From: Cymbidium sinense
Taxonomy: Eukaryota; Streptophyta; Magnoliopsida; Asparagales; Orchidaceae
Assembly (NCBI GenBank): GCA_021442155.1
Contig: CM038215.1
Location: forward strand, 4,426,976-4,490,975
Reading direction: 5' to 3'
Length of the DNA: 64,000 nt
Shown here: positions 1 through 64,000 of the stretch, one piece after another
Layout: the number at the start of each line of letters is the position of its first letter
How positions within the stretch are numbered: the stretch's first letter is position 1
Program-made: the position numbers and the translations under genes
The notes under the pieces: model-generated
Told to the model about the DNA's origin: nothing
What the model saw: only the letters and a program-made list of their open reading frames with translations
Database searches by the model: none

Positions 1-289
1 TTATTTTAGTTTATGTTTATTTTATTTTATTTAGGTTTATATTTAGTTTAGATTTTAGGTTTAATGTAGGTATTTATTTTAGTATTTTAGGGATGTAAGT
101 TTGGTATTTATTTAGTTTTTTAGGGTTTAGGGTTTAGGGTTTTAAGGTTTTGGGTTTAGAGTTTAGGGTTGCAGGTGTATGGTTTAAATTTTAGGGTTAG
201 GGTTTTTTTTTATTTTTTAAAAATAAGTAAATTGGTAGGTTTAGGTTTATTTATTTTATTTAGTTTATTTATCATTTATTCTAGTTTAT
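1..289. repeat. Degenerate telomere-like TTTA/TTTAGGG-rich sequence
   Basis: This is T/A-rich low-complexity sequence made of TTTA, TTTAGG and TTTAGGG variants. Around 116-148 there are about three consecutive perfect TTTAGGG units, followed by degenerate units (TTTTAAGG, TTTTGGG, TTTAGAG) to about 215. TTTAGGG is the usual plant telomere unit, so this resembles an old interstitial telomeric repeat or a simple-sequence expansion. No gene is visible. Confidence 0.7.
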
Positions 290-1008
290 GAGTTATTTAA
301 AATTTAATTATGAGTGATTAGTTGGGTAGAAAAGTTATTTTTATCCTAAGAGCGTAATTGTATCCAAGCCACACATGAAAGCATCTATCATTTAAGAACT
401 ATGTAAAGCTTGTCTAGAATGCACAATGTAAACATAACATCAAACAATTATATTATCATAAAGAATAAAGGCATTGGGTAGCCACAAGAAGAGAAAAGAT
501 GGGTAGTGAGCATTATACAACTTGGAATACAAAAGAATAATTATAATTATATTAAATGATATGGGGTCTTCTTTCTTCATATCTCCATTTTGAGTTTCTT
601 TGATTTGATGGTGCTTGCTTCAAAGGCATCAGAGTGACAAAGCCTTCTAGAACATCCTAATCATAGCACTAATCCTAATTCTTATTACAAAAATTACATT
701 TATGTGGGAAAAGTATATCTAACTATAGTTGCAAAATAGAGATTAGCTAAATATACATAAAATCCCAAGAAGTTGTATTTATAATTTGGACTTAGCACCC
801 TACAAATGGGTAACTAAGCCCATTTGTCCTAACTTGATTATGCTTAAGGATTTAAGCAACCTACAAAGAGTTCACATTTATTTTAAGCATCCCTTAAGCA
901 TAATTAGTAAAGATGATTAAGCTAATATTGGCTACCATCAAGTCTGTGAAGCATACACCCTAACATCCAATCTAAAATAATACATCATAAAAGAAAACAT
1001 ACATCACA
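290..1008 (-). mobile_element. Truncated LTR fragment (U5-side portion) of the Tat-like family
   Basis: This stretch aligns colinearly with 3428-4165 inside the solo LTR. Shared blocks include the opening ATGAGTT/TTTAAAATTTAATTAT, the CCAAGCCACACAT block and the final AAAACATACATCA block. Both ends break into TTTAGGG/TTTA-rich sequence, so only about a tenth of an LTR is present. Orientation is taken from the homologous LTRs, whose coding direction is minus. Confidence 0.75.
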
Positions 1009-1034
1009 TTTAGGGTTTATGTTTATTAGTTTAG

Positions 1035-1106
<72 letters not shown>

Positions 1107-1190
1107 AGTTTTATTTTGGGGTTTATTTTATTTTAGGTTTAGTGTTTATTTGGGTTTATTAGGGTTATTATGTTTTAGTGCTCTTGTGCT
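1009..1190. repeat. TTTA-rich sequence with a (TTA)n microsatellite
   Basis: A nearly perfect TTA/ATT microsatellite of about 23 units lies at 1036-1106. It sits within sequence that again shows TTTAGGG-like variants (near 1006-1015 and 1135-1170), matching the composition left of the LTR fragment. No coding potential is seen. Confidence 0.85.
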
Positions 1191-2270
1191 CTTTCAATTA
1201 CCAAAGCCTAAGAGGCTAGAGGAAGTGGGCAAGAGCCATGATCCTAACTATTGCCTGTACCACCGCATGTTAGGCCATGTCTTAGAGGATTGTATCACTT
1301 TTATAGACTAGCTTGAGCACAACTACAAGTTGAGAGCCATAGTTACCCTTAAGGAATACTTATTAGAACAACCATCCAGTTCTGTCAAAGTAATCCTTGA
1401 TACTTGCGATCCTCTTAAGACCAAAGAAGGTTAGGATATCTCCCTATCCCGAACCTTTAAGAAGATCATTTCTAAGATCAAGAAGCTTTCCTTATAGATG
1501 CATGAAGTAGCTCAACCCTCCAACACCAAGGAAGGTTTGCTAGTTGTAAAGGATAACTCGGGGAGGGTGACAGCCTAGTACCTGCAGTAGCTCATCGTAC
1601 TTGCCCGAGATAGTCCAGTAGCATAGCCACCGTCCAAGTCCAGTACTCCCTCCACCATTACAGCTACCACCTTTTATACTGATATGAGTGTTGTATCTAT
1701 AGATAAGGGCACTAAATCCCTTACCATGCTTACTTTACTTGATTTCTATCATGCACCTCCATCCAAAAAGAAATTAATGAAGAAAGTTGATTCTACTTAT
1801 ATATTGTCTACTTTTGATGCTCTTGATTTTATTCTATTGAAAGCTCTCCTGCAAATAAAAATAGCTCTAGTTGATCCTTTCCTTCGATTTAGAGTGAGAC
1901 TATCCTTCTAATCAATCGTTTACCTCTTGAGATTGACTTGGAGTCAACGGACTTTGAGGATCCCATAAGAGAAGCTATAGGTAGCATGAAAGGTAGAACT
2001 TTCCACAAGCTCATCTTTTGAGATGTCATAAGTCAATCTACATAGTGGCAAAGTTTTACCTCTTAGGGTAGCACCTCGATAAGGGTAAGCAAGTCATTCC
2101 ATGAGCAGAAAGCTCATTGGATGCTCCACCCATGGATATGCTTGTGGAGGACCGAGTTGATTACAATGTCTTAGCTCACCTTAAAAGTTTTAAAGCTAAG
2201 ATATATGACACCCCATGAGATGAGGAATTCTTATCAAGGCCTTATTTTACCTAGAGATATGCTTAACTTG
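1191..2270 (+). pseudogene. Element D, part 1: Gag C-terminus and Gag-protease spacer remnant
   Basis: This + strand remnant is homologous to the minus-strand Gag regions of A and B. Around 1245-1290 it encodes a zinc knuckle of the form C-x2-H-x4-H-x4-C (CLYHRMLGHVLEDC), the CHHC variant typical of Tat-lineage Gag, preceded by a KRLEEVGKSHDPN-like lead-in. A spacer follows containing DKGTKSLTMLTLLDFY (1684-1911 is its longest open stretch). The tail near 2150-2268 matches the segment just before protease in B (EDRVDYN...HLK...HEMRNS). Several in-frame stops (near 1310, 1432, 1495, 1576) and frameshifts make it non-functional. It ends where the solo LTR begins, and the protease active-site region is missing between parts 1 and 2. 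Confidence 0.8.
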
Positions 2271-4199
2271 AAGGTGATCGGGTATAACATTGAGGTATGA
2301 TGTACTATCTCAAAAGATATAGGCATGGACCTAATCACAGAATAAGGACTCCTTAGGCATGAAGGGTCTTGAATGTACCATATGTCTCTTACTTTACATG
2401 AATGGATAAAATAGAGTTTATATTAAACCAGGTTCTTAAGTTCTATGAGGAAAGCCTAGTTAATTACATCTTAGGAAGTGAAATTTTTTAAGAATACTCT
2501 GATTAAAGTAAACAATTATCATCTCCAAAGATTTCAATGTTAGACTATCAAAAGATTGGTTGTATTTGGAAAATGAACTCAGAAAGTTCAAGGAGAAGAT
2601 AAATTTTTTAAATCCAAATGAAATAAGTAGGAAATGCTCATGATATTAGGAAGCCTAGTGAACATTCCAATATATCCTATGGTTGGTCTTTATGATTTTG
2701 AAGTTGAGGAGATTTATATGTTTTAAGTTAAAATTTAATTAGATTACTAGGGCTTATAATCCACCAACCTAAGGTTATGGGAATGCCTAAGAGGTGAGGA
2801 TTTATGTTGGTCACCCAAAGGAAATGGCTACCTCGAATCTTAAATTTACGGAGCTTTAGTATGAGCTAAAGCACGGCCTAAATCTAAGCGATAGGTGGAC
2901 GTAAGGGTTCACCTCCATAAGAGAATAAATTTTCTGACTTCTAGACTTATAATCATGTAGAGTGGCTGCCAGCTAACTCCTCCTATGATTTTAAAACCAT
3001 GTAGTTTGGTCTTATGAATTATAAGATAGTTAGGGTAGTTATTTAATTAGAAAGAGACTAAAGTTCTAAACACACTCCCTAAGAGACTAGAGCATGAGTC
3101 GTATTAGAAAATGACTTAATCTATAGATGCAAAAAATTTTCAAATTTTATTTCATTTTAGAAACATCATTTTAATAGAGGATTTTGGATTTCTTATGCCT
3201 AAATTCATGATGAAATAGGTTATGGGTCAAATCAGTTAGAAGAAGGTGTTCTCGACCACACGGGATGCCCTCACAGGTCAAGCATTCCTTTATCATGCAA
3301 TGATGGAGATCCTTCATGTTAAAGAGAAAAAGAATAGGCATGAATGATGTGAAATATACAACCATACAGCTAATGAGTTGTTAAATCTTTTAATTATCTT
3401 ATTTATTTCTTAGGATTTATGATGAGGTTATGAGTTGTTTAAAATTTAATTATAAGTGGTTATTTTGGTAGAAACATTATTTTTATCCTATGTGCCTAAT
3501 CATATCCAAGCCACACATTAACACATCAATCATTTAAGAAACTATGGAAAGCAAGCTGTCCTAATGCATAATGTAAACATAACATCAAACAATTATATAA
3601 ACTATTGTAAAAGAATAAAAGGCGCGTCCTCCATAAATTGAAGAGAGAAAAGATGGTAGCGAAATTCAACCCTTATACAACCTGGAATATGAAAGAATAA
3701 TTATAATTGTATTAAATGCTATAGGAGTCTTCTTTCTTCATATCTCCATTTTTGATTTGGATCCTTCTTTGATATGTGGTTACTTGCTTCAAAGGCATCA
3801 CAAGGCACCTGATAAACCTTCGCATTACTCATTCCTAATCCCCATAGTACTAATCTTAATTCCTATTACAAAGTTACATTTCTATGGGAAAAGTAAATCT
3901 AACTTCACCAAGAAATAGAGGTTAGCTAAATATACATATAATCCCAAGCGTTGTATTTATAATTTGGACTTAGCACCCCACACATGGGTAACTTAATCTA
4001 ACTTGGATTATGCTTAAGGAATTAAGCAACCTAAAAAAGAGCATTCAGATTTATTTTAAGCATCTCTTAAGCATAATCCCTATAGAAAAATGATTAGGCT
4101 CATATTGGCCTATCATCCATACAATGCATACACCCTAACATCCAATCTAAAATAATACATCATAAAATAAAACATACATCATATCATACACCATCCTAA

Positions 4200-7100
4200 C
4201 TTAAAGCTAGAAGTGGGTACTTAATTCTAATGTGTGTATTAAGGTTTGTGTGGTAAGTCTTGTTAGGCAATAGTGTTGTATTTTCTAAGTGTAGAAGGAT
4301 TCAATTTAACATGAAAGGTTGATTTAACTTGAAGTAGTTTAATTTATTTGAGAAATTTAATTTGTATTTTCTTTTGTTTTATTTTATTACACTTAGCAAC
4401 TAAGTGTTATAAAAAGAAGAAAGGAGGATTGCCCTCTTTCATACCAACCTTAAGTCACTTTCTAAAGTATTTTAATTTGATTTTGTTTTCTTTAGTGAAT
4501 GGCTTATTAAATGATTTAATTAATCCTAAGTTTAGTTTCACTTTCAATAATCCTTTTCAAAATGAAAGGTATCTTAAGATTAATTTAATTGAATTACTAC
4601 CACATGACATATATTAAATCATTCCTTTCCATTACATGTAACATCCATATGATTTATTCCTAAGTGTATCTGTACATGCAACATATTTTAGCACGCTTAA
4701 ATGATGAATGTATGTGTATATTTAGAATTTATATTTTATTTGACTTAATTATTTAAACATGAATTAAAACTTTATCCAAATTCTACAAAATACATAAGAA
4801 TGAAATTAAATGGGTATGTACCATTGTTAAACCAGGGGATGTGAGGTAAGAAAATGACCTTCTTGGGCTAGCTAAAGCCATATTCTGGATGTATAGACTA
4901 TATACTCATTTGCATTCAAACATATTTAAATTCATATACATGAACATAGGGAAGTAAGCACCAAATCATATTCTTGGGATTGTATATTTTTATTGAATTA
5001 TTTATATATATGAATTAAAGCTCTATCAAAATTTAATGAAATACATAAGAATGAAATCAAATTATGTCATTGTTAAACTAGGAAAGTGAGGTAATCAAAT
5101 GACCTCAAGCTATAAGCACATGCAATCAACACATGAATAGATGAAAGAGAACTCAACATTCATACACTTAAGTTATAAACACATGCATTTCTTATGTATT
5201 TATAACTAGCATCATAACACATATTATTATTCATTTATAAGCTTTTGAAAAATACATTTGGAATTAATAGTGCTAATAAACATGCATATATTAAATTAAA
5301 TCAAAACATGCAAGCTTACATAAAGGAAATCCATTTTATTTTACTTGATTTTGAAAAGATGGATTCATGAATTCAAATGACATCCAAATTTAACATGATT
5401 GGAAAGAGGACAATCAAATATAAGCATGTGATTCATTGAACTAAACTAGTTCTTAGGAACAATCAAATCAAATAAAATTATTTAAAGCAAACCAAAGCTT
5501 CTTTATTAATTAAGTTTTAAATTTGATTTGATTTAAAGAGGAGAAGAGAAATCATTACTTATTGTTTTAAACCCTTTATTTAATTAATTAAGGTGTGATA
5601 TGATTATGATTTCAATTTGATTAAGTGATTTAATTAATTAGTTAAATCTTAATTAATTTCATTTTAAAAAAAGTGTGAAATGAATTTAAGGAAAGGGGTC
5701 CCAACCTTATTCCTTAGTTCACATACTATTGAACAATGATTAATAAACTTAATTAACCAATTTATTACTATTCATTAGATTAATTAATCATTAATTAAAT
5801 AAAAAGAGTAGTTAAGGTTTAATTAGTCAATTTTCTTAATAAAGTCATCAATAAATCCCAAGAAAATCATGGGAGGCAGAGGTCATCCGATTAAATTAAC
5901 CCACAAAATTTAGGATTAATTTCTCAAGTAATTAATGAGTAATTAAGCTAATTAATGTTGCAATTAAACCTTAATAAAACCTTAATTACTATTCAAATAT
6001 AATTAAGATCATTTTTAATTAATTCTCTTCAGAAATACCTTTAAAATGAGTATTTATTTTCATTTTTTATTTCTCTATGATTTTTAGAAGTTTCAGCCAT
6101 TAAAAATGATTAATTAAGCTTAATTAAAGCCCAATCCTGTTAGCGCCACATGGAGCGCTGATGCAGCATGCCTTCCACATGACACCGCGGGATTGGCTAC
6201 TTAAAACTTATCCAACTTAGCACATACATGGGGGTGGCGGATGCACTTTCTCATCCGCTATTTAGATCAAATGGCTATGATTAATCTCACAACTTAATAA
6301 GATTAAATCAGATCGATCTAGTGGATCTAATCACACCCATCCATTCTGATCAAGTAAAATAGATGGTGTGTGATCTATCATCACACAAGTGAGGGAGAAT
6401 GGAGTCTATCCACCATTACTCACTTGATCCGAGCTTACTCGAGCTTGGATCAACTCTAAAAAGATCTCAGACCTTCATGACATCGATCGGTGGGGATCTA
6501 ATGGTCAAGATCACATGAGATGCAAGTTTTCTTTAAAAACCTCCAACCCATTTTTGCCTAAGGCTTAGTTTTGGAGCATACCTCACCGGAGCTCAAGACT
6601 AGTGGCTCGAATGATTGAGAAAGCTTCATCTAATGGAGATGAAACCATGAGAGTAGCAATTGGATTAATACTTGACGTTCGCTCAGAAGGCCAAGAACCG
6701 ATAATTTGGAGCTCGAATTTGATCGAAGCCCCACATCCGGTTCGATAAGCATGGGAGAGGATTTGTTCTTGCTCGATGAGGCCTAGTGGAGGTGCGTGCA
6801 AAGTTAATCTAAGTTTTATGGAGAAATGGGGAAGTTAGGTTAGAAATGGAAGAGTCCTATTTTAGGATAGACAGGAATGACATTTTTCGATCGAGGAACA
6901 AACTTGAGAGCCTAGGGAATGGCTACAGTGGCTCGTCTTGGGTAGCTAGAGCTCTGAGGAATGATTTTTGTGTGTGTTTGAGTGAAAATGAGGGGGTGTA
7001 TACCCCCTTTCATCCTAATCAGATGGTGGGATATCGTTTGGCTTCTAATGGCTATTTGACCATCTCAGGGAGTCATGGGTGGCAGGGAGGAGGTGAGTTT

Positions 7101-7250
7101 GCTCGGCTTGGTTGAAGGTGGTGGAGGTGGCCAAGAAGGAATCATGGGTGTCTATGGGTTTCAAATTCTCCAATGGGGAGGGTGATTTCACCTCCCATGG
7201 GTCACACCCATCCACCCCATGGGTTAGGTTGCAAAGGTCTTAGTGCCTAA
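4200..7250. other. Interior of the solo LTR: AT-rich spacer and GC-richer block, no gene
   Basis: From 4200 to 6120 the sequence is AATTAATT-rich and low in information. From about 6130 to 7250 it is more GC-rich with several open stretches on both strands (for example 6583-6801 minus and 6846-7115 plus). Those reading frames are not kept in the homologous LTR at 39790-41050, so I do not call them genes. In LTR orientation this block is central and could hold promoter or regulatory sequence, but I see no convincing TATA box or start site. Confidence 0.5.
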
Positions 7251-7399
7251 GTGGACCATTGGGAGAGTACCAAGTGGCCAAGGAATGGAAATGACCACTT
7301 TCATGGGTGATTTGTCTCTTGTGATGCCCTTGAACTAAGGGTAGAATGATCATTTGGCATTAGATTTGATTTGGACAAATTTGAAATGAGCCAAAAGTG

Positions 7400-8300
7400 A
7401 GTTTGCCCAAATTTCAAGTCAATTAGAGTTGATTTGGTTAGGTTTAGCTCAATTTGACTCATTTAGGTCAAATTGCATTACGTTGGGTCAAGTTGACCTA
7501 TTGGTCAAATTGGGTTAATCCAAGGGTCGAGTCAAGTTCATATGGTCATTTGGGTTGTTTTGGTTCAATTGGTTTGGTTAAGTTTGGCTTAGATTTTATT
7601 TTGGCTCATTTGAATTCATTTGGGTCAAATGGGTTAAGTTGACCAATTTGACCAAATTGGCCAAATTGGCTTTGGTTGGGTGTTTGTTTGGATTTAGTTG
7701 ACCAATTGATGATGATTGTAGGCTTTGGTTTCAATTAATTTGGATTTAATTTTGATTTAGGCCAACTTGAACATATAGGTCAATTTGGGCTAAGTAGGTC
7801 AATTGGGTTCAATTAGGTCCAATCATTATTTTGGTCAAGTTCAACAATCAATTTGGAATGAACTTGAGCCATTGGTTGCAATCAATTTGGTTTATATTTT
7901 GATTTGACCTAATTTGATCTTTTAGGTCAATTTGGGTCAACTTAGGTGAAGAGGGCCAATTGGGTCTGGTTTAACTCAATTGATTATCAAGTCATATTCA
8001 AATATTGATTTTAATTTGGTATGAATCATTGGTTTCAAGGGATTTGGCTCAGGTTGTAATTTGGCTAGTTTGGGTTCATATGGGTTAAGGGGTTGACTTG
8101 GTCAAATGACCAAGTTGACTTGGTTTGACTCAATTTGTGATAATTGATCAACCTAGGGTGATCAATAATCATGATGGGAGGTTTTGATGTACTTGGTTCA
8201 ATCCAATTTGGACAACATTAGAACTTGGCTCAAACAGATCAAATTGGCCACTTTGGGTCAAGTGGACCAATAGGGTTTAGTTAGCTTGATTTTAGATTGA
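7400..8300. promoter_or_regulatory. U3 field of TTGACC/GGTCAA motifs (W-box-like), solo LTR copy
   Basis: There are dense, irregularly spaced GGTCAA and TTGACC hexamers, often back to back (GGTCAAGTTGACC near 7487; TTGACCAATTTGACC near 7636). The same field is present at 13310-13800 and 41140-42010. TTGAC(C/T) is the core of the plant WRKY-binding W-box. The field lies in the U3 side of the LTR relative to the minus coding strand. A regulatory role is inferred only; the motif could also be a decayed short tandem repeat. Confidence 0.5.
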
Positions 8301-8569
8301 GTTTGATTTAGTTGAGTTTATATATGGATTTGGGATTTATATATAAATTTAATTGTTGGGTTCAAATGGGTTTGGTTCATTTGAATAATTCAAGTCAAAA
8401 GGGTTAAGTTGGTTTGACTTTTGATTTTGGTTTGGCTTGGTGATTGTAGATTTTATTTATATTTGAATATGATTGAAGGTATGATTGATTCAAAAAATTG
8501 ATTGAATTGGGTTTTGGAATGAATGAATTTCAAGTCCATGGAGTTGAGTCATGTGGCTTAGGTTTGGAT

Positions 8570-9080
8570 TTTGATTTGGTTTGATTTAGTTTTGATGATT
8601 TAAATGTATATTTCATTTAAATTTGTGAAGATAATTAAAAATATGATTTATTTGTGAGAAAATTAATTGAGTTTGACTTTATTTGGATTAAGATTTGGCT
8701 AAGTCCTTGGGATAGGTCATATGTCTTAGGAAAGGTTTTGATTTAATTTGATTTAGTTTGATTTAGTTTTGATCATTTGAATGTAGATTTTGATTTACAT
8801 TAAGGAAGATGATTGAAAGTATAAATTGATTATGAGAAAATCAATTGATTTTGGATTAATTTGGATTAAGATTTGGCAAAGTCCATGGGATAGGTCATAT
8901 GTCTTAGGAAAGGTTTTGATTTAATTTGATTTAGTTTTGATCATTTGAATGTAGATTTGATTTATATTAAGGAAGATGATTGAAAGTATAAATTGATTAT
9001 GAGAAAATCAATTGATTTTGGATTTATTTGGATTAAGATTTGGCTAAGTCCATGGGATAGATCATATGGCTTAGGAAGGT
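8570..9080. repeat. About 175 bp tandem repeat inside the solo LTR
   Basis: Three consecutive diverged copies share the blocks GATTAAGATTTGGC, AAGTCC(A/T)TGGGATAG, GTCATATG(T/G)CTTAGGAAAGG and GATTATGAGAAAATCAATTG. Copies begin near 8570, 8690 and 8870. A related two-copy version is at 14110-14460, while the homologous place in the C LTR (near 42350) appears to have one, so copy number varies between LTRs. Confidence 0.65.
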
Positions 9081-9398
9081 TTTCAAGTTTGGATTTCATC
9101 ATGGGCTTCGCTCATTTGGTTTTGGAATTTTGGTTTGGATTTGGATTTGATTTTGATGTTTGAATTGAACTTGAGGTTTGGTTTGAGAAGGTGAACATGG
9201 ATTGGATTTGGGTTGTAGGTGGATTATCCTAATCCCTAAGGCATAACCTAATCCTATGGTTAACCCTTCTAAGTCTTAGCTTAGAAGTGTTTACCTAATT
9301 GTTAGAAGTGTCTTATGACTAGGGAAGTCTTAGTGTATAGAAGACTCTTAAGTCTAAGATGGGAAGATTGAATCTGCACTCCAAAAGTGCAGTCAACA

Positions 9399-9665
9399 TG
9401 CCTTAAGCTCCATAGTGTTTCTCTCGGAGATAGATTATTGGAAGACCAAAGCCAAGTTTCATATTATAGACTTGGAAACATCTTTGAATGTTTTCTAGGG
9501 AGACCATGGATACATGAGAACAACATAGTCCCATCCTCTCTACTTCAGTGTATGAAGTTCATGAGAGGTGGGATCATCTACTGTGTCAAAGGAGATCTCA
9601 AGCCATTTGCAATTCATGAGGTTGGCATAGATGATGATGCGGCTAACTACCTCCCATAAAATCAA
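9399..9665 (+). pseudogene. Element D, part 2: C-terminal end of protease domain
   Basis: The reading frame resumes right after the solo LTR with residues matching the end of the Tat aspartic protease. It contains FLGRPWIHENNIVPSSL, the conserved LLGRPWIH segment that closes the protease fold, then a CMKF...CVKGDLKPF tail and a stop near 9658. The catalytic D-(S/T)-G part, which should lie about 0.4 kb upstream, was lost when the LTR inserted or later. Homologous to - strand sequence at 22230-22400 (A), 49560-49700 (C) and 55970-56140 (B). Confidence 0.75.
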
Positions 9666-9820
9666 CAAGTCTATTCTTGCAAACTTGGCCAAAGATTAAA
9701 AATAAAAGAAAAATAAAAGAAAAATAAAAACAAAATAAAAAGAAAGAGAAAAAGAGAAAGAAAAGGAAAGATAAAATGAAAAAGAAAATAAAAGGGAGTG
9801 GAAATAGAATAGGAGGAGGA
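9666..9820 (+). repeat. Purine (A/G)-rich low-complexity tract in element D
   Basis: A run of AAAAATAAAAG and AAAGAGAAAG units lies between protease and RT. The same tract, pyrimidine-rich on the + strand, sits at the same place in A (22040-22130), C (49380-49440) and B (55790-55850), so it belongs to the element. In the sense direction it could encode a lysine/glutamate-rich linker. The open stretch on the opposite strand (9671-9856) is a shadow of this composition. Confidence 0.7.
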
Positions 9821-10760
9821 AGTAGAGCCTAACATTAGAATCCACCCATTACTCATTAAACATATGGGTAGATGACCCGACCTCCACCAAGGAGGAAGAG
9901 GCCACTGAGGCAGTCGGGTGGAAAACCTTCTTATTGGCCACCAAGGTTATGTCTCCTACCGTGAGTACACCTGCTATCCATATAAACTTAAAAACTAGTT
10001 CATAGAATGAGTCTTATATGGTTAGCACACCAACCAGCTCTTCTCAGTAGTAGATTCCCTTGGAGGTGATACTTGAACCACATAGCGATGAAGACCAGGC
10101 TCCAAAGAAAAGCATAAGTGTATCCAAGTCTATATATGAAATAATTAGGCATCAGTTGGGAACCTTAGCTATAACCCCACTTTCCTCTCAAAAAAGTTGA
10201 GGGTTTAGTAGTTAAGGAAGCCCCTTAGTCATCCATGTGTGAAGACTCGAGAGGTTCGGAGCATCATCCTCAAATCAAGAAGTTGATGTAGAACTTGAGG
10301 ATGATTCATATAAAAATTTAATAGAATTACCTTTTGATTGGTACTTGCCTTATGTTCATAATTTAACAAAAAAAAGAGTTAATACCACATACTTGGTCAA
10401 AGCACATGTCAAACTACTTCGAAGGAATATAGAAGAACAAATGCAAAAGCTCTCAATCAAGATCGGGACTAGGATTTTGTATAATGGGTCCAGTCAATGA
10501 TGACGATTACTGCTTAGTCATCACCAATCATTTGGAATCTGATAGGTTCTTTTCAAATCACATTAACTCATATGAAGAGTTGTGCTTATAAACTTTAGAT
10601 GATCTAGATGATTTTGAAGATAAAGATGCACTACCAAAGTTTGAAGAAGAGATCGAGTCAACCATCGATGAGCTTAAGGAAATCAACTTAGGAACTGAAG
10701 AAGATCCACACCTGACATACATCAGTTCTTTGTTGAATGAATTTGAAACCAATGACTTAG
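9821..10760 (+). pseudogene. Element D: protease-RT linker remnant
   Basis: This interrupted frame corresponds to the linker best preserved in A at 21248-21637. Near 10500-10745 it encodes NDDDYCLVITNHLESDRF-like and then acidic EEIESTIDELKEIN-like residues leading to the RT N-terminal lead-in. It has several stops and an imperfect frame. The function of the linker is not recognised; it is conserved between copies in order and content. Confidence 0.6.
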
Positions 10761-11590
10761 TTAGGCTATTGATTAAGTTTAAGGACTGCTTTGCATGGAG
10801 TTATAAAGAGATGCCTAGATTGACTCTCAATGTAACGGTCCATAAATAAGCAACAGAACCTAATGCTAACCCTATCATGCAAGCTCCTAGACACATGCGA
10901 TTAGATATAGAATAATAATTCATTTATGAAGTCAAGAAACTGATCGATGCTGGCTTCATCAAGGAAGAAAAATACCCTACCTAGTTAGCCAGCATCATCC
11001 AGTTAAGAAACATAATGGCCAAATTCACATATGCATCAATTTTATGGATTTAAATAAGGCATGTCCAAAAGACAAATTTCTACTACCAATCCCAAAGCTG
11101 ATGGTGGACATTGCCTCATCTCATGCAATCTTCTCTTTCATGGATGGCTCATCTGGGTATAACCAAATAAATATGGCCCCTAAAGATGAAAGAAACACTG
11201 CTTTTAGAGCCGTGATCAAAATATATTGCTATATGGTCATGCCTTTTAACCTTAAAATTGTTGGTGCTACATTCCAGCAGGCTATGACTCAAATCTTCGA
11301 CAAACTCATTCATCATCAAGTTGAGTTCTATGTTGATGATCTCATGGTCAAAAGTATAGAAAAGGAAGACCATCTCTTTGACTTGAGCATAATTTTTGAA
11401 TAGTTAAGATAATTTAACCTCAAAGGAACCCCTTGAAGTGCATTTGAGTAGTTTCAAGGAAATTCCTTGGTTTGTTCTTGACAGGGAATCAAAATTGATC
11501 CGGAGAAGATCAAGATGATATTAGAAATGCCACCCCTAAAAGTTTAACTCAAATCGATCATTCCATGGTTATATCTAAGATGCTTTATAT
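10760..11590 (+). pseudogene. Element D: reverse transcriptase domain remnant
   Basis: This was the Ty3/gypsy reverse transcriptase, which copies element RNA into DNA in the virus-like particle. The lead-in FKDCFAWSYKEMPRL (near 10770-10820) and AGFIKEEKYPT are typical of Tat RT. The open stretch 11044-11403 holds DLNKACPKDKF, motif A FMDGSSGYNQI (catalytic Asp), AFRAVIK and the active-site box VEFYVDDLMVKS (near 11323-11355), so the YVDD catalytic pair survives. Stops lie before and after this stretch (for example after CVKSIEKEDHL...IIFE at 11404), and the frame shifts near 11030. Non-functional as it stands. Confidence 0.85.
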
Positions 11591-11598
11591 CCAACTTA

Positions 11599-11935
11599 TT
11601 GGGAAGATGTCACCATTCTCGACTTGTCAAAATTGATGCCAAGTTTAAGTGGGATGACAAGTGTGAGCATGCCTTTGAAGACATCAAGCATTACCTAATG
11701 ATGCCGTCAATTCTAGCATCCCTTATCTTAGGCAAGTCATTCATACTTTACACTGCTATATTAGACAACTCCCTTGGTGCTTTGTTGGCCCAAGCCAATG
11801 ACGAAAGGAAGGAAAATGCACTCTACTACCTCAGCCATAGTCTAATCCCTTCTGAGGCTAATTATCCACCTATTGAGAAGCATTGCCTAATTTTAATTTA
11901 TGCATTCCAAAAGCTATAACACTACAAGCTTCCTC
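11599..11935 (+). pseudogene. Element D: first (gypsy-type) RNase H remnant
   Basis: The open stretch 11599-11919 encodes KWDDKCEHAFEDIKHYL followed by LYTAILDNSLGALLAQ and ALYYLSHSL...ANYPPIEKHCL. These are the signature blocks of the RT-linked RNase H of Tat elements, which degrades the RNA strand during reverse transcription. It ends at a stop where the aligned copies continue, and the following connection region (11935-12160) is frame-shifted. Confidence 0.8.
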
Positions 11936-12159
11936 ATAAAGTTAACTTAATCTCTAGGATCAATTCACTATCGTATCTCATGATATGATTAATGCTATCT
12001 AGATGGTTGGCATGATGGTCCATGATCCTCTCACAATTTAACATTACCTTCGTACCACTCCGTGTGGTGAAAGGACAAGCACTAGCGGATTTCATAGCAA
12101 CACACCCACTTCCGAGACTTCTCTTAGTGATGATCTCCCTGATGAACAAATCATGAACA

Positions 12160-12620
12160 TAGGGGATACTAGCATTCACCACTGGGAGATGTACTTTGAT
12201 GGTGCGGCTTCCTCTCAAAGAGGAGAAGAGCCATAATCTACTATTCAAGGAAAGGAATGGGTTGGAATAGGTCACGTAACTCTAGACCATGATTTGATGA
12301 AATTCTCATGTCATATGTCCAATCCTTGCACCAACAATGAAGCTGAATATGAGGCTCTAATTGGTAGTCTAGAGTTACTTGTTACTCTACGCATCCAGAA
12401 CATTAACATTTTTAAGGATTCTCAACTAGTCATCAACCAAATCGCTAGGTTCTATAAAGTTATAAAGCCCAAGCTCCATCACTACCATAAGTACACCATG
12501 GAGTTGTTGGACCAAGTCTAAGAGGTTACCATTTATAAGATTCTTCTAGGAGAGAACATCATAGTGTATGCTTTATCCAAGCTTGCCAAGGATTTTGCAT
12601 GTTCGAACGATGAGTTTATA
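12160..12620 (+). pseudogene. Element D: second, archaeal-type RNase H (aRNH) remnant
   Basis: This is the extra RNase H that marks the Tat lineage. The block YFDGAAS near 12190 (first catalytic Asp), then SNPCTNNEAEYEALIGSLEL (12315-12375, catalytic Glu), KDSQLVINQI (near 12415) and ENIIVYALSKLA (near 12555) are visible. In the last block the expected Asp of the ADAL motif is Tyr, as in element A. The longest open stretch is 12294-12521. Frameshifts and stops separate the blocks. Confidence 0.8.
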
Positions 12621-12739
12621 TCAATAAAGGTCCAAAATAGAGATAAGTATTATCCCTTATTGATATTGAACTCATCAAAAATTACTCTCTTAAAGGGGAG
12701 GTTTTACCAAGAAGGATGAGAGGAGTAAGATTGGAGGTA

Positions 12740-13305
12740 ACCATTCATGGATTACTTAAATAAAGGCAAACTACCTCAAGAGAAGTCACAAGCCCATCAG
12801 ATGAAGCATAGAGCACTTTCTTATGTTGTTATGGATGGTGTCTTATACCACTGGTCTTTCGATCATATGTGGTTATGTTGTCTAGATAAACATGAAGCCC
12901 ATAAGATCATGACTGAGGTACACTCAAGATTATGTGGAGCCAACTAATCTGATCTGAAGATGAAAGCCAAGATCAAGAGACTAGGATACTATTGGCCCTC
13001 GATGATCAAAGATTGCATGGATATAGCTAGGTGATTCCACCAATGTCAAATACATGGTGTGGTCCTACACCAACCACCCAACAATCTACATCCTACATTG
13101 GCCTCATGGTCATTCGAGTGTTGGGGTACTGACATAGTGGGTCTAATTGATCCTCCATCTTGCAAGGGTCATCAATTCATCTTAGCTTCAACTAACTACT
13201 TTTCCAAATGGGCGAAGGAGATTCTACACAGAGAGGTCATGACTTAGCATATGTTCTAATTTTTTAGGAACTATATCGTGTATAGGTTCAAAGTACTTTG
13301 ACGAA
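12740..13305 (+). pseudogene. Element D: integrase N-terminal zinc finger and start of catalytic core, truncated
   Basis: Integrase inserts the cDNA into host DNA. The open stretch 12747-12947 contains the lead-in and the first His of the HHCC zinc finger (EVHSRLCGA), where the second His is changed to Asn. The CxxC pair is altered near 13035 (FHQCQ). The stretch 13059-13247 contains HQPPNNLHPTLASWSFECWG, then TDIVG with the first catalytic Asp. The core ends at about 13305 (VYRFKV..RI) before the second Asp and the Glu, where it joins the truncated LTR of element A. Confidence 0.8.
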
Positions 13306-14841
13306 TTGGGCTAGGTTAGGTCTAGTTGGTCAATTGTGGCTTTGGTCAAGTTCAACAAGTGATTTGGAATGAACTTGACCCATTAGTTTCAATCAATTTG
13401 GCTTAGATCAAGTTTTGACACATTTTGAATTTTTAGGTCAAGTTGGGTCAACTTGGGTCAAGTGGCCAATTAGGCTAGGTTAGGCTCAAATGTTGACTTG
13501 GTCAAGTTTAAACATTGATCATGAATGAGTTTTGATCAATGGTTTCAATCAATTTGGCCTATAGTGGATTTTGGCTATGTTGGGTATCATTTTGGCTAAG
13601 TGTTGACTTGGTCAAACCATAGGTTTGACTTGGTTTGACCCAATTTGACTGATTAATCATCTCATGATGATTATTGATCATGATAACAGGCTTAGATAGG
13701 CTTAATTCAATCCAATTTTGTTAGGAATAGAATTTGGCTCATAAGAGGTACGTTAGGTCATTTTGGGTCAAGTGAGCCTAAGTGTGTCAAATGGCTTTGT
13801 CAAAGCTTGATTTGAGTTTGATTTAACTTACATATGGACTTATGATTGAAATATAAATCCATTTGCAAGAGATTTGAAGTCAAATGGTTTTTGATTCATT
13901 TGACAATTTCAAGTTCAAAGGGAGAAGATGAGTTTGATTTGGGTTTGATTTTTGAATTGAGTTATGGTTAAGTGATTGAAGTTTTTATTTATATTTGGAT
14001 TCATGATGAAGGATTGATTGAATCATGAAGAAAAATCAAGAGTTTGGCTTGATTTGAAATTGATTTGGCTAAGTTCAAGAGTTTGACTTGAAAGGCTTAG
14101 GTTGAATTTGAGTTTGATTTTTGGAGTTGGTTTTGGTTGTTTGAATTTATATTTCATTTATATATGTGAATATAAATGAGAATATAAATGGGTTATGAGA
14201 AAATTTCATGAATTTGAAGTGATTTGAACTTGATTTGGGCTAAGTCCTTAAGAGGGAATCAAAGGGACTTGGGAAAGATTTTTAGAATTTGAATTTGATT
14301 TTGGAATTTAGTTTGATTGATTTAAATTTATATTTCATTTATATATGTGAATAAAAATGAGAATCTAAATGGGTTGTGAGAAAATTTCATGAATTTGAAG
14401 AGATTTGGATTTGATTTGGGCTAACTCCTTAAGAGGGAATCAAAGGACTTAGGAAATATTTTTAGAATTTCTATCATGGTCTTCAATCATTTGGAATTGA
14501 TCAAGGATTTCAATCATTTGGAATTGATTTTAGTTTGGAGGAATTCAATCAAGTTGGAATTTATTTAGGTTTAGAGAACATAAAGTAAGTTGGAATTGAT
14601 TTGAGTTTGACTTGAAGGGAGGAAGTGAGGAATGTGGTTCAAGCTATAGGGTAGGCAAATTTGCTAACACCCCTAAGGCATGACTTATTCCTATGACTAA
14701 CTCTTCTAAGTCTCTAGGGCTAGGTTGAGTGTCCACCTAATCACTAGATGTGTCTTAAGACTAAGGAGCTCTTAAAATCTAAGAGAAGTCCTATGTTAAA
14801 TATGGAGGGGTTGAGAGCTCATTCTAACAATTAGGTCAACA
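13306..14841 (-). mobile_element. Element A: truncated 3' LTR (U3-side 1.5 kb)
   Basis: Homologous to 41508-42729 of the full C LTR and to 7790-9398 of the solo LTR. It starts abruptly inside the GGTCAA/TTGACC field at the junction with element D integrase. It ends at ...AGGTCAACA (14841), the same terminus (minus strand TGTTGACC) seen at 9398 and 42729. A two-copy 175-180 bp repeat lies at about 14110-14460. The U5-side 5.8 kb of this LTR is absent. Confidence 0.75.
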
Positions 14842-17800
14842 AAGGGCGCCCAATAGGAGTGGTGTGACTGACAAGGAACACTGCATGTATTGGTGTTGAC
14901 CGAAATGATTAACAACACTGACAATCACAAGAAATAATAGAGAAAATATACACTTAGCTGAAGGTGTAGAAAGAATCCAAAGCTTAGTTCAATGGGACTC
15001 TACTCATGTCAAAGACATAAGAGAGAAAGGAGGAATCCACTAGGGATAGAGTATGTGAACCTTCCACTAGGGAAGCAATCATCCACAAGGGAATGAGAGG
15101 TTTGATTTGATTTGAGTCTCACTAGGGAAAGAAATTTGATTTGTTTAATTAAGTTTTGCTAGGGAAGAGGGTTAAATTTGTTGTTTATTTAATTGTGTTT
15201 GTTTTTGACTCCACTAGGGATGGAAAAGTGAACTCTCCACTAGGGAGGCAAGTTCAAGTCATCCACAAGGGAGGAAAGGATGTGAAATCAAATGAGGGAT
15301 TATAAATATTATCATTTCACTAAGGAGGAGCAAAAGATTAGATTCGGATTGATTGATTATTTTGTTTTGTTTATTTCATTTGATTTTTAGATTTTGGATT
15401 TTGAGATGGACCATGTTGGATCGCTCTGAGTTGGTGCCAAGGTGGCTGAAGCCTAACTCAGATTTATGAATCCAAAGGGGAAGTCTACTATACACATAGT
15501 AGGCCTAGCCAACCAATGGGATGCCTTTATGTATGCAGCAAATGTACTAGAAGAAAGCATATAGACTTACATTCTCCAAAGTAGACCGCATCGGGATAAT
15601 CTACTAGCAAGGCAATATCAACATAACCTAGTCGAATTGAGTGAATGTCATTGGGAGACTTAGATCGACTCAAAGATAGTCAAGATTGATTTTATTTTTT
15701 AGTTTATTTCTATGGGTCCCATCAGTTTGCGATGGACTACACTGAGTAGGGGCCATGGAGGTCTAGGCCTAACTCAGATTTACCAATCCAAAGGGAGTAG
15801 TCTACTAACCATAAGGTAGGACTATCCAACCAAGGGGGTACCTTTCGGTGTGCAATGGTCAAGTTAGAAAGAAAGTGCGGGGACTCATATTTTTCAAAAT
15901 AAAGAACCATTTGGGTGATTGTTTGCCTTGGACAACAAATCAACCCGACCTAAGGCTGACTTTTGAGTGAATGTCGCTGGGGGACTTAGATCAACTCGAA
16001 GATAGTCAAGATTGATTTCATTTTTTAGATTTGTTTTGATGGATTCTATTGGTTTGTGATGGATCACACTGAGATGGAGCTTATATCAGCCTAGGCCTAT
16101 CTCAGACTTACTGAACCAAAGGGAATAGCTTCCCGGATGATCGGAGAGCCATCTGAGCAAAGGAGTGCCTTTTGATTTGTAATGATCAATTCAAGGTAAG
16201 AAATCTCAGGGACTCACATCTTCCACTACAAAAGACCACTAGGGTGATCGGTTTCTTTTGGCGACAAATTGAACTCACCTGGGACGCCTGCCGCTTGTAA
16301 TAGTCATGCTAGAAGAATGCATCACATAATGTTCCAATGCAGAATGAAGGATAACTTTCTTGTGGAAAAATAGATTGAACCCAACCTAAGGGTGACTATG
16401 AAGTGAGTGCTCACTTGGGGACTCATCTCAACTCGTGCAATGCAATCTATTGGGAGTCACGACACTACCCTAATGATAGGATGCCTACTTAGGAAAAGGG
16501 GCCCTTTGGGGGCTTGAATTCCTAATCCATAAGAAAATTAAATTTTTTCATTAGTTTAGTTTGTTTTAACATGGACCTAGTTTGTTTGCGAGGGATCAAA
16601 CTGAGAAGGAGCTTATATCAGCCTAGACCTAACTCAGATTTATTGATCCAAGGGAGAATTTGCACATCTACTGAACAAATTTTCAAACCACAAGGGTGGC
16701 TACTAGGAAAGGGGGACTGTCCAATCTAAGAGTAACCCGGGTAATGTCTAAATGGGGTTGCAAAAGAAGTCATCCAAATATAGTGCCCACAGGGAGAGGG
16801 GTCGCTAAGGGTTTAATCCAAAACCTTCAAGAAAATGACATGGCTAGTCATATATAAAATTGATACTCAGTGTCCAACTCAAGGAGAAAGCTCTTAGATT
16901 CACATCTGCCAAGAGTGGTGTACTCACTGGGTTAGTCACTGTCAGCATAACGAACATCAACCAACCTAGCCCGCTTGTAACAGCCTAGAAGAAAGCTCGG
17001 GGACTCACATCTTCCTATAGTAAAACTAATGCTATGATAGTCTGTCTTCGGCTCGACAGGTGCCATCCGAGCTAGGGCGACTACTATGTGAATGCCATTG
17101 GAGGACTTATATCAACTCAAACATAGCCAAGAGGAAAGGAGCCTCTAGGGGACTTACCGTAAACCTCAAATATACTCGACCTAGTTAGTGCATGATGGCT
17201 AGTTCAAGAAGAAAGCACGGGACTCACATCTTCTTAAACAAAGTTAGCATGAGATAGCTTACTGACTGGACAGTGAAGCCTACCATACTAAGAAGGTGCT
17301 CATTGGTTTGCAATGGTCATGTTAGGAAAAAATTGCGGGGACTCACATCCTCCAAACAAGTGACCACTAGGGTGACATACTAGCGAGGTAGCATGTAGAT
17401 TCGACCTAGAGCAGCTAATGAGTGAGTCCCACAAGGGCTTGCTCCCACATAAAAATAGCATGAGATAAAAGATATGTGTTTATTTTTGGGCAAGTGTTAA
17501 AAGGAATAGGATGCCTCTTGGGTTCTCTTACACCTACCTAAACACATTGGGGATTTTGATGAAATGGTGCCATGGATGATGATTGGGAATTACTACTAAT
17601 AAAGGTTGTCACTCGGGTTCCCAACTAACTTAGCTGTGCTTATCAAAATAGGATGCCACTTGAGTTTTCTCACACCTATTCTAATAGCATCGAGAAATAT
17701 GGTTGATTGTGTTTGTGTTATGTTTGTGTTGTGAAAGAAGGATAGGATGCCGTTGGGGACTCTTACACCTACCCTAAACATGTAATGGCAGATTCGCAAG

Positions 17801-17909
17801 ACAAGCAAATAACACTTCTAAAGACGAGAAGATTTTGATGAAATGGAATTAGATTTTTGTTGATTGATAGAATTATTTTCAAAAAATGATTTTTATGGAT
17901 AATATTTCT
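14842..17909 (-). other. Element A: 3' non-coding region between pol and 3' LTR, with diverged tandem repeats
   Basis: About 3.1 kb lies between the LTR terminus and the pol stop at 17910, with no sustained reading frame. Three repeat families are visible. First, a block starting TGGACC..TTGG..TTGCGATGGA and running into CCTAACTCAGATTTA...CCAAAGGG, at about 15405, 15712, 16040 and 16570. Second, GGGGACTCACATCTTCC at about 15880, 16208, 16890, 16995, 17220 and 17338. Third, GGATGCC...TCTTACACCTACCCTAA at about 17508, 17648 and 17743. The same order is kept in C (42730-45227). Long 3' non-coding regions are known for Tat elements; a function is not established here. Confidence 0.7.
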
Positions 17910-18160
17910 TCATATAGAGCCCATTAATTGGAAGCATTGGGTATTTCACCTTATAATCAATAAGCTGACAAGATCCTCCTTGATAGGCCTTCTCTATGAC
18001 ATAGGGGCCTTCCTAAGTGGGTTCAAACTTGCCTCCCATCATTTGATGGGCAAAAATTGGTCTTCTTAGGACTAACACAAGTTCTCTTACTTGGAAAGAA
18101 CTAGGGTGAACCAACTTATTGTGATCTTGAATCATTTTTTTGTCAACCGGTTCTATGCCC
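17910..18160 (-). pseudogene. Element A: integrase C-terminal end
   Basis: On the minus strand this encodes the end of the pol polyprotein, matching the better preserved copies at 45228-45443 (C) and 51655-51858 (B). Visible blocks are GELVLVLRRPI.A, KFEPT..GPYVIEKAYQ and the terminal CFQLMGSI followed by a TGA stop whose complement is at 17910-17912. The GPYV block is the common C-terminal integrase motif that binds DNA. Stops interrupt it in this copy. Confidence 0.75.
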
Positions 18161-18299
18161 ATAGGCGACACTCCTTCAAACTTTTGAGCTCTTCTAACAA
18201 CTTTGCATTCTACTCAGAGTAATCTTGTTACACAATGTTATCCTTAGTGATGGGAGTTGAACTTCTAGAACGGCTTTGACCCATACACTAAAGAAAATG

Positions 18300-19060
18300 G
18301 GGTAGATTGAGTTGGAGTCAGGTATGTGGTGCGGTAAGCCCATAAGGCTTCAACCAACTACTCATTCCACGCTGCTTGTTGTCATCAAGAGTCTTCTTTA
18401 GTATTTGGATGAGAGTTTTGTTAAATGCTTCTACTAAACCATTTGCACTGGGGTAGTAGATGGTGGAGTATCTCCAATCTATACCATGTATTCTGGTGAA
18501 GTTGTTGATCTTGGTGCTTTTGAGTGTAGTACCATTATCAAATATAATTTGTTGAGGCACCCCAAACCTATATATGATATGGTTCTTGAAAAATTGAAGC
18601 ACATACTGAGTTATGACCTCTTTGAGTGAGATTCTCTGCCCGGAAAAGTAGTCGATGGTAGATGAACGATGCCTCTTGGAAGGAGGAGGATCGATAGGAC
18701 CTACAATGTCAGTACCCCAACACTCGAATTGCCATGAAGCCAAGGTAGGGTGTAGAATATTGGGCGGTTGGTGAAGGACCACATCGTGTACCTGACATTG
18801 ATGACATCTCCTAGCTACATCCATGTAGTCTATAATCATCAAAGGCCGGTATTATCCTAGTCTCTTGATATTCATCTTCATCTTCAGACCAGATTGATGC
18901 ACTCCGCATAGACCTAAATGTACCTCAGTCATAAAACCACATGCTTCATATTTGTCTAAATAATGTAACCACATTTGGTCAAAGGACCATCGATATAGGA
19001 TGCCATCAACGAGAGCATAAGTGAGAGGTCTTTGTTTCACCTAATGGGCTTGTGACTTCT
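18300..19060 (-). pseudogene. Element A: integrase zinc finger and catalytic core
   Basis: Two open stretches (18852-19040, then 18318-18842) together hold most of the integrase. The HHCC finger is seen as EVHLGLCGVHQSG and RRCHQCQVHD, the first catalytic Asp in FECWGTDIVGPID, the second in QIIFDNGT, and the Glu in NGLVEAFNKTL; all three DDE residues are present. The residue between IGPID...HRSS and the second strand is shortened relative to other copies (CGWFILVATDYFSK in C). A stop separates the finger's two halves (near 18850). It has decayed, but it is the best integrase copy in the window. Confidence 0.85.
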
Positions 19061-19084
19061 CTCGAGGTAGTTTGCTAGTGTTCA

Positions 19085-19690
19085 AATAGTCTATGACAGT
19101 TGCCTCCAATCCAGCTCCTCATCCTTTTTGGCAATGACAACCTCCCATTCAAGAAAAAGTCTCTCGATGAGTTCAGCATTAATAAGGGATAGAACTTGTC
19201 TATTTTGGACCCTAACTGGAATGGTCTCATCTTCTGGACATGCCAATTCTTTAGCAAGTTTTTCCAAAGCATATGCTATTGTGTTATCTACTCGGGGAAC
19301 CTTGTAGATGGTGACTTCAGGGATTTGGGCCAACAACTTCATGGTATACTCGTGGTAATGATGAAGCTTGAGTTTGAGAACTTTGTAGGACCCCACAATT
19401 TGATTGATAACTAACATAGAATCCCCACAGATGTTGATGCTCTTAACACTGACTGTGATGGCTAACTCCAGACCAGTAATCAAAGTCTCATACTCAGTTT
19501 CATTGTTGGTGTAGGGGTTAGAAAGATAGTATGAGAATCTCATCACATCACAGTCTGGAGTAAGGAGGACTATTCCAACCCTTACTTTTCCTGGAAGAGT
19601 AGATCATGGTATTTCTCCTTTATGAAAAGAAGCTGCACCATCAAAATACATCTCCTATTGGTAGTTGTCAACCTCCCCTAAGTTCATGAT
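19085..19690 (-). pseudogene. Element A: archaeal-type RNase H (aRNH)
   Basis: The stretch 19091-19546 is open and encodes MRFSYYLSNPYTNNETEYET (catalytic Glu), ICGDSMLVINQI (catalytic Asp) and VDNTIAYALEKLAKELA. The preceding YFDGAAS (first Asp) lies near 19640, separated by a stop and frame change. The last catalytic Asp, expected in the ADAL block, is Tyr (GAT to TAT), while B and C keep Asp. The tail (19075-19272, frame-shifted) leads into integrase. This domain distinguishes Tat elements from other Ty3/gypsy lineages. Confidence 0.85.
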
Positions 19691-20260
19691 TTGTTCATCA
19701 GGGAGATCATCACTATGCAGACAATCAGCAGGAATTGAGTGTGCTGCTAAGAAATTCACTAGCGCTTGTCCTTTTACCACACGAAGGGGTACAAATGTGA
19801 TATGAAATTGCAAGAGGATCATGAACCATCATGCCAAATGTCTGGATAGCGTTGGTTGTGTCATGAGATACTGCATTGGATTGGTTATGGAAATTAAGTT
19901 CACCTTATGAGAAAGAATACCGTGGCATAGCTTTTGGGAAGCAAAGATCAAAGCCAGGCAATGTTTCTCAATATGTGGGTAGTTTGCTTCAACAGGAATC
20001 AAACGATAGCTGAGGTAGTAGAGAGCACTCTCCTTCCCTTCATCATTGGCTTAGACCAACAAAGCACTGAGAGAGTCATCCAATGCAGCAGTGTAGAAGA
20101 TGAGTGGCCTACCCGCTATAGGGGCTGTTAGAATGGTGGCTTCACCAAATACTGATTGATATCTTCAAAGACATACTAGCACTTATCATCCCACTTGAAC
20201 TTAGCATCCTTTTTTGATAAGTACTGAAATGGCTTGCATCTCCCTGATAGGTTGCAGATA
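19690..20260 (-). pseudogene. Element A: RT-linked RNase H and connection region
   Basis: Minus-strand reading gives the blocks KWDDKC (near 20195), LIFYTAALDDSLSALLV (near 20080), ESALYYLSYRLIPVEANYP (near 20010), then QYLMTQPTLSRHLAWW and FVPLRVVKGQALVNFLAAHS (near 19770), ending DLPDEQIMNLGEVDN. This is the normal order for a Tat element. Stops occur but the alignment is continuous with C (46993-47560) and B (53430-53970). Confidence 0.8.
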
Positions 20261-21245
20261 AAGCATCTCAAATATGCCAACCATCCTTGGAATGATCTGA
20301 GTTGAGTTAAATTCTTAGAAGGTGGCATTTCTAGGATTGCTTTGATCTTTTTAAGATCTATCTCTATTCCCTAGTGTCATAGGAAAAACCTAAGGAATTT
20401 CCTTGAAGTTACTCTGAATGCACACTTCAGGTGATTCATCTTGAGGTTATATTATCTTAATCATTCAAAAACTACTCTCAAGTTAAAGAGATGGTCGTCC
20501 TTTTCTCTACTCTTGACTACTAGATTGTCAACGTAGCACTCAACATGATGATGGATGAGTTCGTTGAAGATCTAAGTCATGCCTTGTTGGTATGTAGCAC
20601 AAGCATTTTTAAGGCTGAAAGGCATGACCTTATAACAAAAGGTTATGATCAGGGTTCAAAAAGCGGTGTTTCTTGCATCTTCAAGAGACATCTTGATTTG
20701 GTTGTAGCCAAATGATCCATCCATAAAAGGCAACACTACATGAAATGAGGCAATGTCCACCATTAATTCTAATATAGGAAGAAGAAAACTCATCCTTAGG
20801 ACATGCCTTATTTAAGTCCTTGAAATCGAGGCATATGCAAATTTGGCCATTCTTTTTCTTAACTGGTTTGAGACTAGCTAACCAGGTAGGATACTTTTCT
20901 TTCCTAATGAAACTAGCATCAATCAGTTTCTTGACTTCAGAAATGACCTGTTGTTCGATTTCTAATCACATGCATCTAGGAGCTTGCTTGATAGGGTTAG
21001 CGCTAGGATCTATTGCTAATTTATGGATTACTCTCTTAGAAGATAATTCAGGCATTTCTTCATAACTCCATGCAAAGCAGTCCTTAAACTTAGTCAATAG
21101 CCTACCTAAGTCATTTGTTTCTTCTTCATTCAGTAACGAACTCTTGTACGTCGGGCGTGAATTTTCTTCTATCTTGGGATTGATTTCTTTAAGCTTGTCT
21201 ATTGTTGAATGGATTTCTTCTTCAAATTTTGGAGGTGCATTCTTG
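20260..21245 (-). pseudogene. Element A: reverse transcriptase
   Basis: Degenerate minus-strand RT. The lead-in FKDCFAWSYEEMPELS lies near 21050-21090, motif A FMDGSFGYNQI near 20700-20740, and the active-site box reads VECYVDNLVVKS near 20515-20545. The second Asp of YVDD is Asn here, so this copy could not polymerise even if the frames were open. The complementary open stretch 20820-21065 on + is a shadow. Interrupted by several stops. Confidence 0.8.
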
Positions 21246-21247
21246 AT

Positions 21248-21637
21248 TTAAAGATCATCTGGATCATTTGAGATTTCTAAACACACATCCTCATAAGAGT
21301 TGGTGTTGTGTGAAAAGAACCTATCAGGCTCCAAATGATTGGTGACAACTAAGCTATAATCATCATCATTGACTGTACCCACTGTACTGAATCCTAATAA
21401 TGCTCTTGATTGTGCTTCCCTGCCTATATTATTTCGTAGCTTCTCAAAATACTCTAACTTGTGCCTAGACCATGTTTGAGGAACCAAACCTTTTTGTATA
21501 AGATTATGAACAGAAGGCGAGTAAAAGTCAAATAGTAATTCCATTAATTCTTTAAATGAATCTTCCTTAAGTTCTACATCAACTTCAGGACTTGTTGATG
21601 ATAATACCCAAAAGAATCTATTCAGCTTTGCATCCAT
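21248..21637 (-). pseudogene. Element A: protease-RT linker (129-codon open stretch)
   Basis: This is the longest open part of the linker between protease and RT. It starts MDAKLNRFFWVLSSTSPEVD and includes GLVPQTWSRHKLEYFEKL and NDDDYSLVVTNHLEPDRFF, then an acidic end (YEDVCLEISNDPDDL). Equivalent broken versions are at 48590-48990 (C), 55000-55400 (B) and 10150-10620 (D). I do not recognise a named domain. It is part of the pol polyprotein and probably structural. Confidence 0.65.
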
Positions 21638-21639
21638 GG

Positions 21640-22780
21640 AAGACTTAGGGGCTTCCTTAACTACTAAACCTTTAACTTTTTGAGATGAAAGTGATGTTAG
21701 AGCTAGGTTCCCAACTACTGCCTAATAGTCTCACATAATCCTAATTTGAACACTTTGCTTTGTTTGGAGGCTTGGTCTTCATCACTGTCTGGATTGAAAT
21801 TCACCTCCAATGGAACCCACTGAGAGGGGTTGGCTGGTATGCTAATCACATTATACTTATCCTCTGAGCTAGATTCAAAGTCTATGAATAGTAGGGTACT
21901 CCCACTAGAATATAACCCTGTTGGTGATGGCCAACCCGGGGGTCTTCCACCTCACACTACTTAGTGGAGGTTGAGTCATCCTACATGTCCATATGATGGA
22001 ATGGTGTGGGTGGAATGTGATATGTGGCTCTATTTCTTCTTCAATTCCCCTTTCTTGTTCACTTGGATTTTCATTTTTCTTTTATTTTTCTTTCGCTCTT
22101 TCTTTTTCTTCATTTTTTTCTTTTGAATTTGAATTTGGTCCAAGTTTTCAAGAAAGGGTTTTTTGAGGAAGATTGTAGGTCGCATCCTCATAAATCTCAG
22201 CCTCTCTAATTGAAAATGGGTTTTTGTCACCTTACATAGTATTCAATCCCATCCTTTCTGAACTTGATGCATTAATGGAGGGAGGATGGAATCATCTTAT
22301 TCTGATGTATCCAAGGTCTACTAAGCAAAGCAATGAATGAAGTATTCAAATCAATTATGTAAAACTTTACTTCAGTCTTTCAGTCACCTATCCCCAACGG
22401 TAATACTATGGATCCTAAAGCCCACTTGCTTTGTCCATTAAATCCACTCAACATCATCCCATCTCCTCAGAGTGTAGAGATGTTGATCCTCAAATAGCCA
22501 AGGGTCTTTAGACTCATAATGTTTATCGATGCATCTGGATTGATGAGAACTCTGGCAAGTCTGAATCAGCCCATGTCGATTGTGATGTAGAGGGGACGGT
22601 TGTGCTCCATATCCCCCAAAAGAAGGTCTTCATCTATGAAAGTGATCCCCTGGGCTTCTTTTGTGTAATGTTCCTCCTCACTAATAGAGGTCAGCTGAGC
22701 TAAGCATATCTCGAGATCAAGGAGAGCCTTGATTAACGATTCCCTTATCTCTTTAGATTAGACAAAGGCATCGTATATGC
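21640..22780 (-). pseudogene. Element A: aspartic protease region with lysine-rich tract
   Basis: The protease that would cut the Gag-Pol polyprotein. On the minus strand the active-site segment reads VLINPDASINIMSLKTLGYL (about 22485-22545). The catalytic Asp of the usual D-(S/T)-G-A is Asn and the Gly is Asp, so it is inactive. Upstream lies HYTKEAQGITFIDEDLLLGD and downstream LLSRPWIHQNKMIPSSLH (near 22290-22340), closing the fold. A lysine-rich tract (22030-22130) and a poorly kept spacer follow. There are several in-frame stops. Confidence 0.75.
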
Positions 22781-23021
22781 TTAGCTTAGATGACAACTTT
22801 CTTATAAGAGAGAGGACATTGTAGTCCACCTTGGGCTGATCCTCCACAAGCATATCCAAGGGTGGAATATTTTATGGAGGGGCTTCTTGATCCTCTAAAC
22901 CAATGACTTATTTTCCTCTATCTTGAGGTGCTTCCCTAGGAGATAGAACCTTGCCACTATGGAGGTTGACCTCGGTGATATATTGTGGCTGGGTAATGGA
23001 AGGTTCTACCTGCACATCAGG

Positions 23022-23640
23022 CTAACTTATAGCTTCTCCTATGGGTCCCTCAAAATTAGATGATTCCAAGTCCATATCAAGAGGTGAACTCGTAGTATTA
23101 AGAGTATGAAAATCTAACTCTGAATCAGAAAGAGGAAGATCCGAATTATTATAGTTATTTAGACTTGAAGAGTTATCATTAAGAATAGAAGCAAACAATC
23201 CATCAGAAGTAACACAAATGTAATTCAAGCTAGCTTTATTCTTCAATTTCTTGGATTTGATAGGAGGTACAAAGTAGGAATCAAGTAAAGTAAGTGGGGT
23301 AAGGGATTTTATGCCCTTATCTACCGATACAAGAGTTTAACTAATAGAAGAAGAAGAGCTAGCTAAAGTAGAAGAAGTCGATGTAGAAATGGTAGGCGGA
23401 GGTGGACTCTCAATGGTTGCACTATGGGCTATCTGGAGCACATACACTTCTATTGTTCTTCTAAGCTCCCGCCTTCCTTGAGTTGGCACTGGTAACTTGC
23501 AAACCTTCCTTGATGTTGGAGGTTTGAGCTGACTCAGGCACCTGCAAGGAAAGTTTCTTGATTTTCTTAACAATATTTTTAGAGGTTTTAAATAAGGAGA
23601 TATCCCAACCTTCTTTGGTTTTGGAAGGATCACAAGTACC
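23022..23640 (-). pseudogene. Element A: Gag-protease spacer (serine-rich), copy 1
   Basis: Minus-strand spacer downstream of the zinc knuckle. It includes a Ser/Pro-rich stretch (TISTSTSSTLASSSSSIS), the block LVSVDKGIKSLTPLTLLDFY and NKASLNYICVTSDGLFASIL (open stretch 23022-23246). The equivalent spacer in C (50257-50735) and B (56660-57000) has the same order. Probably an unstructured linker in the polyprotein. Confidence 0.65.
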
Positions 23641-25697
23641 TAATGGAACTGGATGGTTGTTCCATAAGGTATTTCTTCAGGATAACTATAACATCGATCT
23701 TGAAGCTATGTTCAAGCTAGACCTTGAATGTGAAGCAATCTTCTAAAATATACTAGCATACGGTGGTAGGGTAAAAAGTTAGGATCAGTGCTTTTGCCCA
23801 CTTCCTCGAGTCTTCTAAGTTCGGGTAATTGAAAATCAGGCTTCTTTAAGAGATTCTTAAAGATCTTCCTGATTACCTCTCTCTTAAATGAATAAGGCTT
23901 ATTAAGTTTAGCCAAAAGAGTAGGTGGACCATAGCTACCTGCCAGCGGCTAAGGAGGAGGTTGTGTAGGCCATGGAGGCTATTATAGAAGCTGGTTGGGC
24001 TGCCTTAGTGGTGGTAGAGGAGGTGGAAGTAAAGGCAGTTGAGGTCGTGGTCTCTCAGACTGATCTCTAGTTGGTTGCTTCCCCTTGTCTATCACTGTCA
24101 AAGTTCCTGGCTTCTTCTCATATACCTTTCGTGGCTTTGACTTGGGCAACTGGTCTTGAAAACACAACTATTTGGCCTCTCCTTGTAGACTAGTCACCTT
24201 GTTGATTAACTTCTCAAAAGTTTTGATGGTGTGGCTCTTATGCATGAAGGCAACCAGGCCATGGATATTCTTTATAAGAATCTCAATGGCATGTTATTTA
24301 AATAGTTGTGACTGGCATTTCATACTCAAGTTATGCCATCTGAGAATGTAGTCAACGAGGGACTCACCTGGGTGTTATTGTGCTACAGTGAGATCACCGA
24401 CAGTGACCATTTGTTGAGCTCCAACAAATCTCTTGATAAAGAGTTGCTCCAACTCAGCAAATGTCACTAAATTTTTGGGAAGTTTAGCATACTAGTAAAA
24501 TGCTATACCCACTAAGCTACTGATAAAAAGATGGAATAGTAAAGTGTCACTAGCACCAACATTCCAATAACTAGCTCTAAAATGTGTGATGTGCTACCTC
24601 GGGTTTCCACTGCCATCAAAACTCTTGAAGGAAGGTGGTACGAAACCATTAGGATATTGGATTACATCAAATTCCTCTGGGTAGGGTCTACCCTTTGGAA
24701 TTGATGATCCTCCTTGGGCGTGAGCCAATACTTCCTTCACCTACTGTAAAACCATGGACTTGATATCTTTTTTTTGAATGCAGTTACTATTCTCTACCTT
24801 CTTATACATGTTGGTGCTATGTTGCTCTACTAGAGGTAAGGTCCTGGCTGAGTCCAAGACAAGCACCAACTCTAGCTGACTAGTCTCAACTATGGTAGAT
24901 TGAATTAACGGGGCTTGATTTTACAATGCTAAGATAGCTGCTAATAAATCTTCAAGTCTTTTTTCTATCCTATCATTCTTTTCATCCTTCTGCTTTATTT
25001 GTGCTAGGAGGTGTTGGGTTGAGTGGGTTGTGTCTTCCTGCTCTGCCTCAACACCTTCCATAACCTCCTACTCTCTGAGGAGGGATCACCTAGTATCTAC
25101 CATGGAAACCCCTAATGAGTCTCCCAATAAATCATCTTTGTTGGGATCAAAGCTGATATTCTAATCATCAGACCAGTCATATCCTAAGAATTCTTATTTT
25201 TTTCATAAGATATGTGCCACTACGTACTCTAGAGAATGATCAATCTGAATAGACATAAATGACTTTAGCTAAATGGTATGATCACTATCATGTATTAAGA
25301 GGTACCGGACTTCCCCTTCTACTAGAGAATTAACCCTATGAGGACTATACTCACTGGAAGAAATGCACTCCTAACTGTCACTAACTCTGTATGGGGTGAC
25401 ACTCTTGGGAGGCTCTACCATCATAGGTGCAACTGGGTTGTCATCTTCTCCCTCTATAACTGTTGTAACCATCTCTATGTCATACTATAAAGGTGGTGTT
25501 GGTGAAGGGATGACAACTATGCTTTAGGGTCGCCATTCCTTCCCCACTATGGCGGAAGGGCGCTCGGCCTCACCACAGTAGGTGGTGTAGATGGAATGGG
25601 ATCCTTTGGCTACAGCCAGATCACCAAGGGGGTCCTCTTCTCCCCAGATGTGACCTTCATGACCTTTGGTGGAACTGGAGATGCTGAAACATGAATG
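23085..25697 (-). repeat. Gag-region tandem duplication, copy 1 (about 2.6 kb)
   Basis: This segment is repeated head-to-tail at 25698-28290, with a constant offset near 2580-2613 bp throughout. For example, the homologous ORF ends at 23712 and 26307 differ by 2595. The junction near 25697 joins ...GCTGAAACATGAATG to TGAACCCATAGTATTAAG. The same two sequences lie at 28281-28293 and 23085 at the outer ends. Short ATG/TGA microhomology is present at the join. Confidence 0.9.
23700..25130 (-). pseudogene. Element A: Gag remnant, copy 1
   Basis: Gag forms the virus-like particle. Minus-strand blocks in order are a charged coiled-coil-like N-terminal part (KDEKNDRIEKRLEDLLAAI, near 24930-25000), the retrotransposon Gag capsid segment with LPKNLVTFAELEQLFIKRF (near 24430-24490) and LVDYILRWHNLSMKC (near 24310-24370), then a basic Pro-rich part (23982-24167). 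Last comes the zinc-knuckle segment KSTDPNFLPYHRML (23712-23915), where the first Cys is Leu. A 2-nt deletion right after the knuckle (compared with B) throws the frame; copy 2 has the same deletion. Stops are scattered through the capsid. Confidence 0.75.
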
Positions 25698-28290
25698 TGA
25701 ACCCATAGTATTAAGAGTATGAAAATCTAACTCTGAATCAGAAAGAGGAAGATCAGAATTGTTATAGTTATTTTGACTTGAAGAGTTATCATTAAGAATA
25801 GAAGCAAATAATCCATCAAAAGTAACACAAATGTAATTCAAGCTACCTTTATTCTTCAATTTCATGGATTTGATAGGAGGTACAAAGTAGAAATCAAGTA
25901 AACTAAGTGGGGTAAAAGATTTTATGCCCTAATCTGTTGATACAAGAGTTTAACTAGTAGAAGAAGAAGAGCTAACTAAAGTAGAAGAAGTCATGTGGTA
26001 GGCGAGAGGTGGACTCTCAAATGGTTACTAGGCTATCCCGGTGGCACATACCCCGCTATTACAGCTCCTTCCTTGAGTTGGCACTAGTAACTTGCAAACC
26101 TTCCTTGATGTTGGAGGTTTGAGTTGACTCAGGCACCTGCAAGGAAAGTTTCTTGATTTTCTTAACAATATTTTTAGAGGTTTTAAATAAAGAGATATCC
26201 CAACCTTCTTTGTTTTTGGAAGGATCACAAGTACCTAATGGAACTGGATGGTTGTTCCATAAGGTATTTCTTCAGGATAACTATAACATCGGTCTTGAAG
26301 CTATGTTCAAGCTAGACCTTGAATGCGAAGCAATCTTCCAAAATATGCTAGCATACGGTGGTAGGGGCAAAAGTTAGGATCATTGCTTTTGCCAACTTCC
26401 TCGAGTCTTCTAGGTTCGGGTAATTGAAAATCAGGCTTCTTTAAGAGATTCTTAAAGATCTTCCTGATTACCAACCTCTTAAATGAATAAGGCTTGTTAA
26501 GTTTAGCCAAAAGAGTAGGTGGACCATAGTTACCTGCCAGCAGCTAAGGAGGAGGTTGTGTAGGCCATAGAGGCTATTATGGAAGCTGGTAGGGCTGCCT
26601 TAGTGGTGGTAAAGGAGGTGGAAGTGAAGGCAGTTGAGGTCGTGGCCTCTCGGACTGATCTCTAGCTGGTTGCTTTCCCTTATCTATCACTGTCACAGTT
26701 CATGGCTTCTTCTCATATACCTTTTATGGCTTTGACTTTGGCAATTGGTCTTGAAAACACAATTGTTTGGCCTCTCCTTGTAGACTAGTCACCTTGTTGA
26801 TTAAATTCTAAAAAGTTTTAATGGTGTGGCTCTTATGCATGAAGGCATCCGGGCCATGGATATTCTTTATAAGAATCTCAATGGCATGTTATTTAAATAG
26901 TTGTGACTCGCATTTCATACTCAAGTTATGCCATTTGAGAATGTAGTCAACAAGGGACTCACCTAGGTGTTATTGTGCTACAGTGAGATCGCCAATAGTG
27001 ACCCTTTGCTGAGCTCCAACAAACCTCTTGATAAAGAGTTGCTCCAACTCAGCAAATGTCACTAAATTTTTGGGAAGTTCAGCATACTAGTCAATTGCTA
27101 TCCTCGCTAAGCTACTGATAAAAAGATGGAATAGTAAAGTGTCACTACTACCAACATTGCAATAACTAGCTCTAAATGTGTGATGTGCTACCTCGGGTTT
27201 CCACTGCCATCAATACTCTTGAAGGAAGGTGGTACGAAACCCTTAGGATATTGGATTGAATCAAATTCCTCTGGGTAGGGTCTACCCTTTGGAATTGATG
27301 ATCCTCCTCAGGCGTGAGCCAACACTTCCTTCACTTACTGTTCAACCATGGACTTGATATCTTTTTCTTATATGCAGTTACTGTCCTCTACCTTCTTATA
27401 CATGTTGGTGCTACCTTGCTCTACTAGAGGTAAGGTCCTAGCTGAGTCCAAGATAAGCACCAACTTCTGACTAGTCTGTATGATTGAATGACGGCGTGAT
27501 TTTACAATGCTAAGACAGCTGCTAATAGATCATCAAATCTCTTTTCTATCCTATCATTCTTTTCATCCTTTTGCTTTATTTGTGCTAGGAGGTGTTGGGT
27601 CGAGTGGGTTTTGTCTTCCTGCTCTGCCTCAACACCTTCCATAGCCTCCAACTCTCTGAGGAGGGATCCCCTGGTATCTACCATGGAAACCCCTACTGAG
27701 TCTCCCAATAAATCATCTTTGTTGGGATCAAAGTTGATATTCTAATCATCAGACCAGTCATATCCTAAGATTTCTTATTTTTTTTATAAGATAATGTGCT
27801 ACTACGTACTCTAGAGAATGATCAATCTGAATAGACACAAATAACTTTAGCTGAATGGTATGAGAACTATCATGTATTGAGAGGCACCGGACCTCCCCTA
27901 CTATTAGAATCAACCCTATGAGGACTGTACTCACTGGAAGAAATGCACTCCTAACTGTCACTAACTCTGTACTGGGTGACACTCTTGGGAGGCTCTACCA
28001 TCATGGGTGCAACTGGGTTGCCATCTTCTCCCTCTATAATTGCTGTAACCATCTCTATGTCCTACTTTAAAGGTGGTGTTGGTGAAGGGATGACCACTAT
28101 GCTTTATGGTCGCCATTCATTCCGCACCATAACTATGGCAGAAGGTCAAGCAGGAGAGCTTAGCCTCACCACAGTATGTGGTGTAGATGGAATGGGATCC
28201 TTTGGCTATAGCCGAATCACCAAGGGGGTCCTCTTCTCCCCAGATATGGCCTTCATGACCTTTGGTGGAACTAGAGATGCTGAAACATGA
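25698..28290 (-). repeat. Gag-region tandem duplication, copy 2 (about 2.6 kb)
   Basis: This is the upstream (sense-direction) copy of the duplication described at 23085-25697. It joins the upstream ORF at its high-coordinate end, as in element B, so this copy is in the ancestral context at that side, and copy 1 is in the ancestral context toward protease. The copies differ by scattered substitutions and small indels. Confidence 0.9.
26300..27710 (-). pseudogene. Element A: Gag remnant, copy 2
   Basis: Same block order as copy 1. The stretch 27502-27708 (MGDSVGVSMVDTRGSLLREL...) gives a helical, charged N-terminal segment, then the capsid segment (about 26900-27270) and the basic Pro-rich part (about 26570-26750). 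The zinc-knuckle stretch is 26307-26510, where the first Cys is kept (NDPNFCPYHRML). Comparing this 67-residue stretch with copy 1, 7 residues differ. It carries the same 2-nt deletion after the knuckle. The Gag-protease spacer of this copy is at 25524-26228. Confidence 0.75.
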
Positions 28291-29301
28291 ATGGGCGATG
28301 GTGGATAGGGGATATAGCAATGTGGTGGAGACACCACCGACTCTCTCAGAATAGGGGCCCTCCTCCTATGATGGGTAGTCCACATAAGCAGAATAATATC
28401 TATATGATCGACATGGATAGCACACCGATCAGGAAAATCTATGAGTAGAGAGGCCACTGATTGCCGACTAAGCCTCCGCCTTTCTGCTAGTGATCTGAAC
28501 TGAACTTCAAGCCTCCCTAGCACTTTCTTACTGAAGATGCTTCCCCATGCAATGGGGAATAATAGATCTCAAGTTAAATTAAGCCTCAAACTTTGATCAT
28601 TAGGCTCTGCTAACCTGGTGCAGAACTGAACGGAGGCCAGCATATGACGCCTTACCCTAATTGACCGAGGGCTGAAATCAAACCGCTGGTGGAGGTGAAG
28701 CAAGGATCCTCCTAGCATCCTCTTTGTCAGACCTAGAAGGATGAAATGGGTTCACTATAACTAGCAGGGAAATCAAAGTGGGAAAATCCTCAACAACTGA
28801 TTGTGTAGCTGCCTACATCTCCTTGGCGATGTGGCTATGGTACCACTTTATCATGGGATTTTTGTTCCTCCTTTGAGTCCTCATAGGGTGAGTGGAGTAA
28901 GAGCTTGACCCCACCTTAAAAGTTGGCGAGACAATCCCTGGGATCAGGGGAGCCTTACCCTTTGAGGGTACTAATGAGTGGGTGCTAGCCCACACTAGGG
29001 TAACATGGGCAACATGGCTTTGTCACTTGAACGATCGGCATGTAGGAACTACCACTGCCTTCCTCTTTAGTGAGGGAATATCAGAGTCCGAGGGCATATC
29101 AATCTGAATGATCAGCTTCTGCCCGGTCACTGTGCTCTTGCTAATAATGGTGAGGGGAGTGCCCTCACAGGTAATTCTCTCCCTCTCAAAACCTCATCCA
29201 AAATGAATGAGGTGGGTGTAATCAGAGCGGGAAAATCTGGCATAATCCAGGGCCAAGTCCATCTCATGGGGAAAGGTAAACACATACTTGGGTGTTGCCA
29301 T
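28290..29301 (-). pseudogene. Element A: upstream ORF (ORF1 or Gag N-terminal extension)
   Basis: Starts at ATG 29299-29301 (MATPKYVFTFPHEMDLALDY). The same start is in B at 60160. A TGA stop sits after 35 codons (complement at 29194-29196), and protein similarity to B continues past it: ITCEGTPLT.ISKSTVTGQK, KRKAVVVPT, LHLHQRFDFSP, HMLASVQFCTRLAEP, LNLT then TGA (28569-28571), DLLFPIAWGSIF, then an Arg-rich part RSLAERRRLSRQSVASLLID. The two known landmarks are not in one frame in A, so there is also a frameshift. I do not recognise the fold. Tat/Ogre elements often have an unassigned ORF here. Confidence 0.6.
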
Positions 29302-31560
29302 TTCTATCAACTAAAAATTGAAATTGAAATTGTCGCTGAATGAGAGCCTGCAATGTTGAAAATAAACTTGAATTAGATTTCTATTGATTTTAAATTCAAA
29401 TTTTAGAAAATTGAACCCACCCTCAACATCTTGAAAGTGTTAAGTCAGGCTCAAATGGATTTAGAATAGATTTTGAGTATGATTGAAAAGAGGAATTTAA
29501 GATGTAGAATCCATTTTAAACAAATTTGGGAATGTTGAGAATGGCTTCAAATATTTTTAAAGAGATGGTACCATAGGTTCATATTTGAATTTTGATTTTA
29601 TTTTGATTTGGTGACCCTTCATTTAACAAATTTGAGTATGTTAAAATAAATGGTCAATTTGCTTTTATTTTGGTTTTGTCATTTTTGGAATTTGTTCACT
29701 GAGCAAATTTGAGTAAGCTAAGTGAGGTGTTTGAAAAAATTATTTCATTTTCTTTCTTTATTTGCTTTGTTTTGTGAATCATTTATTGATTTGAAAAATA
29801 GAATCCTTATTTAGCAAATTTGGGTATGCTAAAAAAAGAAGGATCCAAGTGTATTTTGTTTTGAAATTTTTTTGAAAATAGGATCATTATCAAATTTGAG
29901 TATGCTAAGAAAATCCTAATGTGTTTCTTTTGATTTTGATTTGATTTTTGAAAATAGAATTCTTAGCAAATTTGAGTATGCTAAGGGAATCCTAATGTGT
30001 TTCTTTTGATTTTGATTTGATTTTAAAAAAAGCATCTTTAGCAAATTTAGGTATGCTAAGGAAAGTCATAATGTGTTTGATTTTAATTTTAAAGGTAAGA
30101 TCCTTAGCAAACTTGGGTATGCTAACAAAAACCTAATGTGTTTCTTTAGATTTTTGATTTGGAAAATAGGATTCTTAGCAAATTTAGGTATGCTAAGAAA
30201 ATCCAAATGTGTTTCTTTTTGGAGATTTTTGATTTTGAAAAAGGGAGACTTCACTTTAGTAATTATGGTATACTAAAATGAAGTTCCAAATGTGTTTTGA
30301 AAATTTTTGTGAAATGGAGATTTCACCTAGCAAATTTGAGTATGCTAAATGAAATTCCAAAGGTGATTTTCAATTTTTTTTTTTGAAAATGGGAAACTTC
30401 ACTTTAGCAAATATGGTATGCTAGAATGAAGTTCCAAATGTGTTTTGCAAAATTTTTGTTTTTATTGATTTTGAAAAAGAGAGATTTCCATTTAACAAAT
30501 TTGGCTATGTGAGATGGAAATCAATTTTTGAAAGAGGAAATTTCAACTTAAACATATATGGAATATGTTAAGCAGAATTTCAAAATAATGTCATTTTATT
30601 TGGAAATCAAATCTTCATTTACTAAATTTGGGTATATTGAATGGAGATGTTCATATGTGCTTTTGGAAATTTTATTTTTGATTTTGTTTGAAAATAAACA
30701 TCCATTCAGTAAATGTGGGTATATTGAATGGAGGGGTTCATATGTTCTTTTGGAAAATTTCTTTTATATTTTTCTTGAAAATGAAACATATATTCAATAA
30801 ATGAGGGTACATTGAATTGAGAGGTTATATGTGCTTTTAAAAATTTTATTTTGATTTTGTTTGGAAAGGTGAAAATTCCAACTTCTCAGATGTGGAATGA
30901 GTTGAATGGCATTTCAAAGTTGTAATAGATTTTTATTTTGAAGATGTAACATCAATTGAGCACATTTGAATGTATTAAATGGATAAACCCATCTTCAAAT
31001 TTTGTGCTTTTGGAAACATGATTGTTGAAATTTTATTTTTGAAAATGAGGAATTTACCAAAATGAATTGAGTGAAGATGCTCATTTGTACATTTAGAAAA
31101 TGTGATTGTTGGAATCTTATTTTTGTAATGATGATCCTACATATAACAATCATGAAGATTGTTAAATGAAGATTATTTAGGAAAATTTTTGTGCAAAACA
31201 TTTTATTATGTGCCTTTTTGAAAGAGTGATTTTTGAAAAGAAAAATTTTTATGAAGGATTTATTTTGTCTTTATTATTTTAAAATGAACCTTTCCTTACC
31301 ATAAAAATGGTAAGGAGGAAGTCTTTAAATATTTTCTTTTTATTAGATTTTTATTTTCACCCATTGGAGAACTCAACGGGGGTTTTAAGACCAACATGGG
31401 GTGAGGTCCTAAACCTAAAGATGTTGGCTAGCGTAACTTAAGGATGAAATAAGCTAAGTGGCAATGGAAAAGAAAAATAGTCATGGATTCATAGAAAAAT
31501 ACTAACCCACGATCGATACTTAGAGACGACGATCATTTACCAAAGATGGAGAGAGAAACC
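29302..31560 (-). other. Element A: 5' leader with an array of about 20 inverted repeats (hairpins)
   Basis: A non-coding leader between PBS and ORF1. From about 29510 to 31315 the sequence contains successive imperfect palindromes about 70-85 bp apart, each with a loop close to AAATTTGGGTAT or AATTTGAGTA. Examples (+ strand): CTTAGCA/TGCTAAG near 29963 and 30173; CATTTAACA/TGTTAAA near 29625; TTCACTTTAGCA/TGCTAGAATGAA near 30400; CCATTCAGTA/TATTGAATGG near 30701; CCTTACCAT/ATGGTAAGG at 31293-31314. The stem sequence changes between units but the two arms change together. The spacers are T-rich (TTTTGATTTTGATTTG). Element B has the same array at 60370-62175. Confidence 0.85.
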
Positions 31561-31579
31561 ATCCCTAGTGAAGTTGCCA
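31561..31579 (-). other. Element A: degenerate primer-binding site, tRNA-Arg type
   Basis: On the minus strand, directly inside the 5' LTR end, the sequence reads TGGCAACTTCACTAGGGAT. Compared with TGGCGACTCCGCTGGGGA, which is complementary to the 3' end of a plant tRNA-Arg as I remember it, the differences are mostly transitions. Ogre/Tat elements commonly use tRNA-Arg. The LTR terminus ...CACCACA lies about 9 nt upstream, slightly farther than usual. Confidence 0.6.
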
Positions 31580-31588
31580 GAAAAACCT

Positions 31589-34500
31589 GTGGTGAAATAT
31601 TTTCATTTCTAAGAGGTATACTTCCATCTTCAATCTATGTGAATAAAATGAAGATAGAAATATACTTATTTTTGTATTTGGACACTATGTAGATCCACAT
31701 ATGTTCTTATTAGAGTGATTGGGTATAACATTGAGGAGAGGTGTACTATCTTGAAAGATAGAAGTCACCACCCTATAGTGGACCTAATCACCTGAATAAT
31801 GACTCCTAAGGACAATGAGTCTGCATATGTACCAGTGATTCTTCCTCTACTTTACATGGAAAAATAAAGTAGGGTTTATTTTAAATCGAGTTCGTTAAGT
31901 TCCCTACATGGGCAAGCCCCTATAGTTAATTACATCCTAAGGAAGGGGATTCCTTAGGAATACTCTCGATTAAGGTAAATGATCATGTCTCCAAAGATTT
32001 CAATAGGTAGGACTATCAATCGATTAGTTTATTTTAGAAGATCAAATGAGATTGATCAAAGAGAGAGAGTTATTATTGAAGCCAAAGGAAGATAAGTAGG
32101 AGATGCTCATGATGCTAGGAAACCTAGCGAGCATCTAAAATTATCCTATTATTGGGATTTTAATTTTTGAAATTGAATTAATTTCTTTGAGTTAATATTT
32201 TATTAGAATTATAGGGCTTATAATTTTGTAATACAAGGTTATAGAAATGCCTAAGAGGTGTTGATTTATGCTCGTGGCCCGTAAAGGGAAGTAGCAACCT
32301 CTGAGCCTAAATCTAGGGAGCTTTGTTGAGGGGAACAAGAACAACCTAAATCTAAGGCAAAAATGGGTTTTGGTCTACCTCCACAATAGAGGGTAAATCA
32401 CCCAGTTGCTTGGACTTACAACCGCTTGAGGGTGGCCGCCAACTAACTCCTCCTATGATTTTAAATTCATGTAGGCAAGTTATGTGCTTTATGCAAGATA
32501 GCTAGGCTATTATTTATTTAGAAGTAGACTAAGTCCTTAAACTCACTCCCTAAAAGACTAGATCATATAAGGGCATGAAAAATGACCTAGATCTAATGCA
32601 AATCATATTAAATTTTATTTTTATTTTTGGACAATCATTTGACCTAGGCTTACAGGATTCATATTCCTAATGCATGAGAAGTGAGATTATGGGCCAAAAT
32701 CAGCGAGAAGGAGGAGGTGTGTTTTCACCATGGCTCTCACAGGTCAAGACAAGTTCTTTGGTAAAGGTGGAAGCCCTCCAATCAATAGTGAAATAATATA
32801 GTTTTATGCATGATGTTATAAAAGAAATACTCATCCAACTATGGGGTTGCTAGTTCTTTTATCTTGATTTTTAACTTAGGCTTTAGGTGAAGTTATGAGT
32901 TGTTTAATTTGGTAGAAGATTTATTTTTCTCTAAGAGCCTAATCATCATCCAGGACATACATCAAGCAAGGAAGAAGCTAGAAAAACATGTCATCTTAAT
33001 GCACAAGCTAAACAAAACATCAATCATTATATAAAGGCCATTTGTGCACCACAAACCCAAAAAAAATAAATTGGGTAGCTCTTTATAAATGAATTAATTT
33101 ACAATCAAGTAAGGAATTCATGTAATGGGTCTTCATTCTTCATTTCTTCTTTCTTCTTTCTTCTTTTGGTTCCTTCTTTCTTCTTTCTTCTTTGGTTCCT
33201 TCCTTTGGATGGTTGGAATGTGGATGTTCCAAAGGCTTCACATGATACATAAGATGAGATCTTATGGCCAATGCTCATCCTAATACCCCATAACAATCAT
33301 TTCAAAATTATAATTTTAAAAAAATACATGAAAAGGAAAGTAAATCTAACTAACACCTGCAAAATAGAGATTAGCTAAACAAACCATACAAATCCCAAGC
33401 ATGTATATTGGACTTAGTACCCACACATGGGTAACCAAGTCCACCTATCCTATTGGATTATTCTTAGGGGTATAAGCACCTGTACAACAAAAGCAATTAT
33501 ATTTTTATTACAAAGCCCGTTAAGCACAATCCCCTATAAAAATAATGATTAGACTAAATCATCCTACCATTCATTTTACGCACATTCTCCCTAACATCTA
33601 GACTAAAACAAAACATCACAAAATAAAAGCAGACATCAAACCATACAAAGCCCTAACTAAAGCTAGAAGTGGTGACTTAGTCTAATGTGTGTGCTTTAGA
33701 AGGTTTGTGTGGTATGCTTAGTTATGGCTTTAAGGTTTGAATTTTTTAAGTGTGAAGATGTTCCACTTAGATGGGTGGTTTCATTTAAGTGTTTAGTTAA
33801 TTTGGATTGACTTTTATTTGATGATTTTTGTTTTGTTTAGATGAACCTACTTAATTACTAAAGTTTGTAAAGAGTGGAAAAAGAGAAGTGAACTTCTCTT
33901 TCCTTCCCAACCCTTAGTAACTTCTAAAGTAGATTCATGTTTGATTTTATTTAGTGAATGTTTTATTATGTGTTTTAATTAATCTTAAGTTTAGATCAAC
34001 TTTAAACAAACCTATTAAAAAGAAAGACATCTTAAGATTAAGTAATGTGAATTAATATCACAAAATACACATCACTTCATTTCTTTCCCAACATTTATAA
34101 CATGCATATGAATGAATCCTATGCATATCTGTACATAAAAATGAAAATGTTTAGCACACTTTATGATGAATGATAAGTGAGATACTTAAAAAAAATTGAA
34201 TGCTTTATGATGCATGATTTTTATTAAGTAGAAAAAAGGTTTTCTTATCCATTTTTCACATGCACACATGTAGGTATGAAAGGCATAAGTGAGTATGATG
34301 CCATTGTTAGCACCAGAGGTGTAAGGTACAAGACCTACTTAGGGCTACTTAAAGCCTCAACCCTAGGGTTTTCTAGACTAATATACCACTTTCCTTAAAT
34401 ACAAGCATATGTACAAAAGAAATGAATGGAAAAGAAAGATGCATAGTTTGTATTTGTTTGTTTGATTTGTTTATGAAATTTATATGTGTAAGTATGGATG

Positions 34501-35372
34501 TACTTCTTTAATTAATAGCATAGGAATGAATAGGAGTGGAGTTAGGCAAGTGTTATGTTCTTTTCAAGTGAACTATACACTTTGCCAAATCCTATTCAAA
34601 ATTATGCTAAAAGAAAAGAGAAAGAAAAGTACACTATGCACATCTTCATATTTATATCCACATGCAAGCTTAAAAATAATTATAAGTAGCACACTTTCTA
34701 TTTTGGATGTTTGATTTATAGATTTTGAAAGTAGTTTTGGATTTAGTAGTGATAATAGCCATTCATATTTTTACTTTAGCCAAAACATGCAATTTGACAT
34801 AAATAAAACATCTCAAATTTAATTTGATTTTAGAAAAACATGAATGCATGAAATTCATATGACATACATATTTAGCATGTTAGGAAAGAACAAAAGTGAT
34901 GAAAGCATGTAAACACATTCACCCTAATTAATTCCTAAAGACAACCTTATGAAATAAAAAAAATTAAAGCAAATCAAATTATTTTTAAGGAAGGTTTGAT
35001 TTTGTTTTGAGTTTGATTTAATTTGAGAAATGTGAGGTGAGTTTGTTGCTCCTAACCCATTCCCACATATGTTTGTTGATTTAATTTGTTCTGAAGATTA
35101 TTAGATGATTTTTTATATGTTGCTTAGGTTAAAGTATGAATTAAGTGTGTTAATTATCTCTTACCTATACCACCTTATCATACTTAATAAAATAATTATG
35201 AGCCAATGATATGATATAAAACCACACAAGGAATTTAAATCAGTAATGCACCTAGGAAAGAAAGTTACCTAATGCAATTGGCATGATTAATGATTAATTA
35301 AAATAAAGGGTATTATTTAAGTACTTTCATAACCCCTCTCACACATGTGAGTGGGATTTTGATTTCCATAAT
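31589..35372 (-). mobile_element. Element A: partial 5' LTR (U5-side 3.8 kb)
   Basis: Begins at TGTGGTGAAATATTTTC (the 3' end of the LTR in sense direction) next to the PBS. It is colinear with 35424-39182 of the C LTR, 2271-6000 of the solo LTR and 62439-64000 of B. It stops abruptly at about 35372 within TGATTTCCATA, which matches 39182, and the U3-side 3.5 kb is missing. A TTCTTTCTTC-type pyrimidine tract lies at 33120-33205. There is no coding content. Confidence 0.8.
33120..33205. repeat. TTCTTTC polypyrimidine tract in LTR
   Basis: A run of TTCTTTCTTCTTT units on the + strand (purine-rich in LTR sense orientation). The homologous tract in the C LTR is at 37010-37072. The open stretch on the minus strand here (33105-33296, Arg/Lys-rich) is produced by this composition and is not a gene. 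Confidence 0.75.
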
Positions 35373-35423
35373 GTACTGTGGAGAAAAATTCCTATGAAGG
35401 AATCGGGAGTCACCTCTCAAATC
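35373..35423 (-). other. Leader/PBS remnant between two LTRs
   Basis: This is 51 bp between the truncated LTR of A and the full LTR of C. On the minus strand it reads AGGTGACTCC shortly after the LTR end, close to the TGGCGACTCC start of the tRNA-Arg PBS, followed by a CTCCA-containing segment like the leader of A and B. It indicates that the LTR at 35424 once served as a 5' LTR whose internal region is otherwise deleted. Confidence 0.55.
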
Positions 35424-38400
35424 TGTTGGTGAGAAATGAAAGAGGACAAGAACCTTATAGAAATTCATCTTTTTAGGATTTCACGTAGATCCACAGATGA
35501 ACTTATTCATGTGATCGAGTATGTTATCAAGGAATAGGGTACTATCTCAAAAGATAGAAGTCACGACCCTTTAATGGACCTAATCACCTCAATAAGGACT
35601 CCTAAGGATGATGGGTCTGCATATGTACCAGAAATTCTTCCCCTACTTTATATGGAAAAGTAAAGCAGGATTTATTTTAAACTGGGTTTGTAAAGTTCCC
35701 TACAAGGGCAATCCCCCATAGTTAATTACATCCTAAGGGATGGGATCCTTTAAGAAACTCTCGATTAAGGTAAATAATCATTATCTTTGAAGATTTTAAT
35801 AGGAAAGGACTATCAATCGATTGGTTTGTGTTTGAAGATCAAATGGGATTGATCAAAAGAGGGAGTTATTATCGGTAAAATGAGAGATAAGTAGGAGATG
35901 CCCATGATGCTAGGAAACCTACCGAGCATCTGAAACTATTCTATAGTTGGGCTTTACATTTTTGAAATTGATTTAGTTTGTTTGAGTTACATTTTTTCAT
36001 TAGAATTTTAGGATCTAAGATTCCTTAACATAAGATTAAGGAAATGGCTAACATGTGAGGAATTATGCTTATGACCCACAAAGGGGAGAAGCAACCTTAG
36101 AACCTAAATCTATGAAGCTTCGACGAGGGCTGGAAGCACAACCTAAATCTAAGGTGAAAAATGGGTAATTTGTTTGCCTCCACAAGAGAGGACAAACCAC
36201 CTGATAGCTTGGAATTACAACCGTATGGGGGTGGCTACCAACTAACTCCTCCTATGATTTTAAATACATGTAGACAAGTCTTTATCCTTATGCAAGATAG
36301 CTAGGTTGTTATTTATTATAAAGAGACTAAGTCCTTAAACTCACTCCCTAAAGACACTAGGTCATGTAAAGGGACATGCTTCAAATGACCTAAATCTAAT
36401 ACAATTTCAAATTTCATTTTATTTTCATTTTGGGCAATTATTTTGACTCAGGATTCATATGACTAATGCATGAGAAAGAAGGCTATTGTGGGTGAAGGTA
36501 GGAGGTGAGTTTCCATCACAGCTCTCAAAGGTTAAGCTGAGTTTCTCTGGCAAAGGTGGAAGACCTCTAATTAAGAGTGAAATAAGATGCATTTGTGCAT
36601 AATATTACAAAAAATGCTCATCTAGCTAAGGGGTTGGTAATCCTTTTATCTTGATTTTGAAATGAAGCTTTAGGTGAGGTTATAAGTTGTTTAATTTTTA
36701 TTTGAGTTGTTAAGATGGGTAAAAGATTTATTTTTTTCCCTAGAGAGCCTAATCCACATCCAGGCCATACATAAAGCAAGGATGAAACTAGAAAAATCAT
36801 GTCAGTTAATGCAAAAAGCTAAACAAATCATCAATCAATTTATAAAGCTAATTGTAAAAACAATAATAGGCCATTGTGGTCAGGCACCACTACACAAACC
36901 CAAAAATATCAAATGTGGGTAGCTGAGCTCTTCCCTTATACAACCTAGATTACAAATGAATTAAATTACAATTAAGCAAAGAATTCATTATTATGAGGGT
37001 CTTCAAGCTTTATTTTTCTTTCTTCTTTTTTTCTTTCTTCTTCTTTTTTTCTTTCTTCTTTGGTTGCTTCTTTTGGATGGTTGGAAAGTGGACACTCCAA
37101 GGCATCATATGGTGCATAAGATAGGATCTTATGACCATGCTCATCCTAATCCCCATAACAATCATTCCAAAATCCTAATTATACAAATTTACATGAAAAG
37201 GAAAAGTGGAAATCTAACTAACACCTGCAAAACAAATGTTAGCTAAAACACACAACATAAATCCTAAGCATGTATATTAGACTTCTCACCCCACCCATGG
37301 GTGACTAAGTGCACCTGGCCTATAGATTATTCTTAGGGGTATAAAGCACCTGTAAGCAAAAGCATTTATATTTTTATTTATGATAGTACCCCTTAAGTAC
37401 AATCCCATGTAGAAAAAGAATAGTTAGACTAAGAACGTCCTACCATTCATTCTATAAACATCGAAATCTAAAACATATATCACAAAATAAAATAAATATC
37501 AAATAATGCCACCTAAGGCTAGAAGTGGTGACTTAAGCTATTGTGTGTGCTTTGAAGGCTTGTGTGGTATTCTTAGTTATGGATTTAGGTTTAAATTTTC
37601 TAATTGTGAAGAACATGTTCAACTTAGAGGAGGGTTTCATTTAAGTTGCGTAGTTGTTTTGGGTTTATTTTATTTCATGTTTTGATTTTGTTTAAGTGGA
37701 TCTTACAATTAATTACTAAGTTATGAAGAGAGGGAAAGAGAAGAGAACTTCTCTTTCCTTCCCTAACCTAAGTAAATTCTAAAGTAGATTCACATTATAG
37801 TTTCATTTAGGTGAATGTTTTGATTAAATCTTTTAATTAATCCTAAGTTTAGATAAACTCTAAACAAACCTATTCAAAAGAAAGGCATTTTAAGATTAAA
37901 TAAAATGAATCAAAATTCACATAACACACATTACTTCATTTATTTCCCAACATATATAACATGCACATGGATGGACCCTAAGCATATCTATAAATGAAAA
38001 TGAGAGTATTTAACACACTTTATGATGCATGCTATGTAATCCATTTAAGAAAATTTAGAAGTTGAATATGCATGATTTTCCTTAAGTAGAAAGGGTTTTC
38101 CTTATCCAAATTTTTACATGAAAGTAAGAAAGGCATAAATGAGTACAACGCCATTGTTAACGGAGGTAAGGCACAAGACCTACTTAAAATACTTAAAGTC
38201 TCAGGGTTGTCTAGAATAATATTCCACTTTCCTTAAATATAATCATATGTATAAAAGAAATGAAATAGAAAAGGAGAATGCAAAGTTGTTTAATGAGTTG
38301 ATTTTTATTTATGCAATTTATGTATGCAAGTACAGGCAAACCTTATTAGTTGATAGCATAGGGATGAATAGGGTATGGAATTAGGTAAGTGTTGGGTTCT

Positions 38401-41400
38401 TTTCAAATGAACCCTACATCTTACCAACTCCTATTCAAAAGTATACTAACATAAGAAAGAAAAGAAACCTATGCTATGCATACCTTTGTAATCTATTACA
38501 TGCATAATCAAATCCTACTTTCAGATTTGGTATTTGATTTATGTGTTTAGAAAAGTAATTTGGATTTAGTAGTGATAATAGCCATTCATATTTCAACTTT
38601 AGCCAACACATGTAAATTTGAAATAAAGTAAACAATTTCATTTTAAAATTTGAATTTCAAAATTATGAATGCATGAAATCACATGAGATACAACTTAACA
38701 TGTTGGGGAAAGATTCAAAACAATGAAAGCATGTAAAAAACTCACTTCTCTTAAATCCTAAAACATTCTCATAGAATAAGAAAATTTAGAATAAATCAAA
38801 GTGAATTCAAAGTGCTTTTTGTTTAGTTTGAAGTTTGATCTAATTTTGAAAAGGTGAGATGAGTTTATTGTTTCTAACCCATTCCCACATGTGTTTAATA
38901 TTTTTTTAATTAATTAGATCAATTTTATGTGTTGATTAGGTTAAGATATGAATTAAGTAACTTAATTAACCCTTACACCACTTTAGAAGAATTAACTAAA
39001 TAATTATGAGCCAATGAGATGACATAAAACCCACAGAGAATTTAAATTTGCAATGCACCTAATAATGAAAAGGCCTAATGCAATTTGGCTCACAATTAAA
39101 AGTTAATTAAGCTAAGGGGTTTAGCTTAAGTAATTTCAAAACATCCTTTCATACTTATGAATGGGGTTTTGATTCCCTTATTTGAACTTAGGCTATCAAA
39201 CACCTAAGCATCTACCCAAGGTAGATTAATTAAGTTATGAAACTTTTTAGAATGTTTAGAATTTAGTTAAGTGGATAATCAATGAAATAACCCTTAATTA
39301 ATAGGAGACTAAGGAGAGAAAAGGGGGTTTAGGGAATAGCTTAGGGTAAATGCCCCAAAAATATTCCATAAACTTCCTACTCATTGGATCTAACATTAAT
39401 CAACACTAATCATAGGTTAAAATCACTAATCATTCCCTAATTATGCTTAGTTATATAAGGAGGGTAATTAAAAAAACCATATGCAATTCTTCTAATGAAG
39501 CCTTCAATAAATCCCAAGAAAATTAGTAGAGGTAGAAGTTATCCCTTAAAACATACCCATGAAATTTGGGATTAATTAGAAGCTTAATAAAAAAGTAATT
39601 AACAAAATAAACTTTCTAATAAAACCTAAATTTATGGAAAAGCATAACTCAAAACTCATCAAAATTAATTTTAAAATGTTTTAGGTTTAATTATCTATCT
39701 ATAAGATTTTATTTCATAATTTTCTAAATTTTTTAAAAGGAGTTATGAATTTTAGAAGATCCTTAAGTGAATTAAGAATTAGTTAAAGCATTTTTATTAA
39801 TCCCTAACTAATCCCTGGCTCACGGTGCGACGTGTGGCAGCAGCGGTCAGCCCGCTTTACACACATCATGCCATGAGGGGGTCACTTAAACATCACATCA
39901 TAAATAATGGTGGTGGAGCATGCATTTCAATCCTCTGTCGTCCGATCAAAGATGGACAACCAAGGATATCTCGCATTTTAAAATGAGTAATAGGAAATCT
40001 AAATGTGCTAAATTATCTCAACTGTCCATCTAAAATGCATGGATGGACAATTGAGATCATCCAAGTTCTTCCCCTTGATCAACAAAGACTGTCCATGATC
40101 AAGGGGAAGATCCAAGCTAGATCTAGCATGGATTCCAATCAAACTCAACCCACACCATCTAAAGATAGAGAGGGGAAAATCCAACGATAAAAAATTGATG
40201 GGGTGAAAATTTCTTTCTCGAAGCTCCACACCACATTGAGTAATGGTTAGATAATCCCATACCTCACTGGAGATGATCACTAGCACTCGAATCCCTTAGG
40301 GAAGCTTTGCTTGGTTGAGATAATGCCTTGCTAAAGTTTTGAGCACTTGAGGTTGGGTGGATCCTTCTATGGGTCATCTCCTCCTATGGTTGAGCTTTGA
40401 ATTTGATCCAATTCAATCCTCCCTTTCCTTTAGAACTTGGGAATCAACCTAGGTGAGCTTAACTTGGTCACCTAAGTGTGCTTGCAAAAGGAATTAGAAT
40501 GAAATGAAGTGTGGAAGAAGTTGGCAATTCAATTGGATTCCCCTATTTTCACTATTTGAAAACTAAGAAATGGAAGAATGGAATGAGCTCTAGGATGCTT
40601 GCTATCACTCTCTAATGACTCCTAGGTCTCACTAGCTCTCAGTCGAATTAGAGAATTATGCATTTGAGTTTATTTAGGTGGAGTATATCTTCCCCTTGAA
40701 GGATCAGATGATAATGAAAATGTTGTTTTGATCCAACTGATCATAGGCTAAGAGCTATTTGATCAGTTAGGAGTGTGCACATTGTCTGTTTGAGCCAAGG
40801 AGTGGATTGCCAACCTCCCATGTGCATGAATTTGAGCTTGAGAGGGAGTTTAAAATTTTTAATTTTTGACTATAGGGTCGGGTTTGGTCTAGGGACCAAA
40901 TGGGCTAACCCAAACCCATTGGGTTGGGTGCACCACTCTCCCCTAGGTCCCCTTGAGCTTTTAGGAAAGCCTCAAATGAATGTGAAGAGGGTATGACCAA
41001 ATTACCCACGGGTTAAGCCAAAATTTGTTCTATGCCCTAGGGGTAGGATGGTTATTTTGCTATTTTTCCACTTTGGATGTGTTGGGTATGTGGAGAAACT
41101 AGGGTTGGCCAAGTTTTAAAAGATTTGGAATTCAATTGGTAGGGTTCGACTCATGTTGACCCATTTAGGTCAAAATGGGTCAACTTGGGTCAAGTTGACC
41201 AATAGGTCAAATTGGGTCAAACCAAGGGTTGGGTCAAGTTCATATGACCATTTGAAATGTTTTTGTTACTTTGGTTTGATTCAATTTGGTATATTTTTAA
41301 TTTTGGCTCATATGACTACATTTAGGTCAAATGGGTCAAGTTGACCTATTTGATCCATTTGACCTATTTGAAGCAGGTCAAGGGTAGGCTTATGTTTGGT

Positions 41401-42729
41401 TAGTCATATGGAGTGGATTGGTATCTTTGTTTGCAATCAATTTGGGTTAAGTTCAATTTTTTGTCAACATGACCCCCTTTAGGTCATGTTGGGTCTAAGG
41501 TCAATTGGGCTAGGTTGGGTCTAGTTGACCAATTGAGGCTTTGGTCAAGTTCCACAAGTGATTTAGAATGGACTTGACCCATTGGTTTCAATCAATTTGG
41601 CTTAGATCAAATTTTGATACATTTTGACCCTTAAGGTCAAAATGGGTCAACTTGAGTCAAGTGACCAATTTGGCTAGGTAAGGCTCATATGTTGGCTTGG
41701 TCAAGTTCAAACATAAGTCATGAGTGAACTTAGATCAATGGTTTCAATCAATTTGGCCTATGGTGGTATTTGGCTATGTTAGATTTCATTTTGGGCTAAG
41801 TGTTGACTTGGTCAACTCTTAGGTTTAACTTGGTTTGACCCAATTTGAATGATTGATCATCCCATGATAATTATTGATCATGATGAGAGGGATATATGAG
41901 TTTGGTTCAATCCAACTTGGTTAGGATCAAAATTTGGCTCATAAGGGTACTTTAGGTCACTTTGGGTCAAGTGAGCATAAGTGGGTCAAATGGCTTGGTC
42001 AAAGCTTGATTTGAAGTTGGTTGATCTTGTATATGAACTTATGATTGAAATATAAATCCATTTACAAGTGGTTTTAATCAAATAGATTTTTATACATTTG
42101 AAGATTTCATATTCAAAGGAAGGATATGAAAGGGTTTAGGTTATATTTTTGAACTAGGTTTTGATTATTTGATTGAAGTTTGGATTTATATATGAGCTCA
42201 TGATTGTAGGACTGATTGAATCATGAAGAGAAATTAAGAGTTTGGCTTGATTTGAAATTGATTTGGCTAAGTTGAAGATTTTGACTTGAAAGGCTTAGAT
42301 TAGATTTTGGATTGATTTGAGTTTGGTTTTTGGAATAGGTTTTGATTGTTTAGGTTAAGTCCTTAAGGAAGGATTAAGGACTTAAGAAATTTTGATGGAT
42401 TTTGATCGTGGGTTTCAATCATTGATTTCAATCAAAGATTTGAATCATGGAATTGATTTGAGTTTGGAGAAAATCAAATAAAATTGATTTGGAGTTTGAC
42501 TTGAAGGAATGAAAGTAAGGAATGGTTTATGCTAAGGGTAGGAAGTTTTCCTAACACCCTTAAGGTATGATCTATTCCTATGGCTAACTCTTCTAAGTCT
42601 TCTAGGGCTAGGTTGAGTATCCACCTAATCACTAGATGTGTCTTAATACTAAAGAACTCTTAAAGTCTAAGAGAAGTCCTAAGCCTAAGATGGAGGGGTT
42701 GAGAGCTCATTCTAAAAATGAGGTCAACA
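35424..42729 (-). mobile_element. Full-length LTR (7.3 kb), 3' LTR of element C
   Basis: The only complete LTR in the window: + strand TGTTGGTGAG...AGGTCAACA, so minus strand TGTTGACC...CAACA, 7306 bp with TG/CA ends. Its left end is marked by a PBS remnant, and its right end is the same terminus that closes the solo LTR at 9398 and the A LTR at 14841. It contains the pyrimidine tract (37010-37072), AT-rich spacer (37500-39780), a GC-richer block (39800-41050) and the TTGACC/GGTCAA field (41140-42010). No conserved reading frame is found in it. Confidence 0.8.
41140..42010. promoter_or_regulatory. U3 field of TTGACC/GGTCAA motifs, element C LTR
   Basis: Between 41150 and 41350 alone I count at least eight GGTCAA and three TTGACC, including the palindrome GGTCAAGTTGACC (near 41190 and 41333). 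The motif is the W-box core for plant WRKY factors. Equivalent fields occur in the other two LTRs that keep this region. Whether any factor binds is not shown by sequence. Confidence 0.5.
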
Positions 42730-45227
42730 AAGAGTGCCCAATAGGTGTGGTGTGACTGACAAGGAACACCACATATTGGTGGCTGATCAACAACCGAGAT
42801 CACAAGCACTAACAAAAATAATCTATCCTTATCCCAAGGGGAAAGAATCCAGAGCTTATTGCAATGTGCCTCTACTTATGTTCAAGATATAAGAGAGAGG
42901 GGAAAAATCGACTAAGGGATAGAGTATGAACCTTCCGCTAGGGAAGTAGGTTCAAGTCATCCATATGGGGATGAAAGGTTTGATTTGATTCTCACTGAGG
43001 AGAAAAAGATTTGATTTGTTCCACTAGAGAAGAGGGTTGAATTGGTTTCACATTTTATTAGGTTTGAATTTTAAGATGGACCCTATTGGTTTGCAATAGA
43101 TTGCACTAAGAAGGAGCCATGAAAGACAAGACCTAACTCAAATTTATCAATCCAAAGGGGTAGACTACTAAACACGTAGTAGGACTAGCCAACCAAAGAG
43201 ATGCCTTTTGTTATACAGTGACCAAGTTAGGAAGAAAGCACAGGGACTAACATCTTCCAAAATAAGAGGCCACTAGGGTGATCAGTTGGTAAGGCAACCG
43301 ATCAAACCCAACCTAGGGCTGACTATTGAGTGAATGCCACTGGGGGACTTAAATTAGCTCAAGAATAGTCAAGATTGATTTCATTTTTTTGATGGATTCC
43401 ATTGGTTTGTGATGGATCAAACTAAGAAGGAGTTTGTAGAAGCCTAGACCTATCTCAAATTTACTAAACCAAAGGGAGTAGCTTCCCGGCTGATGGGAGA
43501 ACTATCCGACCAATGGAGTGCCTTTCGGTTTGCAATGATCAATTTAAGGGAAGAAAGCTCGAGAACTCATATATTCCACAAGAAAAGATCACTGGGGTGA
43601 TCGGTTTCTTTGGGCAACAAAATGAACTTGTTCTAAGGCTGCCCATCGATTTGTGATAATCATGCTAGAAAGAATGTGTCATAGTCTTACATCTTTCAAA
43701 GAAAAATGACTGTCGGGGTAACCTGCTCATAAAAAGATAGATTGAACCCGACCTAAGGGAGACTATAGAGTGAGTACTGACTTAAGGATTTATCTCAACT
43801 CAAGTAGTCAGGCAATTCCTATAGGGAGTTCTGCTGACACTGTCTTAAAGATGGGATGCCTGCTTGGGAAAAGTGGCCCTTTGGGGGTTTTAATTCCTAA
43901 TCCATAAGAGAATTAATTATGTTTCTTTATTTTAGTTTATTTCATCATGGACCTTGTTAGTTTGCAAGGGATAAAATTGAGAAGGTGCATATATCATCCT
44001 AGACCTATCTCAGATTTACTAAACCAAGGGAGAATCTGTGCATCCCCTGAACAAATTCTCCAACCATAGGGGTGGCTACTAGGAAAGGAGAACTGCCCAA
44101 TCCAAAAGTAACCCCGGTAGTGTGGGATGGGGCCAGTAAGGGCTTAATCCAACACCTTGGAGAAGATGACATGGCTAGTCGTATATCTAATAGGTATTTG
44201 GTGTCTAACTCAAGGAGAAAGCATGGGGACTCATATCTGCCAAGACTGGTGTACTCATGGGTGAGTCGCTGTCAGTATAGCGCACATCAACCAACCTTAA
44301 GTGCCTGTCAATTTGCAATAATCAGCCTAGGAAGAAAGCTCGAGGACTCACATCCTCCTATAGCAGAATTGACTGCTAGGATAGTCTGTATTTGACTTCA
44401 CAAGTGTTAACTGACCTAGGGCGACTACTGAGTGAATGCCACTAGGGGACTTATATCAGCTCACAAGTAGTCAAGAGGAAAGGAGCCTATAGGGGACTTA
44501 CCCTAAACCTCAAATATACTCAACCTAATTAGAGCAAGATGGCTAATTCAAGAAAAAAACTCGGGGACTCACATCTTCTTAAATGAGGTCAACATGAGGT
44601 AGCTTACTGGCTGGGCAGTGAAGCCTACCATACTAACAAGGCACTCTTTATTTTACAATGATCAAGTTAGGAAGAAAGCAGGGACTCACATCTTCCAATA
44701 AGTGACCACTGGGGTGACATACTAGCTAGGTAGCATGTAGACCCGACCTAGAGCAGCTAATGAGTGAGTGTCATAGGGGGCTTCCTCCCACATCAAAATA
44801 GCTCGAGATAAAAGATTTGCGTTTGAATGTGCATGTGTTGAAAAGGAATAGGATGCCTTCGGGGGACTATTACACCCACCTTAAAACACATTGGGGAATT
44901 GATGAAAAGGTACCATGGATGGCAAAAAGATTCCCGCCATGTGCCATTTAGGTTCTCTCACACCTATTTTACATATGATCAAAATAGGATGCCTCTCGGG
45001 TTCTCTTACACTTATTCTAATAGTGTTGGGAGATTTTGTTTTTGTTGTGAAAGAGGGATACGATGGCACTAGGGGACTATTACACCTACCCTAAACACAT
45101 CACAGTGGATTCACAAGATAAGCAAACAACACTTTGAAAGAAGAGAAGATTTGATGATGAAATCAGGTTTGGTTCTTTTCATTAATGATTATTTTCAAAC
45201 ATGATTTGTTACATGAGTAATATTTCT
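42730..45227 (-). other. Element C: 3' non-coding region with diverged tandem repeats
   Basis: Same order as in A (14842-17909) and about 0.6 kb shorter. The block ending in CCTAACTCAAATTTA..CCAAAGGGG starts near 43073, 43390 and 43945. GGGGACTCACATC-like units lie near 43245, 43565, 44225, 44345, 44570 and 44690. GGATGCC...TTACACC(T/C)A units lie near 44850, 44985 and 45060. No sustained frame is kept; the open stretches 44072-44395 (+) and 44881-45069 (-) are not conserved in A. No purine-rich tract abuts the LTR boundary. Confidence 0.7.
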
Positions 45228-46400
45228 TTAGATAGAGCCCATTAATTGGAAGCATCGGGTGTTCCCCTTTACAAGTAATAAGCTAATAAGATCCTCCTTC
45301 TCTATGACATAGGGGCCTTCCCAAGTGGATTCAAATTTGCTTCCCATCTTTTGACGAGCAATAATTGGTCTCCTTAGGACTAACAAAAGTTCTCGTACTC
45401 CAATAAACCTAGGGGGAACCAACTTATTTTGAGCTTGAATCATTTATCCTTGTACAACTCAAGGTTCTAGCATGCTTGTAGGTGACTCCCTCTAAACCTT
45501 CAAGCTCTTCTAACTGCAACTTTACATTCTGCTCTGTAGTGATCTTGCTACCTAATGTTATCCTTAGTGATAGGAGTTAAACTTCTAAGGGAAAAATGGC
45601 TTCAGACCCATGCACTAAGGAAAATAGGATAGACTGAGTTGGAGTTCAATATGTGGTGCGGTAGGCCCACGAAGCTTCAACCAATTGCTCATTCCACTAT
45701 ACTTTGTTTTCATTAAGAGTCTTCTTCAGTGTCTGGATGAGAGTTTCATTGAATGCTACTGCTAAGCCATTAGCTCTAGGGTAGTAGATGGTGGAGTATC
45801 TCCAATCTATACCGTGTCTTTTCACAAAGCTATTAATCTTCATACTTTTGAATACAGTACTATTATCAGATATAATTCATGAAGGCACCCTGAACCTATA
45901 TAGGATATGGTTCCTAAAAAATTAAAGCATATGGTGAGCGGTGACCTCTCTGAGTGGGATGCCTTCTGCCTACTTGGAAAAGTAGTCGGTGGCAACTAAG
46001 ATGAACCAATTCCCTTTGGAAGATAGAGGATCGATTGAGCCTTCAATGTCGGTACCCCAACACTCAAATGACCATGAAGCCAATGTGGGGTGTAGATTGT
46101 TGGGTGGTTGGTGGAGGACCACATCGTGCACCTGACACTGATGGCATTTCCTAGCTATGTCCATGAATTATGTGATCATAGAAGGCCAGTAGTACCCAAG
46201 TCTTTTGATCTTCATCTTCATCTTCGAACTAGATTGATGAGCTCCACAAAGACCTAAGTGTACCTCAGTTATAATGTCATGGGCTTCATATTTGTCTAAA
46301 CAGTAATCACATTTGATTAAAGGACCGATAGAAAAAGGTGCCATCAACAAGAGCGTAGGAGACAACTCTCTATTTCACCTGATGGTCTTGTGATTTCTCT
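45228..46400 (-). pseudogene. Element C: integrase
   Basis: Reading 3' to 5' on +, the zinc finger (46168-46365: EVHLGLCGAHQSS.KMKMKIKRLGYYWP), CHQCQVHD and first catalytic Asp with its surroundings (45970-46164: FECWGTDIEGSID, LVATDYFSK) are recognisable. The rest of the core near 45700-45900 has the NG..VEAFN region in broken frame. The C-terminal part (45228-45443: RRPIIARQKMGSKFE, GPYVIEK, CFQLMGSI stop) is also present. IVG is IEG here. Stops and frameshifts lie between the pieces. Confidence 0.8.
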
Positions 46401-46439
46401 TGAGATAGTTTGTCGATGTTCAAGTAATCTATAAACATT

Positions 46440-46990
46440 TGCCTCTAATCTAGCTCCTTGTCCATTTTAGCAATGACAACCTCCCCTTCAAGAGAAAGTC
46501 TCTCAATGAGTTCAACATCAATAAGGGATAGGACCTATCTTTTTTGGACCCTTATTGAAATGGACTCATCTTTCGGACATGCCAATTATTTGGCAAGTTT
46601 GGCAAAGCATCTACTACTATGTTCTCTGCTCAGGGAACCTTGTAGATGGTGACTTCAAGAATCTGGGCCAACAGCTTCATGGTATACTCATAGTAATGAT
46701 GAAGCTTGGGCTTAAGGACCTGGTAGGACCTAGAAATCTAGTTGATGACCAACTGAGAATCCCCAAAGATGTTGATGCTCTTGACACTGATAGTGATGGA
46801 TAACTCTAAACTGGAAATCAAAGCCTCATACTCAGCTTCATTATTGGTGCAGGGGTTGGAACGATAGTATGAGAATCACATCTTATCGTAATTTGGAGTT
46901 AAAAAAACTATTCCTACCCCTGCCTTTCCTGGGAGAATAGATCATGGTGTTTATCCCTTAAGAAAAGAAGCAGCACCATCAAAATACATC
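46440..46990 (-). pseudogene. Element C: archaeal-type RNase H (aRNH)
   Basis: Minus-strand blocks: YFDGAASF near 46975, SNPCTNNEAEYEALISSLEL near 46830, FGDSQLVINQ near 46760 and VDAL near 46610, where the catalytic Asp is kept. The + strand open stretches 46458-46652 and 46555-46803 are shadows. Frameshifts separate the blocks. Confidence 0.75.
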
Positions 46991-46992
46991 TC

Positions 46993-47560
46993 TCATTGGT
47001 GGTTGTCGATCTCCCCTAAGTTCATGATTTGTTCATCGGGGAGATCGTCACCAAGCAGGGGATCAGTAGAAAGTGGGTGTGCTGCTAAGAAACCCGCTAG
47101 TGCCGATCCTTTTATTACATGGAGGGGTATGAAAGTGATATCAAACTGTGAGAGAATCATGGACCAATGAGCCAAACATCTGAAAAGTGTTGGCTATATC
47201 ATGAGGTACTGTAGTGGATTAGTTCGGAAGATCAAGTTCACCTTAGGAGAAAGCATATAGTGGCATAACTTTTGAGATGCAAAGATCAAATCTAGGCAAT
47301 GTTTCTTAATAGGTGGATAATTTGCTTCAACATGGATTAGATGATGGATGAGGTAGTATAGAGTGCTCTCCTTCCTTCATCGTTGTCTTAGCTCAACAGA
47401 GCATCAAGAGAGTCATCCAAAGCAGTAGTGTAAAGGATCAATGGTTTGCCCGGGATAGGGGCTTCTAGAATTGGTGGTTTCACCAAGTACTCTTTGATAT
47501 ATTTGAAAGCGTGCTGACACTTATCATCCCACTTAAACTTGGCATCCTTTTTGTTAAGTA
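46993..47560 (-). pseudogene. Element C: RT-linked RNase H and connection
   Basis: The open stretch 46993-47175 gives the connection end (ARWSMILSQFDITFIPL-like, VIKGSALAGFLAAHPL, DLPDEQIMNLGE). Upstream, 47388-47777 ends with KWDDKCQHAFKYIKEYL and LILYTTALDDSLDALLS, the start of RNase H. The middle (LYYLIHHLI...) is broken by a stop. Order and content match D and A. Confidence 0.75.
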
Positions 47561-48480
47561 CTAAGAATGGTTTCCATCTCCCTGATAGGTTTGAGATAAA
47601 GCATCTTAGATATGCTAGCCGTCCTTGAAAGGATCTGAGTTGAGTTAAACTCTTAAGAGGTGGCATTTCTAAGATAGCTTTAATCTTTTCAGGATCTATT
47701 TCTATTCCCCAATGTCGAACAATAAACCTAAGAAATTTCTCTGAAGTGACTATGAATGCACACTTCAGGGGATTCATTTTTAGGTTATATTATCTTAATC
47801 ATTCAAAAATTACTTTCAAGTCAATGAGATGGTCTTCCTTTTCTAAGCCTTTGACTACTAGATCATCAATGTAGAACTCAACTTGATGATGTATGAGTTC
47901 ATTGAAGATCTGAGTCATGGCCCATTTCTATGTAGCACCAGCATTTTTAAGGCTGAAAGGCATGAACCTATTATAGAAGATTCCGATCGAGGTTCAGAAA
48001 GCAGTGATTCTTTCATCTTCAGGAGACATCTTGATTTGGTTATGGCCAGATGACCCATCCATGAAAGAGAAGACTACATGAGATGAGGCAATGTCCACCA
48101 TTAAAAGAGGAAACTCATCTTTAGGACATGCCTTATTTAAGTCCCTAAAATTGATGCAAATGTAAATTTGTCCATTCTTCTTCTTAACTAGGATGACACT
48201 AGCTAACCAAGTAGGATATTTTTCTTCCCTGATGAAACTAGCATCGATCAGTTTCTTGACTTCAAAAATGATCCATTATTCAATTTCTAATTGCATGCAT
48301 CTAGGAGCTTGCTTAATAGGGGTAACGTTAGGGTCTATTGCTAGCTTGTGCACTACTGCGTCAAGAGATAATCTAAGCATTTCTTCATAACTCCATGCAA
48401 AGTAGTCTTTAAACTTAGTCAATAGCCTAACCGAGTCATTGGTTTCTTCTTCATTCAATAATGAACTGATATATATCGGG
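47388..48480 (-). pseudogene. Element C: reverse transcriptase
   Basis: The lead-in is open at 48276-48458 (LLTKFKDYFAWSYEEMLRLS...). Motif A (FMDGSSGHNQI) lies near 48045-48080. The active-site box reads VEFYIDDLVVK near 47865-47895, so the catalytic Asp pair is kept. The thumb and tether are in the open stretch 47388-47777 (MNPLKCAFIVTSEKFLRFIV, GIEIDPEKIKAILEMPPLKS, LRSFQGRLAYLRCFISNLSG), which is typical Tat sequence. The frame breaks between these pieces. Confidence 0.85.
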
Positions 48481-48559
48481 CGAGGATTTTATTCCATCCT
48501 AAGGTACATTTCTTTAAGCTTGTCTATTGTTGAATGAATCTCTTCTTCAAACTCTTGCA

Positions 48560-49370
48560 ATGCCTCTTTGACTTGGAGAGCATCCGATCATCTAAAGCTC
48601 TAAACACACATTTTATAAGAGTTTGGGATATGTGAGAAGAAACTATCGACTCTAAATGGTTAGTAACAACTAGGAAATAATCTTATCATCGACTATACCA
48701 CTATATCAATCCTAGTCGCTCTAGATTGTGTTTCCCGTATATTGTTCCATAGCTTTTTTAGTATTCTAACTGTGCTTGGACCATGTGAGGAACTAAACCT
48801 TTGAATAAGATTTTAACACAAGTAAAAGTCAAAAGGTAATTCCATTAATTCTTTAAAAGTATCTTCCTCAAGTCCTACATCAAGCTCTGGACTTGAGGAT
48901 GATGAACCCAAAAAGAACTTCTTCTTCTTCATGTCATTAGAAAACATAGGGACTTCCTTAACTGCTAAGCCTTTAACTTTCTAAGATGTAAGTGAGGTTA
49001 GAGCTAAGGTTCCTAACTGCTACCTAATAGTTTCATATTAACCTGATTCAAATACTTTGCCTTGCTTGGAGGCTTGATCTTCTTCTCTGTTTGGATCAAA
49101 AGTTACCTCCAGTGGAACCCGCTGAGAGGGGTTGGCTGGTATACTAATCACATTAGACTCATCCTCTAAGGTGGATTCTGAGTCTATGTGAATAGCAGGG
49201 GTTCTCCTATAAACTGGGACATGACCTCTATTGGTTGAAGGCCAACTAAGGGGTCTCCCACCTCTGGAACTGCCTCTGTTTCTACCTCTACCTCTGCCTA
49301 GTGGAGGTTGCACCATTCTACCCAATGTGATATGCTGATCTATTTCTTCTTCAATTTCCTTTTCTTGTGC
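48560..49370 (-). pseudogene. Element C: protease-RT linker with Arg/Gly-rich patch
   Basis: The open stretch 49038-49325 starts MGRMVQPPLGRGRGRNRGSS and continues RGGRPLSWPSTN, then HIDSESTLEDESNVISIPANP and VTFDPNREEDQASKQGK. The Arg/Gly-rich patch resembles RGG boxes that bind RNA. B keeps a similar patch (near 55640-55690) and A has lost it. Downstream (48590-48990) is the frame-broken equivalent of the A linker at 21248-21637. Confidence 0.6.
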
Positions 49371-49379
49371 ACTTGGACT

Positions 49380-50010
49380 TTTATTTTTCTTTTCATTTTC
49401 TTTTATCTTTCCTTGTACTTCATTTTCTTTTGCTTTTGTATTTATATTTGAATTTTGTCCAAGTTCACGAGAAAGGGTGTTGTGAGAAAGTAGGTCGTAT
49501 TCTCATAAATCTTAACCTCTCTAACTAAAAATGGCTTTTCATCCCCATTAACACGGTACTCAATTCCATCTTTTCTGAACTTGATGCACTGATGAGAACA
49601 ATCTTGTTCTGATGTATCCAAGGCCTACCAAGTAAAGTAGTGATTGAAGTATTCAAATCAAGAACTTAGCTTCAGTCTTCCAGTTACATATCTCTAAAGG
49701 TAACATTATAGAACCTGAAGCCTGCTCACCTTGATCATTGAATCGTATCAACATCATCCTATCTCCTCGAAGTGTAGAGATGATGATCTTCAAATAGGCA
49801 AGGGTCTTTAGACTCATAATGTTCACCGATGCACTTGAATCCATGAGAACCCTGGTGAGTCTGAATGTGTCCATGTCGACTGTGATGTATAGGGGATGGT
49901 TGTACTCTAAGTCCCCTAGACGGAGCTCTTCATCTGTGAAGGTGTTCCATTGGGCTTCTTTTACATAATGTGCTTTCTCACCTATAGTGGTCATTTGATC
50001 TTAGAATATT
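49380..50010 (-). pseudogene. Element C: aspartic protease
   Basis: The open stretch 49653-49994 covers most of the protease: MTTIGEKAHYVKEAQWNTF, EELRLGDLEYNHPLYITVDM and the active-site segment VLMDSSASVNIMSLKTLAYL. The catalytic Asp is present but the Gly of D-S-G is Ser. A beta-hairpin segment (MMLIRFNDQGEQASGSIMLP) follows. The LGRPWIH end follows in another frame near 49610-49640, then the K-rich tract (49380-49440). This is the best protease copy in the window. Confidence 0.8.
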
Positions 50011-50256
50011 TCAAGATAAAAGAGGGCCTTGATTATTGATTCCCTCATCTCATTAGATAAGACAAGCGCATCGTATATACTTAGCTTAGATGGAAACTTT
50101 CTTAGATGAGAAAGGATGTTGTAGTCCACCTTTGGCTGATCTTCCACAAGCATATCCAAGGGTGGAGCATCCTGTGGAAGGGCTTCTCGATCTTCAGTAC
50201 CAATGACTTGTTTCCCTCTATCTTAAGGTGCTGCCCTAGGAGATAGAACCTTGCCA

Positions 50257-50820
50257 CTATGGAGGTTGACTTCGGTAATTTGGAGGCAAGGTGGTGAAAG
50301 GTTCTACCTGCACTTCATGCTCACCTACAACTTCTCCTATGGGACTCTCATAATCATATGATTTCAAGTCTATCCTAAGAGGTGAACCCATAGTATTCAG
50401 AGTTAGAAAGTCCAAGTTTGAATTAGAAAGAGAAAAATTGAAATTATTATAGTTACTTAGACTTGAAGAGTTATCATTAGAAATAAAAGAAGATAACTCA
50501 TCAGAAGAGAAATAGATGTAATTCAAAGTAGCTTTATTCTTCAATTTCTTGGAATTATTTGGGGGTACAATGTAGAAGTCAAGTAGAGTGAGTGGAGTAA
50601 GGGATTTGATGCCCTTATCTGCTAATACAAGAGTTTTACTAGTAGAAAAACTAGAAGAGCTAGCTAAAATGGAAGAAGTCTTCAGTGTGGAAGCTACAAT
50701 TGAAGGTTGGAGGCTGGACATGGTCTGTGGCTGAGCTAAATGTTGGGGAAGAAAGCTTGGGGACTCACACCTTCTTATAGTGGAACTGATTGTTAGGATA
50801 ATGTGTCTTCGGCTAGACAA
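50257..50820 (-). pseudogene. Chimeric 187-codon open frame across the C/B junction
   Basis: This is the longest open frame in the window. From its ATG at about 50820 the first part (MSSRRHIILTISSTIRRCES) is translated from element B 3' non-coding sequence and is not a real protein segment. From about 50733 downward it is the element C Gag-protease spacer: Ser-rich (SSILASSSSFSTSKTLV), LADKGIKSLTPLTLLDFY, NKATLNYIYFSSDELSS, then GSPLRIDLKSYDYESPIGE. Openness here reflects low constraint and chance; no function is claimed. Confidence 0.7.
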
Positions 50821-51654
50821 GTGCCATCTGATATAGGGTGACTACTAAGCAAATGCCATTGGAGGATTTATATCAACTCAAACATAGAAAAGAGGAAAGG
50901 AGCCTCTAGGGGACTTACCCTAAATCTTAAATATACTCGACCTAGTTAGTGCATGATGGCTAGTTCAAGAAGAAAGCACGGGGACTCATATCTTCTTAAA
51001 TAAAGTCAGCATGAGGTAGCTTACTGATTGGGCAGTGAATCCTACCATACTATCAAGGCACTCGTTGGTTTATAATGGTCAAGTTACGAAGAAAGCGTGG
51101 GGACTCACATCCTTCAAAGAAGTGACCACTAGGATGACATACTAGCAAGGTAGCATGTATACCTCACTTAGAGCAGCTAATGAGTGAGTGCCACAGGGGC
51201 TTGCTCCCATGTCAAAATAGCTCGAGATAAAAGATATGTGTTTATTTTTGTGCATGTGTTAAAAAGAATAGGATGCCTCTCGGGTTCTTTCACACTTACT
51301 TAAACATAGTGGGGATTTTGATGAAATGGTGTCATAGATGGCAACCGGGAATTCCCACTAAGAAAGGATGTCACTCATCTTACACCAGCTTATGTTTATC
51401 AAAATAGGATGCCTCTTGGGTTCTCTCACACCTATTCTAATAGCACCAGAAATGTGTTTGACTATATTTTGTGTTATGAAAGAGGGATAGGGTGCTCTTG
51501 GGGACTCTACACCTACCCTAAACACATCATGGTGGATTCGTGAGACAAAACAAACAACGCTTCTAAAGAAGAGAAGATTTTGATGAAATGGATTCAGATT
51601 TTTGTTGATTGATAGAATTCTTTTTAAAACATGATTTTTATGAGTAATATTTAT
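50740..51654 (-). other. Element B: 3' non-coding region, truncated
   Basis: Homologous to 16985-17909 of A (GGGGACTCAC(A/C)TCTTC units near 50757, 50980 and 51097; GGATGCCTCTCGGGTTC units near 51272 and 51407). It is cut at about 50740, where Gag-protease spacer of element C begins, so about 2.1 kb of this region and the whole B 3' LTR are missing. Confidence 0.75.
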
Positions 51655-52830
51655 TCAAATAAAGCCCATTAATTGGAAGCATCGTGTGTTCCCATTTACA
51701 ATCAATAAGCTGATAAGATCCTCTTGGTAGGCCTTCTCTATGACATAGGGGCCTCCCGAAGTGGGTTCAAACTTGCCTCCCATCTTTTGACGAGCAACAA
51801 TTGGTCTCCTTAAGACTAACACAAGCTCCCCTACATAGAAAGACCAAGGGCAGACCAACTTGTTGTGATCTCAAATCATTTTGGCCTTGTACAACTTGAG
51901 GTTCTGACATGCTGATAGGCGACACTCTTTCAAACCATCGAGCTCTTCTAACGAAAACTTTTCATTCTGCTCTGTAGTGATCTTATTACCCAATTCTATC
52001 CTTAGTTATGGGAGTTGAACCACTAATGGTAGAATGACTTCAGACCCATACACTAAGGAAAATGGGGTAGATTGAGTTGAGTCCGTAATGGCGGTAAGCA
52101 CCAAGCTTCAACCAATTGCTCATTCCACTACCTGTCATCAAAAGTCTTCTTTAGTATTTGGATGAGAGTTTTGTTGAATGCTTCTACTAAACCATTTGCT
52201 CTAGGATAGTAGATGGCAGAGTATCTCCAATCTATACCATGTCTTCTGGCAAAGCTATTAATCTTGGTGCTTTTGAATACAATACCATTATCTGATATAA
52301 TTCGTCGAGGCACCCTAAACCTATATACAATATGGTTCCTAAAAAACTAAAGCACATGCTGAGTTGTGACCTCTCTTAGTGGGATTCCCTCTGCCCACTT
52401 AGAAAAGTAGTCGGTGGCAACTAAGATGAACTGATGCCCCTAGGAAGAAGGAGGATCGATAGGACCTACAATGTCGGTACCCCAACACTCAAATGGTCAT
52501 GAAGCCAATGTAAGGTGTAGAATGTTGGGTGGTTGGTGAAGGACCACACCGTGTACCTGACACTAATGTCATCTCCTAGCTACATCCATGCAGTCTGTAA
52601 TCATCAAAGGCAAGTAGTATCATTGCCTTTTGATCTTCATCTTCATCTTCAGACCAGATTTATGCACTCTGCATAGACCTAAATGTACCTTGGTCACAAT
52701 GCCACGAGTATCTTATTTGTCTAAATAATGTAACCACATTTGGTCAAAGGACCGTCGGTACATGGTACCATCAACGAGAGCATAGGAGAGAGCTCTTTAT
52801 TTCACCTGGTGGGCTTATGAATTTTATTGA
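51655..52830 (-). pseudogene. Element B: integrase
   Basis: The C-terminal part is open at 51655-51858 (FYVGELVLVLRRPIVARQKM, GGPYVIEKAYQ, CFQLMGFI stop). The core stretch 52128-52313 contains RIISDNGIVFKSTKINSFAR (second catalytic Asp) and NGLVEAFNKTL (catalytic Glu). WGTDIVGPID with the first Asp lies near 52465, and the zinc finger lies near 52590-52720 in broken frames. Same architecture as A and C. Confidence 0.8.
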
Positions 52831-52859
52831 GGTAGTTTTCCAGTGTTCAAATAGTCTAT

Positions 52860-53445
52860 GAATGGTTGCCTCTAATCCATCTCCTCATCCTTTTTTGCAA
52901 TGGCAACCTCGCCTTCAAGAGAAAGTCTCTCAGTGAGTTCAGCATCAATAAGGGATATGACTTGTCTATTTTGGACCCTTATTGGAATGGACTCATCTTC
53001 GAGACATTCCAATTCTTTAGAAAGTTTGGCCAAAGCATCTACTATTATGTTCTCTACTCAAGGAACCTTGTAGATGGTGACTTGAGGATTTGGGCCAACA
53101 GCTTCATGGTATACTTGTGGTAATGATGAAGCTTGGGTTTCCAAATCTTGTAGGACCCAACAATCTGATTGATAACTAATTGAGAATCCCCCAAAGATGT
53201 TGATCCTCTTGACACTGACTATGATGGAGAACTCCAAACCGGCAATCAAAGCCTCATACTCAGCTTCATTGTTGGTGCAGGGGTTGGAAAGATAGTATGA
53301 GAATCTCATCACATCACGGTATGGAGTTAGGAGGACTATCCCTACCCCTACCTTTCCTGGAAGACTAGATTATGGTGCTTTCCCTTTATGAAAAGAAGCT
53401 ACATCATCAAAATACATCTCCCATTAGTGGTTTCCAACCTCCCCT
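52860..53445 (-). pseudogene. Element B: archaeal-type RNase H (aRNH)
   Basis: The open stretch 53058-53312 contains MRFSYYLSNPCTNNEAEYEA and LIAGLEFS, followed by a frame slip at the GDSQLVINQ block (IFGGFSISYQSD). YFD(D)VAS is near 53410 and ENIIVDALAKLS near 53035-53065, with the catalytic Asp kept. The + strand stretch 52866-53123 is a shadow. Confidence 0.75.
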
Positions 53446-54830
53446 AAGTTCATGATTTGTTTATCTAGAGATCATCACTTGTAGAGAATCGTGGTGTGCT
53501 ACTAAGAAATCTAGTGCTTGTCCCTTTACCGCATAGAGGGGTACAAATGTGATATCAAACTACGAGAGAATCATGGACCATTGTGCCAAATATCCAAATA
53601 GCATTGGTCATGTCATGAGATACTATAGTGGATTAGTTCTAAAAATCAAGTTCACGTTATAGAAAGCATATAGTGTCGTAACTTTTGGGAAGCAAAGATC
53701 AAAGCTAGGCAATATTTCTCAATAGGTGGGTAGTTTGCTTCAGCATGAATCAGATGATGACTGAGGTAGTAGAGAGCACTCTCCTTCCCTTCATCGTTGG
53801 CTTGGGCTAACAAAGCACTGAGAGAGTCATCAAATGCAGTAGTGTAGAGGATGAGTGGCCTACGGATAGAGGTGCTAGAACTTCGGCTTCACAAAATCGC
53901 TTGATATCTTCAAAGACATGCTAGCACTATCATCCCATTCAAACTTGGTATCCATTTTGATAAGTGCTAAAATGGCTTGCATCTTCCGATGGGTTGGAGA
54001 TAAAGCATCTCGATATATGCCAACCTTGGAATGATCCGAGTTGAGTTAAACTCTTATGAGGTGGAATTTCTAAGATAGCTTTGATCTTTTAGAATCTATC
54101 TCTATTCCATGGTGTCATACAAACCCAAGGAATTTTCTTGAAGCTACTCATGCAATTCAAGGGATACATCTTGAGGTTATATTGTGTTAACCATTCAAAA
54201 CTACTCAATTCAAAGAGATCATTTTCCTTTTCTCTTTTGACTACTAGATCATCAACGCTCAACGATGATGGATGAGTTCGTTGAAGATCTGACTCATGGC
54301 TCATTTGTATGTAGCACCAGCATTTTTACGGCCAAAAGCCACGACCATATAATAAAAGATTCCGATCGAGGTTCGAAAAGCGGTGTTTCTTTTATCTTCA
54401 AGAGACATCTTGATTTGGTTGTAGCTAGATGACCCATCCATGAAAGAGAACACTACATGAGATGAGGCAATGTCCACCATTAATTCTAGTGTAGGAAGAG
54501 AAAACTCATCCTTTGGACATGCCTTATTTGGTCCACGAATTGGTATGCAAATTTGGCCATTCTTCTTCTTAAGTGGTATGACACTGGCTAACTAGGCAGG
54601 ATATTTTCCTTCCCTGATGAAGCTAGCATCGATCAGTTTCTTGACTTCAAAAATGTCCTATTGTTCGATTTTTAATCGCATGTGTCTAAGAGCTTGATTA
54701 ATAGGGTTAGCGTTAGGATCTATTGCTAATTTATGGACTACTACGTCAGGAGATAATCCAGGAATTTCTTCATAACTCTATGCAAAGCAGTCCTTAAACT
54801 CAATCAATAGCCTAACTAAGTCATTAATTT
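53445..54830 (-). pseudogene. Element B: reverse transcriptase and RNase H
   Basis: RNase H blocks lie at about 53500-53960. RT is at about 54080-54830, with motif A (FMDGSSSYNQ) near 54425-54460, AFRTSIGIFYYMVVAF near 54335-54395 and the active-site segment near 54245-54260. A deletion just before the Asp-Asp pair there shifts the frame (the + strand reads ATCATCAACGCTCAACGATG). The lead-in FAWSYEEIPGLS lies near 54755-54790. More degenerate than the other RT copies. Confidence 0.75.
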
Positions 54831-55780
54831 CTTCTTCATTCAACAATGAACTGATGTACATCAGGCATGGATTTTCTTCTATCTTGAGGTTGATTTCTTT
54901 AAGCTTGTCATTATTGAATGGATTTCTTCTTCAAATTATGGAGGTGCATCCATGATTTAAAGATCATATGGATCATCTAAAGTTTCTAAACACACATCCT
55001 CATAAGAGTTAGTGTTGTGTGAAAAGAACCTATTAGACTTCAAATGATTGGTAACAACTAAACATTAATCATCATCATCTGGACCCTTGTACCAAATCCT
55101 AGCATTACTCTTGATTATGATCTTAGCTTGTATTATTCCACGCTTCTCAAAATACTCTAACTTGTGCCTAGACCATGTATGAGGAACCAAACCTTTCTAT
55201 ATAAGATTATGAACACAAGGTGAGTAAAAGTCAAACAATAATTCCATTAATTTTTTAAATGAATCCTCCTCAAGTTCTACATCAACTTCAGGAGTTGAGA
55301 ATGATGATCCCAAAAAGAATCTCTTTAGCTTCACATCCATGGAAGACTTAGGGGCTTCCTTAACTCCTAAACCTTATACTTTTTGAGATGAAAGTGAGGT
55401 TAGAGCTAAGGTTCCCAAGTGTTGCCTAATAGTCTCACATAAGCTTGATTCGAATACTTTGCTTCGTCTAGAGGCTTGGTCTTCATCATTGTCTGGATTG
55501 AAAGCCACCTCCAATGGAACCCGAGAGGGGTTGGTGGTATGCTATTCACATTATACTCATTTTTTTTGGATTCCAAGTCTATGTGAATAGTAGGTACTCG
55601 CAAACTAGAACATACCCTATTGGTATGGCCAACCAGGTCTTCCACCTATGGAACTGCCTTTATTTCTACCTCTGCCTCTACTTAGTGGAGGTTGAGTCGT
55701 CCTACCAATATGTCCATATGATGGAATGGACTGTGGGTGGAATGTGATTTGTGGCTCTATTTCTTCTTCAATTTCCCCTT
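54830..55780 (-). pseudogene. Element B: protease-RT linker
   Basis: Broken version of the linker described for A and C. It has the GLVPHTWSRHKLEYFEK segment near 55140-55190, the STPEVDVELEEDSFK segment near 55255-55300, an Arg/Gly-containing patch (LSRGRGRNKGSS) near 55640-55690, and an acidic/Ser part. The stretch 55406-55645 is partly in the wrong frame. Confidence 0.6.
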
Positions 55781-56640
55781 CTTGTTCACTTGGATTTTCA
55801 ATTTTCTTTTCTTTTCTTTTTCTCTTTATTTTTCTTTATTTTATTTTTCTTTTGAATTTGAATTTTGTCCAAGTTCACAAGAAAGGGTGTTTTGAGGAAG
55901 ATAGTAGGTTGCATCCTTAAAAATCTCAACCTCTAACGAAAATGGCTTTCATCACTTTTAACATAATATTCAATCCCATCCTTTCTGAATTTGATGCACT
56001 CATGGAGGGATGATGGAATCATCTTATTCTGATGTATCCAAGGCCTACTGAGTAAAGCAGTGAATGAAGTATTCGAATCAATTATGTGAAACTTGGCTTC
56101 AGTCTTTCAGTCACCTATCTCCAACGGTAACACTATGGAACCTAAAGCTCGCTCACTTTGTTCATTGAATCAACATCATCATCTCCTCAAAGTTTGAGAT
56201 CCTAAGACCAATGCATAAATGTTTGTGATATGAGAGAAGATAGATTTTGTGCTTCATATCCCCCAGAAGGTCTTCATCTGTGAAAGTGATCCCCTGGACT
56301 TCTTTTGCATAATGTACCTCCTCACCAATAATGGCCAGCTAAGATAAGTATATCTCAGGATCAAGGAGAGCCTTGATTAATGATTCCCTCATCTCTTTAG
56401 ATAAGATAAGGGCATTGTATATGCATAGCTTAGATAGGAACTTTCTTAAATGAGAGGGGAAATTATAGTCCACCTTGGGCTGATCCTCCACAAGCATATC
56501 CATGGGTGGAACATCCTATGGAGGGGCTTCTCGATCCTCTAAACCAATGGCTTATTTCCTCATCTTGAGGTCTTTGCTTTAGGAGGTAGAAACCTTGACA
56601 CTATGGAGGTTGACTTGTGATATCTTGAGGGGTAATGGAA
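55780..56640 (-). pseudogene. Element B: protease remnant lacking the active site
   Basis: The K-rich tract (55790-55850) and LLSRPWIHQNKMIPSS (near 56000-56060) mark the end of protease, and SIVLPLEIGD is near 56120-56145. The DSG active-site segment expected next is absent. At 56165-56260 an unrelated or rearranged stretch of about 90 bp replaces about 150 bp seen in C at 49760-49910. The upstream part (EEVHYAKEVQGITF-like) resumes near 56290-56330, followed by the DYN...HLRKFLSKL segment near 56430-56490. Confidence 0.65.
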
Positions 56641-56649
56641 GGTTCTACA

Positions 56650-58580
56650 CATGCGTCGCTCACCTGACTTCTCCTATGGGACCCTCAGAATTGGATGATT
56701 CCAAGTCTATCTCAAGAGGTGAACCCATAATATTCAGAGTAGGAAAATATGACTCTAAATTAGAAAGAGGAAGATCAGAATTGTTATAGTTATTTTGACT
56801 TGAAGAGTTATCATTAAGAATAGAAGCATACAACCCATTAGAAGTGATATAGATGTAATTCAAGCTAGCTTTATTTTTTAATTTCTTAGATTTGATAGGA
56901 GGTAAGTAAGTGGGGTAAGAAATTTTATGCCCTTATCCACCGATATAAGAGTTTTACTAGAAGAAGAAGAAGAGCTAGGTAAAGTAGAGGAAGTCACTGA
57001 TGTGGTAGCTGCAATGGTAGATTGGAGGTTGGACTTGGTCGGTGGTTGCACTACTGGGTAACTAATGGGATTCGATGGTTGTTCCATAAGGTATTCCTTC
57101 GGGATAACTATAGCATCGATCTTGAAGTTATGTTCAAGCCAGTCCTTGAATTTGAAGCAATCTTCCAAAACATGCCCTAGCACACGGTGGTAGGGGAAAA
57201 AGTTAGGATCATGAATTTTGCCAACTTTCTTCATTCTCCTAGGTTCGGGTAGCTAAAAATTAGGCTTTTTTAAGAGATTCTTAAAGATCTTCTTGATTAC
57301 CTCTCTATTAAATGAATAAGGCTTGTTAAGTTTATCCAAAATAGTAGGTGAACCATAGTTACCTAGCATTAGGTATGTGTACCATTGCTGCTGATCATGT
57401 GGCTGAGGAGGAGTCGGTAGGCCATGGAGGATGCTGTGGTGGCTGGTAGGGCTCCCTTAGTGGTGGTAGAGGAGGTGAAAGAAAAGGCTGCTAAAGTTAT
57501 GGTCTCTCGAATGGATCTCTACCTAGTTGCTTCCCCTTATCTACCAGTATCACTATTCCTAGGTTCTTCTCATATACCTTTTGTGGTTTTGTCTTAGGAA
57601 ACTGTTCTTGAAAAGGAAACTATTTGGCCTCTCCTTGTAGACTAGCCACCTTACTGATTGACTTCTCAAAAGTTTTGATAATGAAGCTCTTAAGCATGAA
57701 GGAGACCTAGCCATGGATATTCTTTAGAAGAATCCCAATGTTATTCAAAGTGACTCATTTCATACTCGATTCGCCATCGAGAATGTAGTCAACAAGGGAC
57801 TCACTTGGGTGTTATTGTGCTACTACAGATGATGATGACCCTTTGTTGAGCTCCAAACCTCTTGATAAAGAGTTGCTCCAACTCATAAATATCTTCCTGT
57901 TGGGAAGTTCAACATACTAGTCAAATGCTATACCCACTAAGCTAGACAAAGGTATGGAATAGTAAAGCATCATTGCCACTAATGTTGCAATAACTAGCTC
58001 TAAAATGTGTGATGTCTACCGGTTTCCGCCATCAAAACTCTTAAAGAAAGGTGGTACGAAACCCTTAGGATATTGGATTACATCAAATTCCTTCAGGTAG
58101 GGTCTACCCTTTGGAATTAATGATCCTCCTCGGGCTTGAGCCAACGCTTCCTTCACCTGCTGCTCAACCATGGACTTGATATCTTTTTCTTGATGGAGGT
58201 ACTATCCACTACCTTCTTATACATGCTGGTGCTACCTTGCTCTACTAGAAGTAAGGTCCTGACTGGGCCCAAGACATACACCAACTCTGGCTGACTAGTC
58301 TAAGCTATGGTAGGATGAACTGACGTGACTTGATTCTGCAATGCTAAGATAGCTGCTAATAGATCTTCAAGCTTATTTTCCATCTATCTATCTTTTCATC
58401 CTTCTACTTTATTTATGCTAGGAGGTGTTAGGTCGAGTGGGCTATGTCTTCCAAATCAGCCTCAATACCTTCCATAGCCTGCAACTCTCTGAGGTGGAAT
58501 CCCCTGGTATCTACCATGCAGACCCCTATTGAGTCTCCCAACAAATCATCTTCATTGGGATTAAAGCTGATCTTCTAATC
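56650..58580 (-). pseudogene. Element B: Gag and Gag-protease spacer
   Basis: The spacer is open at 56660-56863 (MNYIYITSNGLYASILNDNS). The zinc-knuckle part is open at 56878-57234 (DPNFFPYHRVLGHVLEDC, first Cys changed to Phe), then FKDWLEHNFKIDAIVIPKEY and a Ser/Thr-rich end. Unlike element A, B lacks the 2-nt deletion after the knuckle. The basic Pro-rich part and capsid (about 57390-58160) and the N-terminal coiled-coil part (EDLLAAILALQNQ near 58320-58390; MVDTRGFHLRELQAMEGIEA near 58455-58520) are broken by stops. Gag is single-copy here. Confidence 0.75.
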
Positions 58581-60160
58581 ATCAGACCAATCATATCCTA
58601 AGATTTCTTTCTTTTTCATGAGAAAATGTGCTATTATGTCTTCTAGAGAATGATCAATCTTTACAGGTACAAATGACTTTGGCTGACCGGTGTGATCACT
58701 ATCATGTACTGAGAGGCACCCACCTCCCCTCTAGAGAATCAACCCTGTGAGGACTATACTCATTGGAAGAAATGCACTCCTAACTGTCATAAACTCTGTA
58801 TGGGGTGAAACTTCTAGGAGGCTCTACCATCATGGGTGCAACTGGGCTGTCATCTTCTCCCTCTGTAACTACTGTAACCATTTCAATGACCTGCTATACT
58901 AGTGGTGTTGGTGAAGGGACAACCAATATGCTTCAGGGTTTCCATGCCTTTCGCACCACAACTAGGGCAGGAGGTCATGCTGGAGAGCTCGACCTTGCCA
59001 CAATAGGCAGTGTAGATGGAATGAGATCCTTTGGCCACAGCTGGATCACCAACGGGGTTCTCTTCTCCTTAGATGTGGCCTTCATGGCCTTTAGCAGAAC
59101 TGGAGATGTTGAAACATGAATAGGCAATGGTGGATGGGGGGTAGAGATGTGTAGTGGAGATACCACCAACTCTCTCAGAATAGGGGCCTTCCTCATGTGA
59201 TGGGTAGTCCGCATAAGCAAAATACTATTGTATGATCGACGTGGGTAGCACACCAATCAAAAAAAAAAATCAATGAGTACAGTGGCCACTGACTATCGAC
59301 TAAACCTCCGCCTCTCCCGGCTAATGATCTGAACTGAAGTGCAGCCTCCCTGGCCCTTTCTTGTCGAAGATGCTTCCCCACACAGTTGGGAATAATAGAT
59401 CTCAAGTTAAATTAAGCCCCAGACACAGATCATCCGTAGGCTCTTCCAACCTGGCGTAGAACTGAATGGAGGCCAGCATATGACCTCCTACCTTAACTGA
59501 CTAAGGGATGAAATTGAACCGCTGGTGGAGGTGAAGCATGGATCCTCTTGGCATCCACTTTGTCAGAACCAGGGAGAGGATGGAATGGGTTCGTTGTAGT
59601 TAGTGGGGAAATTAAAGTGGGCAACTCCTCAACAACTGATCATGTAGCTGCCTCCATCTCCTTGGCGATGCGGGTATTGTACCTCTTTATCATGTAGTTT
59701 TTATTCCTCCTCTATGTCTTAGTAGGGTGAGTGGACTAAGAGCTAAACCCAACCTTAAAAGTTGGGGAGACAATCCTTGGGATCAGGGGGGCTTACCCTT
59801 TGTGTGGGCTAATGATGGGGTGCTAGCCCTCACTAGGGTAGCATGAGAAACAATTGGGCACACTGGCATTGTCACATACACTGGTACTGATGCTAGCACT
59901 GTAGGAACCACCACTGCCTTCCTCTTAAGTAAGGGAATATTAGAGTCCGAGGCCATATCAATCTGAATGGCTGGCTTCTGCCCGGTCACTGTGCTCTTAC
60001 TAATAGTGGTGAGGGGAGCACCCTCACAGGTAATCCTCGCCCCCTCAAAACCTCATCCAAAATGAATGAGGTGGGCGTAATCAGAGAGGGGAAAGCTGGC
60101 ATGATCTAGGGCCAAGTCCATCCCATGGGGAAAGGTAAACACATACTTGGGTTCTGCCAT
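58580..60160 (-). pseudogene. Element B: upstream ORF (ORF1 or Gag N-terminal extension)
   Basis: Starts at ATG 60158-60160 (MAEPKYVFTFPHGMDLALDH). TGA stops occur at codon 36 (complement 60053-60055) and codon 253 (59402-59404), both in the start frame and both at the same aligned sites as in A (HFG-TGA-GFE and NLT-TGA-DLL). Between them are GQKPAIQIDMASDSNIPLLK, RKAVVVPT, a Val/Pro-rich stretch (59783-59989), then MLHLHQRFNFIP, HMLASIQFYARLEEP, LCLGLNLT. Beyond, DLLFPTVWGSIFDKK, then frame-broken sequence leading into Gag. Both stops could be CGA to TGA. The protein is unassigned. Confidence 0.6.
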
Positions 60161-62410
60161 TTCTGTCAACTAAAAATTGAAACTGCACTTAAACTAAAAC
60201 TGTGGCTAAATGAGAGTCTAAAATGTTGAAAATAAACTTGAATAAGATTTTTGCTGATTTTAAATTCAAATTTAAGAAATTGAACCCACACTCAACATTT
60301 GAAAGTGTTAAGTCAGGCTCAAATAGATTTAGAATAGATATTGAATTTTGATTGGAAAGAGGAATTTAAGATGTAGAATCTATTTTCAACAAATTTGGGT
60401 ATATTGAGAATGGCTTCAAATATTTTTGAAGAGATGCTTCCATAGGTTCATATTAGAATTTAATTTAATTTTTTATTTGGTGACCCTTCATTTAACAAAT
60501 TTGAGTATGTTAAAGTAAAGGGTCAATTTGCTTTTGTTTTGGATTTGTGATTTTTGGAATTTGTTCACTTAGCAAATTTGAATAAGCTAAGTGAGGTGAT
60601 TGAAAACAATTGTTTTATTTTTTTTCTTTGTTTGCATTGTTTTGCGAATCTTTTTATGATTTGAAAAATAGAATCCTTATTTAGGAAATTTGGGCATGCT
60701 AAAAACAAAAGGACCCAAGTGTATTTTATTTTTAAATTTTTTTGAAAATAGGATCCTTAGAAAATTTGAGTATGCTAAGAAAATCCTAATGTGTTTCTTT
60801 TGATTTTGATTTGATTTTTGAAAATTAGATTCTTAGCAAATTTGAGTATGCTAAGAGAATCCTAAAGTGTTTCTTTTGATTTTGATTTTATTTAAAAAAA
60901 GGATCTTCAACAAATTTATGCATTCTAAGGAAAGTCCTAATATGTTTCTTTTGATTTTAATTTGAAAGGTAGGATCCTTAGCAAACTTGGGTATGCTAAG
61001 GAAAACTTAATGTGTTTCTTTTGATTTTGGAATTGGAAAATAAGATTCTTAGCAAATTTATGTATGCTAAGAAAATCCTAATGTGTTTCTTTTTGAAGAT
61101 TTTGATTTTGAAAAAAAGGGTAAATATGGTATACCAAACTGAAGTTCCAAATGTGATTTGAAAATTTTTGTGAAATGGAGATTTCACTTAGCAAATTTGA
61201 GTATGCTAAATGAAATTCCAAAGGTGTGTTTCAATTTTTTGTTTTGAAAAAGGGAGACTTCACTTTAGCAAATATGGTATGCTAGAATGAAGTTCCAAAT
61301 GTGTTTTGCAAATTTTTTGTTTTTATTGATTTTGAAAAGAGAGATTTCCATTTAACAAATTTGGGTATGTGAGATGGAAATCAATTTTTGAAAGAGGAAA
61401 CCTCAACTTAATCATATATGAAATATGTTAAGCGAGATTTCAAAATAATGTTATTTCATTTAGAAATGAAATCTTCATTCAGTAAATTTGGGTATATTGA
61501 ATAGAGATGTTCATATGTGCTTTTGAAAAATTTATTTTTGATTTTGTTTGAAAGTGAAACATCCATTTAATAAAAGTTGGTATATTAAATGGAGAGGTTC
61601 ATATGTGCTTTTGGAAAATTTATTTTTGATTTTGTTTGAAAATGAAACATCCATTCAATAAATGTGGGTATATTGAATGGAGAGGTTTCATATGTGCTTT
61701 TGAAAATTTATTTTTTATTTTGTTTAGAAAGGTGAAAGTTCCAACTTAACACATGTGGAATATGTTGAATGGCATTTTCAAAGTTGTAATAATTTTTTTT
61801 GTTTGAAGATATAACATCCATTCAACACATTTGAATGTATTGAATGGAAAACCCATCTTCAAATTTTGTACTTTTGAAAACATGATTGTTGAAATTTTAT
61901 TTTGAAAATGAGGTCTTTACCAAAATGAATTGAGTGAAGAAGCTCATTTGTGCATAATGTGATTGTTGGAATCTTATTTTTGTAATGATGATCCTACATA
62001 TAACAATCATGAAGATTGTTAAATGAAGGTGATTTAGGAAAGTTTTTGTTCAAAATATTTTATTATGTGCATTTTTGAAAGAGTGCTTTTTGAAAAGAAA
62101 GATTTTTATGAAGGATTTATTATGTCTTTATTATTTTTGAATGAACCTTTTCTTACCATAAAATGGTAAGGAGGGAGTCTTTAAATATTTTCTTTTTATT
62201 AGATTTTTATTTTCACCCATTGGAGAACCGAATGGGAGTTTTAAGACCAACATAGGGTGAGGTCCTAAAACCTAAATATGCTAGCTAGCTTAACTTCAGG
62301 ATGAAATAAGCTAAGTGCCAATGGAAAGAATGATAGTATAGGGTTCATACAGAAGTACAAATCCACTATCGATACTTAGAGACAACGATCATTTACCAAA
62401 GATGGAGAGA
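60161..62410 (-). other. Element B: 5' leader with the hairpin array
   Basis: Homologous to 29302-31560. Inverted repeats run from about 60370 to 62175, again about 75 bp apart. Examples: CACTTAGC/GCTAAGTG near 60567; CTTAGCA/TGCTAAG near 60833 and 61050; TTTCACTTAGCA/TGCTAAATGAAA near 61182; CCATTCAATA/TATTGAATGG near 61652; CTTACCAT/ATGGTAAG near 62154. One unit (near 61120) has lost its left arm. T-rich spacers match those of A. Confidence 0.85.
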
Positions 62411-62430
62411 GGAACCATCTCAGGAGTCGA
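62411..62430 (-). other. Element B: degenerate primer-binding site
   Basis: The minus strand reads TCGACTCCTGAGATGGTTCC just inside the LTR end, matching the CGACTCC core of the tRNA-Arg-type PBS of element A with further changes. Position relative to the LTR end is the same as in A. Confidence 0.5.
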
Positions 62431-62438
62431 AAAATCCT

Positions 62439-64000
62439 TGGTGAAATATTTTCATATATAAGAGGTATACTTCCATCTTCAATCTATATGGATATAATAA
62501 AAATAGAAATATACTTCTTTTTGCATTTGGACACTATGTAGATCTGTAGATGTTCTTATTAGGGTGTTCGAGTATGACATTGAGAGAGGTGTACTATCTC
62601 AAAAGATAGAAGTCACCACCCTACAATGGACCTAATCACCTAAATAAGGACTCTTAAGAACAATGGGTCTGCATATGTACCCGAGATTCTTCCCCTACTT
62701 TACATTAAGTTCCCTACAGGGGAAAGCCCTATAGTTAATTACATCTTAAGGAAGGGGATTCCTTAGGAATACTCTCGATTAAGATAAATGATCATTATCT
62801 CCAAAGATTTCAATAGGTAGGACTATCAATCAATTAGTTTATTTAGAAGATCAAAGGAGATTGATCAGAGAGAAATAGTTATTATCAAAGTCAAAGAAAG
62901 ATAAGTAGGAGATGATCATGATGCTAGAAACCTAGAGAGCATCTCAAACTATCCTATTATTGGGCTTTACATTTTTGAAATTGAATTAATTTGTTTGAGT
63001 TGATATTTTATTAGAATTCTAGGGCTTATAATTCCATAATCAAGGTTATGGAAAATACCTAAGAGGTGAGGATTTATGCTTATAGCCCACAAAGAGAAGT
63101 AGCAACCTCTGAACCTAAATCTTGGGAGCTTTGTGATGGCCAAAGCATGACCTAAATCTAAGGAGAAAATGGGTATTTGGTTTACCTCCAAGAGAGGCAA
63201 ACCTCCCAGGCTTGGACTTACAACCGCCTGGGGGTGGCCACCAACTAACTCCTCCTAAAATTTTAAATTCATGTAGGAAAGTCATATGCTTTATGTAAGA
63301 TAGCTAGGCTATTTTTTATTTAGAAAGAGACTAAGTCCTTAAACTCATTCCCTAAGAGACTAGATCATGTAAGGGCATGAAAAATGACCTAGATCTAATG
63401 TAAATCATATTATATTATATTTTTATTTTTGGACAATCATTTGACTCACACTTATAGGATTCATATGCTTAATGCATGAGAAGTGAGATTATGGGCCAAA
63501 ATTAGTAAGAAGGGAGAGGTGTGTTTCCACCATGGCTCCTGCAGGTCAAGCCAAGTTCTCTGGTAAAGGTGGAAGCCATCCAATTAAGAGTGACACAATA
63601 TGCTTTTATGCGTGATGTTATAAAAAATACTCATCCATTTAAGGGGTTGCTAATTCCTTTATCTTGATTTTTAACTTAGGCTTAGCTGAGATTATGAGTT
63701 GTTTAATTTGGTAGAAGATTTATTTTTCCCTAAGAGCCTAATCGTCATCTAGGCCATACATCAAGTAAGGAAGAAACTAGGAAAATATGCCATCTTAATG
63801 CACAAGCTAAACAAAACATCAAACAATTTATAAAGCTAACGTAAAAGAATAAAATGCCATTTGTGATCGGGCACCACTGCACAAACCTAAAAAAAACCAA
63901 ATTGGGTTTCGAGCTTTACCATTATACAACCTAGATTACAAATGAATTAATTTACAATCAAGTAAGGAATTCATGTTATGGGGGTCTTCATTCTTCATTT
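62439..64000 (-). mobile_element. Element B: 5' LTR, U5-side part, running out of the window
   Basis: Colinear with 31589-33150 of A, including GTGAAATATTTTCAT, the TCTGCATATGTACC block near 62670, the CCAACTAACTCCTCCT block near 63240 and the GGTCTTCATTCTTCATTT start of the pyrimidine tract at the right edge. It has a roughly 40 bp deletion near 62705 relative to A. The rest of the LTR should lie beyond position 64000. Confidence 0.8.

Follow-up and report, generated by a model that had tools for sequence, protein, structure and literature searches.

Why does a series of hairpins in the leader of a retrotransposon keep both arms of each hairpin complementary while the arm sequence changes from one hairpin to the next? 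The question was raised by a first-pass annotation of the window, a 64 kb stretch out of the 3.5-Gb genome of Cymbidium sinense, which described about 20 hairpins spaced by about 75 bp in a Tat-like leader and proposed that their folded form was selected. We marked 22 candidate hairpin centers in 29302-31560, and arms and loop could be defined for 19 of them, with a spacing of 66-111 bp in 14 of 18 gaps; the three others (near 30562, 30894, and 31063) are bulged or decayed. The five stem pairs that the annotation had quoted were all present in the sequence, two of them with a G-T or C-A mismatch.

The array is carried by element A, a minus-strand, Tat-like Ty3/gypsy element whose sense strand is therefore the minus strand. 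The Tat lineage is defined by a second RNase H that follows RT-RNase H, and we found such an RNase H piece (Pfam RVT_3) at 19094..19603 on the minus strand, together with an integrase piece on the same strand at 18321..18851 (Pfam rve; its 27.3 bits fall short of the curated cut-off, 32.6). Along the minus strand, an LTR end at ~31588 is followed by an adjoining PBS-like stretch (31562..31579; GACTCCA in 38 of 55 aligned rows), by the array from 31320 to 29510, and by the first ATG after the leader (29299..29301), whose frame starts with MATPKY. This order places the array in the 5′ leader of the element (29302..31560, minus strand), as the annotation had it, and not between pol and the 3′ LTR, the place of the Tat 3′ repeats. 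The reading frames of this copy are broken, and none of the 20 pieces compared with Pfam matched Gag. Ogre elements have an extra ORF before gag and an intron between protease and RT. Ogre LTRs are long, 1.9-6.5 kb in the excerpted text of one report (PMC6431247). In the window, two LTR-like blocks of ~3.7 kb each lie in tandem (31689-35370 and 35485-39180; 76% identical), and the ends for one single element are not fixed. The second block lies ~4.1-4.5 kb from the arrays in several other loci, like in the window, so the doubling of the block looks like a fixed feature. A second array, in element B (60161..62410, minus strand), has the same unit order as array A.

The units of array A share a loop of 10 nt (sense strand, UACYCAAAUU-like), carried by stems of about 8-20 pairs that belong to several unlike classes. 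From the LTR toward the ORF, all on the minus strand, we distinguished a hairpin adjoining the LTR that forms a class of its own and has an AAAA loop on the plus strand (31289..31320); another of its own class with a CAATC arm, at chance level for the unit model (31136..31172; E 0.49); three D-class hairpins with TTCAATA-like arms, ~88 bp apart (30612..30822); three T-class hairpins with 16-17 pairs when folded, ~77 bp apart (30249..30431); six with TTAGCA-like arms, ~66-76 bp apart (29804..30203); and three at the ORF end, two of them weak (29510..29728; E 0.026, 2.7e-8, and 0.12). The array is ~73% A+T with 9% G on the sense strand, where the linkers between hairpins are A-rich and G-poor. 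RNAalifold returned no pairs in 5 of the 22 single units, so we defined the arms from the loop instead.

We searched the same genome for related arrays, retaining the best 40 of 3926 and the best 40 of 4755 candidates, which are not copy counts. We collected 58 loci, among them the window's own array B (L046). Forty-six of the 58 span the array and, together with array A, form one alignment in a single register (47 arrays). Loci that did not cover the array in one match were left out (6 of 38 in the first alignment and 12 of 58 in the second); the matches overlap in two of these, L017 and L024, and also in L044, which suggests another unit number there, so some of the left-out loci may differ in unit number and the single register describes the aligned arrays only. 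The unit model gave 803 matches at E ≤ 0.01 over 57 loci. In the window it gave 25 matches below E 1e-5, all on the sense strand inside the two arrays, 14 of them being the model's own seed and 11 lying in array B. From the 40 hits of a query with the second LTR-like block, we took, as possible diverged leaders, 16 leader-side stretches for which our lists had no array. Array similarity was found in five of these (L070, 88%; L085, 89%; L083, 72-84%; L072, 79%; L082, 68-72%), and the 11 others showed none. Besides weaker units, L082 holds nine near-identical T-class units, ~75 bp apart and folding at -17.2 to -25.7 kcal/mol, and L072 holds six D-class units, ~88 bp apart and folding at -14.0 to -20.9 kcal/mol, versus three T and three D units in array A. 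The class order is alike by eye as far as it can be read, and the classes thus seem to have been enlarged separately.

Pairing is much stronger between the two arms of one hairpin than between arms of different hairpins. Over nine positions, arms of the same unit formed Watson-Crick pairs at 82.6%, versus 49.1% for arms taken from different units (33 copies), and the own-arm mean was reached in 0 of 100,000 permutations. In this complementarity test only 8 of the 19 units had their own arm as best partner, because neighboring units are kin. When folded on the sense strand in six copies, own arms gave -12.26 kcal/mol and swapped arms -6.31 kcal/mol (0 of 100,000; in 11 of 19 units nothing paired better than the own arm); on the plus strand the values for the six copies were -12.15 and -7.18 (own best in 8 of 19). 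Swapping arms between subfamilies had a small effect in the D class (-14.4 own versus -13.1 swapped) and changed the T class from -19.6 to -15.6. Recent copying of one palindrome, a case that the annotation itself had raised against its proposal, is ruled out by the arm-swap tests and by the several unlike stem classes.

Permutations ignore the kinship of units, and we therefore also used a null that re-places the changes of each column on the unit tree. For 14 units, picked among the 22 hairpins for a nearly gap-free register, a choice that favors paired cells, the covariation score was 0.475 versus 0.229 shuffled; 9 of 13 pairs had changed on both sides, with 35 such cells versus 16.0. The score was 0.494 for 27 units from arrays A and B, versus 0.199 ± 0.044 under the tree-aware null (0 of 2000), and 0.518 for 43 units, versus 0.185 ± 0.049 (0 of 2000), while slid registers scored 0.07-0.17. 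The 43-unit set includes 18 of 20 matches from L082, L072, and L083, 11 of the 13 array B units of the 27-unit set, and 0 of 20 matches of L070 and L085, both close to array A; the relatives in it are 68-79% identical to array A, and the nine L082 units, as near copies of one another, count as few events. In this set, 87.3% of cells were paired, versus 65.6 ± 5.2 under the null, and 114 cells had changed on both sides, versus 28.2 ± 11.2 (each 0 of 2000). Branch events that changed both partners went from paired to paired in 11 of 13 cases, and the pair 13 steps from the loop showed five standard types across 41 of the 43 units. As a count alone, the tally of doubly changed pairs is ordinary, being reached by the null in 64 of 500 sets for 14 units, 161 of 2000 for 27 units, and 112 of 2000 for 43 units (nine pairs); nor is the number of pair types unusual, since 424 of 500 null sets reach it for the 14 units. 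The covariation signal resides in the score and in how many cells are paired or have changed on both sides. By the swaps and by the tree-aware score, the paired arm changes described in the annotation exceed both chance and unit kinship.

To compare folding with shuffled sequence, we scanned 120-nt windows against 40 dinucleotide shuffles each. On the sense strand, the mean z was -2.14 in array A and -2.50 in array B, and on the opposite strand it was -1.26 and -1.34; coding and remaining stretches gave -0.24 to -0.51 and the LTR blocks -1.07 and -0.21. The arrays thus fold better than their shuffles, although other non-coding parts also beat the shuffles somewhat: in a further scan, z was -0.61 to -2.22 for three parts of the 3′ region, each covered by 8 windows per strand, and -1.10 to -1.45 for the LTR blocks on the sense strand; excess folding is therefore not unique to the array. 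We did not take the sense-strand advantage in z as proof of an RNA, because the G-poor composition could produce it. Against the folded-form reading, the mean pair probability of the inner stems in a fold of the whole array was only 0.53 sense and 0.46 antisense. Chance folding is ruled out by the shuffles, the slid registers, and the tree-aware null taken together. What distinguishes the array is that its units line up without gaps around one conserved loop and that both sides have changed in 9 of 13 pairs. The loop is the best-conserved part of the unit, at 1.59 bits per site versus 0.58-0.80 in the flanks and 0.41-0.75 in the outer stems with gaps excluded, and at 1.55 bits versus 1.32 for the best 10-column flank run with gaps allowed; the linker stretch AAACACATTT is conserved nearly like the loop once gaps are allowed.

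Among close copies (~90% alike), pairs are broken equally often by older and by younger changes: of the single changes of Watson-Crick pairs, 37 of 80 on internal branches and 169 of 397 on terminal ones gave a non-wobble mismatch. Change densities relative to spacers were 0.184/0.257 (internal) and 0.793/0.966 (terminal) in the stems, and 0.135/0.257 and 0.612/0.966 in the loop, the internal values being only slightly lower. None of 316 pairs had two Watson-Crick types at ≥10% within close copies. Recent selection is not visible in these copies, and the argument therefore rests on the older divergence among units and subfamilies. On that divergence, selection of the folded form, as first proposed, stands as likely; among close copies the proposal finds no support, and correction by template switching could give the same pattern.

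Template switching is the strongest rival of the folded-form reading, and we regard it as a serious if doubtful possibility. It holds that the hairpins have no function: reverse transcriptase or the replication fork would switch templates at a hairpin, use one arm as the template for the other (quasipalindrome correction), and duplicate units, so that the structure feeds itself, arrays grow, and arms stay complementary. Such a process is consistent with the longest stems being found in the amplified sets of L082 (up to 20 pairs) and L072, with fixed G-U and A-C mismatches that are about equally common, with internal branches that lack an excess of pairing-preserving changes, and with the overlapping matches in L017, L024, and L044, as gain or loss of units would give. 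Correction does not predict, however, a loop kept better than stems and flanks, even if the linker stretch comes close; changes of both sides from Watson-Crick to Watson-Crick on one terminal branch are rare (3 among 482 pair changes), and the 47 arrays share one register, which also argue against it. If template switching were true, the array would be a clean case of covariation without function, which would matter for covariation-based claims of RNA structure in repeats.

Fixed mismatches did not prefer G-U on the sense strand (7 sense G-U versus 12 the other way), and the 41 G-U versus 25 A-C cells on the sense strand of the 43 units come from few events and are a weak signal. Proof of a sense RNA by G-U bias was thus not obtained. 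Fixed mismatches without strand preference would suit an element that acts as DNA, its dyad sites serving as cruciforms or as binding sites with a conserved 10-bp center in an insulator or other regulatory role, and the conserved center does recur at fairly regular spacing. We nonetheless consider this unlikely, as the arm sequence differs between classes and the arms are therefore not half-sites of one protein, and as a central motif needs no arm complementarity. The leader of Drosophila gypsy carries the Su(Hw) insulator array of a conserved protein-binding motif and is similar in being a repeat array in a Ty3/gypsy leader; we know of no covarying arms in it.

We tentatively favor the reading that the hairpins are kept for their folded form, most likely as a multivalent Gag-binding or packaging signal and possibly inside a leader intron, while holding it at somewhat less than an even chance. 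Stem sequences drift while pairing is kept and the loop stays; on this reading, the loops displayed by the full-length RNA would serve an RNA-binding partner, most probably the element's own Gag, as a series of binding sites. Repeated loops on drifting stems would fit the traces left by a multivalent partner that reads the loop. By analogy with the proposal made for small ssRNA viruses such as MS2, in which, according to the excerpted part of one account, multiple dispersed packaging signals comprise many stem-loops recognized by coat protein (PMC7317356), the very long RNA might thus be recognized, condensed, and packaged cooperatively. The likeness is one of working, many stem-loops offering repeated recognition features; the viral signals described there are dispersed over the genome, whereas array A is a tandem in one leader.

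If the array lay in a leader intron, spliced mRNA would lose it and genomic RNA alone would carry it. A candidate intron at 29348..31540 (minus strand; TTTG|GTAAAT to TTGCAG|) would hold the whole array, with GT at 31540 and AG at 29348 or 29311. A narrower proposal, which we found described nowhere and consider rather improbable, is that tandem, class-expandable hairpins with conserved loops and variable stems form a multivalent Gag signal on the unspliced genomic RNA only. Separate RNA pools have a precedent in a plant LTR element: in BARE, a spliced mRNA pool, with 104 nt spliced out within gag, stands against packaged unspliced RNA (PMC3735527, in part), although BARE is Ty1/copia and no hairpin array is described in that portion of the source. 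The GT/AG sites that flank array A would also fit hairpins that control splicing or ribosome bypass by shortening the path across the 2.2-kb leader and bringing its 5′ site close to the first ORF. The sense strand of the leader has 36 AUGs versus 29.3 ± 4.2 in shuffles, and with no depletion of AUGs ordinary scanning through the leader is unlikely, which is in keeping with such control and also with the favored reading. The candidate sites, however, are no better conserved than neighboring dinucleotides (GT 0.91, AG 0.71 and 0.89), and a genome search for spliced copies with a 21-base junction pattern stayed at chance level, with 3 hits versus 1 for the reversed control and none element-like; this search is weak because the pattern came from the window copy, whose G after TTGCAG is rare among copies. 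We give leader splicing or bypass control, as an explanation of the hairpins, a small probability.

A source of small RNAs, or hairpins otherwise related to silencing, could be proposed from the L082 stems, which reach 20 pairs. Most stems in the arrays are shorter than the usual plant small-RNA precursor, and a comparison of 29200-31700, which covers array A only, with Rfam gave no family at its cut-off (the sole match had 19.8 bits versus a cut-off of 75), making this explanation very unlikely.

Returning to hairpins kept for their folded form, we found no array of covarying hairpins described for the leader of an LTR retrotransposon in the literature covered, which was open access with few subscription papers; to that extent it agrees with the annotation, which knew of no such leader. 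Retand-type elements come close, being non-chromovirus Ty3/gypsy elements with a long non-coding stretch of family-specific tandem units, but their repeats lie on the other side of pol, whereas array A lies in the 5′ leader and consists of hairpin units with covarying arms; the words "leader," "hairpin," and "secondary structure" are absent from the main text of the Retand paper. In Sireviruses, which are plant LTR elements too, short dyad motifs likewise recur many times in non-coding sequence; in the excerpted description (PMC2829016), these palindromic repeats lie mostly in the LTR upstream of the TATA box and conserve a CGG-CCG core. Sireviruses are Ty1/copia, and the core is what that description gives as conserved; in array A the arms vary and the center is kept. 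Little is known of packaging and leader RNA structure in plant retrotransposons, and a series of ~20 comparable hairpins with many copies in one genome and diverged relatives would allow tests of which part (loop, stem, spacing, or number) is kept. Comparison of arrays would also tell whether RNA shape was selected or the palindromes corrected themselves.

We also noted other repeats in the window. A pol copy with RT and RNase H at 9400-13307 on the plus strand is ~74% identical to the minus-strand pol and contains RVT_1, RT_RNaseH_2, and RVT_3 in that order (10930-12518). Fifteen of 40 pol hits had one of the 66 listed arrays no more than 45 kb away, which makes 16 pairs with the window's own counted in; pol and array share their strand in every pair, and the array always lies to the same side. 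An inverted second pol seems to belong to the 3′ region of the giant element. This region also has tandem repeats with units of 167 and 181 bp (8560-9083 and 14104-14470), similar to those reported from the 3′ part of Retand/Tat elements. Folding is strong on either strand (mean z -1.94 and -2.22 over 8 windows each) in the non-coding 3′ region at 41105-43066. Between pol and the leader of element A lies a direct tandem duplication of 2.6 kb (23084-28293; 91.5% identical), and two ~6.3-kb minus-strand tandem stretches (44330-57048; 77-79% identical) are like the pol part of this element. Degenerate, telomere-like TTTAGGG repeats occur at 119-205.
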